Assembly (NCBI GenBank): GCA_016795485.1 | Contig: JAEUHM010000058.1 | Span: forward strand, 62,001-126,000 | Origin: Verrucomicrobiaceae bacterium | GTDB lineage: Bacteria > Verrucomicrobiota > Verrucomicrobiia > Verrucomicrobiales > Verrucomicrobiaceae | DNA length: 64,000 nt | Direction of reading: 5' to 3' | Shown: in pieces, positions 1 through 64,000 of the stretch | Layout of the letters: every line of letters begins with the position of its first letter | How positions within the stretch are numbered: position 1 is the first letter of the stretch | Translations under genes and position numbers: made by a program | Notes under the pieces: model-generated | Told to the model about the DNA's origin: nothing | The model's database searches: none | Seen by the model: only the letters and a program-made list of their open reading frames with translations

Positions 1-2
1 TC

Positions 3-1586
3 AAATACTACCGATGGTTCTGGACAGTGGGCGATGGATGGAACGGGTTGCACACCGCTTTGTCCAAAGGCGTGAAAGCAGGGAATAGCGATGTGTGGAC
101 GTGGTTTGATCCAGCCGTTCGGCAGCCACCTATCAGTGGTGCGGGAGGGCAGGTGGATGTTTTGTCTCACTGGACCTACACGTATCCCGCACCTCTTTCT
201 ATAGGGTTGTGTGCGGATCAACTCTTTGCCATGAGCGCTGCCAGTGGTCGTGCACAGAGGGTGATGAAGATGACCCAGCTCATTTGGTATCGATCTCAGA
301 CCGCACCCATCAAGCCGGGCAAACCAGATGAAACCGTTGCATGGGATGATCACGATCCAGACGCTGCCTACATCACCATCGCACCACAGCATCTTCGTGA
401 AGCCTTTTGGACCAAAATCGCGCGCCCCGTGCAAGGTATCATGTATCACGGGTGGAACTCGCTAGTGGACGAGCCGGGAAACACCAGCGCGTATCGCTTC
501 ACTCACGGGAGCACTCAGTATGTGCTGAAAGATTTGCTGCACCATGTTCTTCGTCCACTGGGGCCTGCATTGATGCAGATTCCAGATGAGAGAAGTGAGG
601 TGGCCTACCTTGAGTCGTTCACCAGCGGTGTGTTTGCCGCTCGCAATCCATACGGCAACAACAACGGCTGGGCAGCCGATCTCTGGCTGGCATTGCAACA
701 CGCTCATGTGCAGACGGACGTTTTGTTTGAGGAGAACCTGCTCAAATCTGGCCTCGGCGGCAGGAAATGGCTGATCATGCCGCATTGCGATGTGCTGACG
801 GCTCCAGTGGTAACAAAGATCGCTGATTGGCAGAAGAGAGGCGGCAAGATCCTCGCGGATGAGTTTCTTTGTCCTGGTTTGAAGGCCGATGTCGCGATTC
901 CGAGCTTCAAGCGAACAAAAAACGCAAAGGTAGACAAACAAGCCGTGCTTGATCTGGCAAAGAAACTGCCCGTCATGCCGACAAAGGCTGTCTGCGATAA
1001 CCCGGAGATCGTGTTGCGCGTGCGGAAGGCTGGCGAGGCTCTTTATGTGTTTGCGGTGAACGATCATCGCGAGGCCGGAACCTATGTTGGGCATCACAGT
1101 CTTGTGATGGAGAACGGTTTACCGAGTTCGGGAACGATCACCGTGCCTGTGGAGGGCGCTAACGTGTACGATCTCGTGAGCGGAAAGTTTGTTGTGCCGC
1201 AAAGATCTGCGGATGGTGGATTCACTTCATGGAAACTGGAACTGGGTCCCTGTGATGGCCGCATTTTCATGGTGGTGCCCAAGCCTCTGCTTGCTCTCAA
1301 AGTAGATGCGTCCGAATCAGTCAAGCGCGGCAATCAAGTCACCGTGACCGCTGCGGTGCATACGGTGCAGGATCAGTTGATGAAGGCCACGGTGCCGCTG
1401 GAAGTTGAAGTGTTGGATGCCACTGGCCGGAAGACAGAGGGCTCTGGCTTCTATGCTGCCGCTGCGGGTCAGATTCAGATCAAACTCGACATTGCTAGCA
1501 ACGAAGAACCTGGCTTTTGGCAGGTTCGTGTCAGAGAGCTTGCCTCTCAGATGGAGGTTACCAAATACATCCGAGTTGATCTCTAA
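3..1586 (+). CDS. Glycoside hydrolase-like protein, 5' end outside window (beta-galactosidase/GH42-type)
   Basis: The frame is open back to the window edge, so the start lies upstream and only the C-terminal part, about 527 residues, is seen. The first 200 residues have the tryptophan- and glycine-rich look of the end of a glycosidase TIM barrel (IMYHGWNSL). A flavodoxin-like segment follows, with KWLIMPHCDVLTAPVV and KRGGKILADE. This is the pattern of the trimerisation domain of GH42-type beta-galactosidases, where a call for a non-catalytic GATase-like fold is usual. The last 150 residues look like beta-sandwich modules. It probably cleaves a glycoside outside the cytoplasm, but neither signal peptide nor catalytic acids are visible here. 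The next gene starts 16 bases downstream, which suggests one transcript. The family assignment is inference from fold-like motifs. Confidence 0.6.
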   Translation, partial: KYYRWFWTVGDGWNGLHTALSKGVKAGNSDVWTWFDPAVRQPPISGAGGQVDVLSHWTYTYPAPLSIGLCADQLFAMSAASGRAQRVMKMTQLIWYRSQTAPIKPGKPDETVAWDDHDPDAAYITIAPQHLREAFWTKIARPVQGIMYHGWNSLVDEPGNTSAYRFTHGSTQYVLKDLLHHVLRPLGPALMQIPDERSEVAYLESFTSGVFAARNPYGNNNGWAADLWLALQHAHVQTDVLFEENLLKSGLGGRKWLIMPHCDVLTAPVVTKIADWQKRGGKILADEFLCPGLKADVAIPSFKRTKNAKVDKQAVLDLAKKLPVMPTKAVCDNPEIVLRVRKAGEALYVFAVNDHREAGTYVGHHSLVMENGLPSSGTITVPVEGANVYDLVSGKFVVPQRSADGGFTSWKLELGPCDGRIFMVVPKPLLALKVDASESVKRGNQVTVTAAVHTVQDQLMKATVPLEVEVLDATGRKTEGSGFYAAAAGQIQIKLDIASNEEPGFWQVRVRELASQMEVTKYIRVDL

Positions 1587-1601
1587 AACTTGTTTTTGCT
1601 T

Positions 1602-2939
1602 ATGAACGCTACACGACGCCACTTCGTCCGCACTCTGCCCCTTGCTGCTTTGGGAAGTGCTTTTCATATCCACGTGAGGTCTCAGGAAGCCAAGGACAGG
1701 TGGCGTACGGGCAATCCGTCCATTGACCGACCGCGTGAGATTGCTCTCAAGCTGCTCAAGCCCACTCAGGCCCAAATTGATCACGCTTGGGAACTCCACT
1801 TTGGGTCTATCGTATTCGAGTCTTATGGCTTTGCGCCCCGCTTTGCTGTTGATGGTGAAGCGATCAATCGAGCTATTGAAATGGGTGCCACCAAAGCTGA
1901 ACTCGATGATCTACGCGAGTCCTTGATGATGAATCGTGGAGCGGATAGCGAGCGTGAGCGCAAAGAGTTCATGGATGCCTTCCATGCTGCTGGTGTGACC
2001 TGCATTTTTCAAAACGCAGGAGAGGAGGGCAATGATCCCCTGCGGCTCATTAAACGTCTGGCTCACTTCACGCGGGCCACAGATGCCATGAGTCCTTTGG
2101 TGCAGAAGGTCGTGAGAGTGGAGCAGTTGGAGACTCTGAAGAAGCAAGGCCATGTCGGACTTTGCTTCACTGGCAATGGCGTTCCGCTGCCCCAGCGGTG
2201 GGAGAGTGTGCGTGATGAGTTGGGGATGATTCGCATCTTCCACGAGTTGGGCATTCGCATGATGCACCTCACCTACAATCGCAGAAACCCAATCGGAGAT
2301 GGTGCAGGTGAGCCTCATGATGGTGGACTGAGCGACTTCGGGAAGTCGGTTGTTGCTGAAATGAATCGCTTGGGGGTCATCGTTGACGTGGCACACAGTG
2401 GATGGACGACCGCCGAGCAAGCCGCCCGCGCCTCGTCTCGCCCCATGATGGCAAGTCACACGACTTGCGGTGCCGTTTACACTCACTTCAGGGGCAAGCC
2501 TGATAGTGCGATCAAAGCTATCTGTGACACCGACGGCGTTGTGGGCATGTGCTGTATCCCGCGTTTTCTCGGTGGCAAAGGCGACATCACAGCGCTGATG
2601 GATCACATGGATCACTTGATCAAGACCTTTGGAAGTGAGCATGCCGCCATCGGGTGCGATGTGGCGTACGTCTCACGGTTTGAGAAGGAAGAGCGCGCCA
2701 AGATCAAAAAAACACCTTCCGGTGGTTCGGCTTTTGGCGGCAGCGCGGACCGTTGGGAGCATCTCTGGCCAAAGGATGACTTCGTGGCCACACCAGAAGC
2801 TGACTTGAGCGTTTCTTGGTCGAACTGGCCCATGTTTACTCTTGGCATGATCATGCGCGGTCACTCCGATGACGCCATTCGCCGTGTCATTGGTGGCAAT
2901 GTCATGCGCGTGGTGAAGGCCAACTCGCAGCCCTCATAG
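1602..2939 (+). CDS. Membrane dipeptidase-like protein (peptidase M19 family), Tat-exported
   Basis: The ATG at 1602 is preferred over an upstream TTG because it gives a clean Tat leader, TRRHFVRTLPLAALGSA. The middle of the protein matches the M19 renal-dipeptidase pattern: GMRYLTLTHN-like LGIRMMHLTYNRRNP, then VDVAHSGW, then MMASHTTC, then AIKAICDTDGVVGM. The two histidines in VAHSG and ASHTT correspond to two zinc ligands of the family. The N-terminal HxD ligand pair (DGHND in relatives) appears as LHFGS, and the bridging glutamate (GVEGG) appears as CFTGNG, so several metal ligands seem to be missing. It may be an inactive or altered M19 protein. It sits one base upstream of a glutaminase gene, consistent with a peptide or amino-acid breakdown operon. 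Confidence 0.8.
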   Translation: MNATRRHFVRTLPLAALGSAFHIHVRSQEAKDRWRTGNPSIDRPREIALKLLKPTQAQIDHAWELHFGSIVFESYGFAPRFAVDGEAINRAIEMGATKAELDDLRESLMMNRGADSERERKEFMDAFHAAGVTCIFQNAGEEGNDPLRLIKRLAHFTRATDAMSPLVQKVVRVEQLETLKKQGHVGLCFTGNGVPLPQRWESVRDELGMIRIFHELGIRMMHLTYNRRNPIGDGAGEPHDGGLSDFGKSVVAEMNRLGVIVDVAHSGWTTAEQAARASSRPMMASHTTCGAVYTHFRGKPDSAIKAICDTDGVVGMCCIPRFLGGKGDITALMDHMDHLIKTFGSEHAAIGCDVAYVSRFEKEERAKIKKTPSGGSAFGGSADRWEHLWPKDDFVATPEADLSVSWSNWPMFTLGMIMRGHSDDAIRRVIGGNVMRVVKANSQPS

Positions 2940-2940
2940 A

Positions 2941-3807
2941 ATGACTTCAGCGGATCTCCAGCGGTTCATCGACAGTGCCCGTCATCGGAGATGGACACGC
3001 GGACACGCGATGGATTTCACCGGAGCGTGCCAGGGCACAGCGGCTTGTTTGGCGTCTACGGATGGGGTTGTTTCCGCGGGTGACTATCAGGAGCGATTTA
3101 CGCTGATGAGTGCCATTAAGCCGTTTCTCCTTCTACACGTATTAGAGACGTATGGCGCTGCCCAAGTGGATGCGTGGGTGGATGACCGCCCCAGTGCTGA
3201 ACCTTACTATTCCTTGGAGCAGTTGATGGCAGACGGTGGGCGGCCACGCAATGCCATGATCAATAGCGGGGCGATGGTTCTCGCCTCTAAACTCGCAGGT
3301 GGTGATCCTGCCGCGCAAATGGAGAGCTTTCTGGCTTGGTTGAGCGCGTTTTGCCCCGAAGCTCACATCACTCTTCATCCTGAGGCTCTTGCTGAACTGA
3401 CAGAGCCTGACGCTGACATCACCAACCAAATGATTGCGATGGTCTTGAGGAGAACAAGACAGATCGATGATCATCATGCTGCGTTTGAGGCCTACTTTCG
3501 GCTCTGCTGCCTTCAGGGCAGCGTTCGAGATATTGCTTTGCTGGGTCTGGCGCTGGCTCGTTCTTCATCCATTTATCGCTCACGAGTCATCCACACCATG
3601 TCCCACAGCGGTCTTTACGAGGCTACTCCGCAGTGGATGGCCGCTACCAGTCTTCCTGCCAAGTCAGGAGTCAGCGGCGTTGTCTTTGCGCTGTTTCCAA
3701 ATGGCAGTTGTTTAGCCGCTTGCGACCCATTGCTTGATGACGGTGGTAATCCGGTGCTGCCGCAGAGACTTCTGCGGGCCGTTTCAGATTCAGGGCTCCT
3801 GAACTGA
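2941..3807 (+). CDS. glsA: Glutaminase
   Basis: The protein is 288 residues, slightly shorter than the usual 305-310 of bacterial glutaminases that hydrolyse L-glutamine to glutamate and ammonia. The serine-beta-lactamase-like fold of this family is recognised by MSAIKPFLLLHVLE, where S and K form the SxxK catalytic pair. It is also recognised by the substrate loop GGRPRNAMINSGAMVLAS, equivalent to GIPRNPxINAGAI in relatives. No signal peptide is visible, so the enzyme should be cytoplasmic. The ATG lies two bases after the stop of the M19-like gene, so translation is probably coupled. The C-terminal part is more divergent than the core, and the exact substrate could be another amide. Confidence 0.82.
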   Translation: MTSADLQRFIDSARHRRWTRGHAMDFTGACQGTAACLASTDGVVSAGDYQERFTLMSAIKPFLLLHVLETYGAAQVDAWVDDRPSAEPYYSLEQLMADGGRPRNAMINSGAMVLASKLAGGDPAAQMESFLAWLSAFCPEAHITLHPEALAELTEPDADITNQMIAMVLRRTRQIDDHHAAFEAYFRLCCLQGSVRDIALLGLALARSSSIYRSRVIHTMSHSGLYEATPQWMAATSLPAKSGVSGVVFALFPNGSCLAACDPLLDDGGNPVLPQRLLRAVSDSGLLN

Positions 3808-3840
3808 AGGTTTGAGCCATCCGCAACGTAGACCAGCCTC

Positions 3841-5478
3841 ATGATGAGCCGATTGTCTCTACTTGGTCTTCTTCTCGCACTCAGCTTGTTGTCGTTGAGA
3901 GCGGAGGAAACGTTTCCCCTTTCGCTTCAAGCACGCACGGCTCAGGGTAAGCGTGTTTACACAGCAGAGAAGTGGCTTCCATCGCGCACCGCCATCATCG
4001 TCTGTGACATGTGGGATGCGCATCACTGCAAAAATGCCGTCATCCGCGAGACCGAGATGGCACCGCGCATGAATACTGTCCTTGAGAAGGCCCGCAGCAT
4101 GGGCTTGCTCATCATTCACGCTCCTAGTGGATGCATGAAAACCTATGAAGGAACTCCGGCACGTCAGCGCGCCCAGTCAGCACCGCAGGCCTCGCGTCTT
4201 CCGGATAAGATCGGCGAATGGTGTCGACAGATCCCCACAGAAGAGCGTGCCATTTATCCCATTGATCAGACAGACGGCGGAGAGGACGACGATCCAGCCG
4301 AACATGAAGCTTGGGCTAAAGAACTTGCCGCGCGCGGCCTCAACCCCAAGGCACCGTGGACGAAGCAGATCGACCTTTTGAAGATCGATCAAGACCAAGA
4401 CGTCATCAGCGACTCAGGTGTCGAGATATGGAACGTCCTTGAAGCAAAAGGCATCGACAACGTCATCCTCATGGGCGTGCACGTGAACATGTGCGTCTCA
4501 GGCCGTCCCTTTGGCCTCCGACAGATGGCGAAGAATGGAAAACACGTGGTGCTTATGCGTGATTTGACAGATGCAATGTACAACCCCAAGCGCTGGCCAT
4601 TCGTGAGTCATCAGCGTGGGACTGAGCTCTACATTGAGCACGTGGAGAAGCACATTTGTCCCACCATCACCTCAGATCAATTGGTGGATCGTGGAGGCGC
4701 ACCCTTCCAGTTCTCCAGCGCTACAGCCAGACCTCGCCGTGTACAAATCTTGTTGATTGGCGACAGCACCACTGAGGCAAGCATTCCCAAGAAGATTGCT
4801 CCAGATGAGCCTCAGTTTGAAGACATGGTCCGCATGCTACTCGCTGCTGACAAAGATTTGCCACCAACCGATGTCTACAATGAGGGTGTCAGTGGTGAGT
4901 TCATCCGCAGGCTCATTGACTCAGGCCGCTATGACAAGTCCATCGCCACCAAACCCAAAGCCGACTACATCTTTATTCGCTACGGCATCAATGACCAAGC
5001 CAAGCGTGAGAAGTGGCAGGAGAACTTCCCCAAAGACTACCGGGAACTGCTCACTAGGCTCAGAAAGGATCATCCAGCCGCTGAGATCGTGCTCATGACC
5101 ACCATTCCTTATGGTCCCGACAATAAGCCAGCCGCCATTAACGAACTCATCGTTAAACTCGCCGCAGAAGAAAAGCTCCCACTCTTCGACATTGCACCAC
5201 GCTACCTCGAAGAGCTCAAAAAGGGTCCAAACATGCTCAACTATCGCAGGTTCTCCCTGGCTAAGGTGCCTGAGAATCTCCGGTCCCTAGCGGTGCCGTA
5301 TGTCTATCCAGAAGGCGACGATCCAAAGATCATTGTGCTCGACAATCGGCTAGACGGCATCTTCGGGCATCTGTCGGGATGGTATAGTGACCGCCACCCC
5401 AATCTTGCTGGCTACCACGTCATCGCGAGCGAGACGGCCCGGTGGTTGACCCCGCGAATGAAGGACAAGTTCCGTTGA
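3841..5478 (+). CDS. Exported fusion of isochorismatase-like cysteine hydrolase and SGNH/GDSL hydrolase
   Basis: A signal peptide (LSLLGLLLALSLLSLRAEE) is followed by two enzyme domains in one 545-residue chain. Residues about 45-275 are an isochorismatase/cysteine-hydrolase domain: AIIVCDMWD carries the catalytic Asp, and GVHVNMCVSG carries the nucleophile Cys218. Residues about 300-540 are an SGNH hydrolase: IGDSTTEAS gives Ser309, RYGINDQ is the Gly/Asn block, and SDRHPNLAG gives Asp517 and His519. Both active sites look intact. The pairing suggests sequential removal of an ester group and an amide or other acyl group from one periplasmic substrate, possibly a modified sugar. That functional link is inference. 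Either ATG at 3841 or 3844 could be the start. Confidence 0.85.
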   Translation: MMSRLSLLGLLLALSLLSLRAEETFPLSLQARTAQGKRVYTAEKWLPSRTAIIVCDMWDAHHCKNAVIRETEMAPRMNTVLEKARSMGLLIIHAPSGCMKTYEGTPARQRAQSAPQASRLPDKIGEWCRQIPTEERAIYPIDQTDGGEDDDPAEHEAWAKELAARGLNPKAPWTKQIDLLKIDQDQDVISDSGVEIWNVLEAKGIDNVILMGVHVNMCVSGRPFGLRQMAKNGKHVVLMRDLTDAMYNPKRWPFVSHQRGTELYIEHVEKHICPTITSDQLVDRGGAPFQFSSATARPRRVQILLIGDSTTEASIPKKIAPDEPQFEDMVRMLLAADKDLPPTDVYNEGVSGEFIRRLIDSGRYDKSIATKPKADYIFIRYGINDQAKREKWQENFPKDYRELLTRLRKDHPAAEIVLMTTIPYGPDNKPAAINELIVKLAAEEKLPLFDIAPRYLEELKKGPNMLNYRRFSLAKVPENLRSLAVPYVYPEGDDPKIIVLDNRLDGIFGHLSGWYSDRHPNLAGYHVIASETARWLTPRMKDKFR

Positions 5479-5578
5479 CTTGGTGGTGCCATAGGTAGCC
5501 CCTGCTCTTGGCGGTCAAAGGAGGCGCGGGAAGGGTATTTTAAGAAGTTTAGCGACTGTTTGATCGTTTGAAGTGCCC

Positions 5579-6268
5579 ATGAAATTGAGGTTATCTCTTG
5601 GTGTTGGTTTTGCATTCGTCGCTTCTCTGTTACTCGCGGAGGAGAAAGAATCCGGGTGGCAGCATTGGTTTGCCGATGGCAAGCTGGATGGTCAGGTGGT
5701 GAGTGGGACGGCTAGCTATAAGGTGGAGGATGGTGTGCTGGTGGGTACGACCACTGACGGAAGCCCCAACTCGTTCCTGGTGAAGGGTCCGTACAAAGAC
5801 TTTGAGCTTCAGTTTGAGGTGAAGGTGGACGATGACCTTAACTCGGGTGTGCAGGTAAGGAGTCATTTGGCCAAGGAGGGCGATGCGGCCCAGGAGGGCT
5901 CTAAGGATGGTAAGCCGCTGCCAACTGGGCGTCTTTATGGTCCGCAGTGCGAGATCGCAGTGAATGGAACGGCGGGTGATTTCTACGACGAGGCTCGTCG
6001 TGGCACTTGGTGGAGTATCTTGACGAAAACGGAGTCCGTACGCTCGCATGCGGCCAAGGCAGCATTCAAGAAGGGCGAGTGGAATCTTTACCGCATTGTG
6101 GTGAAGGGGGATCACTACCAGAGCTGGATCAACGAGGTGCCGACAGCTGACTTCAAGCAACCTGGCGACCCTGAGGGTTACATCGGGTTCCAGGTGCACG
6201 GCATCAAGAAAGGCTCGGGTCCGTTTCAGGTCCGGTGGAAGAATGTGAAGTTCAGAGAGCTGAAGTAG
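5579..6268 (+). CDS. DUF1080 family exported protein (3-keto-disaccharide hydrolase type)
   Basis: This is a 229-residue protein with an N-terminal signal peptide (LSLGVGFAFVASLLLAEE). It is followed by a concanavalin/laminin-like beta-sandwich typical of DUF1080: FELQFEVKVDDDLNSGVQVRS, LYGPQCEI, GEWNLYRIVVKGDHYQSWIN and GYIGFQVHG. The family is abundant in Verrucomicrobia and Planctomycetes, and some members are 3-keto-glycoside hydrolases acting on disaccharides in the periplasm. The ATG at 5579 is preferred to the in-frame GTG at 5573 because it directly opens the signal peptide. A strong terminator-like hairpin begins 35 bases after its stop. Confidence 0.85.
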   Translation: MKLRLSLGVGFAFVASLLLAEEKESGWQHWFADGKLDGQVVSGTASYKVEDGVLVGTTTDGSPNSFLVKGPYKDFELQFEVKVDDDLNSGVQVRSHLAKEGDAAQEGSKDGKPLPTGRLYGPQCEIAVNGTAGDFYDEARRGTWWSILTKTESVRSHAAKAAFKKGEWNLYRIVVKGDHYQSWINEVPTADFKQPGDPEGYIGFQVHGIKKGSGPFQVRWKNVKFRELK

Positions 6269-6302
6269 CGGTGTCGTGTTGAATCCGACTTAGATTATTG
6301 AG

Positions 6303-6339
6303 GGCAGTCGCGTATGGCTGAGATGCGACTGCCTTTTTT
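6303..6339 (+). terminator. Rho-independent terminator overlapping the start of the next gene
   Basis: A perfect 9-bp stem (GGCAGTCGC at 6303-6311 with GCGACTGCC at 6325-6333) is followed directly by six T at 6334-6339. This is the canonical intrinsic-terminator shape, 35 bases after the DUF1080 stop codon. The 13-base loop contains the putative ATG (6314) of the esterase gene and a second in-frame ATG (6323), so terminator and start region coincide. Either the downstream gene starts later (ATG 6359), or this hairpin attenuates read-through into it. Confidence 0.75.
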
Positions 6340-8434
6340 ATCTCTTGTTGTGCTGTTGATGTCTTTCTCGCTGGAGGCTCAGCCTCGTTTTCCGGAAAAG
6401 ACGCCTGATACGGAGGCGAATCGCCAGTTGCAGAAGTATTGGGAGTTGCGGACCGCAGAGCTTGAGCAACAGGCTAGCATTGATGGGATCAAAAGTGCCG
6501 AGGAGTGGGCCAAGGAGGCACCCAAAGCTCGGGAAGAGCTGTTTGAGATGCTGGGTTTGTCTCCTCTGCCGGAGAAATCAGACTTGAAGCCAGTGATCAC
6601 CGGGAAGGAGACGCCTGCGGGCTGTGTGGTGGAGAAACTTCACTTTCAGTCGCGTCCGGGCCTCTATGTGACTGCCAACTTTTATCGACCGGAAGGCAAG
6701 ATCGAGAAACCGCTGCCAACGATCCTTTATGTGTGCGGTCACAGTGTGATGAAGAAGGATGGAGTGAGCTTTGGCAACAAAGCGGGTTATCACCATCATG
6801 GTCTTTGGTTTGCGAGGAATGGCTACTGCTGCCTAACGATCGACACCCTGCAACTGGGTGAGATACCGGGCGAACATCATGGCACGTACAATTTGAACAA
6901 GTGGTGGTGGGTGGCACGTGGATACACTTCAGCGGGAGTGGAGGCTTGGAACTGCATCCGTGCACTGGATTATCTGGAGACCCGACCTGAAGTGGACAAG
7001 ACGCGCTTTGGGGTGACCGGTCGTAGTGGAGGCGGTGCGTATTCTTGGTGGATAGCGGCCTTGGATGAACGGATCAAAGCAGCTGCTCCGACGGCTGGTA
7101 TAACGAACATGCGCAACCACGTAGTCGATGGTTGTGTGGAAGGCCACTGTGACTGCATGTATTACATCAATACGTATCGCTGGGACTTTGATCGTGTCTT
7201 AGCGTTAGTCGCGCCACGTGCGCTGATGGTGTGTAACACGGATCGTGATGACATCTTTCCAGTGGATGGAGTGTTTGATCTCTACCAACGCGCACGGCGA
7301 TTGTACGCGAAACTAGGCAAGGAAGGGAACATAGGCCTTCACATCGCGGAAGGGCCGCACAAGGACACGCAGCCACTGAATACTGGGGCATTTCATTGGT
7401 TTGAGCGTCAGTTGAAAGGCGCTGATATCATGGTGACAACCGATCCTGCGGCCAAGAAGGAACTAGAGCCCGAGCAACTGCGTGTTTTCCAACAGTTGCC
7501 TGCGGATGAGCGCAATACGAAGATCGATCATGAGTTTGTCGCAAAGGCCGAGCCGATGAAAGTGCCGTCTTCGTATTCGGACTGGCAGACGCAACGGGAC
7601 GGCCTGATGGATACGCTGAAGTCAAAGGTTTTCCGCTCTTGGCCGGAGAATGCGCCCAAGGTGACACTGACTCCCACGACAGTGGCTGAGAAAGGCGGCA
7701 TCGCGTTGGCTGCGTTTGATTTCGTCAGCCAGGAGCCATTCCGCCTTCGGCTGTATCTGGCGCACAGGGCTGGGCTTCAGCCGAAGGACCTAGAATTGGT
7801 GGCGCTCAATGTGCTGGATGCAGAAGGATGGGCAGACTTTGAGGCGACGTATGGCACGAGTTTTCCGCAGCACTTCACTCAGGCGATCCAGGCCAAGCCA
7901 GATGCCGAGGCCTTGGAGGCGAACAAAAAGATGTTTGCTAACTTCAAGTGGGGAATGGCCTACCTCGCACCTCGTGGAGTAGGCCCTACAGCGTGGACGG
8001 GCTCCGAAAAAGCTCAGAACCAGCGGCTGAGGAGGTTTTACCTGCTAGGGGAGACGCTGGACTCGATGCAAGTGTATGACGTGAGGCGTGGCGTGCAGGC
8101 GCTTCGGGAAGTGGATGGGCTGGGCAGCACCAAACTTTGGCTGACGGCATCTGGCAAAATGGGCGTCCACGCGCTCTATGCATCGTTGTTCGAGGATGGC
8201 GTGAGCCGCTTGGATTTGCATACGCCCCCATCGTCTCACATGAGCGGACCGTTCTACCTGAACGTTATGCGCTTCATGGACGTTCCGGATGCGGCAGCCC
8301 TGGCTGCAGAACGAACGAAGGTCGTGCTCTACACTTCAGATAAGGCGCCCTGGAGCCTCGTGCAGGACTCAGCCAAGAAGCTCGGATGGGAGAAAAATGT
8401 CCAGCTTCGTGATCCTGTGCCGGAGCAGAAGTGA
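6314..8434 (+). CDS. Exported alpha/beta-hydrolase (acetylxylan esterase / prolyl-oligopeptidase-like)
   Basis: This is a 706-residue protein beginning with a signal peptide (LPFLSLVVLLMSFSLEAQ). An alpha/beta-hydrolase domain spans roughly residues 90-380. The oxyanion region is LPTILYVCGHS, the nucleophile elbow is GRSGGG, the acid region is VCNTDRDDIFP and the catalytic histidine is probably in AEGPHKDT. A second, more divergent hydrolase-like half of about 270 residues follows. Such large two-part esterases are common in Verrucomicrobia beside DUF1080 and sulfatase-type genes, and may deacylate plant or algal polysaccharides. The substrate cannot be read from sequence. The first codons overlap the terminator hairpin at 6303-6339, so ATG 6359 is an alternative start, though it would shorten the signal peptide. 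Confidence 0.8.
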   Translation: MAEMRLPFLSLVVLLMSFSLEAQPRFPEKTPDTEANRQLQKYWELRTAELEQQASIDGIKSAEEWAKEAPKAREELFEMLGLSPLPEKSDLKPVITGKETPAGCVVEKLHFQSRPGLYVTANFYRPEGKIEKPLPTILYVCGHSVMKKDGVSFGNKAGYHHHGLWFARNGYCCLTIDTLQLGEIPGEHHGTYNLNKWWWVARGYTSAGVEAWNCIRALDYLETRPEVDKTRFGVTGRSGGGAYSWWIAALDERIKAAAPTAGITNMRNHVVDGCVEGHCDCMYYINTYRWDFDRVLALVAPRALMVCNTDRDDIFPVDGVFDLYQRARRLYAKLGKEGNIGLHIAEGPHKDTQPLNTGAFHWFERQLKGADIMVTTDPAAKKELEPEQLRVFQQLPADERNTKIDHEFVAKAEPMKVPSSYSDWQTQRDGLMDTLKSKVFRSWPENAPKVTLTPTTVAEKGGIALAAFDFVSQEPFRLRLYLAHRAGLQPKDLELVALNVLDAEGWADFEATYGTSFPQHFTQAIQAKPDAEALEANKKMFANFKWGMAYLAPRGVGPTAWTGSEKAQNQRLRRFYLLGETLDSMQVYDVRRGVQALREVDGLGSTKLWLTASGKMGVHALYASLFEDGVSRLDLHTPPSSHMSGPFYLNVMRFMDVPDAAALAAERTKVVLYTSDKAPWSLVQDSAKKLGWEKNVQLRDPVPEQK

Positions 8435-8485
8435 AACTTTTTTGGCGGGGGCTGGTTAGACGAGAAAACCAAACTTTCGCCCTCC

Positions 8486-9901
8486 ATGAACACGTCATCG
8501 TTTTCACGCCGCCACTTTTTGCAGTCCACTTCAAGTGGCTTTGGTTATTTGGCCTTCTCCGCGCTCGCTCATCAGCAGGCCGTGGGAGCTTCCAATCCAC
8601 TCGCACCAAAAAGTGGTCACATGGCAGCCAAGGCCAAGAGAGTGATCTTTCTTTGCATGCAAGGAGGTCCGTCCCATGTGGACTTGTTGGACTACAAGCC
8701 TAAGCTGGGACAGAGCGAGGGTAAATCGGCACCAGCGGCAGCGGGGCGCTTCGGCGGCACAAAACTGATGAAGTCGCCCTGGGAGTTCAAAAAGCATGGC
8801 CGCAGTGGGCTTTGGATATCAGAACTGTTGCCCAATCTTGCCGAACACGCGGATGATCTTTGTGTCATCAACTCGATGGCAACCGATTTGCCAGCTCACC
8901 CGCAAGCCTTTTCCCAACTTCACACGGGCACATCACAGTTTATCCGCCCATCCTTGGGTGCATGGGCGCTGTATGGGCTAGGCACAGTGAATGAGAACCT
9001 GCCAGGCTTCATCACCGTCAACCCGCCCCCGAACGGAGCGCGGACCTACGGCGCGGCATTTCTTCCTGCCATCTATCAGGGCACAAAGATCAATGCTGCG
9101 GGCGGTGGTGGACGTTTTGCGGCTTTCCAGAATCGCTACGGAGCAAACGCTGCCGAGGCGACTGTCGCGAACATCAAAAACAATCGGTTGGACTCTACCA
9201 GCCAACGCACTCAGTTGGATTTCATTCAGAAGCTGAATCAAAATCTTCTCCAGTCTGGTGGCGACAATCCTGAGATAGAAGGAGCGATTCAAAGCTATGA
9301 ACTCGCCTTCAGAATGCAGGCCGAGGTGCCGCGAGTGATGGACCTGACGAAGGAGACCGAGGCGACCAAGGCGATGTATGGCATCGGAGAAGGGGAGACG
9401 GACGCTTTTGGCAAGCAGTGCCTCATGGCGCGGAAGTTTGTGGAGGCCGGTGTGCGCTTTGTTGAAATCACGCATGGCAACTGGGATCATCACCGCAACC
9501 TGAAGAACGATATGGAGCGCAACAGTGGCCAGATCGACAAGCCTATGGCTGGTCTGCTAAAGGATCTGAAGCAGAGAGGCCTGCTCAAAGACACCCTGGT
9601 GATTTGGGGCGGGGAGTTTGGGCGTACGCCACACTCTCAGGGGGACGATGGTCGCGATCACAATAACAAAGGTTTCACCATGTGGATGGCAGGCGGTGGA
9701 GTCAAAGGTGGAATGAACTATGGCTCTACGGATGACCTCGGCTATGAGGCAGTGGACCGAAAAATGCATATTCATGACTGGCATGCCACGGTGCTTCATC
9801 TGCTGGGGCTGGATCACGAACGTCTGACGTATCGCCACGCTGGGCGTGATTTTCGCCTGACCGATGTCTACGGTAGTGTGGCCAGCGAGATCATTGCTTG
9901 A
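8486..9901 (+). CDS. DUF1501 domain-containing protein, Tat-exported
   Basis: The protein has 471 residues. A Tat leader (SRRHFLQSTSSGFGYLAFSALAHQ) precedes the sulfatase-like DUF1501 core. Diagnostic blocks are [41 protein letters not shown] and [32 protein letters not shown]. The family belongs to the alkaline-phosphatase/sulfatase fold by remote similarity, is found mainly in Planctomycetes and Verrucomicrobia, and has no proven reaction. Members usually sit beside a DUF1549/DUF1553 cytochrome gene. This copy is unaccompanied, unlike the one at 39872-41263. It ends just before the tmRNA gene. Confidence 0.88.
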   Translation: MNTSSFSRRHFLQSTSSGFGYLAFSALAHQQAVGASNPLAPKSGHMAAKAKRVIFLCMQGGPSHVDLLDYKPKLGQSEGKSAPAAAGRFGGTKLMKSPWEFKKHGRSGLWISELLPNLAEHADDLCVINSMATDLPAHPQAFSQLHTGTSQFIRPSLGAWALYGLGTVNENLPGFITVNPPPNGARTYGAAFLPAIYQGTKINAAGGGGRFAAFQNRYGANAAEATVANIKNNRLDSTSQRTQLDFIQKLNQNLLQSGGDNPEIEGAIQSYELAFRMQAEVPRVMDLTKETEATKAMYGIGEGETDAFGKQCLMARKFVEAGVRFVEITHGNWDHHRNLKNDMERNSGQIDKPMAGLLKDLKQRGLLKDTLVIWGGEFGRTPHSQGDDGRDHNNKGFTMWMAGGGVKGGMNYGSTDDLGYEAVDRKMHIHDWHATVLHLLGLDHERLTYRHAGRDFRLTDVYGSVASEIIA

Positions 9902-9922
9902 ATCAAAGAGCAGTGTTCGGTG

Positions 9923-9951
9923 TTGCCAAAGGGCAGCATTGGGCGTAGTCT
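9923..9951 (+). promoter_or_regulatory. Putative sigma-70 promoter of the tmRNA gene
   Basis: TTGCCA (9923-9928) is followed after 17 bases by TAGTCT (9946-9951), about 20 bases before the mature 5' end of tmRNA. The spacing is ideal but the -10 box matches the consensus only partly. The tRNA-Phe gene has a similar TAGTC box, which gives modest support. Confidence 0.35.
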
Positions 9952-9970
9952 AGGACCGTATTCCCTAAAC

Positions 9971-10321
9971 GGGGGCGTTCTGGTTTCGACGGGTCGTCTT
10001 AGTTCGGGGCTGCATGCCGAGGATGGTTCGTTGGCCTCGTAAATCATCGGACCAAACAAACAACAGCAAACTCTAACGAGCTCGCTCTCGCGGCCTAAGC
10101 ACCGCGACGTCCTTTCAGTAATGTCTAGTAGCTGAAACGACGTCTTTACTAGACTGGTCAAAAGACCGCGCACGCGGGTCTGAGATGAGATGAACAGGGT
10201 GCTGGGTGAAGCGGATGCAGTCTTTAGCAGCCCCCCACCGAGACTAAACATAAGACTGAGCATGGAGACGCCACGGATGATGGTGATTCGGACAGGGGTT
10301 CAACTCCCCTCGCCTCCACCA
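9971..10321 (+). ncRNA. ssrA: tmRNA (transfer-messenger RNA)
   Basis: This is a complete one-piece tmRNA of 351 bases. The 5' end GGGGGCG (9971-9977) pairs with CGCCTCC (10311-10317) to form the acceptor stem with one G-U pair, followed by A and an encoded CCA (10319-10321). The conserved tmRNA opening TTCTGGTTTCGACGGG and the T arm ACAGGGGTTCAACTCCCCT are present. The internal reading frame encodes the tag ANSNELALAA and ends in TAA. The RNA rescues stalled ribosomes with SmpB and marks the unfinished protein for proteolysis. It is followed by its own intrinsic terminator and lies in a 500-base gap between protein genes. Confidence 0.97.
10066..10098 (+). other. tmRNA tag-peptide reading frame (ANSNELALAA)
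   Basis: Codons GCA AAC TCT AAC GAG CTC GCT CTC GCG GCC TAA lie downstream of the first pseudoknot region, where the resume codon is expected. The tag ends in LALAA, like other bacterial proteolysis tags, which end in A-L-A-A or A-A. Confidence 0.9.
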
Positions 10322-10330
10322 CTTTCAGCA

Positions 10331-10373
10331 AGCACCGGAGGTCCTCAATAAAAGAGGCCTTCGGTGCTTTTTT
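10331..10373 (+). terminator. Intrinsic terminator of tmRNA
   Basis: AGCACCGGAGGTCCTC (10331-10346) folds back on GAGGCCTTCGGTGCT (10354-10368) with only small mismatches, and six T follow (10368-10373). It begins 10 bases after the encoded CCA of tmRNA. Confidence 0.8.
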
Positions 10374-10401
10374 GGGTCGCAAAAGGTCGCTGTGGACACG
10401 T

Positions 10402-11790
10402 ATGTCGGACGTGATGCGTAACTTTCTTTTTGTGTTGGTGGCTTCGATTTCGTCTTTGCATGCAGTGGGTCCAGCGGAGCATGTGATTCTGGTGAGTATT
10501 GATGGGTGGGCTCATCACTACTTTGATGACCCGAAGTGTTACATGCCCGCCGTGAAGGAACTTGCGGCAAAAGGGGTTCGGGTGAAACGCATGGAGACTT
10601 CTTTTCCGACGGTCACGTGGACGAATCACACGACTTTGGTAACAGGAGTTCATCCCGGAAAGCATGGTGTATTGGCGAATGAATACTTTGACCGCAAGGA
10701 GCGGAAGAAGATTCCGCTGATTCCAGACCCGATCTTCAACAAAGATGAAATCGTCAAGACGCCGACGATCTATGATGCTGCCAAGGCTGCTGGAATGACA
10801 ACGGCGGGCGTGATTTGGCCCGCCTCACGAGGGGCCACGACGCTAGATTGGACTGTGCCGGATGTTTTTGATCAGGCACTGTTTGAAAAATACAGCACCC
10901 CCAAGCTCTTGGAAGAGGCAAAGGCTCTGGGCATTCCTTACGAGAAGCAGATGGAGTGGTGCAAGCTCGGCAATGCGGGTAAGGCGCAACGTGACTACAT
11001 GTACGCGCAACTCGCCACTCACATCATTCGCATGAAGAAGCCGAACTTCATGGCATTGCACCTGGTGAGTCTTGACTCTTTTGAGCACGCGCATGGTCGT
11101 CAGGTGGCTGAGGCTTACTGGGCCGCCAATGACAGTGATCATCGCGTTGCGGACCTCATTCGAGCTACTGAAGGGGCTGGGATTCGTGACAAAACAACTT
11201 TTATCATCACGACGGACCATGGGTTTGTCACATACACAAAGTCGATCAATGCGAACGTGGCTTTGAAGAAGGGCGGCTTTGTAAAAACAGCCGCACTAGG
11301 CAAGGCATTGGCTCCTGATTCCAAAGTTTTTGCAATGGCAGAGGGCGGAGCCTGCTTTGTGTATGTTTTGGACGAGACCAACCGCGATTCCATCTTGGCC
11401 GAGATTGGGCACATACTTGCCAAGCTTGAGGGGGTGAGTGGTGTGGTGGAGGCGAAGGACTTCTCCACTCGTTTACGTCACCTCACGGCGGCTCAAGATC
11501 CCAGGGAACCTGATTTGGTGTTGCTTGCTGCGGATGGATATACCTTTACGGATTCCTTGGCTGACCAAACGGAGATTATACCAAACGATCCGCCGAAGGG
11601 CGCGCACGGGCACGATCACTTGATGCCAAATCTCGATGGGTGCTGCGTGCTGAGTGGTGCCGGAGTGGTTCAAGGGAAGGTCATTGATGCCATCCAGAAC
11701 GTGGACATCACCCCCACCATGGCTAGGCTGCTCGGTATCGGATTTCCCAATGCAGACGGCCGGGTGATTGAGGACGCATTGGCCAAATAG
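10402..11790 (+). CDS. Exported alkaline-phosphatase-superfamily phosphodiesterase/phosphatase
   Basis: This protein of about 462 residues begins with a signal peptide (MRNFLFVLVASISSLHA). The type I phosphodiesterase/nucleotide pyrophosphatase pattern is clear. VILVSIDGW holds the first metal-binding Asp, and SFPTVTWTNHTTLVTGVHPGKHG holds the nucleophile Thr followed by the NH. TTDHGF and the late HGHDHLMPNLDG hold further metal ligands. It should hydrolyse phosphate mono- or diesters in the periplasm with two metal ions. The exact substrate is unknown. ATG 10414 would begin directly at the signal peptide and is an equally good start. The TTG at 10372 lies in the terminator and is unlikely. 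Confidence 0.85.
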   Translation: MSDVMRNFLFVLVASISSLHAVGPAEHVILVSIDGWAHHYFDDPKCYMPAVKELAAKGVRVKRMETSFPTVTWTNHTTLVTGVHPGKHGVLANEYFDRKERKKIPLIPDPIFNKDEIVKTPTIYDAAKAAGMTTAGVIWPASRGATTLDWTVPDVFDQALFEKYSTPKLLEEAKALGIPYEKQMEWCKLGNAGKAQRDYMYAQLATHIIRMKKPNFMALHLVSLDSFEHAHGRQVAEAYWAANDSDHRVADLIRATEGAGIRDKTTFIITTDHGFVTYTKSINANVALKKGGFVKTAALGKALAPDSKVFAMAEGGACFVYVLDETNRDSILAEIGHILAKLEGVSGVVEAKDFSTRLRHLTAAQDPREPDLVLLAADGYTFTDSLADQTEIIPNDPPKGAHGHDHLMPNLDGCCVLSGAGVVQGKVIDAIQNVDITPTMARLLGIGFPNADGRVIEDALAK

Positions 11791-11896
11791 GGCGACGGGG
11801 ATTTCTTCCATTTGAGTCGCAGGATGGTGTTGCCAAAGGGGCGGTTTCTCTTGTAGAAATGGAAGGGTTTACTCCTCCCTGTCTTAACTTTTCACT

Positions 11897-12355
11897 ATGA
11901 GCACCTCGTTTGACACTCCTGAACTTCCCGCGCTTGGCATTTTGGCACCCATCGGTGACGATGATCGCCGCATCCTTAGCAGCTATGGCGAGTTCTTGCC
12001 TGTTCAGAAGGATCAGCATTTGATCGAGGAAGGCTTGGAGCAGAATAGCCTGTTTTTGGTAATCTCGGGCAGTCTTCATGCCAGCACCATGCGCTCAGGG
12101 CACCCGGTGTTGCTTGGGAAGATTGGACGTGGCGAAACGATCGGTGAGATCAACCTTCTGGATCCGTCTCGCGCCAGCGCCACGGTGACAGCGGTCGAGT
12201 TTTCTCAGGTATGGAAGATCAGTCGCAGTGCGCTTGAGGATTTCATCAACGCCTATCCGTTGCCCGCAGCTCATCTTTTGGTTGGTATTGGCGGTACCTT
12301 GGCTCGTCGTCTACGCGACGTGAATGACAAGGTGGCGCGCTTCTTTAGCGCCTAA
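11897..12355 (+). CDS. Stand-alone cyclic-nucleotide-binding domain protein (CRP-like, no DNA-binding domain)
   Basis: The protein has 152 residues and is almost entirely one cNMP-binding beta-barrel. EFLPVQKDQHLIEEG and SLFLVISGSLHAS are the early strands, and GETIGEINLLDPSRASATVTAVE is the phosphate-binding cassette, with the family's Gly-Glu and Arg-Ala-Ser/Ala pattern. A C-terminal helix region (GGTLARRLRDVNDKVARFF) follows where CRP proteins carry the dimer helix, but the helix-turn-helix domain is absent. It is probably a small cytoplasmic sensor that acts on a partner protein. It converges on the ATPase pair at 12382-16261 with only 26 bases between stops. Confidence 0.85.
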   Translation: MSTSFDTPELPALGILAPIGDDDRRILSSYGEFLPVQKDQHLIEEGLEQNSLFLVISGSLHASTMRSGHPVLLGKIGRGETIGEINLLDPSRASATVTAVEFSQVWKISRSALEDFINAYPLPAAHLLVGIGGTLARRLRDVNDKVARFFSA

Positions 12356-12381
12356 GTCCCCAGGACCGAAGTGCGGATGAT

Positions 12382-14154
12382 TCAGAGAGCCGCGGCTTCC
12401 TGTCTTGATCGGTGACGGTGAATCAGTGTCTCTCCCCATGCAGTGAGGTTGCGGCCTTTCGGGGTACGCTGTACGCAGCCGATTTCCATCAGGTAGGGCT
12501 CAACTTCCAGCATGATTTCGTCTGCTGAGACGGGGAGCAGTTGCTGTAGGGCTGGAAGGCCACGCGGTCCAGTTTCAAGGGCCTGGAGGTAGAGATAATC
12601 CAGTTGATTCAGCCCAAGCTCGTCCACGCGCCACAGTCGAGGTGCAAGGGAGTGAACCTCCGTAGTGGAGAGCAGTCCAGTTCGTGGTGTGATGGATTTT
12701 CGCTCCGCGATGTCCCTGGCGTAGTCGAGAGCACGCCCAGGCACAAGCTTGGCCATTCTGGCAATTGCACTCGGCACATCGGAGGCAACTTGGACTTGGT
12801 TGTTTTTGAAATAGCGCTCCACAAGGGTGGAGACGTCACTCTCGGTGCATGATTCGAGCTCCAAGCATTGAATGCGATTCAGAAACGGGTCGGGCAGTTG
12901 AGTGAGAGAGTGGGCCATGAACACCAGCGTAACTTGAGGGAGCGCAAGTGCTGCATCTGTGGACAAAAGGCATGGATTGGCTTCGTCCAGCAGCGAAAGA
13001 AACTCCGTGGCACTGCGCTTCCAGTGCTGAGGATGGTCCACCGCCAAAACGAAGGGTGAGTCCAGTTCCTGGAAGACATCACGCCTGATGGCATTCATCA
13101 AATCATCTGGCTTGCGGACAAATGCCCCACTGATTTCTACCAATGGGACTTTGAGACCACGGGCAATGCGTGAAGCCAGTTCCGACTTTCCACAACTCGT
13201 GCCGCCGAGAATGAGAAGGGGTTTTCCGAGTCTACCGGAAGGAAGCGCGCGAGTGAGGTTTATCTTACTCTTGAGTCTGCGGATAATCGAAGGATTGCCC
13301 ACGAAGCCACTGAAGGCCGACTCGACTCCAGGCTCAAATTGAGAAGCTTGCTCGTTCTGACGAGGGACGAGTAACTGAAGGATGCCCTCAGTTTGGCTGT
13401 CCGCTTTTTGGAGCTCCATGTTAAGCAGCAACTGCATGATAGCAGACTCCAGGTTGTGTTTGTCCGCTAACAGGAACTGAACCACTTGGCCATTCGCGGC
13501 ATTGGCACCTTTGATGTGTAAACATGGGTCTGCATTGCCTCGAACACGTAGTTCTAGCGGCCCACGGCGGAGCGAAAGCACGAGTTCCTGCTCTGAACTA
13601 GGCAGAACCTGGACTGACTCTGTGCTTGGAAGGCAGACATCTGCGGCAAACTGAATCCAACGCTTGGCGCACTCCACCAGTGCGTCTGCTAGCTCAAGAG
13701 AATCGGGGTCTGTGGTCAACTCCCTCTGCTGGAGCCAGTCGAGGAGACGCGCCGCAAAGAAGTCAGACCACAACAGCTTGAATCGGTGATCCGTGTTGTC
13801 CGACTTGGAGGCAGCGACCCACGATTCAGCGCCTTCTCGGCGGCAAAAACGGTGTGCTTCACCGAGTAAGTCTTGGACGAGCGCCTGAGTGCGTTTTGGC
13901 AGTGGATTGTCGCCTAATTGCAAAGGTGACACGTGGTTGGCAAGTCGTTCCCTCCATCGAGGGATCTGTGCCTCGATTACCTCCATAGCCTTGCCCACTG
14001 AGATGGTCATTGGTTCAGTGGGTTCTGCCTCGCCTAGAGCACATTGGCGCGCCATGTATTCAAACAGCACATCGTGAACGAGCGGTACCAACGCGGACCT
14101 ATCCTCGCAGGTGATCCTGCATTTCAGTTCGATGATTTCAATCCACGGAGTCAT
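12382..14154 (-). CDS. AAA+ ATPase with RuvB-like C-terminal winged helix; second gene of an ATPase pair
   Basis: About 590 residues. The first 300 have no recognisable domain. A P-loop ATPase follows, with Walker A GGTSCGKS near residue 320 and Walker B-like FVLAVDHP, where the usual second acidic residue is replaced by His-Pro. FLNRIQCLELES corresponds to the sensor/arginine-finger region. The last 75 residues closely resemble the DNA-binding winged helix of RuvB: RVDELGLNQLDYLYLQALE, then EPYLMEIGCVQRTPKGRNLT. The start at 14154 is chosen because it overlaps the upstream stop by 17 bases; 14181 is also possible. It could be a DNA-associated motor or switch working with the product of 14138-16261. 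It is not the housekeeping RuvB, being far too long and lacking the RuvB N-terminal motifs. Confidence 0.75.
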   Translation of the reverse strand: MTPWIEIIELKCRITCEDRSALVPLVHDVLFEYMARQCALGEAEPTEPMTISVGKAMEVIEAQIPRWRERLANHVSPLQLGDNPLPKRTQALVQDLLGEAHRFCRREGAESWVAASKSDNTDHRFKLLWSDFFAARLLDWLQQRELTTDPDSLELADALVECAKRWIQFAADVCLPSTESVQVLPSSEQELVLSLRRGPLELRVRGNADPCLHIKGANAANGQVVQFLLADKHNLESAIMQLLLNMELQKADSQTEGILQLLVPRQNEQASQFEPGVESAFSGFVGNPSIIRRLKSKINLTRALPSGRLGKPLLILGGTSCGKSELASRIARGLKVPLVEISGAFVRKPDDLMNAIRRDVFQELDSPFVLAVDHPQHWKRSATEFLSLLDEANPCLLSTDAALALPQVTLVFMAHSLTQLPDPFLNRIQCLELESCTESDVSTLVERYFKNNQVQVASDVPSAIARMAKLVPGRALDYARDIAERKSITPRTGLLSTTEVHSLAPRLWRVDELGLNQLDYLYLQALETGPRGLPALQQLLPVSADEIMLEVEPYLMEIGCVQRTPKGRNLTAWGETLIHRHRSRQEAAAL

Positions 14155-16261
14155 GCCAGAGAACGATTTGTGGACCATCACCCGTCAACACAGGGTCTAG
14201 GGGGTGCATGATCACGTGGTTGGACAAGGCAGAGGTTCTCAGCGCGTGACGGAGGGTTTCAATCGAACATCCACAGCCAATCTCCTGGAGCCGCTTCTGA
14301 AGCCGGTGAATCTCGATCCAACGCTCACTGGAGAGAATGACTTTTAGCGCTTCTCCCGCCTTCTCACTTAACGCATCTGCTGTTTCTAAGCCACGCTTGA
14401 ATCCATTTGAGCCAAGTCGGTGTGATTTGACGGTTGGGACAGGTGGTCGTGGGTTCTCAGGCTGGTCGCCACCAGCGAGATTTCCTTTCAGTGCCGCCTT
14501 GAATGCCGACCATGTTTTGGTGGAGGTCAGTCGCGAATTGGTTTTCAGGCACTGCAGCATTCCGTCGCTCGTTGCGGCTGGAGTGGTGAGAAGCTGATTG
14601 TGATTTCCTTCTCGGATTGAAGCGAGCAGCGAGCCCATACCTGCTAGCGTTGCGAGTTCACCGGATGGCACCTGTAGGTAGTGGTTTTTGGCAACAAATG
14701 CTTCAAAGTGGTTTTGAGATACTTGTCCCAAAGGACCGATGGAGACACCTCGTAGCATCAGTGTATTTCCGCCCTCACGCTGCAAGTGCTCCAGAAGAGT
14801 TAGCAACGGTCTGCGGGTGACGTCCGATACGATGACTCTAGCGGTCCCGCCGCAAGTGTCGATGAGCATGTCCGCCACTTCGCCCTCATGCCCTTCTGAT
14901 TGCAACGGGCCAGAAGAGATCTCGATGGGTTCCTCGCTCAGAAGTGAAACCAGTTCGCGGAAGCGATCACACAAGTCCATCGGACCTAGGTAAGCAGATT
15001 CCAACCGTGCATTGTCGATGGCTTCTTGGAGGAGGGCATCCATCTTTTCATCCAGAGACACGCGTTGGAGGGGTTCATCTGGAAAAAGCGCCGCAATGTA
15101 TCGCTCTGAGCAGGCGGCTAAGAGGTGGCGCGCATACACCGCACCACCTCCTGTCAGTTGCTTCAGATCATGATCGCTAAGTGGAAACGTTGCGGTTTCA
15201 ATGCCATCCGCTTCACGTTGGCGTTGTAGTGTTGGAGCGGCTAGCCGCCGCCGGACGAGGATGTCCTTGTCGCTTGTAACAATTGGGGAGACATCAATGA
15301 CCTGAAGCCTACTCAACTCAGGTCGATCAGGATCCGGAAGTCCAATACGCCCTCTAAGTGCCTGGCTCAACCCACTCTCCCAGAACTGAAAACGCTCTCC
15401 AATGAGGCTGATGAACACACTCCAACCCGAGCTTTGGTCGATAAACGCGAAGAGAAGTCGTTGAAACTCATTCAACGCCTCCGATGACGTGACAAGGTCC
15501 AGTTGATCCAGCACCAACACAAAAGGCAATCCTGCCGCTGCAGCGAGCTTACCCAAAAGATGAATCACTGTGCCATGAAGCTCCTTCACGAGTGGCTCTG
15601 GCTCCCCCAAGAAACGAAGATCCGCGTCAGTGAGATACGTTGTGCCTGCCATCCATTGAGCGGCAAGGTTCTCCTTGTCGTCCCGCAACACATTGAGCAG
15701 CGTGCGTAGAATGGACCTTGGAACCATTGGATGCTCTGACTCGAGCATCAACATGGCACCATGCAGAATATCCTTCCTCTCTTCCCCTGGCACGGCTAGC
15801 CATGCATCGTGCATCTCCTCAAACGTGAGGTGTTGCTCGATGACAGGACGAAGCAAAACATAAGCAAGCAGGCGCAACTGCGTGAAGGGAGCCTCGGAGC
15901 CGTCCTTTAGTCGGACTTTGTGGCGAAGACTCGATACGATCTTACCGAGAAGGAAGGCTTCAAGGGCATCGGCATGCAGCGGGGGATTGGCAGCATAAGC
16001 GTAAAAGATGGACTCACCCAACTCACGGCGGATTCGCGCAAAAAGATGAGACTTTCCAGAGCCGCCCATCCCGCGAACGAACCGCACTTGCGAGCGCCTA
16101 CTGGCACCTACCAGCTCCACGCACTGTCGGAGCGAAGCATAAGCCGCCGCATTGATCTCCGGCACATCAAGCCAAGCCCTACGACCCCACATCTCCGCCT
16201 CGCCAACGCTGAGGTCGACAAAGGGATTCAGAGGAAGGTAGGTTTGCAGGTGAGGCTGCAT
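14138..16261 (-). CDS. Large P-loop ATPase, first gene of an ATPase pair
   Basis: The protein has 707 residues. Walker A is GMGGSGKS at residues 64-71 and Walker B is LPFVLVLDQLDLV near 245-257, an AAA/STAND-like arrangement. The motif WGRRAW before the P-loop resembles the N-terminal loop of AAA_16-type regulators. The remaining 400 residues include an acidic mixed region and no recognisable catalytic domain. The last 100 look like a winged-helix segment (EIHRLQKRLQEIGCGCSIETLRHAL). The downstream gene overlaps its 3' end, so the two proteins are probably made in fixed ratio and form a complex. Function is unknown; DNA repair, plasmid/phage control or ATP-dependent regulation are open options. 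Confidence 0.75.
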   Translation of the reverse strand: MQPHLQTYLPLNPFVDLSVGEAEMWGRRAWLDVPEINAAAYASLRQCVELVGASRRSQVRFVRGMGGSGKSHLFARIRRELGESIFYAYAANPPLHADALEAFLLGKIVSSLRHKVRLKDGSEAPFTQLRLLAYVLLRPVIEQHLTFEEMHDAWLAVPGEERKDILHGAMLMLESEHPMVPRSILRTLLNVLRDDKENLAAQWMAGTTYLTDADLRFLGEPEPLVKELHGTVIHLLGKLAAAAGLPFVLVLDQLDLVTSSEALNEFQRLLFAFIDQSSGWSVFISLIGERFQFWESGLSQALRGRIGLPDPDRPELSRLQVIDVSPIVTSDKDILVRRRLAAPTLQRQREADGIETATFPLSDHDLKQLTGGGAVYARHLLAACSERYIAALFPDEPLQRVSLDEKMDALLQEAIDNARLESAYLGPMDLCDRFRELVSLLSEEPIEISSGPLQSEGHEGEVADMLIDTCGGTARVIVSDVTRRPLLTLLEHLQREGGNTLMLRGVSIGPLGQVSQNHFEAFVAKNHYLQVPSGELATLAGMGSLLASIREGNHNQLLTTPAATSDGMLQCLKTNSRLTSTKTWSAFKAALKGNLAGGDQPENPRPPVPTVKSHRLGSNGFKRGLETADALSEKAGEALKVILSSERWIEIHRLQKRLQEIGCGCSIETLRHALRTSALSNHVIMHPLDPVLTGDGPQIVLWHDSVD

Positions 16262-16381
16262 GAGATTGGTGCATCAACTCCTCGCAGTATGAGGGAATCC
16301 CCGCTGTTTCCAATCAATCATTGCACTGCGCGAACAAATTGGTCACAAGAAGCACAACATTGAACAAAACCGATTTTCTCC

Positions 16382-16411
16382 TTGCACGTCAAGGGGCTGC
16401 GGTCATAGTCG
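16382..16411 (+). promoter_or_regulatory. Putative promoter of tRNA-Phe
   Basis: TTGCAC (16382-16387) and TAGTCG (16406-16411) are 18 bases apart and end 22 bases before the tRNA 5' end. The boxes resemble the candidate tmRNA promoter. The -10 match to the consensus is weak. Confidence 0.35.
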
Positions 16412-16433
16412 CGCTCCCAATTTTCAGGGAGTT

Positions 16434-16509
16434 GGCTCGGTAGCTCAGTCGGTAGAGCAGAGGATTGAAAATCCTCGTGTCGGCGGTTCGATTCCGTCCC
16501 GAGCCACCA
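16434..16509 (+). tRNA. tRNA-Phe (anticodon GAA)
   Basis: A full cloverleaf is visible. The acceptor stem is GGCTCGG/CCGAGCC, the D arm is GCTCAGTCGGTAGAGC, and the anticodon arm is GAGGA-TTGAAAA-TCCTC with GAA at 16467-16469. The T arm has GGTTCGATTCC, and CCA is encoded at 16507-16509. It stands alone between two divergent gene blocks, a common integration spot for mobile DNA, although no attachment-site duplication was seen nearby. Confidence 0.97.
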
Positions 16510-16782
16510 CTCTCATAAATCATGGCGTCAGGAATTGATTGGGAGTTATCCTTTGGGGAAATCGAAACTAGAGTCTGAGCATTTCTCAGTGTGTGTTGCG
16601 CTGGTAGGTGAACGGATTTCCCAAGTTTGAGCCTAGTAGTCCATCACAGCCAGTTTAGATTGGTCGAGGGCCTATCCAAGGGACCGTAAAATACGCGGTT
16701 CCGGGCATGAGAGAGAAAATCCAAGATTTTTGCAACTTGGTTTTAGCAGCCGGGACTTCCTTGCTGAATCCGCCCGATCTCG

Positions 16783-18015
16783 ATGCTTGCTGCTTCAGAA
16801 CATTGCCAAACTCTCGGAACTACCCAGTTCTGTCCTCCGCCCGCTGAGGGCATGGGTGAGTGTGGCGGTGTGGTTTTGGCGTCCGAGGATGCTTGGGGAG
16901 TGATGTTTGGCAGCTTTGCGGGGTATCAGCTCTTGAAGGTAATCGCCCGGGGCGGAATGGGTATTGTTTATCATGCGCGGGAGATGGAGACGGGTGAGGA
17001 GGTGGCGCTTAAGGTGCTGCCAGGTGGGCAGCTTTTGACCCGGGAAGCTCGATGGAGGTTCGCTGCTGAGGCTCGGACAATGGCCTTGCTGCGGCACCCA
17101 GGCATTTTGCCGGTTTACGGCAGGGGTGAAGTCAACGGAACTCCCTATTTTAGCATGAAGCTGGCAAATGGGGGTTCACTCGCGGAACGGAAGTCGAGGT
17201 ATGCTGGGGAATGGCAACAGATTGCCGAATTGATGGCTCAGATTGCCGATGTCGTGCAGTTCGCTCATGACAGCGGGGTCGTTCATCGGGATTTGAAGCC
17301 TTCGAACATCGTTTTTGATGAGGATGACCACCCGTATGTGTGCGATTTCGGGATCGCCAAGAGGCTAAATGAAAGGGGTCAGTTGACCGGCACGTGCACG
17401 CAGCTGGGTACACCGAGTTACATGTCGCCTGAACTGGTACGCATCAGTGGCCAGGGCCCAAGCGCGGCGAGTGATGTGTGGTCGCTAGGGGTGATCTTAT
17501 ACGAGTTGCTCGCAGGTAAGAGACCGTTTGTTGGGGACAGTCCCGCGCAGATCATGCGTCACGTGGAAGAAGATTTACCGCCTCCGCTTCGACAAGTGCC
17601 TCGTGCCTTGGCGATCATTGCCACCACGGCCTTGTCGAAGCGGCCTGCGGACAGATATGCTAGCGCTGCATCAATGGCGGCAGATCTACGACGCTGGCTT
17701 AGCGCTAAGCCGATCTGTGCGAGAGCCCCGAAGCTGACTCAGATCGCATGGCCGTGGCTCAGGCAGCATGGTATGGCTGCCACGTTTCTGATGCTTGTGA
17801 CGAGCATTTGTTTGAGCGGGTGGGGTATTGTTAGTCGTGTCAATGCCAAGTGGAATCAAGTCGCAGGCCTGCAAAGGGAGAAAAGTGACGCACTAGTTCG
17901 TCACGAGCGACCAACACCGTCGCCAAACCCGAAACGCAGGGTGCCGCGAGAGGTGACTCACGCCAAACACAAGCCGCATGGCCCAATCACTTCAGGCAAT
18001 CCCGAGACACGATGA
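16783..18015 (+). CDS. Membrane-anchored Ser/Thr protein kinase (Hanks type), first gene of the CHAT/secretion locus
   Basis: The protein has 410 residues. The kinase domain runs from about residue 47 to 310. It has the glycine loop ARGGMGIVY, the ATP-binding Lys in VALKVL, the catalytic loop HRDLKPSN, DFG in VCDFGIAK, and the activation-segment end GTPSYMSPE. All catalytic residues are present. One membrane segment (AATFLMLVTSICLSGWGIV) leaves only a short basic tail of about 70 residues outside, so there is no obvious sensor domain. Its stop overlaps the start of the sigma-like gene by ATGA. Kinase/ECF pairs of this kind are frequent in Planctomycetes and Verrucomicrobia, where phosphorylation is thought to switch the sigma factor. 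Control of the following genes is inferred from order. Confidence 0.92.
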   Translation: MLAASEHCQTLGTTQFCPPPAEGMGECGGVVLASEDAWGVMFGSFAGYQLLKVIARGGMGIVYHAREMETGEEVALKVLPGGQLLTREARWRFAAEARTMALLRHPGILPVYGRGEVNGTPYFSMKLANGGSLAERKSRYAGEWQQIAELMAQIADVVQFAHDSGVVHRDLKPSNIVFDEDDHPYVCDFGIAKRLNERGQLTGTCTQLGTPSYMSPELVRISGQGPSAASDVWSLGVILYELLAGKRPFVGDSPAQIMRHVEEDLPPPLRQVPRALAIIATTALSKRPADRYASAASMAADLRRWLSAKPICARAPKLTQIAWPWLRQHGMAATFLMLVTSICLSGWGIVSRVNAKWNQVAGLQREKSDALVRHERPTPSPNPKRRVPREVTHAKHKPHGPITSGNPETR

Positions 18016-19154
18016 AATGCTGCCCCACGATGGTTGAGATGCATGAACAAGCCGGTGCCTACCTAAAGAGGATTTGGGTTAGTGGTCGTTCGGAAGCACG
18101 CCGTGTTGATTCTAACTTGCCTTTTCTGGGATCATCAGGAGCTTTGGAACGGATCGAGCCGAATCTCTCACGTCCGATGTCTGCCCATCTCCCTACAGAA
18201 AAGTGGTCGCCTAACTGGGCAGAGTTGTGGCGCTACGGAGCTTGTTGGGCTGGGCGGCCAATTGGGGGCGTGCATTTGCCGGGAGAAGCGAGATCGGAGG
18301 TGATGAGGCAGGTAATGGAGCAGTTTATGACTGCTTATGAAGACTTGCCTGGGGAGTTGCAATGCAGGGCATTCATTCAAAGTCATGCGGTGAGCCTTGC
18401 TCTGGAACTAACACGGAAGCGCAGGCTGGACACGGGGAACCCTGGGTTGTGGCACGATTCTGATCATCGGCCTACCACGCCGCTCGTTGATCTTTCTAGA
18501 TTGCAGAACCTGGATGAAGACGGCACGGCAAAGGGCGAAAGTTGGAGTTTCTTGCATGAGCAATTGAAGCCAAGAGCAGTCGGATTACTCGGGTCAGAAG
18601 GCGTTCCGGCGGCCGATGCAGAAGATCTCTATCAAGAGTCGTTTGCTGGTCTCCTCCAGGTGCGGCGCAATGGCACGACGGTGATCCATGATCTTCACGT
18701 CTATGAGCAGTTGCCCCCGCTTTTTTTGACGATCGTCCGGAGGAAGTTGGCCAAATACATCCGGCACAGGCATGCTGCCAAGCGCGCGGTGACAGTAACC
18801 GAGAGTCTGGATGCCGTGGATGATTTTAACTCGGTGGCAGTAGAGCGGCGGTCATTTGACGTTTGGGCTGCAGGTGAAGCGGACGTGTTGAGCGGGCTGA
18901 CATTTGCTAGACTTGCGGAGGAATGCGCGGGTGTGCTGAGTGCGCTGCAGCAGCGCATTTTGACGATTCTCTACATCGAGGAGAGCGCCAACTACATGGA
19001 GGTGGCCTCATCAAGTTGGTTTGGGGTAGCGGCGGGTCTGAAGCCTGGCGCGTCTGAAGCGACTTGCCGCCGAGCCCTGGATCGAGTGCATGACGAGGCG
19101 TTGGATGCGCTTGCTCGTGGACTGGGACTTAACCGAGCCACTGGAGGCTCTTAG
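18012..19154 (+). CDS. ECF-like RNA polymerase sigma factor with N-terminal extension
   Basis: The protein has 380 residues, about twice the size of a typical ECF factor. The first 185 residues are unassigned. Residues about 195-260 match sigma region 2 (ADAEDLYQESFAGLLQV, then FLTIVRRKLAKYIRHRHAAKR). Residues about 310-370 match region 4 (LSALQQRILTILYIEESANYMEVA, then ATCRRALDRVHDEALDAL). It should direct RNA polymerase to a specific promoter set. Translation is coupled to the kinase through the ATGA overlap, which suggests that phosphorylation rather than a classic anti-sigma factor controls it. The N-terminal extension could be the regulatory target. The sigma call rests on motif pattern and is moderately secure. 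Confidence 0.72.
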   Translation: MKCCPTMVEMHEQAGAYLKRIWVSGRSEARRVDSNLPFLGSSGALERIEPNLSRPMSAHLPTEKWSPNWAELWRYGACWAGRPIGGVHLPGEARSEVMRQVMEQFMTAYEDLPGELQCRAFIQSHAVSLALELTRKRRLDTGNPGLWHDSDHRPTTPLVDLSRLQNLDEDGTAKGESWSFLHEQLKPRAVGLLGSEGVPAADAEDLYQESFAGLLQVRRNGTTVIHDLHVYEQLPPLFLTIVRRKLAKYIRHRHAAKRAVTVTESLDAVDDFNSVAVERRSFDVWAAGEADVLSGLTFARLAEECAGVLSALQQRILTILYIEESANYMEVASSSWFGVAAGLKPGASEATCRRALDRVHDEALDALARGLGLNRATGGS

Positions 19155-19211
19155 CTTTTCTTCACTTTTTTGCAATTTCTGAGTTTCGTTTGCCACTTCC
19201 TATGAAACCCC

Positions 19212-19793
19212 ATGAGTGATTCAACTTCATTGCCAAAACGCCCAGACTCACACGAGAGGCTTATCGCCTTGATGCAGACTGCTGCACCACCAATTGCTGA
19301 CGAGGAGACTCCAGCACTGCCGGACGAAATATTGCGCCGTTTGCAAGAGCAGTATGGCAACTCGGCAGGTCAACGAAGACCTTCTGGGCTGTGGACGCGG
19401 TTTAGGAATGGCATCAATGCGAGTCATCTTGCTTTGGCCGCCTGCATCTTGCTTCTGGGGCTTGTCGTTAGCGTTTTCTTGCGGGAAACGGATACTCCCG
19501 AGATAAGATTCCGAGGGCATGATGAACAATTGCCTAACGTCCCAGCGTTTTGGCTGGACACCTCGAATGCCAATCCACCGATCAAGGGCCTCGGCTTGCC
19601 AAAGTTTACTCAGGTTACTTCTGCTGCTCAGATACCAGTGGCTGGCACCAACGTGGTCTTTGACCCGGTACAAGGAGAGATACGCCTTTTGCGTGATGGG
19701 AAACCGGTTGCAGCGGTTACCGTGGAAGAAGCCGGTGATCCAGAGTCGTGGAGCACGGCTCACCGCCAGTTGATGAAGTTGATGAGGCCATAA
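19212..19793 (+). CDS. Single-pass membrane protein of unknown function (possible anti-sigma-like regulator)
   Basis: The protein has 193 residues. About 75 cytoplasmic residues come first, then one hydrophobic segment (LALAACILLLGLVVSVFL), then about 95 residues outside the membrane ending in a small beta-rich part (VVFDPVQGEIRLLRDGKPVAAVTV). The topology and its place immediately after a sigma factor fit an anti-sigma factor. There is no zinc-binding HxxxCxxC motif, so this is only a suggestion from position. It starts 57 bases after the sigma-like gene and ends just before the TpsB gene. Confidence 0.7.
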   Translation: MSDSTSLPKRPDSHERLIALMQTAAPPIADEETPALPDEILRRLQEQYGNSAGQRRPSGLWTRFRNGINASHLALAACILLLGLVVSVFLRETDTPEIRFRGHDEQLPNVPAFWLDTSNANPPIKGLGLPKFTQVTSAAQIPVAGTNVVFDPVQGEIRLLRDGKPVAAVTVEEAGDPESWSTAHRQLMKLMRP

Positions 19794-19819
19794 ATCACGC
19801 ACTATTTGTCCAGATCCCG

Positions 19820-21559
19820 ATGCCTGCTATCAAGATTCACCCGCCAATAACCAACGCGCCGCATCGCTCGAGGCGGCGGATGGTGAAGCGAGTGTCTCAG
19901 AGCTGCCTCCCGAAGTTCGTGCTGGCAGTGCTTGGGATCTGGACTCAATCAACGGTGATTACAGTGTTGGGGGCTGAGTCGCCATCTGCAGTGACAGTTA
20001 TCCATGTCATCAATGCAGACTCAAGCGAGGTCGCTCAGCTAGAGGGAGGTGTAGTCATCGGAGCAAAGATTCCGGGTGCGCGAAGGCTGGAGCGTGAACT
20101 TTCACGATACCTCGGACAGCGAGCAGACGAGACGTTGCTTGGGTTGTTGGCGGATGTGGTCGTGGAACACCTTAGACGAGAGAGTTGGCCGGTGAGCCTT
20201 GTGACGGTGTGGGATGATGATGGTGCGCTAATCCGGGGTAGCGTGATTTTGCAAGTGCAGCAAGGTAGGGTAGGGGACCTGGCGATTGTTGGCGGTAGCG
20301 CACGTCGGCAGAGGACAGTGGCCAAGCGCTTGGCAAGTCTAGTCGACCAACCTTTGGATGGCATGACTCTTCAGAGACGGCTGGATGCACTGGCCTTTTC
20401 GCCGTGGTTGGCGTGTGCGCCCGAGGCTGTGCCAGGGAACTCGCTCGACACTGCCAACTTGGTGTTAACACTTGAGGAGCAGAGTCCCGTGCACGCGTTT
20501 GCTAGCTATGAGAACAACGGAGTCTCCCCACTGGGGCAGAATCGTCACAGTTTGGGCGTTCAGTGGCTGAATGGTTTTGGTTTGGGCCATGATTTGACGG
20601 TTCTGGCTACAGTCTCTGATGACCCTGAAGTTTTCTCCATGATTGCTGGCAGTTGGAGAATACCATTGCCTTGGCGACACGAGTTGCGATTCAGCGGTTA
20701 CTATGCAGAGACGCTGTCCACAAGCGAGGTGCTATCGATTCCGCTGGATGTAGACGGGACTACTTGGGAGACGGGAGTACGCTACATGGTGCCATGGCGC
20801 ATCAATCAGGAGTGGCGCAGTGAATGGTCAGTCGGGTTTGATTACAAACAGTTCGACACTGCATTTACCTTTGGAAGCACCGCAGCAGCTGTGGACTCCA
20901 CTGGAGTAGGCACGGTCAATTTGAGCACGATTTGGTACTATGATTCGGCTCGAGACCACCTGAGGTTTGGACTGGACTTCGTTCACGGTGAGCCTGGATG
21001 GGCGGCGGGACAAACGGAGGAGCAATTTAATCAGCTTGTCGCAGGGGCGAGTCCCCGATTTAACATAGTTCGTGGAGTAGCATCGTATCAGCACGATTTC
21101 AGCAATGACATGCAAGCTGCATGGAGAGTGGGTGCCCAATGGAGCGATGGGCCGTTGCTGCCAAGCGAGGAACTCACGTTAGCTTCAATCAATGTGGTCA
21201 GGGGATATCCAGAGCGCAGTTATCGAGCTAGCCGGGGAGCTTGGGCATCTGTTGAAGCGCGCGGACCCGAGTGGGAACTATGGAAGGCGCGGATCAAGTT
21301 CCGGCCTCTGGCCTTCTTTGATGTGGGTTACACGGCGGATGAAAGCCTCGGATGTGGTTGTAGTAACTCTGAAAGCGCAGAAAGCGAAGATCCTGAAAAA
21401 CCGATGGAAGGTGAAGACTTTGACGACTTCATCGCCAGTGCGGGCATCGGTGTTCGTCTTGAGCTAACCAAATATGTTCACCTCCGATGTGACTTAGCTT
21501 TTCCCCTCATCCACCGCAACGAACCAAGAGTTCAACTCGCGGCAGTAGTCAGGTTCTGA
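19820..21559 (+). CDS. TpsB-type outer-membrane transporter (ShlB/FhaC/HecB family)
   Basis: About 579 residues. After an export signal come a polypeptide-transport-associated (POTRA) region, which includes GSVILQVQQGRVGDLAIVGG and TLEEQSPVHAFASYENNG, and a C-terminal beta-barrel of alternating strands. The conserved barrel motif NVVRGYPERSYRASRGAW is the VRGY/LRGY signature of Omp85-TpsB proteins. It would secrete a TpsA exoprotein across the outer membrane. The likely cargo is the beta-helix protein at 23347-24639. ATG 19820 gives a long leader; ATG 19880, preceded by AGGCGG, gives a compact signal peptide and may be the true start. A long acidic loop rich in Cys, Glu and Ser lies near the end of the barrel. 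Confidence 0.87.
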   Translation: MPAIKIHPPITNAPHRSRRRMVKRVSQSCLPKFVLAVLGIWTQSTVITVLGAESPSAVTVIHVINADSSEVAQLEGGVVIGAKIPGARRLERELSRYLGQRADETLLGLLADVVVEHLRRESWPVSLVTVWDDDGALIRGSVILQVQQGRVGDLAIVGGSARRQRTVAKRLASLVDQPLDGMTLQRRLDALAFSPWLACAPEAVPGNSLDTANLVLTLEEQSPVHAFASYENNGVSPLGQNRHSLGVQWLNGFGLGHDLTVLATVSDDPEVFSMIAGSWRIPLPWRHELRFSGYYAETLSTSEVLSIPLDVDGTTWETGVRYMVPWRINQEWRSEWSVGFDYKQFDTAFTFGSTAAAVDSTGVGTVNLSTIWYYDSARDHLRFGLDFVHGEPGWAAGQTEEQFNQLVAGASPRFNIVRGVASYQHDFSNDMQAAWRVGAQWSDGPLLPSEELTLASINVVRGYPERSYRASRGAWASVEARGPEWELWKARIKFRPLAFFDVGYTADESLGCGCSNSESAESEDPEKPMEGEDFDDFIASAGIGVRLELTKYVHLRCDLAFPLIHRNEPRVQLAAVVRF

Positions 21560-21610
21560 GCACCCCATTTCCTTCCACACCTAATCCCGATAACCCAATC
21601 CGCCTCATCT

Positions 21611-23341
21611 ATGAAACGAGCAATAAGTTACTTCATCTCTAGTGCCGCCATTCTTGCTCTGCTATGGTTTGCCTCGTGTACTCCTTCGAACCATAAGCCA
21701 CCATTCTTCGTAAAACTGCGGACTTACACCATTACGGTTCCCCCGTGGAGGAAGGATGTGAAGCGACTGGATTTCGCAAAGGCGCTGGCCGCGTGGTATG
21801 CCCAGAATCCACAGTTTAAGTCCACAATGAATGGGGGTCTGCCGTTCAAACCGGAAAGATCCTTTTATATGCCAGCCTCTGGTGGTCATCAGTATACTGT
21901 TCGGATGACTGACGAGACCGCTGATGCGTTGCGCCAAACGTTTCGGGTGAATGGTTTTGGCGTTATCGTGCACCCCTCCCGTGTTTATCGTCCAACAGTG
22001 GCTGCTGCCAGTATCGCGGCAGCTCAAGTTACCGACACAAGCGCGCCATTGTCCACAACTTGGGCTGCGATGACGGTTGTTCCATCTGCCGTTACAAGTG
22101 CGAATGTGCGAGTCCCAAGGCTATATGTCGTAGACTCTGGCGTTCAACCCATAGTGCCAGGTGTGACCAGTGGAACGCATCAGTGGCATCCTGAGTTTGC
22201 GGGATTTGAGAATGAGAATGACCGCGTTGAACTTTTGCAGGGTCGGCTTGCAAACGTTTCATTGAGCAAGTCATGGCAACATCCGCTTGATGCGGATTAT
22301 CCGGTCGACCCGACGGCTGCCGCGCCTTGGAATCTTCAGGCCGACAGTATGTTGGTTTGGGCGAATCAGCCCAAGCCTTTGCCGCTGGCTTCATATTCGA
22401 GCATTTATCTTGATCCACAACGTGACCCAAGGAAGCACGGGACCCTGTTGACGTCATGTGCTGTGGGCGAGAACGTAGGCGTGCTTGGTCGTGTTGTGGG
22501 TGCAAAGGCATTGGTAGAGTCTATCAGAACCTATCCCAACGGATCCACTGCCAAAGCATCAACGGCAGCGATGACCGAAGGAGTCTACGAGGCCTTAGAC
22601 GCACACCTCGCTGCTCCAAGTGGCACGAAGTCAGTCCTGATGTTCGCTAGCCGCACAGAAGATGGTTTTGATCCGAGCCTTGAGGTGGCTCTTTGGTGGG
22701 CTTGGAAAAAGGGAATGGTCTGTGTGGTGTCAGCTGGTAATGAGCCTGATCCTTACGCCTCCGGCTTGTATGAGCCCAATCCGCAGTGGTTTCCTGCGGC
22801 GAATCAGGCACAGCCTAACTCCCCATCACGGTTTGATTGGAATGTTGGAAAGACGCCTGAAGGTCGTGCCTACTGGGAGTCGTTGGGATACAAGGATCCT
22901 TATGACGACAGTATTACAGTGCCGGATGACAACTACTTGATCATGGTTGGCGCGCATAGCGCAGTAAAGTCCTCTTCAACACCGCCCTCGACTGGAGACG
23001 ATTGGGCACCCACGGCTAGTCGTGGTCCTGGTGTTGATGTTTTAGCGCCTGCACGTGACGTTCCTTCTGCAAATACCACAACACGGGGCCTGCTGTATGC
23101 CGATGGTGCAAGTCTGGCCACTGGGTTTGTTGCTGGCGTTGCTCTCGCATATCTTTCTTCTGTGCCAGAAGCCCAAACAACGCCCATGGCTTTTCGCAGT
23201 TGGCTGCTACCCGAACACACTCCCGGTAGTAGTGACCCCATTCGGCTATCGGTTAACGCGAATGCTCGTCAAGGCCACAGCTTGCCCAGCATTTATGGCA
23301 ACAAGATGCCAGTGCTCCAATTAAAGGACCTCCCAGATTGA
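21611..23341 (+). CDS. Subtilisin-like serine protease (S8), lipoprotein
   Basis: The protein has 576 residues. A lipobox LWFASC near residue 23 marks it as a lipoprotein. A prodomain-like stretch of about 130 residues precedes the S8 catalytic domain. The triad is Asp175 in LYVVDSG, His276 in RKHGTLLTSC and Ser501 in DGASLATGFVAG; an oxyanion-type Asn is likely in VVSAGNEPD. The enzyme should be anchored at the outer membrane or in the periplasm. It lies between the transporter and the TpsA-like gene, five bases upstream of the latter, so processing of the exported protein is a reasonable hypothesis. SphB1 of Bordetella is a known surface subtilisin that matures the TpsA protein FHA. Confidence 0.9.
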   Translation: MKRAISYFISSAAILALLWFASCTPSNHKPPFFVKLRTYTITVPPWRKDVKRLDFAKALAAWYAQNPQFKSTMNGGLPFKPERSFYMPASGGHQYTVRMTDETADALRQTFRVNGFGVIVHPSRVYRPTVAAASIAAAQVTDTSAPLSTTWAAMTVVPSAVTSANVRVPRLYVVDSGVQPIVPGVTSGTHQWHPEFAGFENENDRVELLQGRLANVSLSKSWQHPLDADYPVDPTAAAPWNLQADSMLVWANQPKPLPLASYSSIYLDPQRDPRKHGTLLTSCAVGENVGVLGRVVGAKALVESIRTYPNGSTAKASTAAMTEGVYEALDAHLAAPSGTKSVLMFASRTEDGFDPSLEVALWWAWKKGMVCVVSAGNEPDPYASGLYEPNPQWFPAANQAQPNSPSRFDWNVGKTPEGRAYWESLGYKDPYDDSITVPDDNYLIMVGAHSAVKSSSTPPSTGDDWAPTASRGPGVDVLAPARDVPSANTTTRGLLYADGASLATGFVAGVALAYLSSVPEAQTTPMAFRSWLLPEHTPGSSDPIRLSVNANARQGHSLPSIYGNKMPVLQLKDLPD

Positions 23342-23346
23342 GCAAC

Positions 23347-24639
23347 ATGAAGGCGATCTTGGTAGTTGGCACGATCATTGGTTTGTGTGCAGCTAGTGCA
23401 TGGGCGGGGCAAGGCCCCGCTGGGACGGCAGGTGTATGCCAGCAGGTCATCGGGCCTGTTGGCGTGGACGGCAAGCCCATCGGCTTCACCTGCACCGACG
23501 TTGGGGGAAATGCACTGTTGGTATGGAATGCCTCACGGCTCACTGGCAACATCGAGGTCCAGGGTCAGTTCAAAACTGTCAATTTCTTTGGTGGAAGCTT
23601 TAGCATAGACGGAACATTTACTTCCAACGGCCCGATTGCATTCATCGGCGGACAAATTGCTGTCAGTGGTGAGATAAGTGGAACTGACGTGCTCATCGCT
23701 GGAACTGCCACCACAGAGGACGGGATCAAAAGTAGCTTGCTGGGCCCAGGTGGACGGATTCTTGCAGATTCCACAGCGAGGGTCGTCATAAACAAAGGAG
23801 CAACGGTGACTGCGAAAGGTGGTAATGTCGTGATCGTTGGCGCGTCCTTTCTCAATGAGGGAAAAGTTTCCGCAAACTCCGGGACGGTAGCAGTTAAGAC
23901 TGGAAGCAGGCTTGATGTCGGTTGGCGAGACGCGAACTGGCTTGATGGAACTCACAACCCTAACCGTGTCGGCCAGTTCCGTGCTATCAACAACACTGGG
24001 ACGATACAAGGAAAAGACGTGCTGCTTGAGGCACGGAGGGATGTTGGAGATTTCGATTCAATCGTCAATGGCAGTGGGGGGAAGATTATAGCTTCGACGT
24101 CTGTTACATTTGTCACGGGAGAACCCGGCAAGCTGCAGCCCAATGGTGAATACATTAAGCGTTCGTTTGGCATCAACAATGCAACTGGGAAGCTGTTTAG
24201 TCCCAAAGTCGTCATCAGTCCATACTACCAAGCTGGAGTCGGCGGCGCTTCACAGGATCGGGAGTTCGCCACTGGTAGTGAAGCCGACCGTTCTTGGCTC
24301 ATGCATGCTGTTGGCGGGGTAAGCGGTCCCACTCAAGACAATACCCCGGCTGGTGCTACTTCGGTTATCAACGACACGATTACGCCGACGAGTCGGGTGG
24401 CAGCTACCACGGCGATCGTCATTCCGCAGATCGCACCTTCGGTGTCTCACATGAACTCGACGACCAATAATCGGACTGCGATTGCGGTGGCGAGCAATAG
24501 TCAAGATACAGTGCGAGGTGGTTCTGGGACTAATACGACTGTCGCCAGTAAGAAGCCTCGTGTGAAGGCAAAGCCAGTGCTTGTAAGAGGAGCATTTTTC
24601 AGCTCAAAGATCAGCGCCAAGATCACGGCGAATCGATGA
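23347..24639 (+). CDS. Small TpsA-like secreted beta-helix protein (two-partner secretion cargo)
   Basis: The protein has 430 residues. A signal peptide (MKAILVVGTIIGLCAASAWA) opens it. Repeated short strands rich in Gly, Asn, Val and Ile follow (FFGGSFSIDGTF, GPIAFIGGQIAVSG, GGNVVIVGASFLNEGKVSA, NNTGTIQGKDVLLEA). This is the look of the haemagglutinin-type right-handed beta-helix, including the NEGxI/NxGxI pattern of the TPS domain. It is much smaller than classic TpsA adhesins and ends in a Thr/Ser/Asn-rich, then basic, tail (KKPRVKAKPVL) instead of a toxin domain. Position after TpsB and S8 supports secretion by the local TpsB. Its stop overlaps the CHAT start by ATGA. The cargo role is inferred. 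Confidence 0.78.
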   Translation: MKAILVVGTIIGLCAASAWAGQGPAGTAGVCQQVIGPVGVDGKPIGFTCTDVGGNALLVWNASRLTGNIEVQGQFKTVNFFGGSFSIDGTFTSNGPIAFIGGQIAVSGEISGTDVLIAGTATTEDGIKSSLLGPGGRILADSTARVVINKGATVTAKGGNVVIVGASFLNEGKVSANSGTVAVKTGSRLDVGWRDANWLDGTHNPNRVGQFRAINNTGTIQGKDVLLEARRDVGDFDSIVNGSGGKIIASTSVTFVTGEPGKLQPNGEYIKRSFGINNATGKLFSPKVVISPYYQAGVGGASQDREFATGSEADRSWLMHAVGGVSGPTQDNTPAGATSVINDTITPTSRVAATTAIVIPQIAPSVSHMNSTTNNRTAIAVASNSQDTVRGGSGTNTTVASKKPRVKAKPVLVRGAFFSSKISAKITANR

Positions 24640-27359
24640 GCAGGAGGGTGCTCATTCTTTGGGCCTGCGTGTGCCTTTTTGCCGAGCTCGGCGCACTTTG
24701 CTCTGAACTCGATCAGCGGAAAAGACAAGTCAGGGAGGCCGAGGAGAAACTACAATCGCTACCTCGCCAGTCAGAAGAGTGGCGGGCCGCGCACGGAGAG
24801 TGGTTGAGGTTTAGGGTAGCTCTGATGGACGAAATGTTCCGTGCAGGTGACGTAGAGCAGGCTGCGTCTGAGTTGGCCGACATTGAGAACCAGCTGATTC
24901 CCGGTGAAGACGCTACTTCTCGGGTGGCAGTCTATGAGGCAAGGGCGAATGCCGAGATCCGCTGGGGTGGTGGTTGGCCAAAGGCTAGGAGCTTTCTTGA
25001 TCAGGCGGAGAGGGCAGCCGCATCGGACGCAGGCGATGATCTGCCGCTGCTAGTCTTGCTTGCGAGGGTGGAAGCCGCCAACGCTTGTCAGCAGTATGAG
25101 GAAGCTCTGGCGACACTGAAGCGATTGTTTGCTGCGGTAGCTACTTCCAGATTGCGTGTGGAACGTGCTCAAGTTTTGAAAACTCAAGCCAGAGCTAGGG
25201 AAGCCCTCACATTTCATTACATGGGAAAGCTGGCAGCATCAAAAGCATCGAGTCTCCAGGGCATTGCAGAGCTTGCCGAATATTCTTTGGTGGATGCCAA
25301 AGCGTTGGAAGCGCGGTTGAGGTCCAATCTTGCAGCTACCTGTCTTGCGCTAGATGAGAATGCGGAAGCTGTGCAACATGCAGAAGCTTCGATCGCCGCA
25401 TTGTCTCCGACTTTGCTGGAACGAGCTGAGCGGGAAGCATTAGCCAGTGCTTATCTAACGCGAGCAACGGCGAGGTGCAAGATAAGCAAGGATCTCGCAG
25501 CCAAGAGCATCCAGACAGATTTAGCTGCATCTCGGCGACTGTATGAACAATGCTATGGAGAGAGATCCGCGAGCCTTGTTCCGCTCTTGACCACCATTTC
25601 ATGGATTGCTCTTGAGGTGAAGGACATCGATGGGGCTGAAGTAGGTCTTACTCGCGCCATGAGGATCGCAGAGGCGAATCGAATGCCGCCCTATTTCCGT
25701 ATTCCTCTGCTAGAGAACTTGTGTCGCTTGAGGCTACTTCAAAGACGAGCCGAGGACGCCCGGCAAATCGCCGCGAATATGCGGGATATCTGGAAGGCGC
25801 GCTTTCCTATCGTTATGGCGGCCGGCACGGAGGCTGATCGCATCAACACGCTGCGGGAAGTGTCCTGGCTAGATTGTGCAATGGCAGCGAGATCGCCACA
25901 GTCTGCTTCTGAGGATGATTCTGGCGCTGTCGATGCGATTTTGGCAACCTATGGTGCTGTGTTTGACTCATTGCTCAGAGACGCAGGTCTGATCGGCAGG
26001 CTCCCTCAAGACCAAAAGCAGCGGTATTTTGAAAATAGAGCACGGCTTGCAGCGCTAACGCTCAAGGTTCAAAACGACAATGGCTCGAATGCCGAGAATG
26101 AGGTTTCAAATCTCCGGCGGATACTTCGAGACATGGAGCTTTTGCATGGTTTTGACGCTCAAACGGAGGAGCTGCGTGCGCGGTTGCAGAGCGCTATGCC
26201 AAAGCACTCCGCCCTGGTCGCGTACTCGCCCTTCCGGAGCATGGATGGCAAAGCGATGGAGAGAGTGGCCGTGGCTGTGGTGACCTCGCAGGTTGCCACC
26301 GTGGTGCAACTCCCGGCTTCACGAGACAGTATCCGCAGCGAGGGAGATGCGCTACTACGAGCCATTGCTAACAAGGAGCCGTCTGCAGAGGTTCAAGCGA
26401 TCATCGCTGGGCTTAGGGATGCTCTGTGGTCGCCGATAACCGGTTTCTTGGCCGGTGTAGAGAGAGTCTATTTGTGTCCTGATGCTTCCATGCACCGGGT
26501 TCCGAGTGTGGTTTGGGATCATCCGGATGTGAGCTTTCTCACGAGCCCTCAAGCCATTCTGCGGAAAGCTCCCGGTCACGTTGAGATCAATCACGCAACA
26601 GCGGCATGGATCCTGGTGAATGCTAGCCAGGGTGTGGTCCATTTCGAGCCTGACCTCCCGTTCCCCTATGACGTGGTCAATCACCTTCCAGAGCATTCGA
26701 TGCCGGAACTTCCGGGTACGACGAAGGAGGTGGATGGGATTGAAGCAAGTCTCCCGGAGAGGTGGTTCAGGCTTCATTCTGACACTCCCACCGGTGCGCC
26801 TGAAGAGAGCGCGTTTATCGCCGCCCTAGTTGATCCGCCGGCCGTGATTCATTTTGCAGGGCATGCTGTGGCGCATGATCCAGGTGTTGAGTCCTCGAGT
26901 GCTCCATCTTCATGGTGGGAGGGTATTGATCAACCGCGTGCTCTGTGGTGCAGTAGCCTTATCTTTCCAAATCCTCAGCCTGCAATCCACGCTGAGGACC
27001 TCGGGACCGATAACTTTCTGTTCGCCGCAGAAGTCGCGGGATTGGACCTCACGGGAACTCAACTTGTGACGCTCTCTGCGTGTGACACGGGCGCGGGGAT
27101 CAGTCCCAAGAGCGAGGGCCACTACAGCCTAGCGCGCGCATCTCATACAGCGGGTGTGCGTGACGTTCTGAGCGCCACTGAGGCGATTCCAGACGGTCCG
27201 ACCGTGGATTTGATGGTGCTATTCTACGAACGACTCGCCAAGGGCGAGGACGCAGCGATAGCTTTGTGGCAAGAGCAGAGAAAACTCATCAAACCGGACA
27301 AGCCTGACACGGTCCGTGCGTTTGGATTCTTCCGCTTGACCCGAGCCTGGGTAAAATAA
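24636..27359 (+). CDS. Exported CHAT-domain caspase-like protease with helical repeat N-terminus
   Basis: The protein has 907 residues. An N-terminal hydrophobic leader (RVLILWACVCLFAELGALCS) suggests export. About 550 residues of alpha-helical repeats resembling TPRs follow. The C-terminal third is a CHAT domain: YLCPDASMHRVPSVVW, then IHFAGHA with catalytic His743, then TLSACDTG with catalytic Cys816, and the closing GVRDVLSATEAIPD and LMVLFYERLAKGEDAAIALW. Both catalytic residues are present. CHAT proteases are relatives of caspases and separase and usually act inside cells. Here the gene overlaps a TpsA-like gene and carries a leader, pointing to action in the periplasm or outside. The target is unknown. 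Confidence 0.9.
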   Translation: MSRRVLILWACVCLFAELGALCSELDQRKRQVREAEEKLQSLPRQSEEWRAAHGEWLRFRVALMDEMFRAGDVEQAASELADIENQLIPGEDATSRVAVYEARANAEIRWGGGWPKARSFLDQAERAAASDAGDDLPLLVLLARVEAANACQQYEEALATLKRLFAAVATSRLRVERAQVLKTQARAREALTFHYMGKLAASKASSLQGIAELAEYSLVDAKALEARLRSNLAATCLALDENAEAVQHAEASIAALSPTLLERAEREALASAYLTRATARCKISKDLAAKSIQTDLAASRRLYEQCYGERSASLVPLLTTISWIALEVKDIDGAEVGLTRAMRIAEANRMPPYFRIPLLENLCRLRLLQRRAEDARQIAANMRDIWKARFPIVMAAGTEADRINTLREVSWLDCAMAARSPQSASEDDSGAVDAILATYGAVFDSLLRDAGLIGRLPQDQKQRYFENRARLAALTLKVQNDNGSNAENEVSNLRRILRDMELLHGFDAQTEELRARLQSAMPKHSALVAYSPFRSMDGKAMERVAVAVVTSQVATVVQLPASRDSIRSEGDALLRAIANKEPSAEVQAIIAGLRDALWSPITGFLAGVERVYLCPDASMHRVPSVVWDHPDVSFLTSPQAILRKAPGHVEINHATAAWILVNASQGVVHFEPDLPFPYDVVNHLPEHSMPELPGTTKEVDGIEASLPERWFRLHSDTPTGAPEESAFIAALVDPPAVIHFAGHAVAHDPGVESSSAPSSWWEGIDQPRALWCSSLIFPNPQPAIHAEDLGTDNFLFAAEVAGLDLTGTQLVTLSACDTGAGISPKSEGHYSLARASHTAGVRDVLSATEAIPDGPTVDLMVLFYERLAKGEDAAIALWQEQRKLIKPDKPDTVRAFGFFRLTRAWVK

Positions 27360-27383
27360 GTGCATTCATTGGCCCCAAAAGTG

Positions 27384-27411
27384 AAGCGCCCCGGACGATG
27401 CCGGGGCGCTT
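27384..27411 (+). terminator. Terminator-like hairpin closing the CHAT locus
   Basis: AAGCGCCCCGG (27384-27394) pairs perfectly with CCGGGGCGCTT (27401-27411) across a six-base loop, 24 bases after the CHAT stop. The stem is very strong but the following T-run is short (TTATGT), so efficiency is uncertain. Confidence 0.7.
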
Positions 27412-27788
27412 ATGTATCCCACCTGTGCCGTTCAGGCCGAGGGCGCACGATCCGTCTCTTGCGAGGTGGGAACCCGCAGTTTGGAGCCGTGCCGTCCAAT
27501 AAAGGCGTGACACTTAAAGCTCCGGCGCGCAGTCCCCTGGATCAGAATATCGGTTCGGGCCACTTGATGCCTCGATAACGAACACTGCAGGAAATCTTGC
27601 CGGCCGCTGAGGACCGAGAAAGGGTTGTCAAAGATCAAAGAATGCTGAGGGAGGCAAGCAAACGCCAGCGCCTTGTCAATGTGAACCAGCGCACTTTCCA
27701 TGCCATTCTTGGTGGGACTCGTCTCTGTAGGCAAGTTGGATTGCCAGACGGCTTGCAATCCGTGGTGGGTTCGCAACTGTGGGCGGCC
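27412..27788 (+). other. 377-base gap with no assigned gene; possible degenerate insert
   Basis: No gene is supported between the CHAT terminator and gatC. The reverse strand keeps an open frame of 114 codons at 27432-27776. It has no hydrophobic or conserved motif I can name and no clear start signal. The forward frame from 27597 simply runs into gatC. The composition differs little from the surroundings. It may be the remains of an insertion, but no terminal inverted repeat or target duplication was found by eye. Confidence 0.4.
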
Positions 27789-28076
27789 ATGTCATCCCAC
27801 GTCATCGACATTCACCGCATAGCCACGCTTTCCCGTCTAAAATTGACGCCGGAGGAAGCTGTCAGCTACGAGTCTCAGCTCTCCAAGATCTTGGATCACA
27901 TGGATGTGTTGTCTCGATATGATCTGGAGGGCGTGGAACCTAGCGCTCACGCAATGCCAGTCTATGACGTCTGGCGCGAGGATGCATCTCGCCCCGGCTT
28001 TACTGCTGAACAAGCATTGTCTAACGCTCCACGCCGAACATCTGATCAGTTCATGATCGGCAAGGTTGTTGAATAA
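27789..28076 (+). CDS. gatC: Asp/Glu-tRNA(Asn/Gln) amidotransferase subunit C
   Basis: The protein has 95 residues, the usual GatC length. The helix pair IDIHRIATLSRLKLTPEEA and SQLSKILDHMDVLSRYDLEGVEPSAH matches the family, including the VEPxxH motif that wraps around GatA. The C-terminal MIGKVVE corresponds to the typical PxVV ending. GatC stabilises GatA in the GatCAB complex, which converts Glu-tRNA(Gln) or Asp-tRNA(Asn) to the amidated forms in the cytoplasm. ATG 27789 gives the expected N-terminus; the open frame upstream is not part of the gene. gatA follows after five bases. Confidence 0.93.
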   Translation: MSSHVIDIHRIATLSRLKLTPEEAVSYESQLSKILDHMDVLSRYDLEGVEPSAHAMPVYDVWREDASRPGFTAEQALSNAPRRTSDQFMIGKVVE

Positions 28077-28081
28077 CCCTG

Positions 28082-29554
28082 TTGTCCCATTTCCCTGTGT
28101 CACTCGCCAGTCAGTCTATAAAATCCCTCCGCGAACAGCTTGCTGCTCGCACAATTTCACCATCTGAGATTGTTGAAGATCTTCACTCCACCGTGGAGAG
28201 GCTCAATCCTCAGATTGGAGCATTTCTTTCCTTGGACATCGCTGCTGCAAAGACCGAGGCAGAGCAGTCTGATGTGACAAAGGCACTCGGAGGCATCCCT
28301 GTAGCCATTAAAGACAACATCAACGTCACCGGTCAGCCCTGCACCTGTGCGTCCAAGATTCTCGCAGAAAACTACATCGCTCCCTACGACGCTACGGCAA
28401 TTAAGCGACTTCGTGACGGTGGAGCAGTTCCTTTTGGACGCTTGAACATGGACGAGTTTGCCATGGGTTCATCTACTGAGAACTCCGCACTTGGAGTAAC
28501 TCGAAACCCGTGGGATTTGGAGCGTATTCCGGGTGGGTCTAGCGGCGGATCTGCTGCTGCTGTGGCGAGCGGTATGGCATTGGCGGCACTCGGATCAGAT
28601 ACTGGCGGATCGATTCGTCAGCCCGCTGCACTTTGTGGCTGCGTGGGTATCAAACCGACTTATGGCAGAGTGTCTCGCTTCGGACTGGTCGCATTTGCAT
28701 CATCTCTTGACCAGATTGGAACGTTTACCCGAACAGTGGAGGATGGCGCGCTTGTTCTGAATCAAATTTGCGGCCATGACACGAATGACTCAACTTCTCT
28801 GGGTGTTTCTGTTCCGGATTTTTCTGCTGGCTTGAAGAGTGGCGTCAAAGGTATGCGCATAGGTTTGCCAAAGGAGTACTTCATCGATGGCACTCACCCT
28901 GCCGTCACCGCTGCGGTGGATGCCGCAGTGAAGCACTATCAGTCCCTTGGGGCCGAGATTGTGGAAATCTCTCTACCGCATACGGATGCAGGAGTTGCTA
29001 CTTATTACATCTTGGCCCCCGCCGAGGCATCGGCAAACCTAGCTCGCTTTGACGGTGTGCGGTATGGGCATCGCACCCCACAGGCTGCGGATGTACTGGA
29101 TCATTACATGTCGTCAAGGTCAGAGGGTTTTGGCCCAGAGGTAAAGCGCCGAATCCTATTGGGAACGTATGTTTTGAGCAGCGGTTACTACGACGCGTAC
29201 TATCTAAAGGCCCAGAAAGCCAGGACGCTGATCCGGCAGGACTTTGAGCGTGCCTTTGCTGAGGTGGATGTCATTTTGTCACCCACTGCACCATCTCCTG
29301 CTCATAAGCTGGGCTCGATGCGGGATAACCCGATCCAAATGTATCTTGAAGACATTTTCACGATCGCCGCGAACCTAGCTGGACTTCCTGCTATGAGTCT
29401 CCCTTGCGGATTCGCGGAGGAAAACGGGAAGAAGTTGCCTGTCGGTATGCAATTGATTGCTCGGCCTCTTGATGAAGGCACCATGCTACGTGCGGCTTAC
29501 GCCTATGAGAGCACGACGGATTGGCATCTACAGCGCCCGCCGCTATTCGCGTGA
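28082..29554 (+). CDS. gatA: Asp/Glu-tRNA(Asn/Gln) amidotransferase subunit A
   Basis: The protein has 490 residues, the normal GatA size. The amidase-signature domain is complete: VAIKDNINV holds the catalytic Lys, GGSSGGSAAAVASG is the glycine/serine-rich block with the bridging serine, and GSDTGGSIRQPAA holds the nucleophile Ser. It hydrolyses glutamine to supply ammonia for tRNA amidation. There is no in-frame ATG near the expected N-terminus. TTG 28082 gives MSHFPVSLAS, and GTG 28097 is an alternative. The last 12 bases overlap the end of a convergent gene on the other strand. gatB is not in the window. Confidence 0.95.
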   Translation: MSHFPVSLASQSIKSLREQLAARTISPSEIVEDLHSTVERLNPQIGAFLSLDIAAAKTEAEQSDVTKALGGIPVAIKDNINVTGQPCTCASKILAENYIAPYDATAIKRLRDGGAVPFGRLNMDEFAMGSSTENSALGVTRNPWDLERIPGGSSGGSAAAVASGMALAALGSDTGGSIRQPAALCGCVGIKPTYGRVSRFGLVAFASSLDQIGTFTRTVEDGALVLNQICGHDTNDSTSLGVSVPDFSAGLKSGVKGMRIGLPKEYFIDGTHPAVTAAVDAAVKHYQSLGAEIVEISLPHTDAGVATYYILAPAEASANLARFDGVRYGHRTPQAADVLDHYMSSRSEGFGPEVKRRILLGTYVLSSGYYDAYYLKAQKARTLIRQDFERAFAEVDVILSPTAPSPAHKLGSMRDNPIQMYLEDIFTIAANLAGLPAMSLPCGFAEENGKKLPVGMQLIARPLDEGTMLRAAYAYESTTDWHLQRPPLFA

Positions 29555-30514
29555 TGGCGGCTGATAGCCGGGGCTCAGTTCGGTGATCGCTTTCCACATG
29601 GCTGGCTCGTTTGGCGTACCGTTGAAAAGGATCCTGCCTCGGTCAGATATCAGCACGGCTCGTGGCACCTGACCGATCTCCCACATTTGTGAAAATGGAG
29701 CTCCCGCTGGTTCAGCAAGCCATGGAATGGCGATCTTATTCGCCTTCTGAAAGTCACGAGCAACGATGTCCGCGTTGCTCCGGTCCATGTTCACTCCAAC
29801 CAGAGTGATCTCAGCTTTTTTGAGATTTGCAGCGGCGGCTAGGAGCGACTGCAGAGCGGTGCTGCCCTCAATGGCTGAGGCTCGCCAGCAGAAACAGAGA
29901 ATACCGCGCCCATTGCCAAGCAGTTGAGCCAATGGCACCTCGTTGCCCGATGTGTCGAGCAGAGTGCTGGCGAAATCGATCCGGAGATAGTTCATGCGTT
30001 CCTTCATTTGTTCGCGTGCCACTACGCGACCAAACAACGATGCTTGTTCAGGGAACAACCAGAAGCCTTTCTCGATTTGTTTGCGGAACTCATCCTGATC
30101 GTTGTCTTCCAGGGCCATCAGAGCCCGAGCGTAAGCGATCAAGCCACGAAACTGCTCAATCGAACTGATTCCACTGAGCGATTGTTGCGGCGTAAAACCA
30201 ATGGCCGCTGTCTCAATTTCCGTGATGGCACTTGCGAGGTAAGAAGCGTCCTCGTTGCGGATGCCATAAAGCAGCTTGCCTTCAGCGACTTGCTGTTTGC
30301 TCATGCCGGATGCCTCGGCGCTCTTTGCAGCAGCCACGATGGCCTTTCGACTGCTAGCAGACAGAAGTTCCTTGCTCACCGACATCTCCGATTGCGCAAA
30401 CACATCCGAGACGGTCAGGCATAGGCTGACAGCCAGTGCGAAATGGAGGGGGGTGGTGGGTAGAAACACAAGGAACGTTCCGCCCGTGTGTTGAATCTGT
30501 CCACTACCATTCAC
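29543..30514 (-). CDS. Exported thioredoxin-fold (TlpA/redoxin-like) protein with an atypical active site
   Basis: About 323 residues. A hydrophobic N-terminal segment (LHFALAVSLCLTVSDVFAQ) indicates export. A helical region of 150 residues precedes a redoxin-like domain: GNEVPLAQLLGNGRGILCFCWRAS, then ITLVGVNMD, then WLAEPAGAPFSQMWEIGQVPRAVLISDRGRILFNG. The cis-proline motif QVPRAVLI is typical of TlpA-like proteins. The usual CxxC becomes CFCWRA, so the redox chemistry may be lost or altered. The start is a GTG at 30514, because no in-frame ATG lies before the signal segment. Its end overlaps the 3' end of gatA by 12 bases. Confidence 0.72.
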   Translation of the reverse strand: MNGSGQIQHTGGTFLVFLPTTPLHFALAVSLCLTVSDVFAQSEMSVSKELLSASSRKAIVAAAKSAEASGMSKQQVAEGKLLYGIRNEDASYLASAITEIETAAIGFTPQQSLSGISSIEQFRGLIAYARALMALEDNDQDEFRKQIEKGFWLFPEQASLFGRVVAREQMKERMNYLRIDFASTLLDTSGNEVPLAQLLGNGRGILCFCWRASAIEGSTALQSLLAAAANLKKAEITLVGVNMDRSNADIVARDFQKANKIAIPWLAEPAGAPFSQMWEIGQVPRAVLISDRGRILFNGTPNEPAMWKAITELSPGYQPPSRE

Positions 30515-30572
30515 TCGGATAGACGCGAGAAATTGGGCTGCCTACACGTTCAACCTCGCCACATTGCCAATC

Positions 30573-31520
30573 ATGAACATTCGCCATCTGTTTTTCATAG
30601 CCCTAAGCTCCCCATTCGCAGCAATCGCCCAAGACACATCGTTGCACGACTGGTTGATCCCTGGTGAAGACTGGAAGCCAGCGGTTACGGGTCAGACTTT
30701 CACCGATGGGCTTTGCGTGGATAAGGAAGGAAACTTGTTCTATACCGATGTGCGCAATGGGAAAGGCATTTACAAGCTGGATGCCACCACTGGGCAAACC
30801 TCATTGGTGATCGACAATCTTCCAGGCATAAGTGGCGTTCAAATTGGTCCCGATGGCCGGTTTTATGCGTGTCACAACCGTGAACAGCGGGTGATCGCCA
30901 TCGACAAAGCCGGGCAAATTGATGTTTTCCTCACAGGTGTGAAGTGCAACGACCTCGTGGTGACCACTGCTGGCAATCTCTACTTCACCGAGACTCCGAC
31001 AAAGCGAGTGCACTTGATCAAGAAGGACAAGTCGCACGTCATCGCAGATGAAGGGCATGTGACTCGTCCGAACGGCATCTCTGTTTCCCCGGATCAGAAA
31101 ACATTGGCGGTTTCGGATCACGGTGGGCAGAATGTTTGGACTTGGCAGATCAATGACGACGGCACTCTTGCTGGAGGCGCTCCCTACATGACGATGGAAC
31201 TGCCGCTTGAGCCGAATCAGGCAGGAAACGCCAAGCCGGGTGAGCGGCCAGCGAATCTACCACTATTCAAAAAGGAGGCATTGGGAGATGGCATGACGAC
31301 GGAAACTTCTGGTCGTTGGTTTGTGACAACAGCGTTGGGAGTGCAGGTGTTTGACCAAGCCGGGCGACTGGCTGGCACCCTGGCACGGCCAAAACCAGAT
31401 TCTAAGGTGGTGAGTGTTGAGTTTGCCGGCAAAGATCACGACATTCTGTATATTGCTGCGGGCGACACGATTTGGGGTCGTAGACTGAAGGTAAAAGGCT
31501 GGTTTGGCACCGGTCAATGA
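30573..31520 (+). CDS. Exported SMP-30/gluconolactonase-like beta-propeller
   Basis: The protein has 315 residues with a signal peptide (MNIRHLFFIALSSPFAAIAQ). It shows six-bladed propeller repeats typical of SMP-30/gluconolactonase proteins: FTDGLCVDKEGNLFYTDV, GVQIGPDGRFYACH, CNDLVVTTAGNLYFTE, RPNGISVSPDQKTLAVSD and VEFAGKDHDILYIAAGD. The Asn of CNDL and PNG and the Asp of VSDHG are in the places of the metal ligands. It probably hydrolyses a sugar lactone in the periplasm. ATG 30573 is chosen over an upstream TTG. Its stop overlaps the next start by ATGA, so the two are co-translated. Confidence 0.87.
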   Translation: MNIRHLFFIALSSPFAAIAQDTSLHDWLIPGEDWKPAVTGQTFTDGLCVDKEGNLFYTDVRNGKGIYKLDATTGQTSLVIDNLPGISGVQIGPDGRFYACHNREQRVIAIDKAGQIDVFLTGVKCNDLVVTTAGNLYFTETPTKRVHLIKKDKSHVIADEGHVTRPNGISVSPDQKTLAVSDHGGQNVWTWQINDDGTLAGGAPYMTMELPLEPNQAGNAKPGERPANLPLFKKEALGDGMTTETSGRWFVTTALGVQVFDQAGRLAGTLARPKPDSKVVSVEFAGKDHDILYIAAGDTIWGRRLKVKGWFGTGQ

Positions 31521-32161
31521 ATCGGCGCAAGTTTTCAGCTGCGATTGGGTCACTTGCACTGACAAAGTGTTCCAAGGTGCCGCCTCCAGTGGCGACTCAT
31601 TCATTGTTGAGTGCCAAATGGCAGAGCCGATGGAAAGTCCCGGTCATCCCTGAAGTGGGTCGAGCAGAGGTTAAGGAGAACTCCATCCGTCTTGAGTCTG
31701 GCGCTCCAATGACGGTGGTGAGATTCGATGCCTTGGATGAGTTGGGAGTAAACTTAGCGCACTACGAAGTGAACTTTGAAGCGAGGCGGATTGAGGGGAA
31801 TGACTTCTTTGCTGCCTTGACGTTTCCCATCGGTTCGAAAGACCGCTGTTTGAGTTTCATCAATGGGGGATGGGGCGGTGGCACGACTGGACTGTCGAAC
31901 ATTGATCACACTCCTGCGTCTGACAATCTGACGGCGAGTCTTCAGAGATATGTGTTGGGCCAGTGGTATGGCTTTAACCTCATGGTTACTCCTGAAGAGA
32001 TCCTGGTAAGAATGGATGGGCGCTCGATTATCAGGACTGCCGCTCAAGGACAGCATTTTGGTCTGCGCCCCGGAGACATTGAGTTGTGTGCCCCGTTTGG
32101 CTTTGCCAGCTATGAGACTGTGGGAGAAGTTCGGTCAGTGATGATCAAGAGCCTCTCTTGA
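31517..32161 (+). CDS. Exported beta-sandwich protein, unknown function (DUF1080/LamG-like fold)
   Basis: The protein has 214 residues. The N-terminus (MNRRKFSAAIGSLALTKCSKV) resembles a Tat or lipoprotein leader with RRKF and a cysteine near residue 18. The rest is strand-rich, with NLAHYEVNFEARRIEGNDFFAALTFPIG, YVLGQWYGFNLMVTPEEILVRMDG and APFGFASYETVGEVRSVMIK. This is a jelly-roll order similar to DUF1080 and laminin-G-like carbohydrate-binding modules. It overlaps the SMP-30 gene and probably serves the same sugar pathway. Its 3' end overlaps the convergent amidohydrolase gene by 17 bases. Confidence 0.72.
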   Translation: MNRRKFSAAIGSLALTKCSKVPPPVATHSLLSAKWQSRWKVPVIPEVGRAEVKENSIRLESGAPMTVVRFDALDELGVNLAHYEVNFEARRIEGNDFFAALTFPIGSKDRCLSFINGGWGGGTTGLSNIDHTPASDNLTASLQRYVLGQWYGFNLMVTPEEILVRMDGRSIIRTAAQGQHFGLRPGDIELCAPFGFASYETVGEVRSVMIKSLS

Positions 32162-33713
32162 ACCGCAGCGGGCCACCTGGACGAGCCCCAGTGAGCTTGC
32201 CGCCGTGAAGAACGGTTTCGCCTGCGACAATGACATCGGTAAAGCCTTCTGCATAGTGATGAGGATCATCAAACTGAGAAGGATCGGCGACTCGCTCGAG
32301 GTCAAAAACTACGATGTCCGCGTGAGCGCCAGGTTTCAGTACACCGCGATGCTCGAGTTGGAATGTTTCTGCTGGGAGCCCAGCCATTCGCCGAACGGCT
32401 TCCTCCACCGTCATGATTTTGTTGTCGCGCACATACTTGCCTAACAAGCGAGCGTTGTTTCCATAACTCCTCGGATGGGGAACAGCGTCTCCAAACTTTC
32501 GCGGATTTCCGTCACTTGCGAGCATGGTCAGAGGATGTTTGAGAAAGGTGATTAAATCTTGCTCATTCATTCCGTGGAACACAGCGCTGGCGCCACCGTT
32601 GCACTCGATCTCGATCACGGTCTCAATTTGGCTTTCGAGAGCATCCGTGCCTTTCTCCTTCTTCGTGATCTCGGGAACGCTAAGCCCGTTGTACTCGGGC
32701 TTGTGGCGACACTGCGCCACGACGGCATAGTCGTAAGAGTCGCGTCCGCTATTGCTGAGGATAGACTTCATGCCATCCATGATTTTTGCCTTCTGAACTG
32801 GATCTGCCACTCTTTTCACGAAGGCCGTGCGACCGCCTTCACGTGCATCGTCCGGTATCAGTTGCGCTAAACTTGTGCTGGAGGCGGTGTAAACATATTG
32901 ATCGTGCGTGACTTTAAGGCCTTCCGCTCGCGCTTTGTCGAGAATAGCGAGGACTTCCGAAGCCTTACCCCATGCACTGGGTCCGGAGAGCTTGATGTGA
33001 GACAGTTCTGCCGGGATTTTTGCTTCACGGGCAATCGTCAGAAACTCATCAATAGCTCCAAAGATCCGGTAAGACTCTGAGCGGATGTGGCTTGCATAGA
33101 TTCCGCCGTGGGCTGCTGATACCTTGGCCAGTTCAACGATCTCATCTGTCTTGGCAAATGTGCCCGGAAGGTAGATGAGGCCAGTGCTGAGGCCTACAGC
33201 ACCGTCTTGCATGGCTTGATCCACCAGACGCTTCATCTCCGCCATTTGAGCAGCATTGGGCTCGCGCCTGAACATTCCGCCCATCGCTTTCTCTCGCACC
33301 GAGTTGTGGCCGATGAGTGTCGCCACATTCAGGGCAAGCCCGGTTTCCTTCATCTCCTTGAAGAAAGCACCGACATCCGTTTTGGAAGTGCCGCAGTTGC
33401 CAGTGACGATGGTCGTGACGCCCATCCGGAGGAAGTTCTCTGCCTCGGGTAGTGTGCAGATTTGTTCCGAATGCGTATGAACATCTATAAAACCAGGTGC
33501 GACGAATCGACCCGCAGCATCAATGATCGTGGCGTTAGCTGTGTTCGCTTCTCCAACGGACTCAATGCGCCCGTTTGACACTCGAACGCTGCCCTTGATC
33601 GGAGGTGCTCCGGTGCCATCGACGATGAGTCCATTGACGATGACGAGGTCAGCCGCTGCGGTCGAAATGGCTAAAACCGCAGCAATGATGGAGTGCAGCA
33701 CGAAGCTCTTCAT
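32145..33713 (-). CDS. Exported N-acyl-D-amino-acid deacylase family amidohydrolase
   Basis: The protein has 522 residues with a signal peptide (FVLHSIIAAVLAISTAAA). The amidohydrolase pattern is plain: LVIVNGLIVDGTGAPP, PGFIDVHTHSEQ with the metal-binding HxH, VTGNCGTS, GLSTGLIYLPG, YASHIRSE, ELSHIKLSG, and the late MLASDGNPRKFG with the catalytic Asp. It ends with the usual metal-dependent hydrolase tail GVLKPGAHADIVVFDLERVADP. It should cleave N-acyl groups from D-amino acids or a related imide in the periplasm. It overlaps the next reverse gene upstream (33710-34633) by ATGA, indicating one operon. Confidence 0.9.
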   Translation of the reverse strand: MKSFVLHSIIAAVLAISTAAADLVIVNGLIVDGTGAPPIKGSVRVSNGRIESVGEANTANATIIDAAGRFVAPGFIDVHTHSEQICTLPEAENFLRMGVTTIVTGNCGTSKTDVGAFFKEMKETGLALNVATLIGHNSVREKAMGGMFRREPNAAQMAEMKRLVDQAMQDGAVGLSTGLIYLPGTFAKTDEIVELAKVSAAHGGIYASHIRSESYRIFGAIDEFLTIAREAKIPAELSHIKLSGPSAWGKASEVLAILDKARAEGLKVTHDQYVYTASSTSLAQLIPDDAREGGRTAFVKRVADPVQKAKIMDGMKSILSNSGRDSYDYAVVAQCRHKPEYNGLSVPEITKKEKGTDALESQIETVIEIECNGGASAVFHGMNEQDLITFLKHPLTMLASDGNPRKFGDAVPHPRSYGNNARLLGKYVRDNKIMTVEEAVRRMAGLPAETFQLEHRGVLKPGAHADIVVFDLERVADPSQFDDPHHYAEGFTDVIVAGETVLHGGKLTGARPGGPLRFKRGS

Positions 33714-34633
33714 AAACCGAAGGCCTCATCCATTTCACGCGCAACACCCTTGAGGTAGTCCAGGTCGCCTCCAGCCACTTCTGCGGCAAGCCAGCCATGG
33801 AAATTGATTTCGTGGAGCGCTTTTCGCACATCTGCATAATCAATATCGCCTTGGCCGATAGGGGTGAACTTGTCGTCTTTGCGACTGAAGCCCTTCACGT
33901 CGAGTTTGAGCACGCGCTTGTTGCCGAGTTGCCTGATCCAGTCACCCATACTCCCGTATTTCCAGTGATTGCCAATGTCGAACTGCATACCAACCCAAGG
34001 AGAGTTAAACTCGTCGACATACTTCACGAACTTCTCGGCATTCTGATCAGCTCCACCATCGTGGTTATAAAGAAACTGGTTCCAGACATTCTCGATCACG
34101 ATTTGCACACCAAGTTCTGCCGCCAGAGGCACCGCTTTCTTGATGTTCTCTACTGAGCGTTCCCAGATTTCTTTTTCAGGTCCATCTTCGCCCTTTCCGA
34201 CGACCAGAAGAACACTGTGCCCGCCCACAGCGCGAGTGTCTTGCAGGGCCGTCTTGAGGTCCTCTAGGGCCTGCTTCCGAGTCTCTGCATCCGCGCTGGT
34301 GTGCCGGATCTTCCAATGAGTTCCGCAGACGGTGCCATCAACCGGGAGTTGCGACTCTGCTATCGCCTTCTTGGTTTCCGCCACGTCCATGCCTGGGGCA
34401 TTCATTTCTACTCCCATGAACCCTGCTTCCTTTGCGGCCTTGAACTTGTCCGTGAGGCTACCGTTCACTTTGATCATCCCAATCTTGAGGGTTTTGTAGA
34501 TGCGGCCCGCGAGCGCATTTGGGACCGATGCCGCAGCATGGGTTCGTGGAGTGAAGGACAAAGCACTGCTCGCGGCAAGGAGAGAGGCTTTGGCAAGGAA
34601 GTCGCGGCGGGTGGGGTGATTGGAGTGGTGCAT
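33710..34633 (-). CDS. Exported sugar phosphate isomerase/epimerase-like TIM barrel (xylose-isomerase-like)
   Basis: About 307 residues. ATG 34633 gives a Tat leader (NHPTRRDFLAKASLLAASSALS); the ORF can extend 11 codons further but without benefit. The AP-endonuclease-2/xylose-isomerase-like barrel is shown by KIGMIKVNGSLTDKFKAAKEAGFMGVEM, VQIVIENVWNQFLYNHDG with a metal-binding Glu, WVGMQFDIGNHWKYG, KVLKLDVKGFSRKDDKFTPIGQGDIDYADV and GWLAAEVAGGDLDYL. Such exported family members are common in this phylum and are thought to act on modified sugars. It shares an operon with the deacylase gene and is divergent from the DUF1549/DUF1553 gene. Confidence 0.88.
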   Translation of the reverse strand: MHHSNHPTRRDFLAKASLLAASSALSFTPRTHAAASVPNALAGRIYKTLKIGMIKVNGSLTDKFKAAKEAGFMGVEMNAPGMDVAETKKAIAESQLPVDGTVCGTHWKIRHTSADAETRKQALEDLKTALQDTRAVGGHSVLLVVGKGEDGPEKEIWERSVENIKKAVPLAAELGVQIVIENVWNQFLYNHDGGADQNAEKFVKYVDEFNSPWVGMQFDIGNHWKYGSMGDWIRQLGNKRVLKLDVKGFSRKDDKFTPIGQGDIDYADVRKALHEINFHGWLAAEVAGGDLDYLKGVAREMDEAFGL

Positions 34634-34708
34634 CCCGTAGCATACGCGTCCGATGAAGTTCTCCATTCAAAAGACAAAGCGATATCGGTATGACCGTAGT
34701 TGGGAAGG

Positions 34709-36904
34709 ATGGATGTTCGTGTTTTGACTGCCTGTAGTTTGCTCGCAGCGCCTGTGCTGGGTGCTGCTGAGAGACCGGCGCATTGGGCGTTTCAGCCATT
34801 ACGTAAGATCCAGGCCACCGGGATAGACGAGTTGCTGAACCAGTCGCTGGCCTCTAATAAGCTTGTCCCTGCTGCGGAAGCTGACCGCAGGACCCTGTTC
34901 CGGCGCGCCAGCTACGATCTTACTGGCCTCCCCCCTCCAGAAGTTGATCCTGGGTGCAGTTATGAGCAGTTTGTGGACCGGTTGCTTGCGAGCCCCCACT
35001 ATGGCGAGCAATGGGCGCGCCATTGGCTGGATGTTGCGCGCTACTCTGACACCAAAGGCTATGTGTATGGCCGTGAGGAGAAGCGATGGGTGCACGCCGC
35101 TGCTTATCGGGATTGGGTCGTGCAGGCGCTGAACTCGGATATGCCGTATGACCGCTTCCTTGCGCTGCAAGTGGCAGCCGATCAGCTTGTTGAGGCCGGA
35201 TCGCGCGACCTTGCGGCCATGGGTTTACTAACGCTGGGCAGGCGTTTTCTAGGCGTTACCCACGACATTATTGACGATCGCATTGATGTTGTTTCGCGTG
35301 CGGCGCTTGGGCTGTCGGTGGCTTGTGCGCGCTGTCACGATCACAAGTTTGATCCCATTCCCACAAGCGACTATTATTCCCTCTACGGTGTCTTCCAAAG
35401 CAGTGCTGAAGCAGTTGTTGTGTGTGATTCACGCCCAGCAAGCTGCGCACTCACAGACCTTAAGCTAAAGAATGCCGAACTCATGAAGCTCAGGCGGGAG
35501 GAGCAGATGAAACGCACTCGTTCAAGGGTGCTGGATCACCTTCTCGCCCAGTTCGAGCTCGATAAGTATCCTGAGGAAGTGTTTGGCCAACTGCTTGACG
35601 TTGATGACTTGAATCCATTCATTGTTCGGCGTTGGCAAGCATGGCTGGACCGGCAGAAGGACCCAATTTTTGCGATCTGGCACGGCTGGAACTCCACCTC
35701 GTGGGAGAATCTGGTTCAATTGTCGGATCCAAGAGTGACCGCCCGCTTCAAGGTGCCACCCAAGGACGCGAGGGAAGTCGCAGCGGTTTACGCACAAGTC
35801 CTCACTTCTGCTGAGTTTGGTGGGTTGCTCGCAGGTGAGTCTTCGCCATGCCATGTGCCAGATGAACACATAGCGAACAACGAGATGTATTTTCCGATTG
35901 GAGTGACGACGGAGCTTTGGAAAGCACAGGGCGAGGTGGATCGGCATTTGCTGGCGCATCCAGAAGAGCCCCTCCATGCGACTGTTCTTGTGGATCGTCG
36001 TGAGCCTGTCACTCCTCGTGTTTTTAATCGCGGAAATCCGCTCACCAAAGGTCAGACTGTGCCAAGGCAGTTCCTCTCTCTTTTTGGTGAGCAGAAGCCC
36101 TTTGCTAAAGGCAGCGGCAGACTTGAACTCGCGCGGCAGATCGCCAGTCCCCAGACCCCCCTTACGGCTCGCGTGATGGTGAATCGACTTTGGCAGCATC
36201 ACTTTGGCCGAGGGATCGTGGCCACTCCGAGTGACTTTGGTGTTCAGGGCAGCGCACCGAGTCATCCTGAACTGCTCGATTGGCTGGCGCGGGCGTTTAT
36301 TGACTCAGGTTGGAGCATTAAAGCAATGCATCGGCTCATCATGACTTCTGCTGCCTATAAACGTAGCGCTGGATGCGCCACATCGGACCCAGACAATCGA
36401 TGGCTGTCCCACTTCCGGCCCCGGAGACTCAGTTTCGAGCAACTCAGAGACGGTTGGCTGATGGCGAGCGGTCGGCTTGATCTGCGGGTGGGCGGTCTCG
36501 GTGAACGACTGAGCAATGCCAACCACAGGCGCACTCTTTATAGCTTCATTGACCGTGAACACCTCCCAGGCGTCCTGAGAACCTTCGATTTCGCAAATCC
36601 AGACTTAACGATTGCACATCGGGCCGAGACAACCGTTGCCCAGCAGGCCTTGTTTGGCATGAATGATCCTTCGGTCGTTCGTTACGCAAAGTTGCTTTCG
36701 GAGTCTCTTCGTGGGGCAGACAAAGACAAGGTGGAGACTGCCTATTTGCGGCTGTTTCAACGTTCACCGACAGTTGATGAACTGCATTCCTGCCTGGAGT
36801 TCGTCTCTGTGGCAGCGGCGCGTCAGGCAGGTGGAAAAATAGGCCCTTGGGAGCAGATGTTGCAGGTGCTCATGCTATCCAATGAGTTTGTCTTCGTAGA
36901 TTGA
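34709..36904 (+). CDS. DUF1549/DUF1553 protein without the N-terminal cytochrome domain
   Basis: The protein has 731 residues with a signal peptide (VRVLTACSLLAAPVLGAAE). DUF1549 is marked by RRASYDLTGLPPPE, GEQWARHWLDVARYSD and the haem-like CARCHDHKFDPIPTSDYYSLYGVF. DUF1553 follows, with LTARVMVNRLWQHHFGRGIVATPSDFG, SHPELLDWLARAF and WSIKAMHRLIMTSAAYKRS. The PSCyt1 module found at the N-terminus of the next protein is missing here. These proteins are very common in Planctomycetes and Verrucomicrobia and are usually placed next to DUF1501 genes; the biochemical role is not established. ATG 34709 is preceded by GGGAAGG. Confidence 0.87.
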   Translation: MDVRVLTACSLLAAPVLGAAERPAHWAFQPLRKIQATGIDELLNQSLASNKLVPAAEADRRTLFRRASYDLTGLPPPEVDPGCSYEQFVDRLLASPHYGEQWARHWLDVARYSDTKGYVYGREEKRWVHAAAYRDWVVQALNSDMPYDRFLALQVAADQLVEAGSRDLAAMGLLTLGRRFLGVTHDIIDDRIDVVSRAALGLSVACARCHDHKFDPIPTSDYYSLYGVFQSSAEAVVVCDSRPASCALTDLKLKNAELMKLRREEQMKRTRSRVLDHLLAQFELDKYPEEVFGQLLDVDDLNPFIVRRWQAWLDRQKDPIFAIWHGWNSTSWENLVQLSDPRVTARFKVPPKDAREVAAVYAQVLTSAEFGGLLAGESSPCHVPDEHIANNEMYFPIGVTTELWKAQGEVDRHLLAHPEEPLHATVLVDRREPVTPRVFNRGNPLTKGQTVPRQFLSLFGEQKPFAKGSGRLELARQIASPQTPLTARVMVNRLWQHHFGRGIVATPSDFGVQGSAPSHPELLDWLARAFIDSGWSIKAMHRLIMTSAAYKRSAGCATSDPDNRWLSHFRPRRLSFEQLRDGWLMASGRLDLRVGGLGERLSNANHRRTLYSFIDREHLPGVLRTFDFANPDLTIAHRAETTVAQQALFGMNDPSVVRYAKLLSESLRGADKDKVETAYLRLFQRSPTVDELHSCLEFVSVAAARQAGGKIGPWEQMLQVLMLSNEFVFVD

Positions 36905-37091
36905 CGGGAGGAATGCCGAGTTGTGGCAACATCGGGCACTAAACTGCCGTTTTCAGGCCGATGCTCACATTCCACGCAAGATTCCATTTCTCATTCGTGC
37001 GGGTTGCTCCGCAACGTGCGGAATCTGGATGGGCGACTTGCCCGTTTCGGGTGGGAACCATGCAGAACTTAACAACGAAATCCGAGATGAC

Positions 37092-39875
37092 ATGATGATT
37101 CGTGGTGCTCTCTTTTGCAGTGTCGCTTTTGCCGCAGGCTCGCTGTCGGCGGTGGACTTTGCACAGCAAGTTTTTCCGGTTCTCCAGCGCGCCTGTTTTG
37201 AGTGTCATGGGCAGCAGAAGGCAGAGTCAGACTTGAGATTGGATGTGCCTGCGGCTGCAACGCATGAGTCGATCAAGAGCGGAGACCTTCTGAGACGCAT
37301 TCAATTGCCAGCTGATCACGAGGATGCGATGCCGAGGCGAGGAAATCGTTTGAGTGCGCCGCAAGTGGCCATCATTCGCGGGTGGATCGAGTCTGGAGCC
37401 ATCTGGCCCTCGGACATGAAGCCGCCTGTGCATTGGGCATACGTCAAACCAAGACCTCCCACCGTCCCGACTACCATGGACACTGCTTGGCCGCGCAACG
37501 ACGTGGATAAGTTCATCCTTGCTAGGCTGGAGGCAGAGAAAATGCAGCCTTCGTCAGAAGCGAGCCCAGCGGTGTTACTTCGACGTCTCTCTCTGGATAC
37601 ACGAGGACTTCCGCCAAGTGTTGCCGAGGTAGAGGCATTCGAGAAAGAATACCACGGCAGTGGAAAGGAAGCCGCCTGGAGCCGATGGGTGGACAAGTTC
37701 CTGGCTGACAAGGCGTTTGGTCCTAAGTGGGCTCGCCATTGGTTGGACCTAGCGCGCTATGCGGACTCGCACGGCTTCCAGCGCGATGACTTGCGCAATG
37801 TTTGGGCCTTTAGGGACTGGGTGGTGAATGCGTTGAATGATGGCATGCCCTTTGACCAGTTTACCATCGAGCAGGTGGCTGGAGACCTATTGCCAAACGC
37901 GTCACCCTCCCAAATCATCGCGACCGGGTTTCACCGTTGCACGCCAACGAACGTTGAGGCTGGCACTGATCCAGAAGAGAGCCGCATCAATCAGGTCATC
38001 GACCGCGTGAACACCACGGGGGCGGTTTGGCTCGGCACGACTCTTGAGTGTGCTCAGTGTCACAATCACAAATACGATCCGTTCACCATGCAGGACTACT
38101 ACGGCCTGCTCGCCTACTTTAACAACACTGAAAAAGAAGCCGAGCGCACCAACCCCAAGGTTCCTGGCTCAATCCAGTTCAAGGGCTCGCCCTTCAACAT
38201 GCTTAGCAAGGAGTTGGAGGATAAATCCAAAGCGTTGCGCGAACAGATAGCCAAGTTAGAGGGCACGACACCTGCTTCTGAAGCCACGACAGCACTTAAG
38301 CCCGACGTGTTTGAGGCTGAGTCAGGAAGCGAGAACACGATTCTCCCAGACAACAGCGTTTTACTGACCGGAGATGCTCCAGATGTCGACACTTATGTGT
38401 TCGAGGCTTCATTGAAACCAATGAGCATGACTGGAATCCTGATTGAGGCACTGGCCGACGAGTCGCTGCCTGGAAACGGACCAGGGCGGGGAAGCGCGCA
38501 GAGGCCTAACTTCGTCCTGACTGACTTGGAGGCTGCCATCGGGCAGAAACTGAGTTTTGCAAAAGCCTACGCGTCACACTCTCAGACGAACATGCATGTA
38601 AACAATTTGTTGGACGATGATCCCCAGTCAGCTTGGGCCATCAATCCGAAGTTTGGCCAGACTCATTGGGTTGCGTTGGAGCTTGCTCGGCCAGTGGAGG
38701 TTACCGCAGGAGCCAAGCTTAGCCTGCGGTTGCTCCAGGATTTTGGAGGAAAGCGCACCATCGGGCGTCTGCGCGTCACCGCCTTGAGTGAGCCAGTGCC
38801 GATGTGTCTGCCAGAGGTAGATGACGTTTCGTCCAAAAAGCCAAACCAGCGGTTGGCAGCTCTGAAGAAGCAGTTAGTTGCGCTCGAGTCGCCGACCACG
38901 GAGGTGATGAAGGAACTCGCTCAACCACGCATGACCACAATGTTTAAGCGTGGTGATTGGCAACAGCCCGCAGAACCCGTAATGGCGGGAACACCCGCAG
39001 TGTTCGGCGCGCAAGCCAACGGCGCGCCCAATCGCCTAACGCTTGCGCGATGGTTGGTGTCTGAAGGCAACCCGTTGACCGCGCGGGTGACGGTGAATCG
39101 TTGGTGGGCAGAGATTTTTGGGCAGGGCATCGTTTCCACCGTTGAGGATTTTGGAATCAAAGGCGAACCTCCTAGTCATCCGGAGTTGCTTGATTTTCTG
39201 GCAGTGAAACTGATGAGGAATGGGTGGTCAATGAAGACTGTGCTGAAGCAAATATTCGAGTCGGCAACGTATCGCCAGGCATCAAGCATTCCCTCGCCCA
39301 ATCTCGACCCAATGAATGTCTTGCTAGCCCGCGGCCCTAGGTTCCGACTGGATGCAGAGGGCATACGCGACAATGCTCTCGCTATCGCTGGCTTACTGAG
39401 TCAGAAGCTGGGAGGGCAGTCGATCCGCCCACCACAACCCGACGGCATTTGGACAAAGGTAGGTGGCCAGAACTATCCATACAACGTCAGCGAGGGTGAG
39501 GATAAGTATCGTCGTGGTATTTATGTCGTATTGAAGCGTGGCTCGCCTTATCCGAGCATGGTTAACTTTGATGCGAGTGCCCGCATGGCCTGTGTGGTTA
39601 AGCGATCTCGCTCTAACACTCCATTGCAGGCTCTAACCTTGCTGAATGATCCAGTGTATGTGGAGGCTGCTGCGGCGTTTGCGCAAAGGGTGCAACGAGA
39701 GGCATCAGCAATGCCTTTGAAGGACCAACTTCGTCTTGCCTTTAGGCTAGCAGTCTCCCGCGAGCCGACTCAAACGGAACTTCAAGTTCTAGACTCTCTC
39801 TACGCTGATACGGGCAAGTGGTTGTCAGTCGCCACTGCTCTATTGAACCTCGACGAAACCATCACTAAGCCATGA
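37092..39875 (+). CDS. PSCyt1-DUF1549-DUF1553 protein (planctomycete-type cytochrome)
   Basis: About 927 residues. The frame is open further upstream, but ATG 37092/37095 starts a signal peptide ([19 protein letters not shown]), so the upstream part is leader. The PSCyt1 domain has the haem motif ACFECHG. DUF1549 contains [20 protein letters not shown] and a second CxxCH-like site [21 protein letters not shown] carbohydrate-binding-like insert lies near residues 400-550. DUF1553 closes the protein with [27 protein letters not shown] and [19 protein letters not shown]. It is exported and likely binds haem covalently. The stop overlaps the DUF1501 start by ATGA, the standard arrangement for this pair. 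Confidence 0.9.
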
Positions 39876-41263
39876 ACACCTACCTTTCGGCATCGCGGCG
39901 GCATTTTGTTAAAAGCGGGGGTCTCACTTTGGGGGCTGCAGCGCTCAGTGACTTGCTGGCAGGTAATACTCAAGCGGCATCGCACTTCGCTCCTCGCGCT
40001 AAGCATGTCATCTACCTGCACATGATTGGGGCTCCATCCCACTTGGACCTCTACGACTACAAACCCGAGTTGGTGAAGAGAAATGCTCAACTCTGTCCCG
40101 ACGAGCTCATTAAAGGGAAGCGGTTCGCCTTCATCGGAGGAGAGATGCGCTTGGCCGGCACAAGTTATCAGTTCGCCAAGCATGGCCAAAGTGGGGCTGA
40201 GGTCAGCGAGTTACTGCCCAACTTTGCAGGGATTGCCGACGATGTGTGCATTATCAAATCATTGCATACCAACGAGATCAACCACGCACCTGCTCAGATG
40301 TTCCTTCACACGGGATTTGGGCGTGGGGGTAGGCCGAGCCTTGGCGCTTGGGTCACGTATGGCCTCGGTAGTGAGAACCAGGACCTGCCTTCGTACGTCG
40401 TCCTCCTCTCCGGGCCGCCTGGAGGCGCGGGGACCACTCTATGGTCTACCGGTTTCCTTCCCAGTGTTCACCAGGGTATTCAGTTTCGCAGCAGTGGAGA
40501 GCCAGTTCTGTTTCTGAACAATCGTGAGGGCCAGTCTGCAAAAGAGAGACGTCGGGTGTTAGATGCGGTGAAAGCATTGAATACCGCCCAACTCCAAGCC
40601 GTGGGCGATTCTGAGATTGCGACACGCATCTCTCAGTACGAGATGGCTTATCGAATGCAAACTTCAGTGCCTGGTCTGATGGACATCAGCCAGGAGACGA
40701 AGTCCACGCTGGAAATGTATGGCGCCAAGCCTGGTGCAGCATCATTTGCCAACAACTGCCTCCTCGCTCGGCGTTTGGTTGAGCGCGGAGTGCGCTTCGT
40801 GCAGTTGTTTGATTCAGATTGGGATCACCACGGTGGGCTTGACAAGCGTCTGCGTGCAAAGGCCAAGGACGTCGATCAGCCAATGGCCGCTCTCATCCGC
40901 GATCTAAAGCAGCGCGGCTTGCTAGACGAGACTCTAGTCATTTGGGGCGGTGAGTTTGGGCGTACGCCCCTTGCTCAGGGCATTGATGGGAATGGGACCA
41001 AGACCACACCGGGGCGTGATCATCACAAAGATGCGTACACCATTTGGATGGCGGGTGGTGGCATCAAAGGAGGCATCACCTACGGCAAGACCGACGACTT
41101 TGGATTCAATGTCGCCGAGAACTCAGTCCACACGCATGATTTGAATGCCACCGTGCTTCACCTTCTGGGCATGAATCACGAGAAGCTAACGTATCGCTAC
41201 CAGGGGAGAGACTACCGGCTCACCGATGTCGAAGGCAAGATCGTCCATGACGTACTCGCCTAG
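39872..41263 (+). CDS. DUF1501 domain-containing protein, Tat-exported
   Basis: The protein has 463 residues. The Tat leader is [24 protein letters not shown]. The core shows [69 protein letters not shown] and [34 protein letters not shown], all matching DUF1501. It is a paralogue of the protein at 8486-9901 but is paired with its usual cytochrome partner. Joint export and action with the preceding protein are inferred from the overlap. Confidence 0.9.
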
Positions 41264-41307
41264 CGGCAGGCATTGCATGATAGCAAATCGAGCGCGGGGT
41301 TGGCCCG

Positions 41308-41985
41308 TCACTTCTTTTTGAAGCGCACGAGGTAGTTCTCCTTCAGCAGGTCCTTCACCTCGGCCACCTTCTCGAAGCCTGCTGAGACTATTTCTGCTTC
41401 AAAGACTTCCTGTCCTGCACGCACGTGACCCATGATGAACTCACTGCTTTCTCCAGGGATCCGTTTGAAGTCGATCAGCACCACCTCGCCACCCGGCTTC
41501 AATGCCTTGTGCACCGTCTGCATCGTTGCCTGCGGAAACTCAAAGTGATGATACACATCGCAGATGAACGCGATGTCGACAGACGACTCCGGCAACTCCA
41601 CGCTCTTTTCGTTGCAGAGTATCGTTGAAACATTCGCGGCGTTCGCTTTCGCCGCACGTGCTTTGATGTGCTCCAAGAAGTTCTTCGCGATTTCCACCGC
41701 GTAGACCTTACCTTCCGCTCCTGCCGCCTCAGAGAAGGGCAGGGTAAACAGACCCGTTCCGGCTCCGATGTCCGCTATCGTCATCCCCGGCTGAATGTTC
41801 ACCGTTGAAACGATCTTGTCTCTGAGGTGAAAGATTTCCCGGCTCTCCGTCTCAAACTTCTGCGCCCACTCTTGGGGGTTGAGCTTGGGATCGAGAAACT
41901 TCTCGTTGATACCCGGCTTCACGCTGGCGTCTTGCGCCAGGGAGACACTGATCAGTAGGCAGAAAAGCAATGTTGTTTTGTTCAT
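41308..41985 (-). CDS. Class I SAM-dependent methyltransferase carrying an N-terminal signal peptide
   Basis: The protein has 225 residues. The Rossmann methyltransferase motifs are IADIGAGTGLFTLPFSE (motif I), GKVYAVEIAK (acidic end of strand 2), DIAFICDVYHHFEFPQ (motif II/post) and LKPGGEVVLIDFKR. A typical signal peptide, MNKTTLLFCLLISVSLAQDAS, precedes the domain. This is odd, because S-adenosylmethionine is cytoplasmic; similar leader-bearing members of this family are common in Bacteroidetes and Planctomycetes. It overlaps the upstream ICMT-like gene by ATGA, so both probably modify the same or related substrates. Confidence 0.87.
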   Translation of the reverse strand: MNKTTLLFCLLISVSLAQDASVKPGINEKFLDPKLNPQEWAQKFETESREIFHLRDKIVSTVNIQPGMTIADIGAGTGLFTLPFSEAAGAEGKVYAVEIAKNFLEHIKARAAKANAANVSTILCNEKSVELPESSVDIAFICDVYHHFEFPQATMQTVHKALKPGGEVVLIDFKRIPGESSEFIMGHVRAGQEVFEAEIVSAGFEKVAEVKDLLKENYLVRFKKK

Positions 41986-42446
41986 GACTTGGGAAGGGGA
42001 ATGAAACGTGGCGTGCGTGCCGCATACTGAGCGTAATCCGCAAACTTCTCCGCCAACTTTGCCTCCTCATGAGCCGCCTTGGCATTAAAAAAGAGCCATA
42101 GCACGCCAAAAAGCAGCGCATGAAGGACGCTGCCCATCGCCATCGCTACTCCGAGCGCGGACAGCAGCAAACAACTGTAAATGGGATGCCTTACGCGGCC
42201 GTACATCCCGGTGCTCAGCAGTTTCGCATCCTCTCGGGGCGTGGGCATGGGCGTGAACGAGTCCGCCGCACGGAGTTGCCAAGCAGCGACCCCCGACAGC
42301 ACCAATCCCGCCACCGCAATCACGACTCCCGCCCCGTGCACCCGCTCCAGTGCCGCGATCGGCCACACCGGTGGAGAAAACAGCAGTGCCCCCATGAGGA
42401 CAAACTGCGTCACCACCCACCACACATCGGGAATGCTTCGTTTCAT
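41982..42446 (-). CDS. Isoprenylcysteine carboxyl methyltransferase-like membrane protein
   Basis: The protein has 154 residues with about four membrane segments. The C-terminal half has GMYGRVRHPIYSCLLLSALG and HEEAKLAEKFADYAQYAARTPRFIP, the HPxY and EExxLxxxFxxxYxxYxxxxxRxxP pattern of ICMT/PEMT family methyltransferases. These enzymes methylate lipids, thiols or small acceptors at the membrane. ATG 42446 is preferred to a TTG 15 bases upstream. It forms a two-gene reverse operon with the soluble-type methyltransferase at 41308-41985. Confidence 0.87.
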   Translation of the reverse strand: MKRSIPDVWWVVTQFVLMGALLFSPPVWPIAALERVHGAGVVIAVAGLVLSGVAAWQLRAADSFTPMPTPREDAKLLSTGMYGRVRHPIYSCLLLSALGVAMAMGSVLHALLFGVLWLFFNAKAAHEEAKLAEKFADYAQYAARTPRFIPLPKS

Positions 42447-42661
42447 GTTCCCATCATTCAATCACACAGCTTAGCGGCACTCAAGCCACGGCGACAACTC
42501 AGCCATTCTCCCACGTCACGAGTTGCTTGCTTCTCGGTGCTCTGTCTGTCAGAAAAGAGCAGGCGGGCGTGTTTGTTCGCCTCCTGATTATGCCTTCCCA
42601 AGAATCGCCTGTTTCCACGATGCATTCATCTTATTCTCGCTTCTGTCCGTCCATTCCCAAG

Positions 42662-45394
42662 ATGATCTTTGCAGCCATCTTGGCCGCCTTGCCTCTTCAA
42701 GCCCAGGTCATTCTGACCAAGCTGATCCCTGTCGGTGCTGCGGACAGTGAGCGGGCAGGTGCAGGCGTGCAGTCCGTCGGCATCGGAGCCGGGCGTGTGG
42801 TCGTCGGTTCTCCGCAGGCGCGGAACGCAGCCGGAGTCGCCACGGGTGGTGTTTATGTCTGGGACTTGAAGACCAAGGCTCAACTGAAGACCATCTTTCC
42901 TCCTGCTGACTCGGCTAACGCAGGGATGGAGTTTGGCACCAGCGTGGCAGTGGCCGGATCGCTGCTGGCGGTGGGTGCGCCTGGCGCTGATTCTTCAGCC
43001 TCCGGCTCCGAGAACTTTGGTGCCCTGTATTTGTTCGACCTGCTCACCGGGAAGTTCCTTCTGCGTGTGGTTGGCAGCAACGTAGCAGGTGAGGCTTGGG
43101 GGAAAACGGTTGGCATTGATGGCGAGAGCTTGGGCATGACCTCCACCACGGCGAATGGAGGCGTGGGAGGTTTTCAACTTCTGCGCGTGAACGGAGAAGT
43201 CCTCCTGTCGATGGGCGGTGGTGCCCCAGCCATGCCTGTTGCCGCCGGGGACAACTTTGGAGCCACGATGGCGATGAAGGACGGATTCGTCGTCATTGGT
43301 GCGCCTAATATGGCGGATGGTGCCAATCTGAACGCCGGGCGGGTTTTTGTTTTTACGGCAGAGGGTGAGTTCCTTTTTAGCCACAGTCCAGGAGTGGCGA
43401 ATGTGCAGTACGGCTGTTGCGTGGCGATTGGAGTTTCACCCGTGCGGTTTGCAGCGGTGGGAGGCAAGGGCGGGAATGGCCGGGTAGAAGGCTTGCGGCT
43501 CCCCAATCCCTCGGACCCGCTGACGGTGAGTTTTCTTTTCAGTACAAGTTCAGGGGCCGCCGGAGGCAAAGGTGGCGGTATCGCGGTAGCGACCGATTCC
43601 GGACGCCTGCTGACCAGTCAGCCCGGTTCGGGTGGTGACTCCGGGGCTCTGTTGGACGTTACCGAGAACACCCAGACCCTGCCAACGGTGACTCACACCA
43701 ACTTCGGTGCAGCACTGGCCGCTGCGGATGGAATCTTTGCCATCACCGCTCCGGATGACAGCAATCTCGTCTCCAATGCCGGTGCCGTTTATTTGATGAG
43801 CGACCTCTCCCGACCGAGTTGGTCGTCTACGATCTCTAGCGATGTCTTTGGCAGTGGGGCTCCTGCATCGCAAACCCCTCTCCTCGCAGGGGAGGCCATC
43901 AAGGGCAACAATACCCCGAGCTTCTATAGCACATTCCCCACCGTGCTTGGCCACATGGCGTTCATTGCCAACATGACCGGTTCTGGCACTACAGGCGGCA
44001 AGACGCAGTCCATCGGCCTCCGCGATCCTGGATCTGGAAGCATCCAGGCCGTGACGCTGACCACCACTTCTGCCGGTGGCATCATGCCGGGAAGTTTCAC
44101 CTCTCCGGTCATGAACGCCTATGATCACTTCTGGACCATGGCCAAGCTCATGCCTGGCAGGACTCCGGCGCTCATGCACATCGGTACGGGCGGCACTCAG
44201 ACCGTGCGGCGTCTGGGCGAAAGCCTGTTCTCCGGGACGGTGTCATCCGTCCGGTCGGGCAGGGCTGATGACGGCCTGAGCGGAAACGGAGACTATGCCT
44301 ACACCTTCACGTTAAAGTCTGGCACCGGCTCGCCTCGTGTGACTGCTGCCAATGACTCTGTCATGCACTTCGGCACTCCGGCCCTGCCATCCGAGGTCCG
44401 GGAAGGCATGGCCACCTCCATGCCGGGAGCCCATCTCTATGGCCAGCTTCCCAGCCGCTTGAGCATGAATGGAGGCATGGTCATCCACTCCGTGCCCATC
44501 ACCGGAGGCGCTCCTGCTGCCACTTCCGCAGACAACGCGGCGGTGCTGATCTCCATCGGCGCGGTAGCCTTGCGCAAGGGCGCATCCGCTCCGGACACCA
44601 ACGGCGTTGCGGTCATTGGGAAGTTCTCCAGTTTCCTTGGCGAAGTAACTCAGTCCAACACCTCCTCCTCGCCTGTGTGGCTCGTCCGCGCCTCTTTGGC
44701 CCTCGGCAGCGGCGTGCCGAAGATCACCGCAGCCGACAACGAAGGCCTGTGGACCAATGCAGGCGGCACCCCTCATCTCGTCGTGCAAAAGGGAGACGCC
44801 ACGATCTATGGAACCATCAAGCGCTTTATCCACTACGGCATTGTTAGTGGCGGCGACTGCCTTGTCTTAGCCCAGCTCAGCGGCTCAAAAGTCACCGCAG
44901 CCAATGACCTCATTCTCCTGTTCTATCCCTCCTCGGGCGGCTATCGCCTGCTCATGCGCGAGGGCGACTGCCTCTCCACACCCGATCGTGCACGCGTGGG
45001 CAGCATCCTCGGCATCGACATGACCTGCTACGCTGACAATACACCCGTGGTTGATTCAACTTACGGCGTCTTGGCCACACTCGCCAGCACGCCGGGTGGT
45101 GCCACTGCCTCCAACAATCTCGTCTGGTGCACCGGTGACTCCGCCACGTCCCTCACTTCCACCGGCCCGCGCAGACCATCCATCCGTCTGCGCAAAGGAG
45201 TGCGCTCCCTGTCGCCTGCGGGCCGCCATCAGATCAACTCCTTCCGCCTCAGTTTCGGCAAGGATCCCAGTGGAGCATGCAACACCGGGCTCGCTCACAG
45301 TGTGGTCGCCGGGCGGTCTGGTTTGACGTCCCTCTCCGTTCTCTATCCAGACAAGACGGAGGCCATTCTCCTGTTGTCCGGCAAACTGCCTTGA
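42662..45394 (+). CDS. Large exported protein with FG-GAP/integrin-alpha-like repeats
   Basis: About 910 residues. ATG 42662 gives a compact signal peptide (MIFAAILAALPLQAQ); ATG 42620 and 42592 are possible longer starts. The first third has repeated GxxFGxxVAVxGxxLxVGAP-like units (MEFGTSVAVAGSLLAVGAP, DNFGATMAMKDGFVVIGAPN, TNFGAALAAADGIFAITAPDD), typical of FG-GAP propellers. The second part is rich in Gly, Ser and Thr with repeated TAADN/TAANDS phrases that look like another family of repeats. No catalytic motif is seen. It probably binds ligands at the surface. From here to 54 kb most genes are orphans, unlike the catabolic genes before it. Confidence 0.72.
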   Translation: MIFAAILAALPLQAQVILTKLIPVGAADSERAGAGVQSVGIGAGRVVVGSPQARNAAGVATGGVYVWDLKTKAQLKTIFPPADSANAGMEFGTSVAVAGSLLAVGAPGADSSASGSENFGALYLFDLLTGKFLLRVVGSNVAGEAWGKTVGIDGESLGMTSTTANGGVGGFQLLRVNGEVLLSMGGGAPAMPVAAGDNFGATMAMKDGFVVIGAPNMADGANLNAGRVFVFTAEGEFLFSHSPGVANVQYGCCVAIGVSPVRFAAVGGKGGNGRVEGLRLPNPSDPLTVSFLFSTSSGAAGGKGGGIAVATDSGRLLTSQPGSGGDSGALLDVTENTQTLPTVTHTNFGAALAAADGIFAITAPDDSNLVSNAGAVYLMSDLSRPSWSSTISSDVFGSGAPASQTPLLAGEAIKGNNTPSFYSTFPTVLGHMAFIANMTGSGTTGGKTQSIGLRDPGSGSIQAVTLTTTSAGGIMPGSFTSPVMNAYDHFWTMAKLMPGRTPALMHIGTGGTQTVRRLGESLFSGTVSSVRSGRADDGLSGNGDYAYTFTLKSGTGSPRVTAANDSVMHFGTPALPSEVREGMATSMPGAHLYGQLPSRLSMNGGMVIHSVPITGGAPAATSADNAAVLISIGAVALRKGASAPDTNGVAVIGKFSSFLGEVTQSNTSSSPVWLVRASLALGSGVPKITAADNEGLWTNAGGTPHLVVQKGDATIYGTIKRFIHYGIVSGGDCLVLAQLSGSKVTAANDLILLFYPSSGGYRLLMREGDCLSTPDRARVGSILGIDMTCYADNTPVVDSTYGVLATLASTPGGATASNNLVWCTGDSATSLTSTGPRRPSIRLRKGVRSLSPAGRHQINSFRLSFGKDPSGACNTGLAHSVVAGRSGLTSLSVLYPDKTEAILLLSGKLP

Positions 45395-45409
45395 TCCTCA
45401 CTTGCCAAC

Positions 45410-45895
45410 ATGAGCAGCCAACCTCCCCCTCTTCAGCACGCTCACACCGCCAGTCAGCCCGGCGGACTCTCCCCCTGGCTCGCCTTGGGCATCACGTTGG
45501 CCCCATTGTTCGTTAGCTTGGCCCTGCCCGCACTGACGCTCGATGATGGCACCGTTTGGTCCGGCGCTTATCTCTTTTGCATGGGCTGGTTAGGCGTATT
45601 CATCGGGCAGTATGGCTGGCTGGCAAACATCGCCTGGTTCCTCGCCATCTTTTGTCTGCTGCTCAGGTCCCGCATCGCCGTCATCGCGTTCTCCGTGCTC
45701 GCGCTGCTTCTCAGCCTTGCCAGCTTCACCCTCATCGGCACGGAGATACCCATGGACGAAGCGGCAGTGAAGAAAGCCACCCCCACCGCCTTCGGTCCCG
45801 CGCTCTACGTGTGGCTCTTGGCCCTCCTCACACCCGCCATCATCATCTTTTGGGTGAAGCCCCGCAACCAACGCACACCGCCCCCACTGCCATGA
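45410..45895 (+). CDS. Small integral membrane protein, unknown function
   Basis: The protein has 161 residues. About five hydrophobic segments are seen (LALGITLAPLFVSLALPAL, AYLFCMGWLGVFI, WLANIAWFLAIFCLLL, IAVIAFSVLALLLSLASFTLI and ALYVWLLALLTPAIIIFWV) with a proline-rich cytoplasmic N-terminus. No family motif is recognised. It starts 15 bases after the FG-GAP-like gene and its stop overlaps the LRR gene start by ATGA, so the three are probably co-transcribed. Confidence 0.75.
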   Translation: MSSQPPPLQHAHTASQPGGLSPWLALGITLAPLFVSLALPALTLDDGTVWSGAYLFCMGWLGVFIGQYGWLANIAWFLAIFCLLLRSRIAVIAFSVLALLLSLASFTLIGTEIPMDEAAVKKATPTAFGPALYVWLLALLTPAIIIFWVKPRNQRTPPPLP

Positions 45896-47115
45896 AGAAA
45901 GGACTCCTCTACGGCTGCCTCAGCCTTGCCGGGCTCGCCCTGTTGGTCGTGGCCGTGCTGCTTTACTTCGCGCTTAACGCAGAGCCACTCCCAACCACTG
46001 CCGAAGCACTCGCCACCCTTCCAGACACAGAGCGCTCCGCCCTAACTCAGATCTGCCAACTCGCCAAAGTAGAGCCCACCAGCCTCCGTCATATCGCCAG
46101 TTATGAAGGCGACATCTTCGACCACGAGCTCAATCACCGTTCCCTCGTCGTACGCGATGGCCATCTCGTCGCCCTATGCCTCCGCTCCGCCACCTTCTCC
46201 GCCGTTCCGCAGTTCTCCGGCCTCAGCGCGCTGGAGGCGCTTGATCTCCGCAGCAGCGGCCTCACCCAGTGGCCAGACCTCTCCGGCTTAGCCGCACTCA
46301 AGCAAATCGATCTCTCCCGCCAGCCCCTGCCCACGCCCGAAGCCAAGCACCTCCCACCCAGCGTCACCCGTTTCAATCTCAGCGAGACCCACGTGGCAGA
46401 CACCGCCCCCCTCGCCACACTCACCCACCTTCACACGCTCGACCTCAGTTCCACCCCCGTCACCACCTTTGCGCCACTCATCGTCCTCAAACTAGAGTCG
46501 CTCCGCCTCACACGCAGTCAGGTCAGCACCCTGCCAGATCAGTTGCCAAGCGCTGGCAACTGGGAAGTCGATCTCGATGAAACACCCGTCCTCAACCCAC
46601 CTGGCTACTCCAAGACCTGGCCGTTCGACGGATGGATCACCACCACCACCAACGACGGCGACAACGTCAGCGGCACCATCAGTGAAGCCAAAGTAGACAT
46701 CACCGGCACAGCCGCCCCCACCGCAAAACCCCGCGCCGTGAAGCTCCCCCGCTGCACCGACCCCAAAGCCAAACCCATCACCCTCCAAGCCACCTGCACA
46801 GAAGGCAAAGCCCGCCTCTGGTTAGAGGAGCCCTTCGGCTACTTCTCCTCCCCCTGGTTCACACAAAGCAAAGTCAAAGGCTTCGGCACCTTCCGCAAGC
46901 GCGGCTACCTCTCCACCACCCTCTCCCCCGGCCAGAGCGCCAGCCTCCAAGGCAGCCTCTTCCTCACCACCCACGATCGCCTCTACGAAATGCCACCCGG
47001 CCAGCGCAACGAGTCCCTCAAGCCCCCAGACTGGTGCGACTACTCCTTCTACCTCCAGCCCCTCGAAGGCAGCACCGTCACCGGCCTCCGCTTCCAAGTC
47101 ACCGGCCCCAACTAA
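45892..47115 (+). CDS. Membrane-anchored leucine-rich-repeat protein
   Basis: The protein has 407 residues. One N-terminal membrane segment (LLYGCLSLAGLALLVVAVLLYFAL) anchors it outside the cytoplasm. Residues about 90-220 contain LRR units (LSALEALDLRSSGLTQWPDLSG, LAALKQIDLS, LTHLHTLDLSSTPVTTFAPL, LKLESLRLTRSQV). The C-terminal 180 residues have a beta-rich region of unknown type with KARLWLEEPFGYF and an end domain (CDYSFYLQPLEGSTVTGLRFQV). The coding strand is very rich in C. The long frame extending upstream of 45892 overlaps the previous gene and is not likely to be coding. Function is unknown. Confidence 0.75.
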   Translation: MKKGLLYGCLSLAGLALLVVAVLLYFALNAEPLPTTAEALATLPDTERSALTQICQLAKVEPTSLRHIASYEGDIFDHELNHRSLVVRDGHLVALCLRSATFSAVPQFSGLSALEALDLRSSGLTQWPDLSGLAALKQIDLSRQPLPTPEAKHLPPSVTRFNLSETHVADTAPLATLTHLHTLDLSSTPVTTFAPLIVLKLESLRLTRSQVSTLPDQLPSAGNWEVDLDETPVLNPPGYSKTWPFDGWITTTTNDGDNVSGTISEAKVDITGTAAPTAKPRAVKLPRCTDPKAKPITLQATCTEGKARLWLEEPFGYFSSPWFTQSKVKGFGTFRKRGYLSTTLSPGQSASLQGSLFLTTHDRLYEMPPGQRNESLKPPDWCDYSFYLQPLEGSTVTGLRFQVTGPN

Positions 47116-47125
47116 CATCCGCCCC

Positions 47126-47263
47126 ATGGCCCATACGCCCGGAAGATTCATCTACACCCGTGATCAAGGTCAAAACTGCAGTCTCCAGATAGGCGACTAC
47201 ACCCTAGATGACTTTGTCGCCACCTGGACCAGCAAAGACGACGATTGGTATTTCGACGCCTAA
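47126..47263 (+). CDS. Possible 45-residue small protein of unknown function
   Basis: ATG 47126 opens 45 codons up to TAA 47261-47263. The peptide is acidic at its end (SKDDDWYFDA) and contains a plausible fold-like stretch (RFIYTRDQGQNC). Its last codons lie in a 62-base repeat that recurs 840 bases downstream. It lies 11 bases after the LRR gene and could be its last small co-transcribed partner. There is no other evidence that it is translated. Confidence 0.35.
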   Translation: MAHTPGRFIYTRDQGQNCSLQIGDYTLDDFVATWTSKDDDWYFDA

Positions 47264-47308
47264 CACACGTCTGAGAATCGACAGCAGAATCAAGGCAACA
47301 GAATGTCC
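47247..47308 (+). repeat. Intergenic repeat, copy 1 of a diverged direct pair
   Basis: The 62 bases beginning GGTATTTCGACGCCTAACAC recur at 48089-48150 with roughly 85% identity by eye. The best-kept core is GAGAATCGACAGCAGAA. The copy includes the end of the small frame at 47126-47263. Confidence 0.7.
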
Positions 47309-47540
47309 TGATGAAGCGCCACGCCTGCCGCCTCAAAGAGACGGCCTACAATTTGCCGACATGGTGATTCGTAGCGATGGGTGTTGTAGCCTGGCTCTAT
47401 GAGCCAGGAGACGTAGGACATCATCCAAAGCCCAACTCACGGGCAGGAACTGGAACCATAAAGAAAGACTCGGTTAGCACACGGCACGGTCACTGACCCC
47501 CGCCGGGCGCCCACCCTCCAGCGTCATCGCCGCACCCTCA
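47264..47540 (+). other. Gap with no supported gene between small frame and 47541
   Basis: The stretch contains the remainder of repeat copy 1 and otherwise shows no supported gene, hairpin or promoter. A repeated-looking phrase at 47388-47410 (CCTGGCTCTATGAGCCAGGAG) forms a short palindrome, CTGGCTC-TAT-GAGCCAG, that could be a terminator stem, but it lacks a T-run. Confidence 0.4.
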
Positions 47541-47990
47541 TCAGCCCAGGTCAGACAGCAGTAGCTGCGCCAACTCCAACGTCCGCTGCAACGCATACAC
47601 ATCTGCGCCACGGCGCGGTTCATCCAGATGCTGGGCTAGGTCGAGATACTTCACCAAATCCTTCTCAATCAACCGGACCTCGTCCAGCTTCTTTACGATC
47701 GATGGCCGATCTTGCACCAGCTCTGCAAATCGCTCCAACAGCGGCATCATTTGCCTGTCCAGGATGAAATAAGCCATCTCCTTCATGAACTGCGTTCTAG
47801 ACGCCACCGCTTCCGCCAGTTCCTCCGGCGTCATGGACAGCTTCTTCTCCTCGAACGTCTTCTCCAACGTCTCCACCAACATCTCCGCCCGTCTGGGGTC
47901 CTCCTTCAGCCACGCAAGATACTCATCTTCCGTGAAGGGGCTATTAAAGGGACCAGAGGTAGGCGCATCAGGCTCATTAGGAGAGTGCAT
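47541..47990 (-). CDS. Helical protein of unknown function
   Basis: The protein has 149 residues, highly charged and predicted mostly helical by composition (EDEYLAWLKEDPRRAEMLVETLEKTFEE, SMTPEELAEAVASR). There is no signal peptide or membrane segment. No family is recognised. It stands alone on the reverse strand among repeats. Conserved context could not be used. The open frame, the codon bias in line with neighbours and the amphipathic pattern support a real gene. Confidence 0.6.
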   Translation of the reverse strand: MHSPNEPDAPTSGPFNSPFTEDEYLAWLKEDPRRAEMLVETLEKTFEEKKLSMTPEELAEAVASRTQFMKEMAYFILDRQMMPLLERFAELVQDRPSIVKKLDEVRLIEKDLVKYLDLAQHLDEPRRGADVYALQRTLELAQLLLSDLG

Positions 47991-48088
47991 GGCAAAAGAA
48001 TCGCCTCATCAAGCCAGTTCTGCAACCCCAGCTTTAAACCCTTCATCACCGCAGTAACATCCGTCGCCAATCCCTAACAACCCCAATC

Positions 48089-48150
48089 GGTATTTCGACA
48101 CCTAACAAACGCCCGAGAATCGACAGCAGAACAAAAGCAACAGAACGCCC
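48089..48150 (+). repeat. Intergenic repeat, copy 2 of a diverged direct pair
   Basis: This is the partner of 47247-47308, beginning GGTATTTCGACACCTAACAA. No open small frame leads into this copy, so it may be a decayed copy of the 3' end of the small gene or an independent intergenic element. Confidence 0.7.
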
Positions 48151-48220
48151 AGATTCCCCTGCCGCCATTCTCCTGCCATTAGAAGCCCGTCCTCCCTCAC
48201 GCCCATCACCCGACCAACGA

Positions 48221-48252
48221 GGGACAGAAAATGAAATCCCATCTTCTGTCCC
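48221..48252 (-). terminator. Hairpin downstream of the 48301-49227 gene
   Basis: GGGACAGAA (48221-48229) pairs perfectly with TTCTGTCCC (48244-48252) around a 14-base loop, about 50 bases past the stop of the reverse gene. There is no T-run on the reverse strand, so termination is uncertain. The 310-base gap 47991-48300 holds only this hairpin and repeat copy 2. Confidence 0.4.
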
Positions 48253-48300
48253 CCTCCATTGCAGTCAGTCAGACCCGCCTTGTTAGTCAATGCCGCCACC

Positions 48301-49227
48301 TCACGTCACATCCAAGCTCACCGGCGCGCTATCCCCGCCGAAGCCGCGGGAGTTCCTGCCCCGCACGTAGAACGTGTATTGATCTGGCGGCACGCTCGGC
48401 GTTAGCGCCGTGATCTCGAAGTTTCGCGTTAGGACATCCTCACCCACCAGCACGAACTCCGTCTCCCCAGGCGCGCGCATGAACACGTCGAAGCTCGTCG
48501 CACCCGAGCACGTATACTCCAGCTCCACCTCCCCAGGGGCAGGATTCGTAGCAGACTCGATCACCGCCGTATCCGGCACATTGCGCGGGCTCTCCGTCGG
48601 GATCGCGTCGATGATCTCACGCTCCAGCGTCCCTTCTGGGAACTGCGAGCGCCCCTGAGTCAGGGCAGACGTCACCATGTCCTCCATCTCACGCTGTTTC
48701 GCGTGCAGAGCACTCTCCTGAAGCTGGAAGTCCTGGTCCACCACCGGGATATTGTCGTCATTCGCCACCGCGGCATCCCGGAGACTTGTCATCCCCGCCA
48801 TCGTCAGCGTGGCATTCACCTGAGCCACCGTGAACGCCGCAGGCGGCGTGCCGATGAGTGGCAACTGTGCCCACAGGGCCAACGTCGCGTCCGCACGCGT
48901 CAGCGTCTCCTGGAAGCTCTCGTCCTTGGTTGGTAGTCGCTCCAGCCGCTCCATCACCATCGCATCCTTACGGAACGTATTGCGCGCCTGCTGGCCAAAG
49001 TCCACACACGCATCATGCAGACTCGCCACCGACGTTCGTCGCAAGGCACGCGCACCATCCAGTGTCGTTTTAGCCGTTATGTAAAGAGTGCGGATAGGAC
49101 CCGCACTGCCTATGAGAGCCTGCACTTGGGCAGGGGACTGTCCGTCTGGGCGGAAGCTAGGTATCTCGTCCATGGCCGCTTTTGTGTAGCGGAGTTGGGT
49201 CACAACGAAGTCGAACGTCGTAAGCAT
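48301..49227 (-). CDS. Hypothetical protein with C-terminal fibronectin-III-like domain
   Basis: About 308 residues. ATG 49227 is chosen over a TTG nine bases upstream. The first 200 residues look helical and charged (ALRRTSVASLHDACVDFGQQARNTF, QESALHAKQREMEDMVTSAL). The last 90 form a fibronectin-III-like sandwich (PGEVELEYTCSGATSFDVFMR, EFVLVGEDVLTRNFEITALTP, QYTFYVRGRNSRGFG). No signal peptide is visible, so it may be cytoplasmic. No enzyme motif is seen. The 21-bp palindrome array starts 70 bases upstream of its start codon, where its promoter should be. Confidence 0.65.
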   Translation of the reverse strand: MLTTFDFVVTQLRYTKAAMDEIPSFRPDGQSPAQVQALIGSAGPIRTLYITAKTTLDGARALRRTSVASLHDACVDFGQQARNTFRKDAMVMERLERLPTKDESFQETLTRADATLALWAQLPLIGTPPAAFTVAQVNATLTMAGMTSLRDAAVANDDNIPVVDQDFQLQESALHAKQREMEDMVTSALTQGRSQFPEGTLEREIIDAIPTESPRNVPDTAVIESATNPAPGEVELEYTCSGATSFDVFMRAPGETEFVLVGEDVLTRNFEITALTPSVPPDQYTFYVRGRNSRGFGGDSAPVSLDVT

Positions 49228-49260
49228 AAGAATCAATAGGTTAAGGTTAGGTTTAGGATG

Positions 49261-49503
49261 TCATTTGGGTGTGTTTGGGGGCTGGAAAGGCGGGTCGACC
49301 AGCAAAAATGGCCGGTCGACCGATAGAAATGGCACGTCGACCGCCCGCACAGGCAGGTCGACCAGGAAAAATGGCTCATCGACCGCCCAAAGAGGCACGT
49401 CGACCGGTGAAAATGGCAGGTCGACCAGGAAAAGTGGCCCGTCGACCAGTGGAAATGGCAGGTCGACCAGGAAAAGTGGCCCATCGACCGGTGGAAATGG
49501 CAT
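49261..49503 (-). CDS. Doubtful 80-residue repeat frame inside the 21-bp array
   Basis: An ATG at 49503 opens a frame of seven-residue repeats (FLVDLPF, PLVDGPL) ending at 49261, just before the next reverse gene. Because the array period is seven codons, several frames on both strands stay open, so openness alone is no evidence of coding. I list it because it starts with ATG, has a hydrophobic regular pattern and is in the same direction as the downstream gene. Confidence 0.2.
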   Translation of the reverse strand: MPFPPVDGPLFLVDLPFPLVDGPLFLVDLPFSPVDVPLWAVDEPFFLVDLPVRAVDVPFLSVDRPFLLVDPPFQPPNTPK

Positions 49504-49581
49504 GTCGACCAGCAGAACTCGCCCGTCGACCCGGTCGACCTGTCACCCTGAGCGGTCGACAAGCCAAAGCAAGCAGTCGAA
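49294..49581. repeat. 21-bp tandem array built on the palindrome GTCGAC
   Basis: GTCGAC or a one-base variant recurs exactly every 21 bp: 49294, 49315, 49336, 49357, 49378 (ATCGAC), 49399, 49420, 49441, 49462, 49483 (ATCGAC), 49504 and 49525. After a shift of 9 bp it continues at 49534, 49555 and 49576 (GTCGAA). The sequence between cores varies between an AGGAAAAGTGG type and a GTGGAAATGG type. They alternate in the middle of the array, giving a 42-bp higher-order period. Twenty-one bp equals two turns of B-DNA, so all palindromes face the same side. Confidence 0.95.
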
Positions 49582-49962
49582 CCAACAGGCCGACCGGGAT
49601 CACACCAACCACCAGATAAAATCCCACCATTCGGGTGGCGCGGTGACCTGCCCGGAGGTTTTGGCGACGTAGATCAGTCATCTTCGTAACCACACACCCA
49701 TGGTGGAATGGGCGCATTTAACGCCGGTATAAGGGAAATCCCAAAAAACGTCGAGAAAAAACCACCCGAACCGAAAAAAACCTCCCCCGCGACACCCCGG
49801 TTGGCGAAATCCGCCCCGAGCTACTGGCAACAGAAGGGGTGACAGCAGAATACCCCGATTCTGCTGTCACCCATTCCGTTGCCAACCCCACCCCCTCGAC
49901 CCCGCCCAGCAAAAAACACGCCCCCCAGCCCCCCAAAACCCAAAAAACCTCAAAAAGACAGG
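49582..49962. other. Gene-free, C/A-rich stretch before the NACHT gene end
   Basis: No gene is supported. The forward strand here is rich in C and A with runs such as CCCCCCAGCCCCCC and several A-runs. The only structure is the long inverted repeat at 49826-49883. It separates the 21-bp array from the 3' end of the reverse NACHT gene. Confidence 0.6.
49826..49883. repeat. 58-base inverted repeat (large hairpin)
   Basis: GGGTGACAGCAGAAT (49837-49851) is perfectly complementary to ATTCTGCTGTCACCC (49858-49872), with a six-base loop. The pairing resumes outside through GGCAAC (49826-49831) and GTTGCC (49878-49883), with two mismatches in between. It lies 80 bases beyond the stop of the reverse NACHT gene and could terminate or stabilise that transcript, or be the relic of a small mobile repeat. 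Confidence 0.85.
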
Positions 49963-52900
49963 CTACTGCTTCGGGAAGAAGACCCGGCACTGGGACTTCT
50001 TGTGCTCATTGAACCAATCGACATCCTCCTGGCTCAATCCGGTGCAGCCCTGGAGGCCGAGGAGTCCGAGCGACTTCAACTCCACTATCCCCGCCAGCGC
50101 CTCCTTGCCCTTGAGGCCGGTGCAGCCAATCAGCCAGAGGTGGTCCAGATTGTTGCACTGGGCCAAGGGGGCAGTGTCGGTGAGGCCGGTGCAGTTGCTG
50201 AGGGAGAGATCAGTGATTTCATCCAGTCGGGGCAGGCGCGCGAGGGCTGGGCTGGTGAGTTGGATGCAACCACGAAGGTAGAGAGCGCCTGTGAAGGCTT
50301 GATTGCCGCTCTTTTTGACTTCTTTGAGGGCGGAGGCAAGGGCGTCGATTCCTTCGTCAAGGCCTTCCGGACGCTCCAGCAGCTTGGGTGCGATGTGCCA
50401 GCCCTCATCATTTGAGCCTCTCCACTCTTCAAGACGGCAGGTGAGCCGTGCTAGCCAGAGTTTCTCCCACCAAGGGCGGCGGATGTCTTGGGTGAGTGCC
50501 AAGTCTTTGTCCCAGGCAAGTTTGACCAGAAGTTCTACACAGGCGTAAGGCAGCGGCGGCTTGTCTTCCTCGATGGGCAGCGGGTCGGGGCTGTGGAGGG
50601 TGGGGAAGAGATCGTGCAGTAAGGCGTCTCTTTGTTGTTGGTGCTGGCTGCCGCTGTGGGCTTCTAACAGGAGGATGAGGATTTCGTGCCAAAGGTGCTG
50701 CTTGGCGAGGTCGGGGAGGTCGCTGGGGCGAGCGGGGAAGGGGCTGCGGGGGTAGCGCTTCTGGTAGTCGGCCTTTTCTTGGTCGGTCCAGTGGCGGCGG
50801 GAGCGGAACTCGGCGAGGTCCATCTCGGCCTGGTAGTTGAGTTGGTCCCGCAGGTGACAGGCGGCAAAGAACTCCAGGAAGGAGAGGTGAGTGAAGGCAA
50901 AGAGGTCCTGCCCGGCCTGATCCACTCCTCTGGGGATGAGGAGGCCGGAGCGGCGGGCGATGTGGCTGAGCAACTCGTCCAATACGATGCGGGCCTCTCG
51001 CTTGTCAGAAAACAGGCCGCGCTGCTGGAGGTCTGCTACCCAAGGCTCTAGGAGATCGTGGAGGTCGGAGAGGGAGATGGTGATTTGGCCCTCTGATTTT
51101 GGATTTTGGATTTGGGATTTGGGATTGTGTTCGCCTAGCCGTTGCTGCTGCATGTGCATGGCGATGAGGCCGAGCATTTGCCAGCGTTGAGGGGTGGAGA
51201 AGGGGCAGTCGTGGCCCATTTGGTTGAGGGTGCGGTAGACGCGGTCGAGATCGCCCAGGTAAACATTGCCGATGGTCTCATACAGAGCAAAGCGCCCGTC
51301 TGGCAGGGGTTTGCCCGAGCGCTTGAGCATGTTCATCATGCAAAGCAGGTTCGGCACACGGGAGATGATGCGCACGCCATCATGCCCCCGCTTCCTCACC
51401 TCCCGGAGCAACTCCTTGGAGTGGTCCGTGCCATGCCGGTGCTTGAACCAACGCTGAGTGAACAAGTCCTGCCGCTGGTCGTTGAACGGGGCGAGGTAGT
51501 AGCCGTAAGCGATAGGAAAGTGTGCCGCTATTGTCGTCTCAGCCCCACTCTGCATTTTCTCTAGAATCGATTTTAAGTCCCTGTCTTCATAATCTCCCTG
51601 GAAGTCCAGGCGCTTGGAGTTGCCATCCACAAAACCCCTGGGCAACCTATCTTTCCATTTATCGAATAGGATATCCAATAATCGATCCTGTTCTTGTATT
51701 ACAACCAGACCAAGTTCCCGCCTATTCTTAGTCTTTGGCAAGACTAGCTTTTCCCTGAGCACCGCAACGTGACACTGAGCATCACGATACCCGATAACTC
51801 GTGAGGTAATGAGCCAACGGGCCTCGGCTGGAACGGCGAGCATCCCTTCATGGATGCACTCCACGACTTTTCTCCGCTTCTGGAGATCGCCGATCTCATC
51901 CAGGCCATCGACGAGGATGAAGAGGTTGGGATTGGTCTTCAGCAGCGTGAGGAACTCGTCTGGGTGCTCGCGGAAGGCTTCCAGGAGGGGCGGGGCGTTT
52001 TCTTCTCGGCGGTATTGGGTAAGGAGGGCGCGGACGAGGGTCTCCCAGGTCCAGGACTCGACATTGTCTTGATCCAAGAGCGGAACGATGTCGCGCAAGA
52101 TGAAGGGGATGGGCAGTAAGCCATTGAGAGCGGGCGCGCCGACGAATGGGCGGCCACTGGCGAGGTGGGCGATGAGCGCCTGAATGAGGGTGCTCTTGCC
52201 CATGCCGGGGTCGGCTAACAACACGGTGCGGCGGTGGCTGTCCTGGGAGATGAGCTGAAGCAACTCCTGGGTCTGGTGCTTGCGCTGGTAGTGGTCCGGG
52301 TCCGCTCGGAGGCCCTGCTCGTCCTCATCAATGTCCTCAGGCCGCAGATGGCGCTCCGAACAAGCCGGGTGGACGAAGATGTCCCAGATGTCAGGCGCGG
52401 TGGTGTCTGCGGCAGAGAAGTGGTCTAGCGCTAGTTCCTCGTAGCGGGAGAAGGCTTTCAACAAGGCGCGGCGGTAGGCGCTGATGCGGGCACGCTGTTG
52501 GGAGGGGTGATTGGCGTAGTCACCGGTGATGGGAGCTTTGTCGAACGAGATGAGGGCGGAGCGCACGGACCAGAAGTCTGGGGCATACTCCCGGAGCGTG
52601 ACGAGCGTGGCGGGTGTGCCTGCTACGACGAGGGTGCCCTGCATTTGCTTGGGCAGGTGATTGCGGTGGCGGTTGAGATAAACAAAGGCCTCCCGCCAAG
52701 GGCCATGGATGGGCTCAGATGGTGGTGCATCTGGCGATGGGACGGAGAGCCAAGTGAGGAAGTCTGCCTTGGATGCCTCATGCGAGGCAATGAGCGTCTC
52801 CACCAGATGGCTGGATGCAAAGAGGGGGTCGAAGTCGATGTAACGAGTGCTGCGGCCCTCTGGCACAAGGGCAGGGATGGCAAGCCGCACCTGATCAAGC

Positions 52901-53043
52901 GTCCACTCATCTGGCGCGATGAGCACAACAATGGAAAACTGGCTGGTGAGGGCCAGGTGGGTCTGGAGCAACTGCCACCCGATCTGCTCGGTGACGGGGA
53001 CGGGCGGCTGAGGCGTGGGGGCGATGGGCCTGGGTTTGCTCAC
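49963..53043 (-). CDS. NACHT-type STAND NTPase with C-terminal leucine-rich repeats (NLR-like)
   Basis: The protein has 1026 residues. An N-terminal region of about 265 residues has no recognised effector motif. NACHT follows, with Walker A LADPGMGKST (Lys283) and Walker B LFILVDGLDEIGD (residues 373-385), then sensor-like ARWLITSRVIGYRD. A long helical region leads to LRR-like repeats at the end (LDEITDLSLSNCTGLTDTAPL, LDHLWLIGCTGLKG, LKSLGLLGLQGCTGLS). This is the domain order of eukaryotic NLRs and of bacterial NACHT proteins, some of which block phages. Such a role here is inference from architecture. A heptanucleotide microsatellite lies in frame at 51095-51126. The gene follows another ATPase gene after 24 bases. 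Confidence 0.85.
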   Translation of the reverse strand: MSKPRPIAPTPQPPVPVTEQIGWQLLQTHLALTSQFSIVVLIAPDEWTLDQVRLAIPALVPEGRSTRYIDFDPLFASSHLVETLIASHEASKADFLTWLSVPSPDAPPSEPIHGPWREAFVYLNRHRNHLPKQMQGTLVVAGTPATLVTLREYAPDFWSVRSALISFDKAPITGDYANHPSQQRARISAYRRALLKAFSRYEELALDHFSAADTTAPDIWDIFVHPACSERHLRPEDIDEDEQGLRADPDHYQRKHQTQELLQLISQDSHRRTVLLADPGMGKSTLIQALIAHLASGRPFVGAPALNGLLPIPFILRDIVPLLDQDNVESWTWETLVRALLTQYRREENAPPLLEAFREHPDEFLTLLKTNPNLFILVDGLDEIGDLQKRRKVVECIHEGMLAVPAEARWLITSRVIGYRDAQCHVAVLREKLVLPKTKNRRELGLVVIQEQDRLLDILFDKWKDRLPRGFVDGNSKRLDFQGDYEDRDLKSILEKMQSGAETTIAAHFPIAYGYYLAPFNDQRQDLFTQRWFKHRHGTDHSKELLREVRKRGHDGVRIISRVPNLLCMMNMLKRSGKPLPDGRFALYETIGNVYLGDLDRVYRTLNQMGHDCPFSTPQRWQMLGLIAMHMQQQRLGEHNPKSQIQNPKSEGQITISLSDLHDLLEPWVADLQQRGLFSDKREARIVLDELLSHIARRSGLLIPRGVDQAGQDLFAFTHLSFLEFFAACHLRDQLNYQAEMDLAEFRSRRHWTDQEKADYQKRYPRSPFPARPSDLPDLAKQHLWHEILILLLEAHSGSQHQQQRDALLHDLFPTLHSPDPLPIEEDKPPLPYACVELLVKLAWDKDLALTQDIRRPWWEKLWLARLTCRLEEWRGSNDEGWHIAPKLLERPEGLDEGIDALASALKEVKKSGNQAFTGALYLRGCIQLTSPALARLPRLDEITDLSLSNCTGLTDTAPLAQCNNLDHLWLIGCTGLKGKEALAGIVELKSLGLLGLQGCTGLSQEDVDWFNEHKKSQCRVFFPKQ
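51095..51126. repeat. 7-bp microsatellite inside the NACHT gene
   Basis: GATTTTG GATTTTG GATTTGG GATTTGG GATT is a run of 4.6 heptanucleotides. On the coding strand it encodes NPKSQIQNPKS, which looks unlike the surrounding protein. The inserted length keeps the frame. Gain or loss of one unit would shift it. Confidence 0.85.
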
Positions 53044-53067
53044 AGATAGGAAGGCGAACGGGGAGGG

Positions 53068-54444
53068 CTAGGATGAAGGGGTGAAGCCGGAGACGGTGGA
53101 GTCTGGTTGGTCCGGGAGCTTTGTGATTTCCCAGAGCAGCGGATGAACATCGCACCACTCTACCGCGTTGGTGAGGAAGAAGGCGTAGCGGTTGTTGAAG
53201 AGATTGTTCAGCGTGTGGCGGGTTTCGTTTTTGCCGTCCGGGTAACGGCAGGCCCGGTCATGACTGATGCGGATGAGCAACTCAAGGGCAGTGTCAGACA
53301 GAACGCCAAAGGAGTTTTGGTGATTGGCGATGGCTGAGTTCACTTGGCGGCTGGTGACCAAGGGTGCGTCAGGCTCCGAGCGCGGCAGAGTGGCACGGAG
53401 CATGGTTTCCCGAAGGAGCAGGATAAAGTCACGCAAGTGTCCGCCGGAAGCTTTGATGAGCTTGTCCAGCAGCGGGTGCGGTTTGTTGCCTTTGGTGGGA
53501 CCAAAGAAGCGGTCCAGCCCTGCTTGGGTGAAGCGCCGAAGGGCGACCTCACGCATGAGTTTCATGCCGGGGTGGTAGGTAGGGCGTTTTGTGTCGGAGG
53601 TCCAGAGCTTGACACCATAGACGAGGCGGACATTGCCGGGACCAGGGCTGAGGAGCTTGATCCATGGCGGCATGGTGAGCACAACGTGATGGCCCGGCAC
53701 ACGCAGAGCTTCCTTGTGATTTGCGAGGATGGCCATGATGCTATCCGCTACCTCGCCTCCGTCTTGAGAGATGTCTTGGAGCTTCTCAAAGCTGTCGAGA
53801 ATGAAGACGGGTCTGTAAGTGGCGCCGAGCTTGGACATCGCTGCACTAGTAGCATCCGCAAAGAAGTTGTGGACTTGCTTCTCAATGACCTTGGGGAGGG
53901 TGGAGAGATGCGCTTCAAGCTGACTGATGAAGGACGGGTTTTCTTTGAGGATAACTTTGAAGTTGCCTGCATCGGTATCGAGATCAAATCCCTGAAGTTG
54001 GACGTGGGTTTCTTTGAGCCAGTGGATGAGTCTTTGCCAGTAGGATTGCTTTAGCGCCTCTAGTCCAATGAGGTTCTCCAACTGGTCGCTGTAAGCGCCA
54101 GCCATCTTGATGAGGAACATGTCTCTGGAGACCGGTAAGGTGGGGAGGAAGTAGTCTGAAGCGTCCGCCATGGCCACTAGGTAACCCTGACCCTCCAGTA
54201 GGGACTTTAGTCTCCGCAGTTCGGAGGATTTGCCGGAGCCTGAGAACCCGGAGATGAAGTTGAGGCTTCCAGAGTCGGAGATGGTGATCTCTCGGTGAAT
54301 GACGCTGACTTGATCGTGATCGGTGCCCTCGTGGATTGGCACGAAAAGATGATCGGGATCGTTTGGCTCGACAGACTTGAACGGGTCCAGGCGTGCGCTT
54401 AGCCAACGATGAAACGCTAGGTCGTCTGCGGGAAGGTTACTCAT
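53068..54444 (-). CDS. P-loop ATPase partner of the NACHT protein
   Basis: About 458 residues from ATG 54444; 14 more in-frame codons lie upstream but without a better start. Walker A is GFSGSGKS (residues 66-73) and Walker B is RPVFILDSFEKL, an AAA-like arrangement with the usual Asp but Ser-Phe-Glu after it. The middle and end are helical. The C-terminal part has ASGGHLRDFILLLRETMLRA, similar to sensor-2 or lid helices. No effector domain is recognised. It is the promoter-proximal gene of a two-gene reverse unit with the NACHT-LRR gene 24 bases downstream, so the two ATPases probably work together. Confidence 0.78.
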   Translation of the reverse strand: MSNLPADDLAFHRWLSARLDPFKSVEPNDPDHLFVPIHEGTDHDQVSVIHREITISDSGSLNFISGFSGSGKSSELRRLKSLLEGQGYLVAMADASDYFLPTLPVSRDMFLIKMAGAYSDQLENLIGLEALKQSYWQRLIHWLKETHVQLQGFDLDTDAGNFKVILKENPSFISQLEAHLSTLPKVIEKQVHNFFADATSAAMSKLGATYRPVFILDSFEKLQDISQDGGEVADSIMAILANHKEALRVPGHHVVLTMPPWIKLLSPGPGNVRLVYGVKLWTSDTKRPTYHPGMKLMREVALRRFTQAGLDRFFGPTKGNKPHPLLDKLIKASGGHLRDFILLLRETMLRATLPRSEPDAPLVTSRQVNSAIANHQNSFGVLSDTALELLIRISHDRACRYPDGKNETRHTLNNLFNNRYAFFLTNAVEWCDVHPLLWEITKLPDQPDSTVSGFTPSS

Positions 54445-54551
54445 TTGGGCAGAGGATAGACTGCAAGATAAGGATGTAAACCCCAAGGCCGAGAGTTGAG
54501 ACGGCGGCGAGTTTTCGAGCAGTGGAGGGGTGGAAGACGGAGGGTGGTGGG

Positions 54552-55613
54552 ATGGAGTTGTGGGTTGTATTTGGTGGCGGGGTGGGGGGAAGTGGCTTCT
54601 TTGGGGGGGTGTCTGCTTATTCTGTTCTTCAATCGGAGCTTCGTGCTTCTCCTCGGCGGTGGTTGGTTACTGGGGCTGCTGGCTTTATTGGGTCTCATCT
54701 CACGGAGACTTTGCTGGGGCTGGGGCAGGAGGTGATCGCGCTGGATAACTTGGCTACGGGGCACTTGGCGAATATTGAGGCGGTGCGGAATGCAGGGAGC
54801 GGGAAGCTGACGTTTGTGCAGGGGGACATCGTGGACTTGGAGGCTAACAGGCGGTTGTGTGAGGGGGTGGACTATGTTTTGCATCAGGCGGGGCTGGGGT
54901 CTGTGCCGCGCTCGATCAAGCAGCCGGGGGATAGCCATGCGGCGAATGTGACGGGGACGCTCCACTTGATGACGGCGGCTAAGGAGGCGGGGGTGAAGCG
55001 GTTTGTGTATGCATCGAGTAGCTCGGTGTACGGGGATGATGCGTCTTTGCCGAAGGTGGAGGGGAGGACGGGGCGGCCGCTGTCGCCTTACGCGGCCACG
55101 AAGGCGATGTGTGAGGTGTATGCGGGGGTGTTCTACCGGTGCTATGGGCTGGAGTCTGCGGGGCTGCGGTATTTCAATGTGTTTGGCCCGCGCCAGGACC
55201 CGAATGGGCCGTATGCGGCGGTGATGCCGCTGTGGTTTGCGGCGCTGAGTAAGGGGCAGGTGTGTGCGATCAATGGTGACGGGAGTACGTCACGGGACTT
55301 CTGCTTTGTGGCGAATGTGGTGCAGGCGAACTTGCTGGCGGCTACGAGTGGGCACGAGGAGATGGGCTGCAATGTGTTTAACGTGGCGTGCGGGGCGAAG
55401 ACGTCGCTCAATGAGCTGTATGCGAGGATCAGCGCGCTGTGTGGGGCGGGGGACTTGAAGCCGGACTACAGGCCGTTCCGCGCGGGGGACATCCTGCACT
55501 CGCTGGCGGATATCTCGCAAGCAAGGCGTCTGCTTGGCTATGAGCCGACTCATGACATCGAAGCGGGCCTGAAGGAGGCGGCGGCTTGGTATTTGTCTGC
55601 GGTGGGGGGGTAG
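54552..55613 (+). CDS. NAD-dependent sugar-nucleotide 4-epimerase (WbpP-like, extended SDR)
   Basis: About 353 residues. NAD-binding TGAAGFIGS, ALDNLATGH, FVQGDIVDLE, the catalytic Tyr/Lys block SPYAATKAMCE, the Ser in YASSSSVYGD and the substrate part RYFNVFGPRQDPNGPYAAVMPLW are all present. The N-terminal LQSELRASPRRWLVTGAAGFIGSHLTETL resembles WbpP/TviC UDP-N-acetylglucosamine 4-epimerases, which carry such an extension. It probably makes UDP-GalNAc or its uronate for surface polysaccharide. ATG 54552 adds a glycine-rich leader; GTG 54609 would give the family-like N-terminus and may be the true start. The + strand is strongly G-rich here. Confidence 0.87.
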   Translation: MELWVVFGGGVGGSGFFGGVSAYSVLQSELRASPRRWLVTGAAGFIGSHLTETLLGLGQEVIALDNLATGHLANIEAVRNAGSGKLTFVQGDIVDLEANRRLCEGVDYVLHQAGLGSVPRSIKQPGDSHAANVTGTLHLMTAAKEAGVKRFVYASSSSVYGDDASLPKVEGRTGRPLSPYAATKAMCEVYAGVFYRCYGLESAGLRYFNVFGPRQDPNGPYAAVMPLWFAALSKGQVCAINGDGSTSRDFCFVANVVQANLLAATSGHEEMGCNVFNVACGAKTSLNELYARISALCGAGDLKPDYRPFRAGDILHSLADISQARRLLGYEPTHDIEAGLKEAAAWYLSAVGG

Positions 55614-55638
55614 TGGGGGTGGGGGCGGTCGGACAATG

Positions 55639-55840
55639 AGACGGGGAGACGGGGAGACGGGGAGTGGTGGGGTGCTGGAGTGGTGGGGTGCTGGAGTGGT
55701 GGGGTGCTGGAGTGGTGGAGTGCTGGAGTGGTGGAGTGCTGGAGTGGTGGAGTGGTGGAGTGGTGGAGTGCTGGAGTGGTGGAGTGGTGGAGTGGTGGAG
55801 TGGTGGAGTGGTGGAGTGGTGGAGTGGTGGAGTGGTGGGG
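55639..55840. repeat. G-rich minisatellite (7- to 8-bp then 9-bp units)
   Basis: Three copies of AGACGGGG (55639-55663) are followed by about twenty 9-bp units of the type GGAGTGGTG, GGAGTGCTG and GGGGTGCTG (about 55661-55840). The array ends exactly at the stop codon of the reverse coiled-coil gene. Open frames in it on the forward strand are low-complexity artefacts. Confidence 0.9.
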
Positions 55841-55841
55841 G

Positions 55842-56798
55842 CTAGGGTTTTTGTTTTTCTTCGGCTTCGGCTAGTTTGAACTCTAGCTCGCAGACGCGGT
55901 ATTCGGTCTCGCGGAGTTTTTTGCGGGTTTCGGTGTCGGTTTGGGCGAGTCTTAGCTCTAGCTCTAGGGCGCGTTTCTCGGCGTGCTTGGCGCGGTCGAT
56001 GAGGGCTTGCTGGTCTTCGGCTGCTACGACGGAGGCGGCGGCTTGGGCGGCTCCTCCGGTGCCGACGATGTTCATGATTTCTTTTTGTAACATTTGATTG
56101 CGGTTCTCGGCGGTGGCGAGCTTGCGCTTGAGGTCGGTGAGGTGTGCTTCGGACTCGGCTTGCTGGGTGGTGAGGGCGGTGCGGAGGGTTTCGATCTGGG
56201 CGTGGATGCCGGTCTCGTCGGTGGTGGCGGCGGTGAGGGCTTGCTCGAGCTCGGTGAGCTTGGCGCGGAGGTCGGTCTCGGTTTTGCGGAGGGTCTCGCG
56301 CTCGTCGCTGAAGGTGGTGCGGAGGTGGGTGAGCTCGGCGGTGAGTTGGTTGGCGAGCTCGTGCTTGGCGTCGAGTGCGGCTTGGAGGGCGCTGACGCGT
56401 CCTTTCTCGGCGGTGAGGGAGGCTTCGAGGTCGCCAATGCGTTTGAGGGCGTTGGGGAGTTGGGCTTCGAGCTCGCGGAGGGAGAGGGAGGTGGTGTGGA
56501 GGCTGACTTCTAGCTCGGAGATGCGGCGGGACTGGAGGGTGGCGCGGGTGGCGGCTTCGGCTTGGTGCTCGGCGAGGCGGGTCTCTAGGAGGGCGTACTC
56601 GCGTGCGGCGGTGTCGAGGCGCTCGGTGGCGGCGGCGTGCTCTTGGTCTCGGGTGGCGGCGGCTTGGGTGAGCTGGTGCTTGAGGGTGTCAATGAGGGGC
56701 TGGAACTTCTGGACGAGGAAGCGGGTGGTGAGCCACCAGGAGGCTGCGGCGGCGGTGGCAGCGATGGCGAGTGCGGTCAATAGGGTGGCGGCGTCCAT
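55842..56798 (-). CDS. Membrane-anchored coiled-coil protein
   Basis: The protein has 318 residues. An N-terminal membrane segment (LLTALAIAATAAAASWWLTTRFL) is followed by an almost continuous coiled coil with heptads of Leu and Ala and abundant Glu, Arg and Lys (TATRDQEHAAATERLD, RRISELEVSL, LTAELTHLRTTFSDERETLRK, ELELRLAQTDTETRKKLRE). The N-terminal layout is like RmuC, but no nuclease domain follows. It may be a structural or scaffold protein. Its stop abuts the minisatellite. The antisense reading of this gene forms a long spurious forward frame joined to the next gene. Confidence 0.75.
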   Translation of the reverse strand: MDAATLLTALAIAATAAAASWWLTTRFLVQKFQPLIDTLKHQLTQAAATRDQEHAAATERLDTAAREYALLETRLAEHQAEAATRATLQSRRISELEVSLHTTSLSLRELEAQLPNALKRIGDLEASLTAEKGRVSALQAALDAKHELANQLTAELTHLRTTFSDERETLRKTETDLRAKLTELEQALTAATTDETGIHAQIETLRTALTTQQAESEAHLTDLKRKLATAENRNQMLQKEIMNIVGTGGAAQAAASVVAAEDQQALIDRAKHAEKRALELELRLAQTDTETRKKLRETEYRVCELEFKLAEAEEKQKP

Positions 56799-56874
56799 GG
56801 AGGAGGGGTATGAAAGCGTAAAGGGGGTGTTTTGGGCAAGGAAGAAGTCTTGTCAGGGGAGGAGGGAAGGGGTT

Positions 56875-56883
56875 AAAGGAGGT
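56875..56883 (+). promoter_or_regulatory. Strong ribosome-binding site of the transglutaminase-like gene
   Basis: AAAGGAGGT, a near-perfect Shine-Dalgarno sequence, lies four bases before ATG 56887. It decides this start over the open upstream frame from 56098, which is antisense to another gene. Confidence 0.8.
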
Positions 56884-56886
56884 GGC

Positions 56887-59800
56887 ATGTTATTTCGCAT
56901 TGTTTGTCTGGGCCTGGGGCTGTGGGGGGCTGTGGCGATGGGGCAGGAGGGGGGCGGGAAGCTGGAGCCGATCTCGGTGCCGGAGTTTGACGCGCGGCTG
57001 GTGCCGCCGTCTAGCTGGCTGTCGCGCCCAACGATAGAGAAGCAGGCGGGGGTGACGGTGTTGGCGTATGCGCGGAGTTTCCTGAACGAGGGGGTGACGG
57101 TGGTGATGAATGACTTTAGCTCATCGCTGTCTGGTGATGCGGCGAATGATATGCAGATGTCGCTGAACTTTATCCGCAACTTGGCGATGAGTAATCAGGC
57201 GGCGAATGAGTTTACGAAACCGGAGTCGGTGGTGGTGAATGGGGTGACGTTTGCGAAGATCGAGTATGATGGGAAGCTGAGCCAGGCGATGAATGGTCAC
57301 TACGTGGTGCTGTTCACGCTGAGGCTGGGGGCGCTGTATCGGATCATATCGTTTAGCCCTAATGAGAGGTCGGCTCAGACGAATGCGAGTGGGTTTGCGA
57401 AGGGGTTCTCGTGGTTGGACCCGCAACGGACGCGTCTGCCGGGGACGGTGGAGGATTACCAGGGGCATGTGCATGGTTTTGAGTCGCACCTGAAGAAGCT
57501 GGGGTGGACGAACTGGCCGGAGGGGAAGGAGCAGAGCAAGGGGGCCTTCCTGGCGGCGAGTCAACGGAATGCGGCGTTCCTAACAGTAAGTCTGGTGCCG
57601 GAGCCGGTGGAGAAGACGACGATGGATGAGGTGGTGGAGGCGCTGCTGCCGTGGTGTGTGTGGAGTAAGCCGGAGCGGGGCTGGACTTTCAATCCGCTGA
57701 CGATGCCTGGGGTGGATGAGGCGAGGGGGTTCGCCGGGGAACTGCTGTATGGAAGTACGCCGGTGAATGTGCGGGGCTATGTGGTGCGCGGTGGTGGGCG
57801 GATCATGGGCGTGGCGGCTTGGGCTTCGGCGAGTTTCGGGGTGAGGGAGCTGGATGGTGCGCTGGCGGCGGTGGTGCCGAAGGAGATCAAGCAGTTTCCA
57901 CCGCTGTCGCTGTTCACGGAGCAGCAGCGGCGGCTCCAGGCGTCGTTTCTGACGGATCTGGCGCTGGGGCAGTATGAGGCGGGGGCGGTGTCGCGTGCCT
58001 CAAAATTGTATGAGCAGGCGCTGGAGTCGTCTCGGCACAATCATGCCACGCTGAGGGCCGCAGTTGTGTGTTATGAGCGGATCGGAGGGGAGGCGGAGGC
58101 GCTGAGGTGCATCGAGCGCTACGAGAAGGACTTTAAGGACAGCCCGGAGATCCAGGGGATGCGGGCGCGGCTGCTGGCGCAGACAGGGAAGTCTGAGGAG
58201 GCGCTGAAGGTGCTGAGGGAGCTGTTTGCCAAGGATCTGAGGGATGAAGAGGCTGCGGCGGTGTATTTGCAAGAGTTGTATCGCAATTCGTTGTTCACAG
58301 AGGCGGTGGAGTTCGTCGACTCGTATGCGAAGAAGGCACCGAGCGCTACGGTGCTGATCTGGCAGGCGGATACGTATGCGCGGGCAGAGAAGTATGAGCG
58401 GTCGATGGAGTTGTTTGAGGCGCTGCTGTCGCGAAAGCCGTTCAATGCGGCGGTGGCAGCGCTGTATGCGTCTGTGGCGCTGTCTGCCAAGAAGTATGAT
58501 GTGTGTCTGGAGGTGATAGACCAGATGAAGAAGGAGGGCGTGGAGACGGCTCCGGCTCTGCGGACTGCTGGGTGGGCTCACTACGGGAAGAAGGCGTACC
58601 GGGAGGCCAAGGTGGCGTTTGAGGCGGCACGGACGATGGCTCCAAATGACCCGCAGACGGCGGAGGCACTGAATGCTGCCTCTGCAGCACTGGGAGAGGG
58701 TGACAACTCGGCGATCCGCACGCCGATAGAGCCACTGACTCTGCCGGAGGTGGTGAGCAAGCAGGTGAGGGCGCTGGCGGCTAAGTATGAACCTGCTGCG
58801 GGTGAGAGTGTGGTGCGGAAGCTAGCGGTGAATCACGTGCACTATGAGAAGAACAAGACGTACAAGCGCACGGAGGAACGTGTGCTGCTGGTGCAGGATG
58901 CAGCGGGAGTGGAGGCTCTGAGCACGCTGGAGATCGGTTTTGATCCGCTATGGGAGCGCTTGTATGTGAATCAACTGGAAGTGGTAGAACCTGCTACGGG
59001 TAAGACGGTGGCTAGCGGTAAACTGGATGACTACTACGTGACCGATGCGGCTACTGGGGCAATCGCAACGCTAACCAAGGCTCTGCGGCTGCCGGTGCCA
59101 GGGCTGAAGGCTGGACTGGAACTGCGCTACAAGGTGACGTTTGAGAGCCTGAGCAAGCCAGAGGACTTTGTTTATGAGTCGAGGACACTGGCGCACTATT
59201 ACCCCACGGCGGTGGAGGCGTTCGTGGTGAGTGGAGACGTGAAGGAAGTGAAGGCGGTGCCAGGAGCGGAGCTCGCGGAAGTGGCGGAGGCCGCGCACGG
59301 TGCGGAGCACTTGGCATGGGTGGTGAAGAACCCGCCGACGATGCATCCCGAACCGCTGCTGCCGCCGTCACGCAAGTATTTGCCAGTGCTGGAGGTGGGT
59401 GCTGCGGGGAAGACTTGGCAAAAGACGGGCGATGAGTATTTGGAACTGATCAAGGACTCGCTGGCGGATGAGCCGGAGATTGGCAAACTGGCGATTGAGC
59501 TAACTAGGGGGTGCAAAACGAACGAGGAGAAGGTGGAGGTGCTCTCCAAGCATGTGAGAGATGAGGTGATCTACCGGGCGATTGAGTTCGGACGCCGAGC
59601 GAGGGTTCCCAACATGTGCCAGCGGGTGCTGGGCAACCGCTACGGCGACTGCAAGGACATGTCGCTGCTGTTGCACAAGCTCCTTGCGGCCGTGGGCGTG
59701 ACTAGTCGCCTGACGCTGGTCAACTCGTCTAGCGATGTGTGCAGTGAGTTGCCGGATTTGGATCAGTTTAACCACATGGTGCTGTATGTGCCCGCGCTGG

Positions 59801-60576
59801 AGCAGAAACTGGTGGACTGCACGATGGGAAAGGCGGCTAACACCCAACTGCCACCTTTGTTCTTTGACCGTCAAGTGCTGCTGCTGGAGAAAGGGGCATC
59901 AAAGCTGACGAAAGTGGAGGCACCCACGAAGGAGATCATGGACGAGGTGCGCACGGAGCGCACGGTGTCGTTCATGGCGGATGGATCTGCCTCGGTGGAG
60001 GAGAAAGTGACGATGACGGGCTATCAGGGCTGGAGCATGAGGGGGTTCATTCAGTCGATGAGACCACAGACGCGATTGCAGGCCTTGCAGGCTTACATGG
60101 AAGAGCGGTCGAGTTGGCAGTTGGAGCGGGTGGAGACGGAGAACTTGATGGACGCGAGTGCGGAGATGGCGATGAAGTTTTACTATCTGCTGCCACCTCA
60201 GCAGGACGTGGAGGGCAGGGGATACGTGTTGCCTGCGTTGTGGGAGAGGAAGTATCTCCAAGGACGCTACATGCGGGAGCGTCACCATCCATTTGTCGTG
60301 GAGCGGCCGCTTAAGTTCTCTAGCAAAGTGAAAGCCGTCTTCCCGGCGAGAGTGGATGTGGCTTCAGCGGAGAAACTTGGGTCGAGCGGACAGACGGAGT
60401 ATCTCACCTGGCTCACAGCAGCCAAGGTGACCGGCGAGCGGCCGAGTGAGTTGGAAGTCACATTCTCCGCGCAAACGCTGGCCGGAGAGCGTCCGGCAGG
60501 AGAGTATCGGCGGATGTATGATGAAATGATGAAGGCAATCGCAGGCTGGGATTTGCCACTGCGGCTGCAAAAATAG
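56887..60576 (+). CDS. Large exported DUF3857/transglutaminase-like protein with TPR repeats
   Basis: The protein has 1229 residues. A signal peptide (MLFRIVCLGLGLWGAVAMG) is followed by about 330 residues of unknown fold, then TPR units (residues about 355-620, e.g. YEAGAVSRASKLYEQAL and AYREAKVAFEAARTMAPNDP). A DUF3857-like region with beta strands follows, and then the transglutaminase-like core. In the core, NRYGDCKDMSLLL gives Cys922, NHMVLYVP His963 and LVDCTMG Asp977, so a complete Cys-His-Asp triad is possible. These proteins are found in Bacteroidetes and Verrucomicrobia as exported enzymes of unknown substrate, perhaps proteases or peptide cross-linkers. The start is fixed by a strong Shine-Dalgarno sequence. 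Confidence 0.88.
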   Translation: MLFRIVCLGLGLWGAVAMGQEGGGKLEPISVPEFDARLVPPSSWLSRPTIEKQAGVTVLAYARSFLNEGVTVVMNDFSSSLSGDAANDMQMSLNFIRNLAMSNQAANEFTKPESVVVNGVTFAKIEYDGKLSQAMNGHYVVLFTLRLGALYRIISFSPNERSAQTNASGFAKGFSWLDPQRTRLPGTVEDYQGHVHGFESHLKKLGWTNWPEGKEQSKGAFLAASQRNAAFLTVSLVPEPVEKTTMDEVVEALLPWCVWSKPERGWTFNPLTMPGVDEARGFAGELLYGSTPVNVRGYVVRGGGRIMGVAAWASASFGVRELDGALAAVVPKEIKQFPPLSLFTEQQRRLQASFLTDLALGQYEAGAVSRASKLYEQALESSRHNHATLRAAVVCYERIGGEAEALRCIERYEKDFKDSPEIQGMRARLLAQTGKSEEALKVLRELFAKDLRDEEAAAVYLQELYRNSLFTEAVEFVDSYAKKAPSATVLIWQADTYARAEKYERSMELFEALLSRKPFNAAVAALYASVALSAKKYDVCLEVIDQMKKEGVETAPALRTAGWAHYGKKAYREAKVAFEAARTMAPNDPQTAEALNAASAALGEGDNSAIRTPIEPLTLPEVVSKQVRALAAKYEPAAGESVVRKLAVNHVHYEKNKTYKRTEERVLLVQDAAGVEALSTLEIGFDPLWERLYVNQLEVVEPATGKTVASGKLDDYYVTDAATGAIATLTKALRLPVPGLKAGLELRYKVTFESLSKPEDFVYESRTLAHYYPTAVEAFVVSGDVKEVKAVPGAELAEVAEAAHGAEHLAWVVKNPPTMHPEPLLPPSRKYLPVLEVGAAGKTWQKTGDEYLELIKDSLADEPEIGKLAIELTRGCKTNEEKVEVLSKHVRDEVIYRAIEFGRRARVPNMCQRVLGNRYGDCKDMSLLLHKLLAAVGVTSRLTLVNSSSDVCSELPDLDQFNHMVLYVPALEQKLVDCTMGKAANTQLPPLFFDRQVLLLEKGASKLTKVEAPTKEIMDEVRTERTVSFMADGSASVEEKVTMTGYQGWSMRGFIQSMRPQTRLQALQAYMEERSSWQLERVETENLMDASAEMAMKFYYLLPPQQDVEGRGYVLPALWERKYLQGRYMRERHHPFVVERPLKFSSKVKAVFPARVDVASAEKLGSSGQTEYLTWLTAAKVTGERPSELEVTFSAQTLAGERPAGEYRRMYDEMMKAIAGWDLPLRLQK

Positions 60577-60647
60577 CAACGGCAAGGCTTCGGCATTGCC
60601 GGACGTTGTATTCATTGCCAAAACTTGGTATTCACACGCCCCCCATC

Positions 60648-60929
60648 ATGTCCTGGACTCCCCCTGCCAACACCCATCTCGTCGATCACGGGTTCATGGA
60701 TGCTCGTTTCAAGCTGATCGACTTGGCGGCGTTTCTGGACCGTGTCCAGCGAGCAGGACAGAGTGATGACTATAGGGTGGTGCAACTCAAGGAGGCGATG
60801 AAGCATTTGTCCGACCCTGAGCCAGCAAGAGCCAAGGCGGTGCTAATGACTTTTAGTGACCCCACCCAGGAACCGATCCCTGCCGCGCACACCCAAGGTG
60901 CTGCTGGGGCGTGGCGTGCTGAAGCGTGA
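60648..60929 (+). CDS. Small conserved-looking protein upstream of a TatD-like hydrolase
   Basis: The protein has 93 residues. ATG 60648 is preferred because it avoids an unlikely leader. The central block FMDARFKLIDLAAFLDRVQRAGQSDDYR and KAVLMTFSDPTQEPIP look like a compact helical domain with conserved-type residues. It has no signal peptide and no known motif. Its stop is 21 bases before the TatD-like gene, so the two are likely partners. Metabolite-export ebo-type clusters also pair small proteins with a TatD-like hydrolase, but the rest of such a cluster is not seen here. Confidence 0.72.
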   Translation: MSWTPPANTHLVDHGFMDARFKLIDLAAFLDRVQRAGQSDDYRVVQLKEAMKHLSDPEPARAKAVLMTFSDPTQEPIPAAHTQGAAGAWRAEA

Positions 60930-60950
60930 ACAAGGAGATTCTTTTGCCCG

Positions 60951-61754
60951 ATGTACATTGAACCACACGGACACATGGTCAGCCGGACGACGGATGATTA
61001 CGAGAAGCTGGCGATAGCTGGTTGCGTGGCCATCTGCGAGCCTGCCTTCTGGGCGGGGTTTGACCGCAGCAGCGCGGACGGATTTTACGACTACTTCCGC
61101 CAGATCACCGAATACGAGCCCAAACGTGCGGCAAGGTTCGGGCTGCAACATTACTCCTGGCTATGCATCAACCCGAAGGAAGCGGAGGACTTAAAGCTCG
61201 CGGACGATGTCATGGCGCTGATCCCAGAGTTTTTAAAAAAACCGAACGTCCTCGGCATTGGTGAGATCGGATTGAACAAAAACAGCCGCAATGAACTGAC
61301 GATCTTCGAAAAACATGTCCAGATCGCGGTGGATCACGACCAACTGATCCTCATCCACACTCCGCACCTCGAGGATAAGCTCAAAGGAACGCGATTGATC
61401 ATTGATGCACTGAAGAACCACTCCGAGATCAACCCAGGGCGCGTCATTATTGACCACGTCGAGGAACACACCATTGATCTGGTGCTGGATGCTGGCTTCT
61501 GGGCGGGGATGACTCTGTATCCGGAATCCAAGTGCTCCCCCAACCGCGCCATCGACATGCTGGAGCAGCGTCAGGCGGAGAAGATCTGGATGAACTCCGC
61601 TTGTGATTGGGGAGTGAGTGACCCGTGGGCGGTTCCAAGGGCGATGCTGGAGATGAAGAAGCGGGGATGGAGCGCCGAGATGATCCACAAGGCGACTTAT
61701 ACCAACCCGGCCACCTTCATGGCCCAGAGCCCGAAGTTTAAGCTGTCGGTTTGA
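60951..61754 (+). CDS. TatD-like metal-dependent hydrolase
   Basis: The protein has 267 residues with a TIM-barrel amidohydrolase pattern: EPHGHMVSRT with the first metal histidines, VLGIGEIGLNKNSRNEL with the bridging Glu, LILIHTPHLEDK with a metal His, RVIIDHVEEHT, and MNSACDWGVSDPWAVP with the final Asp. The set HxH, E, H, H, D matches TatD/phosphotriesterase relatives. It is cytoplasmic and could act on a phosphate ester, lactone or nucleic acid. Family members are also found as EboB in metabolite-traffic clusters. The preceding 93-residue protein is its probable partner. Confidence 0.85.
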   Translation: MYIEPHGHMVSRTTDDYEKLAIAGCVAICEPAFWAGFDRSSADGFYDYFRQITEYEPKRAARFGLQHYSWLCINPKEAEDLKLADDVMALIPEFLKKPNVLGIGEIGLNKNSRNELTIFEKHVQIAVDHDQLILIHTPHLEDKLKGTRLIIDALKNHSEINPGRVIIDHVEEHTIDLVLDAGFWAGMTLYPESKCSPNRAIDMLEQRQAEKIWMNSACDWGVSDPWAVPRAMLEMKKRGWSAEMIHKATYTNPATFMAQSPKFKLSV

Positions 61755-61856
61755 GGCTGGGGTGCCCAGATCACCTTTCGGCGGCTGGGGAGTAGAACTT
61801 TTTGGAACTTTTAACCCAGTTGGGTCTGGGGGCGCTCAGTTTTTAGTATCTCATGG

Positions 61857-61884
61857 TTGACAGTTAAGATGTGTGAAGTAACTA
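61857..61884 (+). promoter_or_regulatory. Putative promoter of the beta-barrel gene
   Basis: A perfect -35 TTGACA (61857-61862) is followed after 16 bases by TAACTA (61879-61884), leaving a leader of about 60 bases before ATG 61950. The -10 box is weak. Strong expression would fit an abundant surface protein. Confidence 0.45.
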
Positions 61885-61949
61885 CCAAGCGAAGGTCCTC
61901 TCTTGGGCCAGACCTCCACCAAAACGAAACCAATACTAACAGAACAAGC

Positions 61950-62555
61950 ATGAAGAACACACTCCTCACGCTCGCCCTGGCCCTCGTGGTCTCCAACGCC
62001 AACGCTGGCGTCAGCGGCGACATCGCTAAAAACCCCGTCCTCCCGCCTCCAGTAGCTCCGGCTCCTGCCTGCAACAACATCAGCTACAATTTCTTTGAGG
62101 CCAGCTGGCTTCACTCATTTGCTGGTGAAGGTGCTGACGGTTTCGGCGTGGCACTGAACAAGAGCATCGCTGGCAACTTGTTTGCTACCGCAGACTACAA
62201 TCAGTTTTTCAGCCCAGACCAGTTCGACGTAGCTGGTGGCCTTGGCTACTTCGTGCCAGTGACCTCCTGCGTGCACTGGGTGACAAAAGCTTCCCTCGTC
62301 TACAGCGAGACCGACTTTGATGACGCGTTCAGCGGTTCTGCTGGCACCGGCTTCCGGATCGGCCTCTCTCAGTGGCTTCAGTTGGACGTGTTCTATCATG
62401 CCTTCTGGTATGACTTTGATGAACTGACCCACAGCGGCAGTGCAGCTTTGATCTTCCGTGAGATTCTTGCGCCTAATGTGGACGTGATCGTTTCCGGTTC
62501 AGCCGGTGAAGAGGACTATCAGGCCATCTCCGCTGGTTTCCGTTACAACTTCTAA
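61950..62555 (+). CDS. Small outer-membrane beta-barrel protein
   Basis: The protein has 201 residues. A signal peptide (MKNTLLTLALALVVSNANAG) precedes about eight amphipathic strands with alternating aromatic and small residues (YNFFEASWLHSFAG, LFATADYNQFFS, VHWVTKASLVYSETDF, WLQLDVFYHAFWYDF, YQAISAGFRYNF). It ends in Phe, the usual barrel signal for BAM insertion. It is similar in design to OmpW/OmpX-sized proteins, without a specific assignment. It has its own promoter candidate and its own terminator, so it is monocistronic. Confidence 0.85.
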   Translation: MKNTLLTLALALVVSNANAGVSGDIAKNPVLPPPVAPAPACNNISYNFFEASWLHSFAGEGADGFGVALNKSIAGNLFATADYNQFFSPDQFDVAGGLGYFVPVTSCVHWVTKASLVYSETDFDDAFSGSAGTGFRIGLSQWLQLDVFYHAFWYDFDELTHSGSAALIFREILAPNVDVIVSGSAGEEDYQAISAGFRYNF

Positions 62556-62581
62556 TCTAAACCTAGCTTAGATTGACTTCC

Positions 62582-62617
62582 GCGGCACAGGGGCAACCCT
62601 GTGCCGCTTTATTTTAT
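62582..62617 (+). terminator. Intrinsic terminator with a GCAA tetraloop
   Basis: GCGGCACAGGG (62582-62592) and CCCTGTGCCGC (62597-62607) pair perfectly over a GCAA loop (62593-62596), followed by TTTATTTTAT. It closes the beta-barrel gene. A smaller repeat, AATCTAA...TTAGATT (62554-62574), just upstream includes the stop codon. Confidence 0.92.
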
Positions 62618-63886
62618 ATGAACTGCAAACTTTGTTTGGCGATTGCGCTCTTCAGTGGTGGATGGGCATCGTGCAAGGAGCTTCGGCTCGACAGTCCGGC
62701 GGCTTTAGAAGGTGCTACGTATGGGCCTGGAGACACTCTGGTTTTGCCAGTAGGCGAGTTCGCGGATGTGAAACTCAGTCTGATCGGTGATGGCATCACT
62801 TTGAAGGCGGCTGTGCCTGGGAAGACGATCTTGACCGGCAGTTCATCACTCAAGTTTGCAGGCCGTGGACTTCGGATCGAGGGATTGCTCTTTCGCGACC
62901 CAGGGCCTGACGTTTCCGAGGTGATCCAGTTCAGAAAAGACTCTCGCACACTAGCAAGTGACAGCACGCTGGTGGATTGCGCGATCGTGGCCGATCCTGG
63001 TGCACAGGCCAAGCACAAGGAATCCAAGTGGTGCTCGATCTATGGTAAGGGAAATACGCTTGAGCGTTGCGCCTTCATCGGGAAAGCAAACAAGGGCACT
63101 ACAGTCGTCGTGTGGCTTGCAGACGAGGCTACAGGTGGTCACATGATCAAGGGCTGTTACTTTGGTGATCGGCCCAAGCTAGGAAAGAACGGCGGTGAAA
63201 CGATCCGCATCGGCGACTCGGAAACTAGCCACCTTGATGCTCGTTGTGTGGTCGCTAGTTGTTTGTTCGAGCGATGCAATGGAGAGGGCGAGATCATTTC
63301 CAACAAGTCTTGCGGCAACATTTACCGTGGGAACACCTTCCGGGAGTGTGAAGGTGCACTGACCCTCCGGCACGGGCATCGGGCGCTAGTGGAGAAGAAC
63401 CTCTTCATTGGAAATGGCAAACCACTCACTGGCGGTGTGCGAATCATTGGCGAGGATCATGTGGTGACTGGCAACGCCATGGTCGAACTCCGGGGCGACG
63501 AGTACCGCTCCGCCATCACGTTCATGAACGCTCTCCCGAACACGCCCGCCAATGGCTACCAACAAGTGAAGCGCGCCGTCGTGGAGAACAACACCATCAT
63601 CAACTGCAAGGCACCATTCACTATCGGGATGAAGCACGATAGCAAATGCACCCTGCCTCCGGTTGAAGTGAGCATGAAGAGCAACGTCGTCCACTCGCCC
63701 AAGAGCAAACTCATCACCCTCATGTCAGAAGCCCCTGGGTGGACTTGGAGCGGGAACACGTTTACGGCGAAAGAACCAGGAGCAGAGGTCCCAGGGGTGA
63801 CACTCACCCAGGCCAGTACTCCAGAAGTTCCCATCAAGGCCGTCAGCAGAAGTGCGGCTGGCCCAGTTTGGCTCGGGGGCAATTGA
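62618..63886 (+). CDS. Polysaccharide lyase family 6 (chondroitinase-B/alginate-lyase type)
   Basis: About 422 residues. A signal peptide (CKLCLAIALFSGGWASC) precedes a right-handed beta-helix. The family-6 core is present: NGGETIRIGDS, then GEIISNKSCGNIYRGNTF with Lys230, then GALTLRHGHRALVEKN with Arg251. The K...R spacing of 21 residues equals that of Lys250 and Arg271 in Pedobacter chondroitinase B. It should cleave uronate-containing polysaccharides by beta-elimination in the periplasm or outside. ATG 62618 opens the signal peptide; the frame upstream crosses the terminator. Substrate (dermatan sulfate, alginate) cannot be fixed from sequence. Confidence 0.88.
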   Translation: MNCKLCLAIALFSGGWASCKELRLDSPAALEGATYGPGDTLVLPVGEFADVKLSLIGDGITLKAAVPGKTILTGSSSLKFAGRGLRIEGLLFRDPGPDVSEVIQFRKDSRTLASDSTLVDCAIVADPGAQAKHKESKWCSIYGKGNTLERCAFIGKANKGTTVVVWLADEATGGHMIKGCYFGDRPKLGKNGGETIRIGDSETSHLDARCVVASCLFERCNGEGEIISNKSCGNIYRGNTFRECEGALTLRHGHRALVEKNLFIGNGKPLTGGVRIIGEDHVVTGNAMVELRGDEYRSAITFMNALPNTPANGYQQVKRAVVENNTIINCKAPFTIGMKHDSKCTLPPVEVSMKSNVVHSPKSKLITLMSEAPGWTWSGNTFTAKEPGAEVPGVTLTQASTPEVPIKAVSRSAAGPVWLGGN

Positions 63887-63894
63887 ATCGTCAC

Positions 63895-64000
63895 ATGCCG
63901 CTCAGGCTCACGCTCATCGCTGCCGTGTCTGATGACGGCTACATCTCGGCGGGCAAAGGCATCCCTTGGCACCTGCCAGACGATGTTGCCCATTTCCGAG
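63895..64000 (+). CDS. folA: Dihydrofolate reductase, 3' end outside the window
   Basis: ATG 63895 begins MPLRLTLIAAVSDDGYISAG followed by KGIPWHLPDDVAHFR. This matches the N-terminus of dihydrofolate reductase: the short strand-1 LTLIAAVS, the Trp-His-Leu-Pro of the active site and the catalytic Asp in the following helix. It should reduce dihydrofolate with NADPH. Only 35 residues are visible. It starts eight bases after the stop of the PL6 gene. Confidence 0.87.
   Translation, partial: MPLRLTLIAAVSDDGYISAGKGIPWHLPDDVAHFR

What the first reader, a model, noticed from the sequence alone, without database searches (positions are those of the whole stretch)
12382..16261. Uncharacterised ATPase pair with a RuvB-like DNA-binding tail
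Two overlapping reverse genes encode large P-loop proteins. The second carries an AAA-like core with a degenerate Walker B and a C-terminal winged helix strikingly like RuvB, but 590 residues long. The first has a WGRR motif before Walker A. The operon lies against a cNMP-binding protein and a tRNA, positions where accessory modules often sit. A DNA-branch-recognition or defence/recombination role is possible.
Basis: partly seen in the sequence, partly recalled or inferred. Interest (0 to 1): 0.7.

Follow-up and report, generated by a model that had tools for sequence, protein, structure and literature searches.

The report
RuvB-motor version of nuclease–ATPase pair
Two overlapping bacterial genes encode a relative of a predicted DNA-capturing, DNA-cutting defence machine in which the usual DNA pump (FtsK) has been replaced by a RuvB-like DNA motor, and in this bacterium both the cutting site and the motor's ATP-hydrolysis site look worn out.

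Summary
Two real, overlapping reverse genes encode P2 (14138-16261, 707 aa, P-loop ATPase) and P1 (12382-14181, 599 aa). P1 is not just an ATPase with a RuvB tail. Residues 288-585 match the whole RuvB motor plus winged helix, without the RuvA-binding hairpin. The ~280 N-terminal residues are a degenerate PD-(D/E)XK nuclease domain, recognised through a relative (G071) with intact motifs. The pair recurs in two genomes of another genus and, with an upstream winged-helix-like gene, in a distant family. P1's nuclease domain and P2's ATPase are homologous to those of three-gene operons in which the nuclease is fused to FtsK (profile E 4e-13 for each); one genome carries ATPase, PD-(D/E)XK and FtsK in a single protein. 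These match the 'Orc/CDC6-HerA/FtsK capture systems' predicted by Rakesh et al. 2024 (PMC10853773), which does not mention RuvB. Best reading: a motor-swapped, nuclease-dead, partly domesticated variant in which P2 targets DNA and P1 sits on or moves along it. Shared ancestry and motor swap are well supported. Defence function is untested, and slow evolution, no defence-island context and loss of catalysis argue against active restriction here. The cNMP gene and tRNA next door are incidental.

The parts
12382..14181 (-). P1: degenerate PD-(D/E)XK domain fused to a RuvB-like AAA+ motor and winged helix, 599 aa
13342..14130 (-). P1 N-terminal domain (residues ~18-280), homologous to the PD-(D/E)XK domain of PD-(D/E)XK-FtsK proteins
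   Evidence: hhalign P1 profile against PDDEXK-FtsK profile: probability 98.2, E 3.8e-13, score 71 against a maximum of 14 in 100 column shuffles; the FtsK-type profile finds the G071 P1 at 1.6e-12
13432..13593 (-). Remnant nuclease motifs: E197 and D218 kept; D-Y-K motif replaced by Q235-F-L; Q250 kept
   Evidence: alignment with G071 (RGKLD...LLDYK...Q) and L094 (SGRPD...VVDYK...Q)
12637..13320 (-). RuvB-like AAA+ motor (residues 288-515), without the presensor-1 beta-hairpin
13183..13206 (-). P1 Walker A GGTSCGKS
13030..13050 (-). P1 degenerate Walker B VLAVDHP (Glu to His)
12433..12621 (-). P1 RuvB_C winged helix (residues 521-583), with the DNA-contact wing RTPKGR kept
   Evidence: PF05491 E 2.7e-13
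14138..16261 (-). P2: NPF-type P-loop ATPase, 707 aa, with middle domain and predicted C-terminal winged helix
15092..16144 (-). P2 ATPase domain (residues ~40-390)
   Evidence: homologous to the ATPases of the FtsK-type operons, hhalign probability 97.9, E 3.7e-13, 351 columns
16049..16072 (-). P2 Walker A GMGGSGKS
15497..15520 (-). P2 Walker B VLVLDQLD (DQ conserved in the family)
14486..15064 (-). P2 middle domain (residues 400-592), possible inactive restriction-endonuclease-like fold
   Evidence: AF2 pLDDT mostly 65-91, alpha-beta order; fold matches weak and mixed; sequence comparison negative
14162..14344 (-). P2 C-terminal winged-helix-like segment
   Evidence: pattern shared with the FtsK-type ATPases, marginal hhalign score 13.7 against null maximum 12.5

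Best explanation
P2 and P1 are two subunits of a DNA-handling machine built like the predicted Orc/CDC6-HerA/FtsK 'capture' systems, in which the nuclease-fused FtsK pump has been replaced by a RuvB-like AAA+ motor. Shown: shared ancestry of the nuclease-derived domain and of the ATPase with the FtsK-type operons, gene adjacency of P2 and P1, and sequence loss of catalytic residues in P1. Inferred: P2, an initiator-like ATPase with a probable C-terminal winged helix, recognises a DNA site or state and seats P1 on duplex DNA in place of RuvA. In the intact version (G071) P1 would reel DNA to its own nuclease domain and cut it. In this window's lineage the nuclease D-x-K motif and the motor's Walker B glutamate are gone, so P1 most likely acts as a DNA-bound, P2-controlled clamp or structural partner: a domesticated, non-cutting derivative.
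For: Pair adjacent in the same order in the window, in two genomes of a second genus and in a distant family of the class. P1 N-terminus against PD-(D/E)XK-FtsK N-terminus: E 3.8e-13 over 217 columns, far above shuffles. FtsK-type profile recovers G071 P1 at 1.6e-12. P2 against FtsK-type ATPase: E 3.7e-13 over 351 columns. One protein fuses NPF-ATPase, PDDEXK_1 (PF12705 E 3.3e-14) and FtsK, a Rosetta-stone link. G071 has a winged-helix-like gene, ATPase and P1 in a row. P1s form one clade apart from 27 housekeeping RuvBs, support 100/100. P1s lack the RuvA-docking hairpin but keep most of the DNA-contact wing (function of these parts from PMC9477746 and PMC10071043). Strong purifying selection in the second genus: dN/dS 0.06 for both genes, 0.15 in the nuclease core. 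Architecture described in PMC10853773.
Against: The FtsK-type systems are themselves only predicted to be defensive. No winged-helix partner gene was found in the window's genome, though it is unlinked but present in the second genus. The middle domain of P2 could not be matched to the corresponding part of the FtsK-type ATPases by sequence. Within two genera the loci are stable and evolve almost as slowly as Der. No close relative of the window's own pair was available to test selection on it. The P1 model was too poor to use.
Confidence: 0.62

Rival explanations
1. The window pair is still an active anti-invader (anti-phage or anti-plasmid) system: P2 senses, P1 translocates and cuts or blocks DNA.
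For: Ancestry in a predicted counter-invader architecture; intact nuclease motifs and intact Walker motifs in the distant homolog G071; patchy occurrence.
Against: In the window the D-x-K motif and the Walker B Glu are lost; in the second genus the metal-binding acids and Lys are conservatively replaced (E, E, R). No PADLOC hit above weak P-loop or Cas4 similarity. No defence island seen, slow evolution, stable loci.
Confidence: 0.18
2. A recombination or repair accessory: an alternative branch-migration or fork-remodelling motor using RuvB chemistry without RuvA.
For: Whole RuvB-like motor plus winged helix with most wing arginines kept; slow evolution; stable chromosomal positions within genera.
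Against: The genome has its own RuvB of normal length (G000:C58); the RuvA-docking hairpin is missing; Walker B lost in the window; gene absent from most relatives (full-length P1 in 3 of 57 genomes).
Confidence: 0.12
3. The window copy of P1 is a decaying remnant and only P2 still functions, as in the Prosthecobacter-like genomes that keep the winged-helix gene and P2 but have no P1.
For: P1 motifs degenerate; very long P1 branch; P1 absent from all P2-bearing Prosthecobacter-type loci and genomes examined, where P2 remains under purifying selection, dN/dS about 0.1.
Against: Open frame of 599 codons with normal codon-position GC; C-terminal motor segment and wing well conserved with the other pairs.
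Confidence: 0.08

Closest known systems
Orc/CDC6-coupled HerA/FtsK capture systems (Rakesh, Aravind & Krishnan 2024, PMC10853773)
   Same: Homologous ATPase; homologous PD-(D/E)XK-derived domain fused to a DNA motor; winged-helix gene in G071 and in the Prosthecobacter-type loci; overlapping operon genes
   Different: Motor is RuvB-like, not HerA/FtsK; nuclease motifs and Walker B degenerate in the window; winged-helix gene not adjacent; the paper does not mention RuvB
RuvB Holliday-junction motor
   Same: AAA+ motor and winged helix over ~300 residues, most wing arginines kept
   Different: ~285-residue nuclease-derived N-terminus; no presensor-1 hairpin; score 85 against a cut-off of 282; separate clade
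SspFGH and DndFGH restriction modules
   Same: Three-gene logic of P-loop protein, further subunit and motor-bearing effector; the FtsK-type counterpart of P1 scores as SspH over its FtsK part
   Different: Neither P1 nor P2 matches Ssp or Dnd profiles; no FtsK domain
BREX BrxC/BrxD ATPases
   Same: Weak P-loop similarity of P2 (18.3 bits)
   Different: Below cut-off (22.2), confined to the Walker A region; no other BREX partners seen beside the pair

Membership tests
Orc/CDC6-HerA/FtsK capture system | ATPase homologous to that of the FtsK-type operons | tested here: met
   hhalign probability 97.9, E 3.7e-13, 351 columns
Orc/CDC6-HerA/FtsK capture system | ATPase belongs to the Orc/CDC6 clade | tested here: inconclusive
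   Only AAA_16, 32.9 against 32.6 bits; clade not resolved
Orc/CDC6-HerA/FtsK capture system | HerA/FtsK motor | tested here: not met
   P1 carries a RuvB-like motor; no PD-(D/E)XK-FtsK protein in the genome, only proteins matching the FtsK part alone
Orc/CDC6-HerA/FtsK capture system | Active REase | tested here: not met
   Family homology yes, but D-x-K motif lost in the window; intact in G071
Orc/CDC6-HerA/FtsK capture system | Inactive REase domain between ATPase core and C-terminal wHTH | tested here: inconclusive
   Fairly confidently predicted alpha-beta domain at 400-592; fold matches weak and mixed; sequence comparison negative
Orc/CDC6-HerA/FtsK capture system | Winged-helix partner gene | tested here: inconclusive
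   Adjacent in G071 and Prosthecobacter-type loci; unlinked in the second genus; not found in the window genome, but the family evolves fast
RuvB | Score above the equivalog cut-off | tested here: not met
   85.4 against 282 bits
RuvB | Presensor-1 beta-hairpin that binds RuvA domain III | tested here: not met
   Seven-residue deletion and loss of the RLDIIIDQGP segment in all four P1s; role of the hairpin from PMC9477746
RuvB | C-terminal winged helix with DNA-contact arginines | tested here: met
   PF05491 E 2.7e-13; RTPKGR
PD-(D/E)XK nuclease superfamily | Family homology | tested here: met
   relative with PF12705 E 3.3e-14
PD-(D/E)XK nuclease superfamily | Catalytic D...(D/E)-x-K | tested here: not met
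   Window: D218 kept, D-Y-K replaced by Q-F-L
SspFGH or DndFGH | Profile match of the subunits | tested here: not met
   No Ssp or Dnd profile among PADLOC matches to P1 or P2
BREX BrxC/BrxD | PF10923 at gathering score | tested here: not met
   18.3 against 22.2 bits, Walker A region only
Any defence system | Demonstrated protection against phage or plasmid | not testable with these tools
   Needs plaque and transformation assays

The most novel reading that the evidence does not exclude
A so far undescribed branch of ATPase-guided DNA capture systems that uses a RuvA-independent RuvB-like ring instead of FtsK, active in some lineages and domesticated into a nuclease-dead chromosomal DNA-handling device in Verrucomicrobiaceae.
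Probability: 0.45. Interest if true: 0.72.

Novelty: new variant of a known kind. Interest (0 to 1): 0.58.

Why it matters
RuvB is known as the Holliday-junction motor that works with RuvA. Here its motor has been recruited as an exchangeable pump in a nuclease machine, in the position FtsK holds in sister systems. That would show the motor of such systems is a swappable module and give a RuvA-free RuvB whose loading and DNA substrate can be tested. The graded series (intact in G071, conservatively altered in a second genus, catalytic residues lost in the window, P1 missing altogether in Prosthecobacter-type genomes) makes it possible to study how a restriction-like machine is turned into something else.

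Tried and rejected
P1 structure prediction with three sequences failed (mean pLDDT 49.7) and was not searched. P2 model: only 400-592 was fairly confident; Foldseek best E 0.18 (MspJI, not significant) and VIA-align Z about 6.6 to a restriction endonuclease, tied with unrelated carboxyltransferases, so not used as proof. Sequence comparison of the P2 middle domain with the FtsK-type ATPases gave nothing above shuffles. PHROGs: a clamp-loader profile at E 2e-7 on P1's AAA+ part, read as general AAA+ similarity. Plasmids and phages: no P2-type or FtsK-type ATPase on plasmids; listed plasmid and phage hits to P1 cover its RuvB part, apart from one unannotated phage record covering residues 182-587 that was not followed. 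The weak class-level hit G352 lies in an ORF that by eye is a cytochrome-like membrane protein, a chance match. tRNA-linked island idea: the pair lies on the 5' side of the tRNA, GC matches the neighbours, and the cNMP orthologs lie elsewhere without the pair. Literature searches for RuvB in defence or nuclease fusions found no description of this architecture in the open-access library; subscription papers and preprints were not covered.
Full report
What is there. P2 (14138-16261) lies upstream and overlaps P1 (12382-14181), which suggests translational coupling; in the second-genus genomes and in G071 the two genes also abut or overlap. Codon-position GC of both genes is like that of their neighbours.

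P1. Its C-terminal 300 residues match the whole RuvB protein, not just the tail: NCBIfam RuvB aligns at residues 288-585 with E 3e-24, but with 85 bits against a cut-off of 282 it is not RuvB. The own genome has a separate RuvB of normal length (G000:C58). Aligned with 27 RuvBs of related genomes, all four available P1s lack the presensor-1 beta-hairpin region (seven residues deleted, RLDIIIDQGP lost), which in RuvB binds RuvA domain III (PMC9477746). They keep most of the DNA-contact wing (RTPKGR in the window). They form one clade, support 100/100, with long branches. In the window, Walker A is kept, the Walker B Glu is His, and the presumed arginine finger is kept; in the second genus Walker B is DD and the arginine finger is lost; in G071 all are intact.

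P1 N-terminus. Nothing in Pfam matches the window's first 285 residues. The distant homolog G071 (L078:11510-13309) shows the signature E...RGKLD...LLDYK...Q of the Cas4/RecB-type PD-(D/E)XK family, and the PADLOC Cas4 model touches it weakly (E 0.008). Profile comparison with the N-terminus of PD-(D/E)XK-FtsK proteins gives probability 98.2, E 3.8e-13 over 217 columns, score 71 against a maximum of 14 in 100 column-shuffled controls (whole-protein comparison). A profile of the FtsK-type proteins finds the G071 P1 at 1.6e-12 in a genome search. In the window the D-Y-K motif reads Q-F-L, and in the second genus E-Y-R with E for the first Asp: nuclease activity is improbable in the window and doubtful in the second genus.

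P2. AAA_16 just above its cut-off. Profile comparison with the ATPases of FtsK-type operons: E 3.7e-13 over 351 columns, including the N-terminal NPF motif and the DQ Walker B. Residues 400-592 form a fairly confidently predicted alpha-beta domain that could be the inactive nuclease domain of the described systems, but neither fold search nor sequence comparison settles it. A C-terminal winged-helix-like segment is marginally similar to that of the FtsK-type ATPases.

The wider family. Starting from a weak P2 hit (G426) and SspH-profile hits, operons of winged-helix gene, NPF-ATPase and PD-(D/E)XK-FtsK were found in G426, G006 and G050; in G038 the ATPase is fused to an FtsK part. In family f12 the ATPase and FtsK are fused, and L126 carries ATPase, PDDEXK_1 (PF12705, E 3.3e-14) and FtsK in one chain. 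That fusion is the strongest reason to think P2 and P1 work together. These operons match the 'HerA/FtsK capture systems coupled to Orc/CDC6 ATPases' of Rakesh, Aravind and Krishnan (PMC10853773), predicted to intercept invasive DNA; I found no experimental test of that function. RuvB does not occur in that paper or in the 2026 follow-up PMC12839542.

Distribution and decay. RuvB-type pairs: the window, two genomes of a second genus (G009, G016; L054/L073) and G071. Prosthecobacter-type genomes (named through matching contig lengths) have the winged-helix gene next to P2, a proline-rich end in place of P2's C-terminal winged helix, and no P1 or FtsK-type partner in the genomes searched. In the second genus the winged-helix gene is on another contig. 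None was found in the window's genome. Selection is strong where it can be measured (dN/dS 0.06 for P1 and P2 in the second genus; nuclease core 0.15; Der 0.04).

Interpretation. The lineage of the machine and the motor swap are supported by sequence. The mechanism is inferred: P2 as the DNA-targeting or loading ATPase, P1 as a ring on duplex DNA, cutting in the intact version. For the window, loss of the nuclease and Walker B residues favours a non-cutting, possibly structural or regulatory role. The pair should not be filed as a member of the HerA/FtsK capture systems, because it lacks the HerA/FtsK motor and an active nuclease; it is a variant that shares their ATPase and nuclease domains.

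Limits. Only four P1 sequences were available, genome sampling of P1 was limited to relatives plus one indexed genome collection and two record collections, the P1 structure could not be modelled, and no experiment was possible.

Noticed in passing
window 16783-27359 +: Run of same-strand genes with a Ser/Thr kinase, an uncharacterised 380-aa protein that by eye resembles a sigma factor (no Pfam match), a ShlB/FhaC secretion protein (PF03865), a possible subtilisin-like protein (by eye) and a CHAT-domain protease (PF12770, E 4e-35); may be a secretion or conflict cassette.
   Followed up: partly
window 49963-53043 -: 1026-aa NACHT/AAA_16 STAND-like NTPase, with a 472-aa ORF upstream and a 311-aa ORF downstream on the same strand, both without Pfam match.
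   Followed up: no
window 44001-60000: GC rises to about 0.59-0.64 and GC skew swings from -0.29 to +0.38.
   Followed up: no
L119:7096-9405 (G000:C22), L120:7819-9984, L122:7647-10442, L123, L124: Single-gene relatives of the NPF-type ATPase (about 540-930 aa) occur in many genomes of the order, in G001 and G006 in the neighbourhood of an SMC-like and an FtsW-like gene (named by eye); function unknown.
   Followed up: partly
L126:7350-10922, L128:6051-9777, L129:6776-11075: In family f12 the capture system is condensed: a winged-helix gene next to a fused ATPase-FtsK protein (L128, L129), and in L126 ATPase, PD-(D/E)XK and FtsK in one 1190-aa chain.
   Followed up: partly
window 9971-10321 +: tmRNA with tag peptide ANSNELALAA.
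   Followed up: no

Follow-up and report, generated by a model that had tools for sequence, protein, structure and literature searches.

A GTCGAC palindrome array in a Verrucomicrobiaceae genome is one of a genome-wide class of tandem arrays with a fixed 21-bp period and unrelated sequences

Bacterial intergenic minisatellites, or VNTR loci, are head-to-tail non-coding arrays with units of tens of bases that change in number by whole units, and their unit length usually differs from locus to locus. Plasmid iterons are direct repeats of about 17-22 bp, which spaces their sites by roughly two turns of the helix. CRISPR arrays consist of short palindrome-bearing repeats, regularly spaced, with variable bases between them. 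Archaeal Borg elements carry numerous fast-evolving arrays, both within and between genes, that arise at many sites of a single genome; the units are perfect and A-rich, their lengths are varied, and of the intergenic lengths only 14-38% are multiples of three (PMC9879509). REP elements are palindromes of 20-40 bp, and with BIMEs they form dispersed intergenic palindromic repeats (PMC3733652).

We describe an array that shares features with each of these systems. It lies in a window of 64,000 nucleotides, the whole stretch of DNA from which the analysis started, and belongs to a genome-wide class of arrays with fixed unit length and unrelated sequences. The architecture is that of minisatellites, but unrelated units here are all exactly 21 bp long. 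The abundance of arrays recalls Borg elements, whereas the units here are degenerate and of fixed length. Recurrence about every two helical turns is common to this array and to iterons; however, no replication gene was identified beside the window array, the units vary by locus, and searches of phage, plasmid, and viral contigs found nothing similar to it. The regular spacing of palindrome-bearing repeats resembles CRISPR, but a 21-bp period is too short for repeat plus spacer, and no cas gene was recognised among the flanking proteins tested. Unlike REP and BIME elements, the arrays here are tandem and their palindromy is optional. Searches of open-access literature on repeat period and helical spacing turned up no account of such a class, an absence that is weak evidence.

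The array occupies positions 49283-49581 of the window, with a TRF start at 49283 at period 42, and TRF detects it at periods 21, 42, and 63. Perfect copies of GTCGAC stand at 49294, 49315, 49336, 49357, 49399, 49420, 49441, 49462, 49504, 49525, 49534, and 49555, and one-base variants at 49378 (ATCGAC), 49483 (ATCGAC), and 49576 (GTCGAA). The step is 21 bp throughout, except for a single 9-bp step from 49525 to 49534, and elsewhere in the 64-kb window GTCGAC occurs just 8 more times. An earlier sequence-only reading had reported these 12 perfect copies, three variants, and one phase shift, all of which are confirmed; its geometric point that two-turn spacing places all palindromes on one face of the helix is likewise correct. 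A partial first unit, TGGAAAGGCGG (49283-49293, plus strand), keeps register with the later units. It is followed by 11 in-register units of 21 bp (49294-49524, plus strand; consensus GTCGACCAGCAAAAATGGCAC) in A/B alternation. Lag identity is 0.66 at lag 21 and 0.78 at lag 42, against 0.17-0.30 at lags 18-20 and 22-24. Since next-but-one units are closer to one another (identity 0.79) than neighbours are (0.66), the 42-bp super-period that had been proposed from the letters is real in this array. The invariant block is TCGACC, not GTCGAC: it is kept in all 11 in-register units, while the leading G of GTCGAC is altered in two of them and the bases between vary. The core of the units is GGTCGACC or CGTCGACC. 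With tandem head-to-tail units in the range of roughly 10-100 bp, the array falls within the usual definition of a minisatellite.

The single 9-bp step marks a probable inversion centre of the array. The sequence GTCGACC-C-GGTCGAC (49525-49539) has dyad symmetry about the base at 49532, and beyond this base the units resemble the inverted orientation, with two to three degenerate, putatively inverted units on the minus strand (49533-49581; GGTCGAC at 49533 and 49554, GTCGAA at 49576). An inverted-repeat search pairs arms at 49372-49407 and 49531-49566 that are 78% complementary. The inverted-unit score is 0.63 and the forward score 0.61, against a shuffle maximum of 0.62, a margin that by itself is weak.

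The surroundings of the array include several features of their own. On the gene-start side lies a reverse gene of 308 aa with no family assigned (48301-49227, minus strand). The sequence-only reading had put the array upstream of this gene, and it does begin 56 bp from the gene start. A paralogue, 57% identical, lies at G000:C7:84536-85171; upstream of it, positioned as in the window, is a G+T-rich array of 21/63-bp period (G000:C7:84259-84445; L078 5260-5446) in which no homology to the window array could be detected. The idea that a cis-regulatory array is retained along with the 308-aa gene family was considered and rejected, the paralogue having 21-bp repeats without detectable array homology. 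On the other side, the large inverted repeat mentioned in the sequence-only reading is present at 49825-49884, with 27-bp arms that are 93% complementary and, on the minus strand, a tail rich in T; it directly follows the reverse gene 49963-53043 and is probably the transcription terminator of that gene. An RNA family search returned only sub-threshold miRNA models, on this hairpin. The interval 49963-54486 (minus strand) encodes a 1026-aa NACHT/STAND NTPase with leucine-rich-like C-terminal repeats beside a 472-aa AAA_16 ATPase, a pair that resembles bacterial NLR-like genes, with a PADLOC match that is marginal only. Positions 55638-55838 hold 8-bp arrays, GAGACGGG and GGAGTGGT (22 copies), which are short repeats of a different kind.

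Homologous arrays occur elsewhere in the same genome. Through a weak match at C11, four arrays of a family here called A were found (C11:40322, C19:28460, C32:52735, and C47:84870), with 21-bp units in which sequences such as GGCGGTGAAAATGGCCGGTAC alternate with GGCGGCAAAAGTGGGCGGTAC. The window 42-mer agrees with the family A dimer at 29 of 42 positions, where the maximum over 3,000 shuffles was 25 (p below 1 in 3,000), and the two have in common the unit frame AAAATGGC-GGT and the 42-bp alternation. The family A core is GGTACGGC, which is non-palindromic, differs from the window core, and is absent from the window array units. Because its core is not GGTACGGC, we regard the window array, from sequence comparison, as a diverged relative of family A and not a plain member. 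In all four family A arrays there is an inversion centre, GGTACGGC-W-GCCGTACC (itself degenerate in C11 and C32), beyond which the units run in the opposite orientation. The window centre has the same one-base-spacer geometry, and its 9-bp step appears to be the counterpart of the family A centre, a correspondence drawn mainly from geometry. The 21-bp frame recurs at these four loci; of the GTCGAC array the genome holds no second example. Genes with 150-bp repeats (GSDGSFYGTT), which we take to be of the Gloeo_Verruco type, adjoin family A arrays at G000:C47:85317-87051 and C19:26353-28244; these genes were apparently duplicated together with the arrays.

We surveyed the genome for arrays of this kind with a TRF scan of 1.63 Mb, a quarter of the genome. 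About 1.48 Mb of this was covered as whole contigs, and some of the remaining stretches had been picked for containing matches; extrapolation uses the whole-contig figure only. The scan found about 25 arrays with a period of 21, 42, 63, or 84, mostly intergenic and most of them outside gene-like ORFs. Their units form about ten families without visible relation to one another. Families linked by descent comprise five loci (A), three (B), two (C), three (D), and two (E), and A-tracts are present in some families only. In the whole-contig part, roughly 19-20 arrays have periods of 15-60 bp, and for 13 of them the period is 21 or a multiple, with differing units, which extrapolates to roughly 55-60 period-21 arrays per genome. 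The other periods there were 22, 43, or 44 bp (four loci), 18 or 36 bp (one), and 24 bp (one short array within an ORF). Palindromes show no significant enrichment in the class as a whole (p 0.20 for those of at least 6 bp, 0.06 for at least 8 bp), and palindromy was rejected as a class signature. Since arrays of one length have unrelated sequences, it is the fixed length, and not the palindrome, that needs explaining. A second group of intergenic arrays, with a 22- or 44-bp period, occurs at G000:C46:64024, C46:184149, C24:56, and C2:50539, and some of its units look related.

The period is held with little deviation. In 25 arrays, almost all positions have a best local lag that is a multiple of 21; the exceptions are C3:75067, where 1 bp is deleted, and the edge of C4:47740, where the lag is 91. 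The trimmed arrays, 289 units in all, contain at least 297 substitutions and zero indels, where the rate in homologous flanks (14 gap openings per 227 mismatches) leads one to expect 18; because the period finder that picked the arrays is biased towards clean ones, this depletion is somewhat overstated. Array-to-array alignments, with 6 gap openings per 501 mismatches, provide a more cautious figure: a deficit of about five-fold relative to the flanks.

Arrays also differ between loci that are otherwise alike. At C4:222860 and C41:49864 the left flanks are 87% identical over 1,002 bp and the right flanks 98% over 164 bp, yet the arrays between them, of 340 and 351 bp, show no relation to each other, although each repeats at 21 bp. 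The C41:49864 array is 82% identical to that at C43:85735, and the C4:222860 array has a 95% copy at C49:212395. In G161, a relative from another genus, two homologous contigs with a common flank carry 9 and 16 family A units, a whole-unit copy-number change of the kind that characterises minisatellites, and then there is an abrupt switch to a different 21-bp unit. An abrupt unit change at constant period is also found at C18:180779. The indel deficit and these abrupt changes at constant period argue that the length is under constraint. Arrays related to family B occur in G009, G048, and G153. In two other relatives, covered over 400 kb each, arrays of this kind with at least three copies were absent outside probable genes; how far the class extends across the order is known from similarity matches only. 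A scan of genome contigs for a 21-bp GTCGACC pattern yielded 55 loci, and those inspected were for the most part repeats within coding sequence (coiled-coil heptads of the type KRFEQVD, for example) or short arrays of no relation; a Chitinophagales MAG (L069) contained one GGTCGACC array. Loci of this pattern elsewhere are taken as convergence. The L069 array, at about 3091-3309, has 21-bp units GTCGACCTACCAAAACAGTAG with interrupting 22-bp steps and is possibly an independent case.

A period of 21 bp is divisible by three, and the sequence-only reading had offered a seven-codon repeat peptide as one alternative. Such arrays would encode short proteins of seven-residue repeats (xKMAGRP in the window frame, GTAVKMA in family A), and each array of the class has at least one open frame. 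Several frames are open across the window array because any 21-bp unit free of stops stays open when repeated. We scored coding potential with a periodic coding model of fourth order, for which 300-aa ORFs from this genome served as training set; the median is 0.040 for true gene windows and 0.022 for intergenic windows, the latter taken as the best of six frames. The family A arrays at C11, C32, and C47 reach a coding-like 0.05-0.08 in the GTAVKMA frame, with a 107-aa ORF at C11, so that a coding history is possible for that family. The best frame of the window array, however, reaches only -0.006 and has a stop inside, and the arrays as a class score like intergenic DNA. Synonymous excess in the six frames of the window array and 23 others does not go beyond expectation from the 144 frames tested; no indel of three or six bases occurs among the 289 units; the window ORFs tested match nothing in Pfam or NCBIfam; the best frame of one G161 copy contains stops; and the 1-bp deletion at C3:75067 also speaks against a reading frame. 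The window array thus scores as non-coding, and we consider heptad coding improbable as the origin of the period. We find still less probable a sequence-specific platform, on which a dimeric regulator would bind each GTCGAC on one helix face and control the 308-aa gene. The invariance of TCGACC amid varying columns and the placement just upstream of that gene are what such a platform would predict, but the array is the sole GTCGAC array in the genome, the core is different and non-palindromic in all four homologous arrays, palindromes are not significantly enriched in the class, and the paralogue has another array upstream. The sequence-only reading's binding platform for a dimeric protein is not supported by these comparisons.

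With moderate confidence, we favour a non-coding intergenic minisatellite of a genome-wide class, with whole-unit turnover and a length constrained whatever the unit sequence, two helical turns being the putative cause. It draws on what can be read from the DNA: the period lock, the near-absence of indels, turnover by whole units, the differing arrays in homologous flanks, homology to the GGTACGGC family, and the lack of a coding signature. The units, often as 42-bp dimers, would be gained and lost through slippage or unequal recombination, and arrays would be swapped between loci as modules. Coding would allow steps of 18 or 24 as well, and none was seen in these arrays, which makes two turns of B-DNA the natural alternative: at 21 bp every unit would keep the same helical face. 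Helical phasing is accordingly the likeliest reason that we can offer for the length, and the array, if functional, may be phased structural DNA (a bending, supercoil, or nucleoid-protein site) and not a GTCGAC operator. The strongest rival is passive inheritance of an old period, whereby one or a few 21-bp arrays would be ancestral to all of them, with the sequence overwritten by substitutions and whole-unit turnover keeping a period that is not selected. Families linked by descent, array types common to loci with different flanks, and the 42-bp dimer as the recent duplication unit in the window array all fit this neutral account; the five-fold rarity of indels relative to the flanks of the same elements does not, and substitution alone would hardly produce the abrupt changes to unrelated units at C18:180779 and in G161. 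We judge it rather unlikely. Only tentatively do we extend the favoured minisatellite reading to a 21-bp ruler, a length-measuring process or constraint that would create and maintain two-turn intergenic arrays of any sequence and swap whole arrays between loci.

These arrays carry a caution, in that a striking palindrome array should not be taken for an operator until its sibling arrays are known. The two loci whose flanks are homologous but whose arrays differ provide a natural experiment that is already in place. The unit length of minisatellites is usually regarded as a historical accident; one exact length in unrelated intergenic arrays, with almost no indels and free of coding constraint, allows the question whether the helical phase of DNA selects the length of bacterial repeats.
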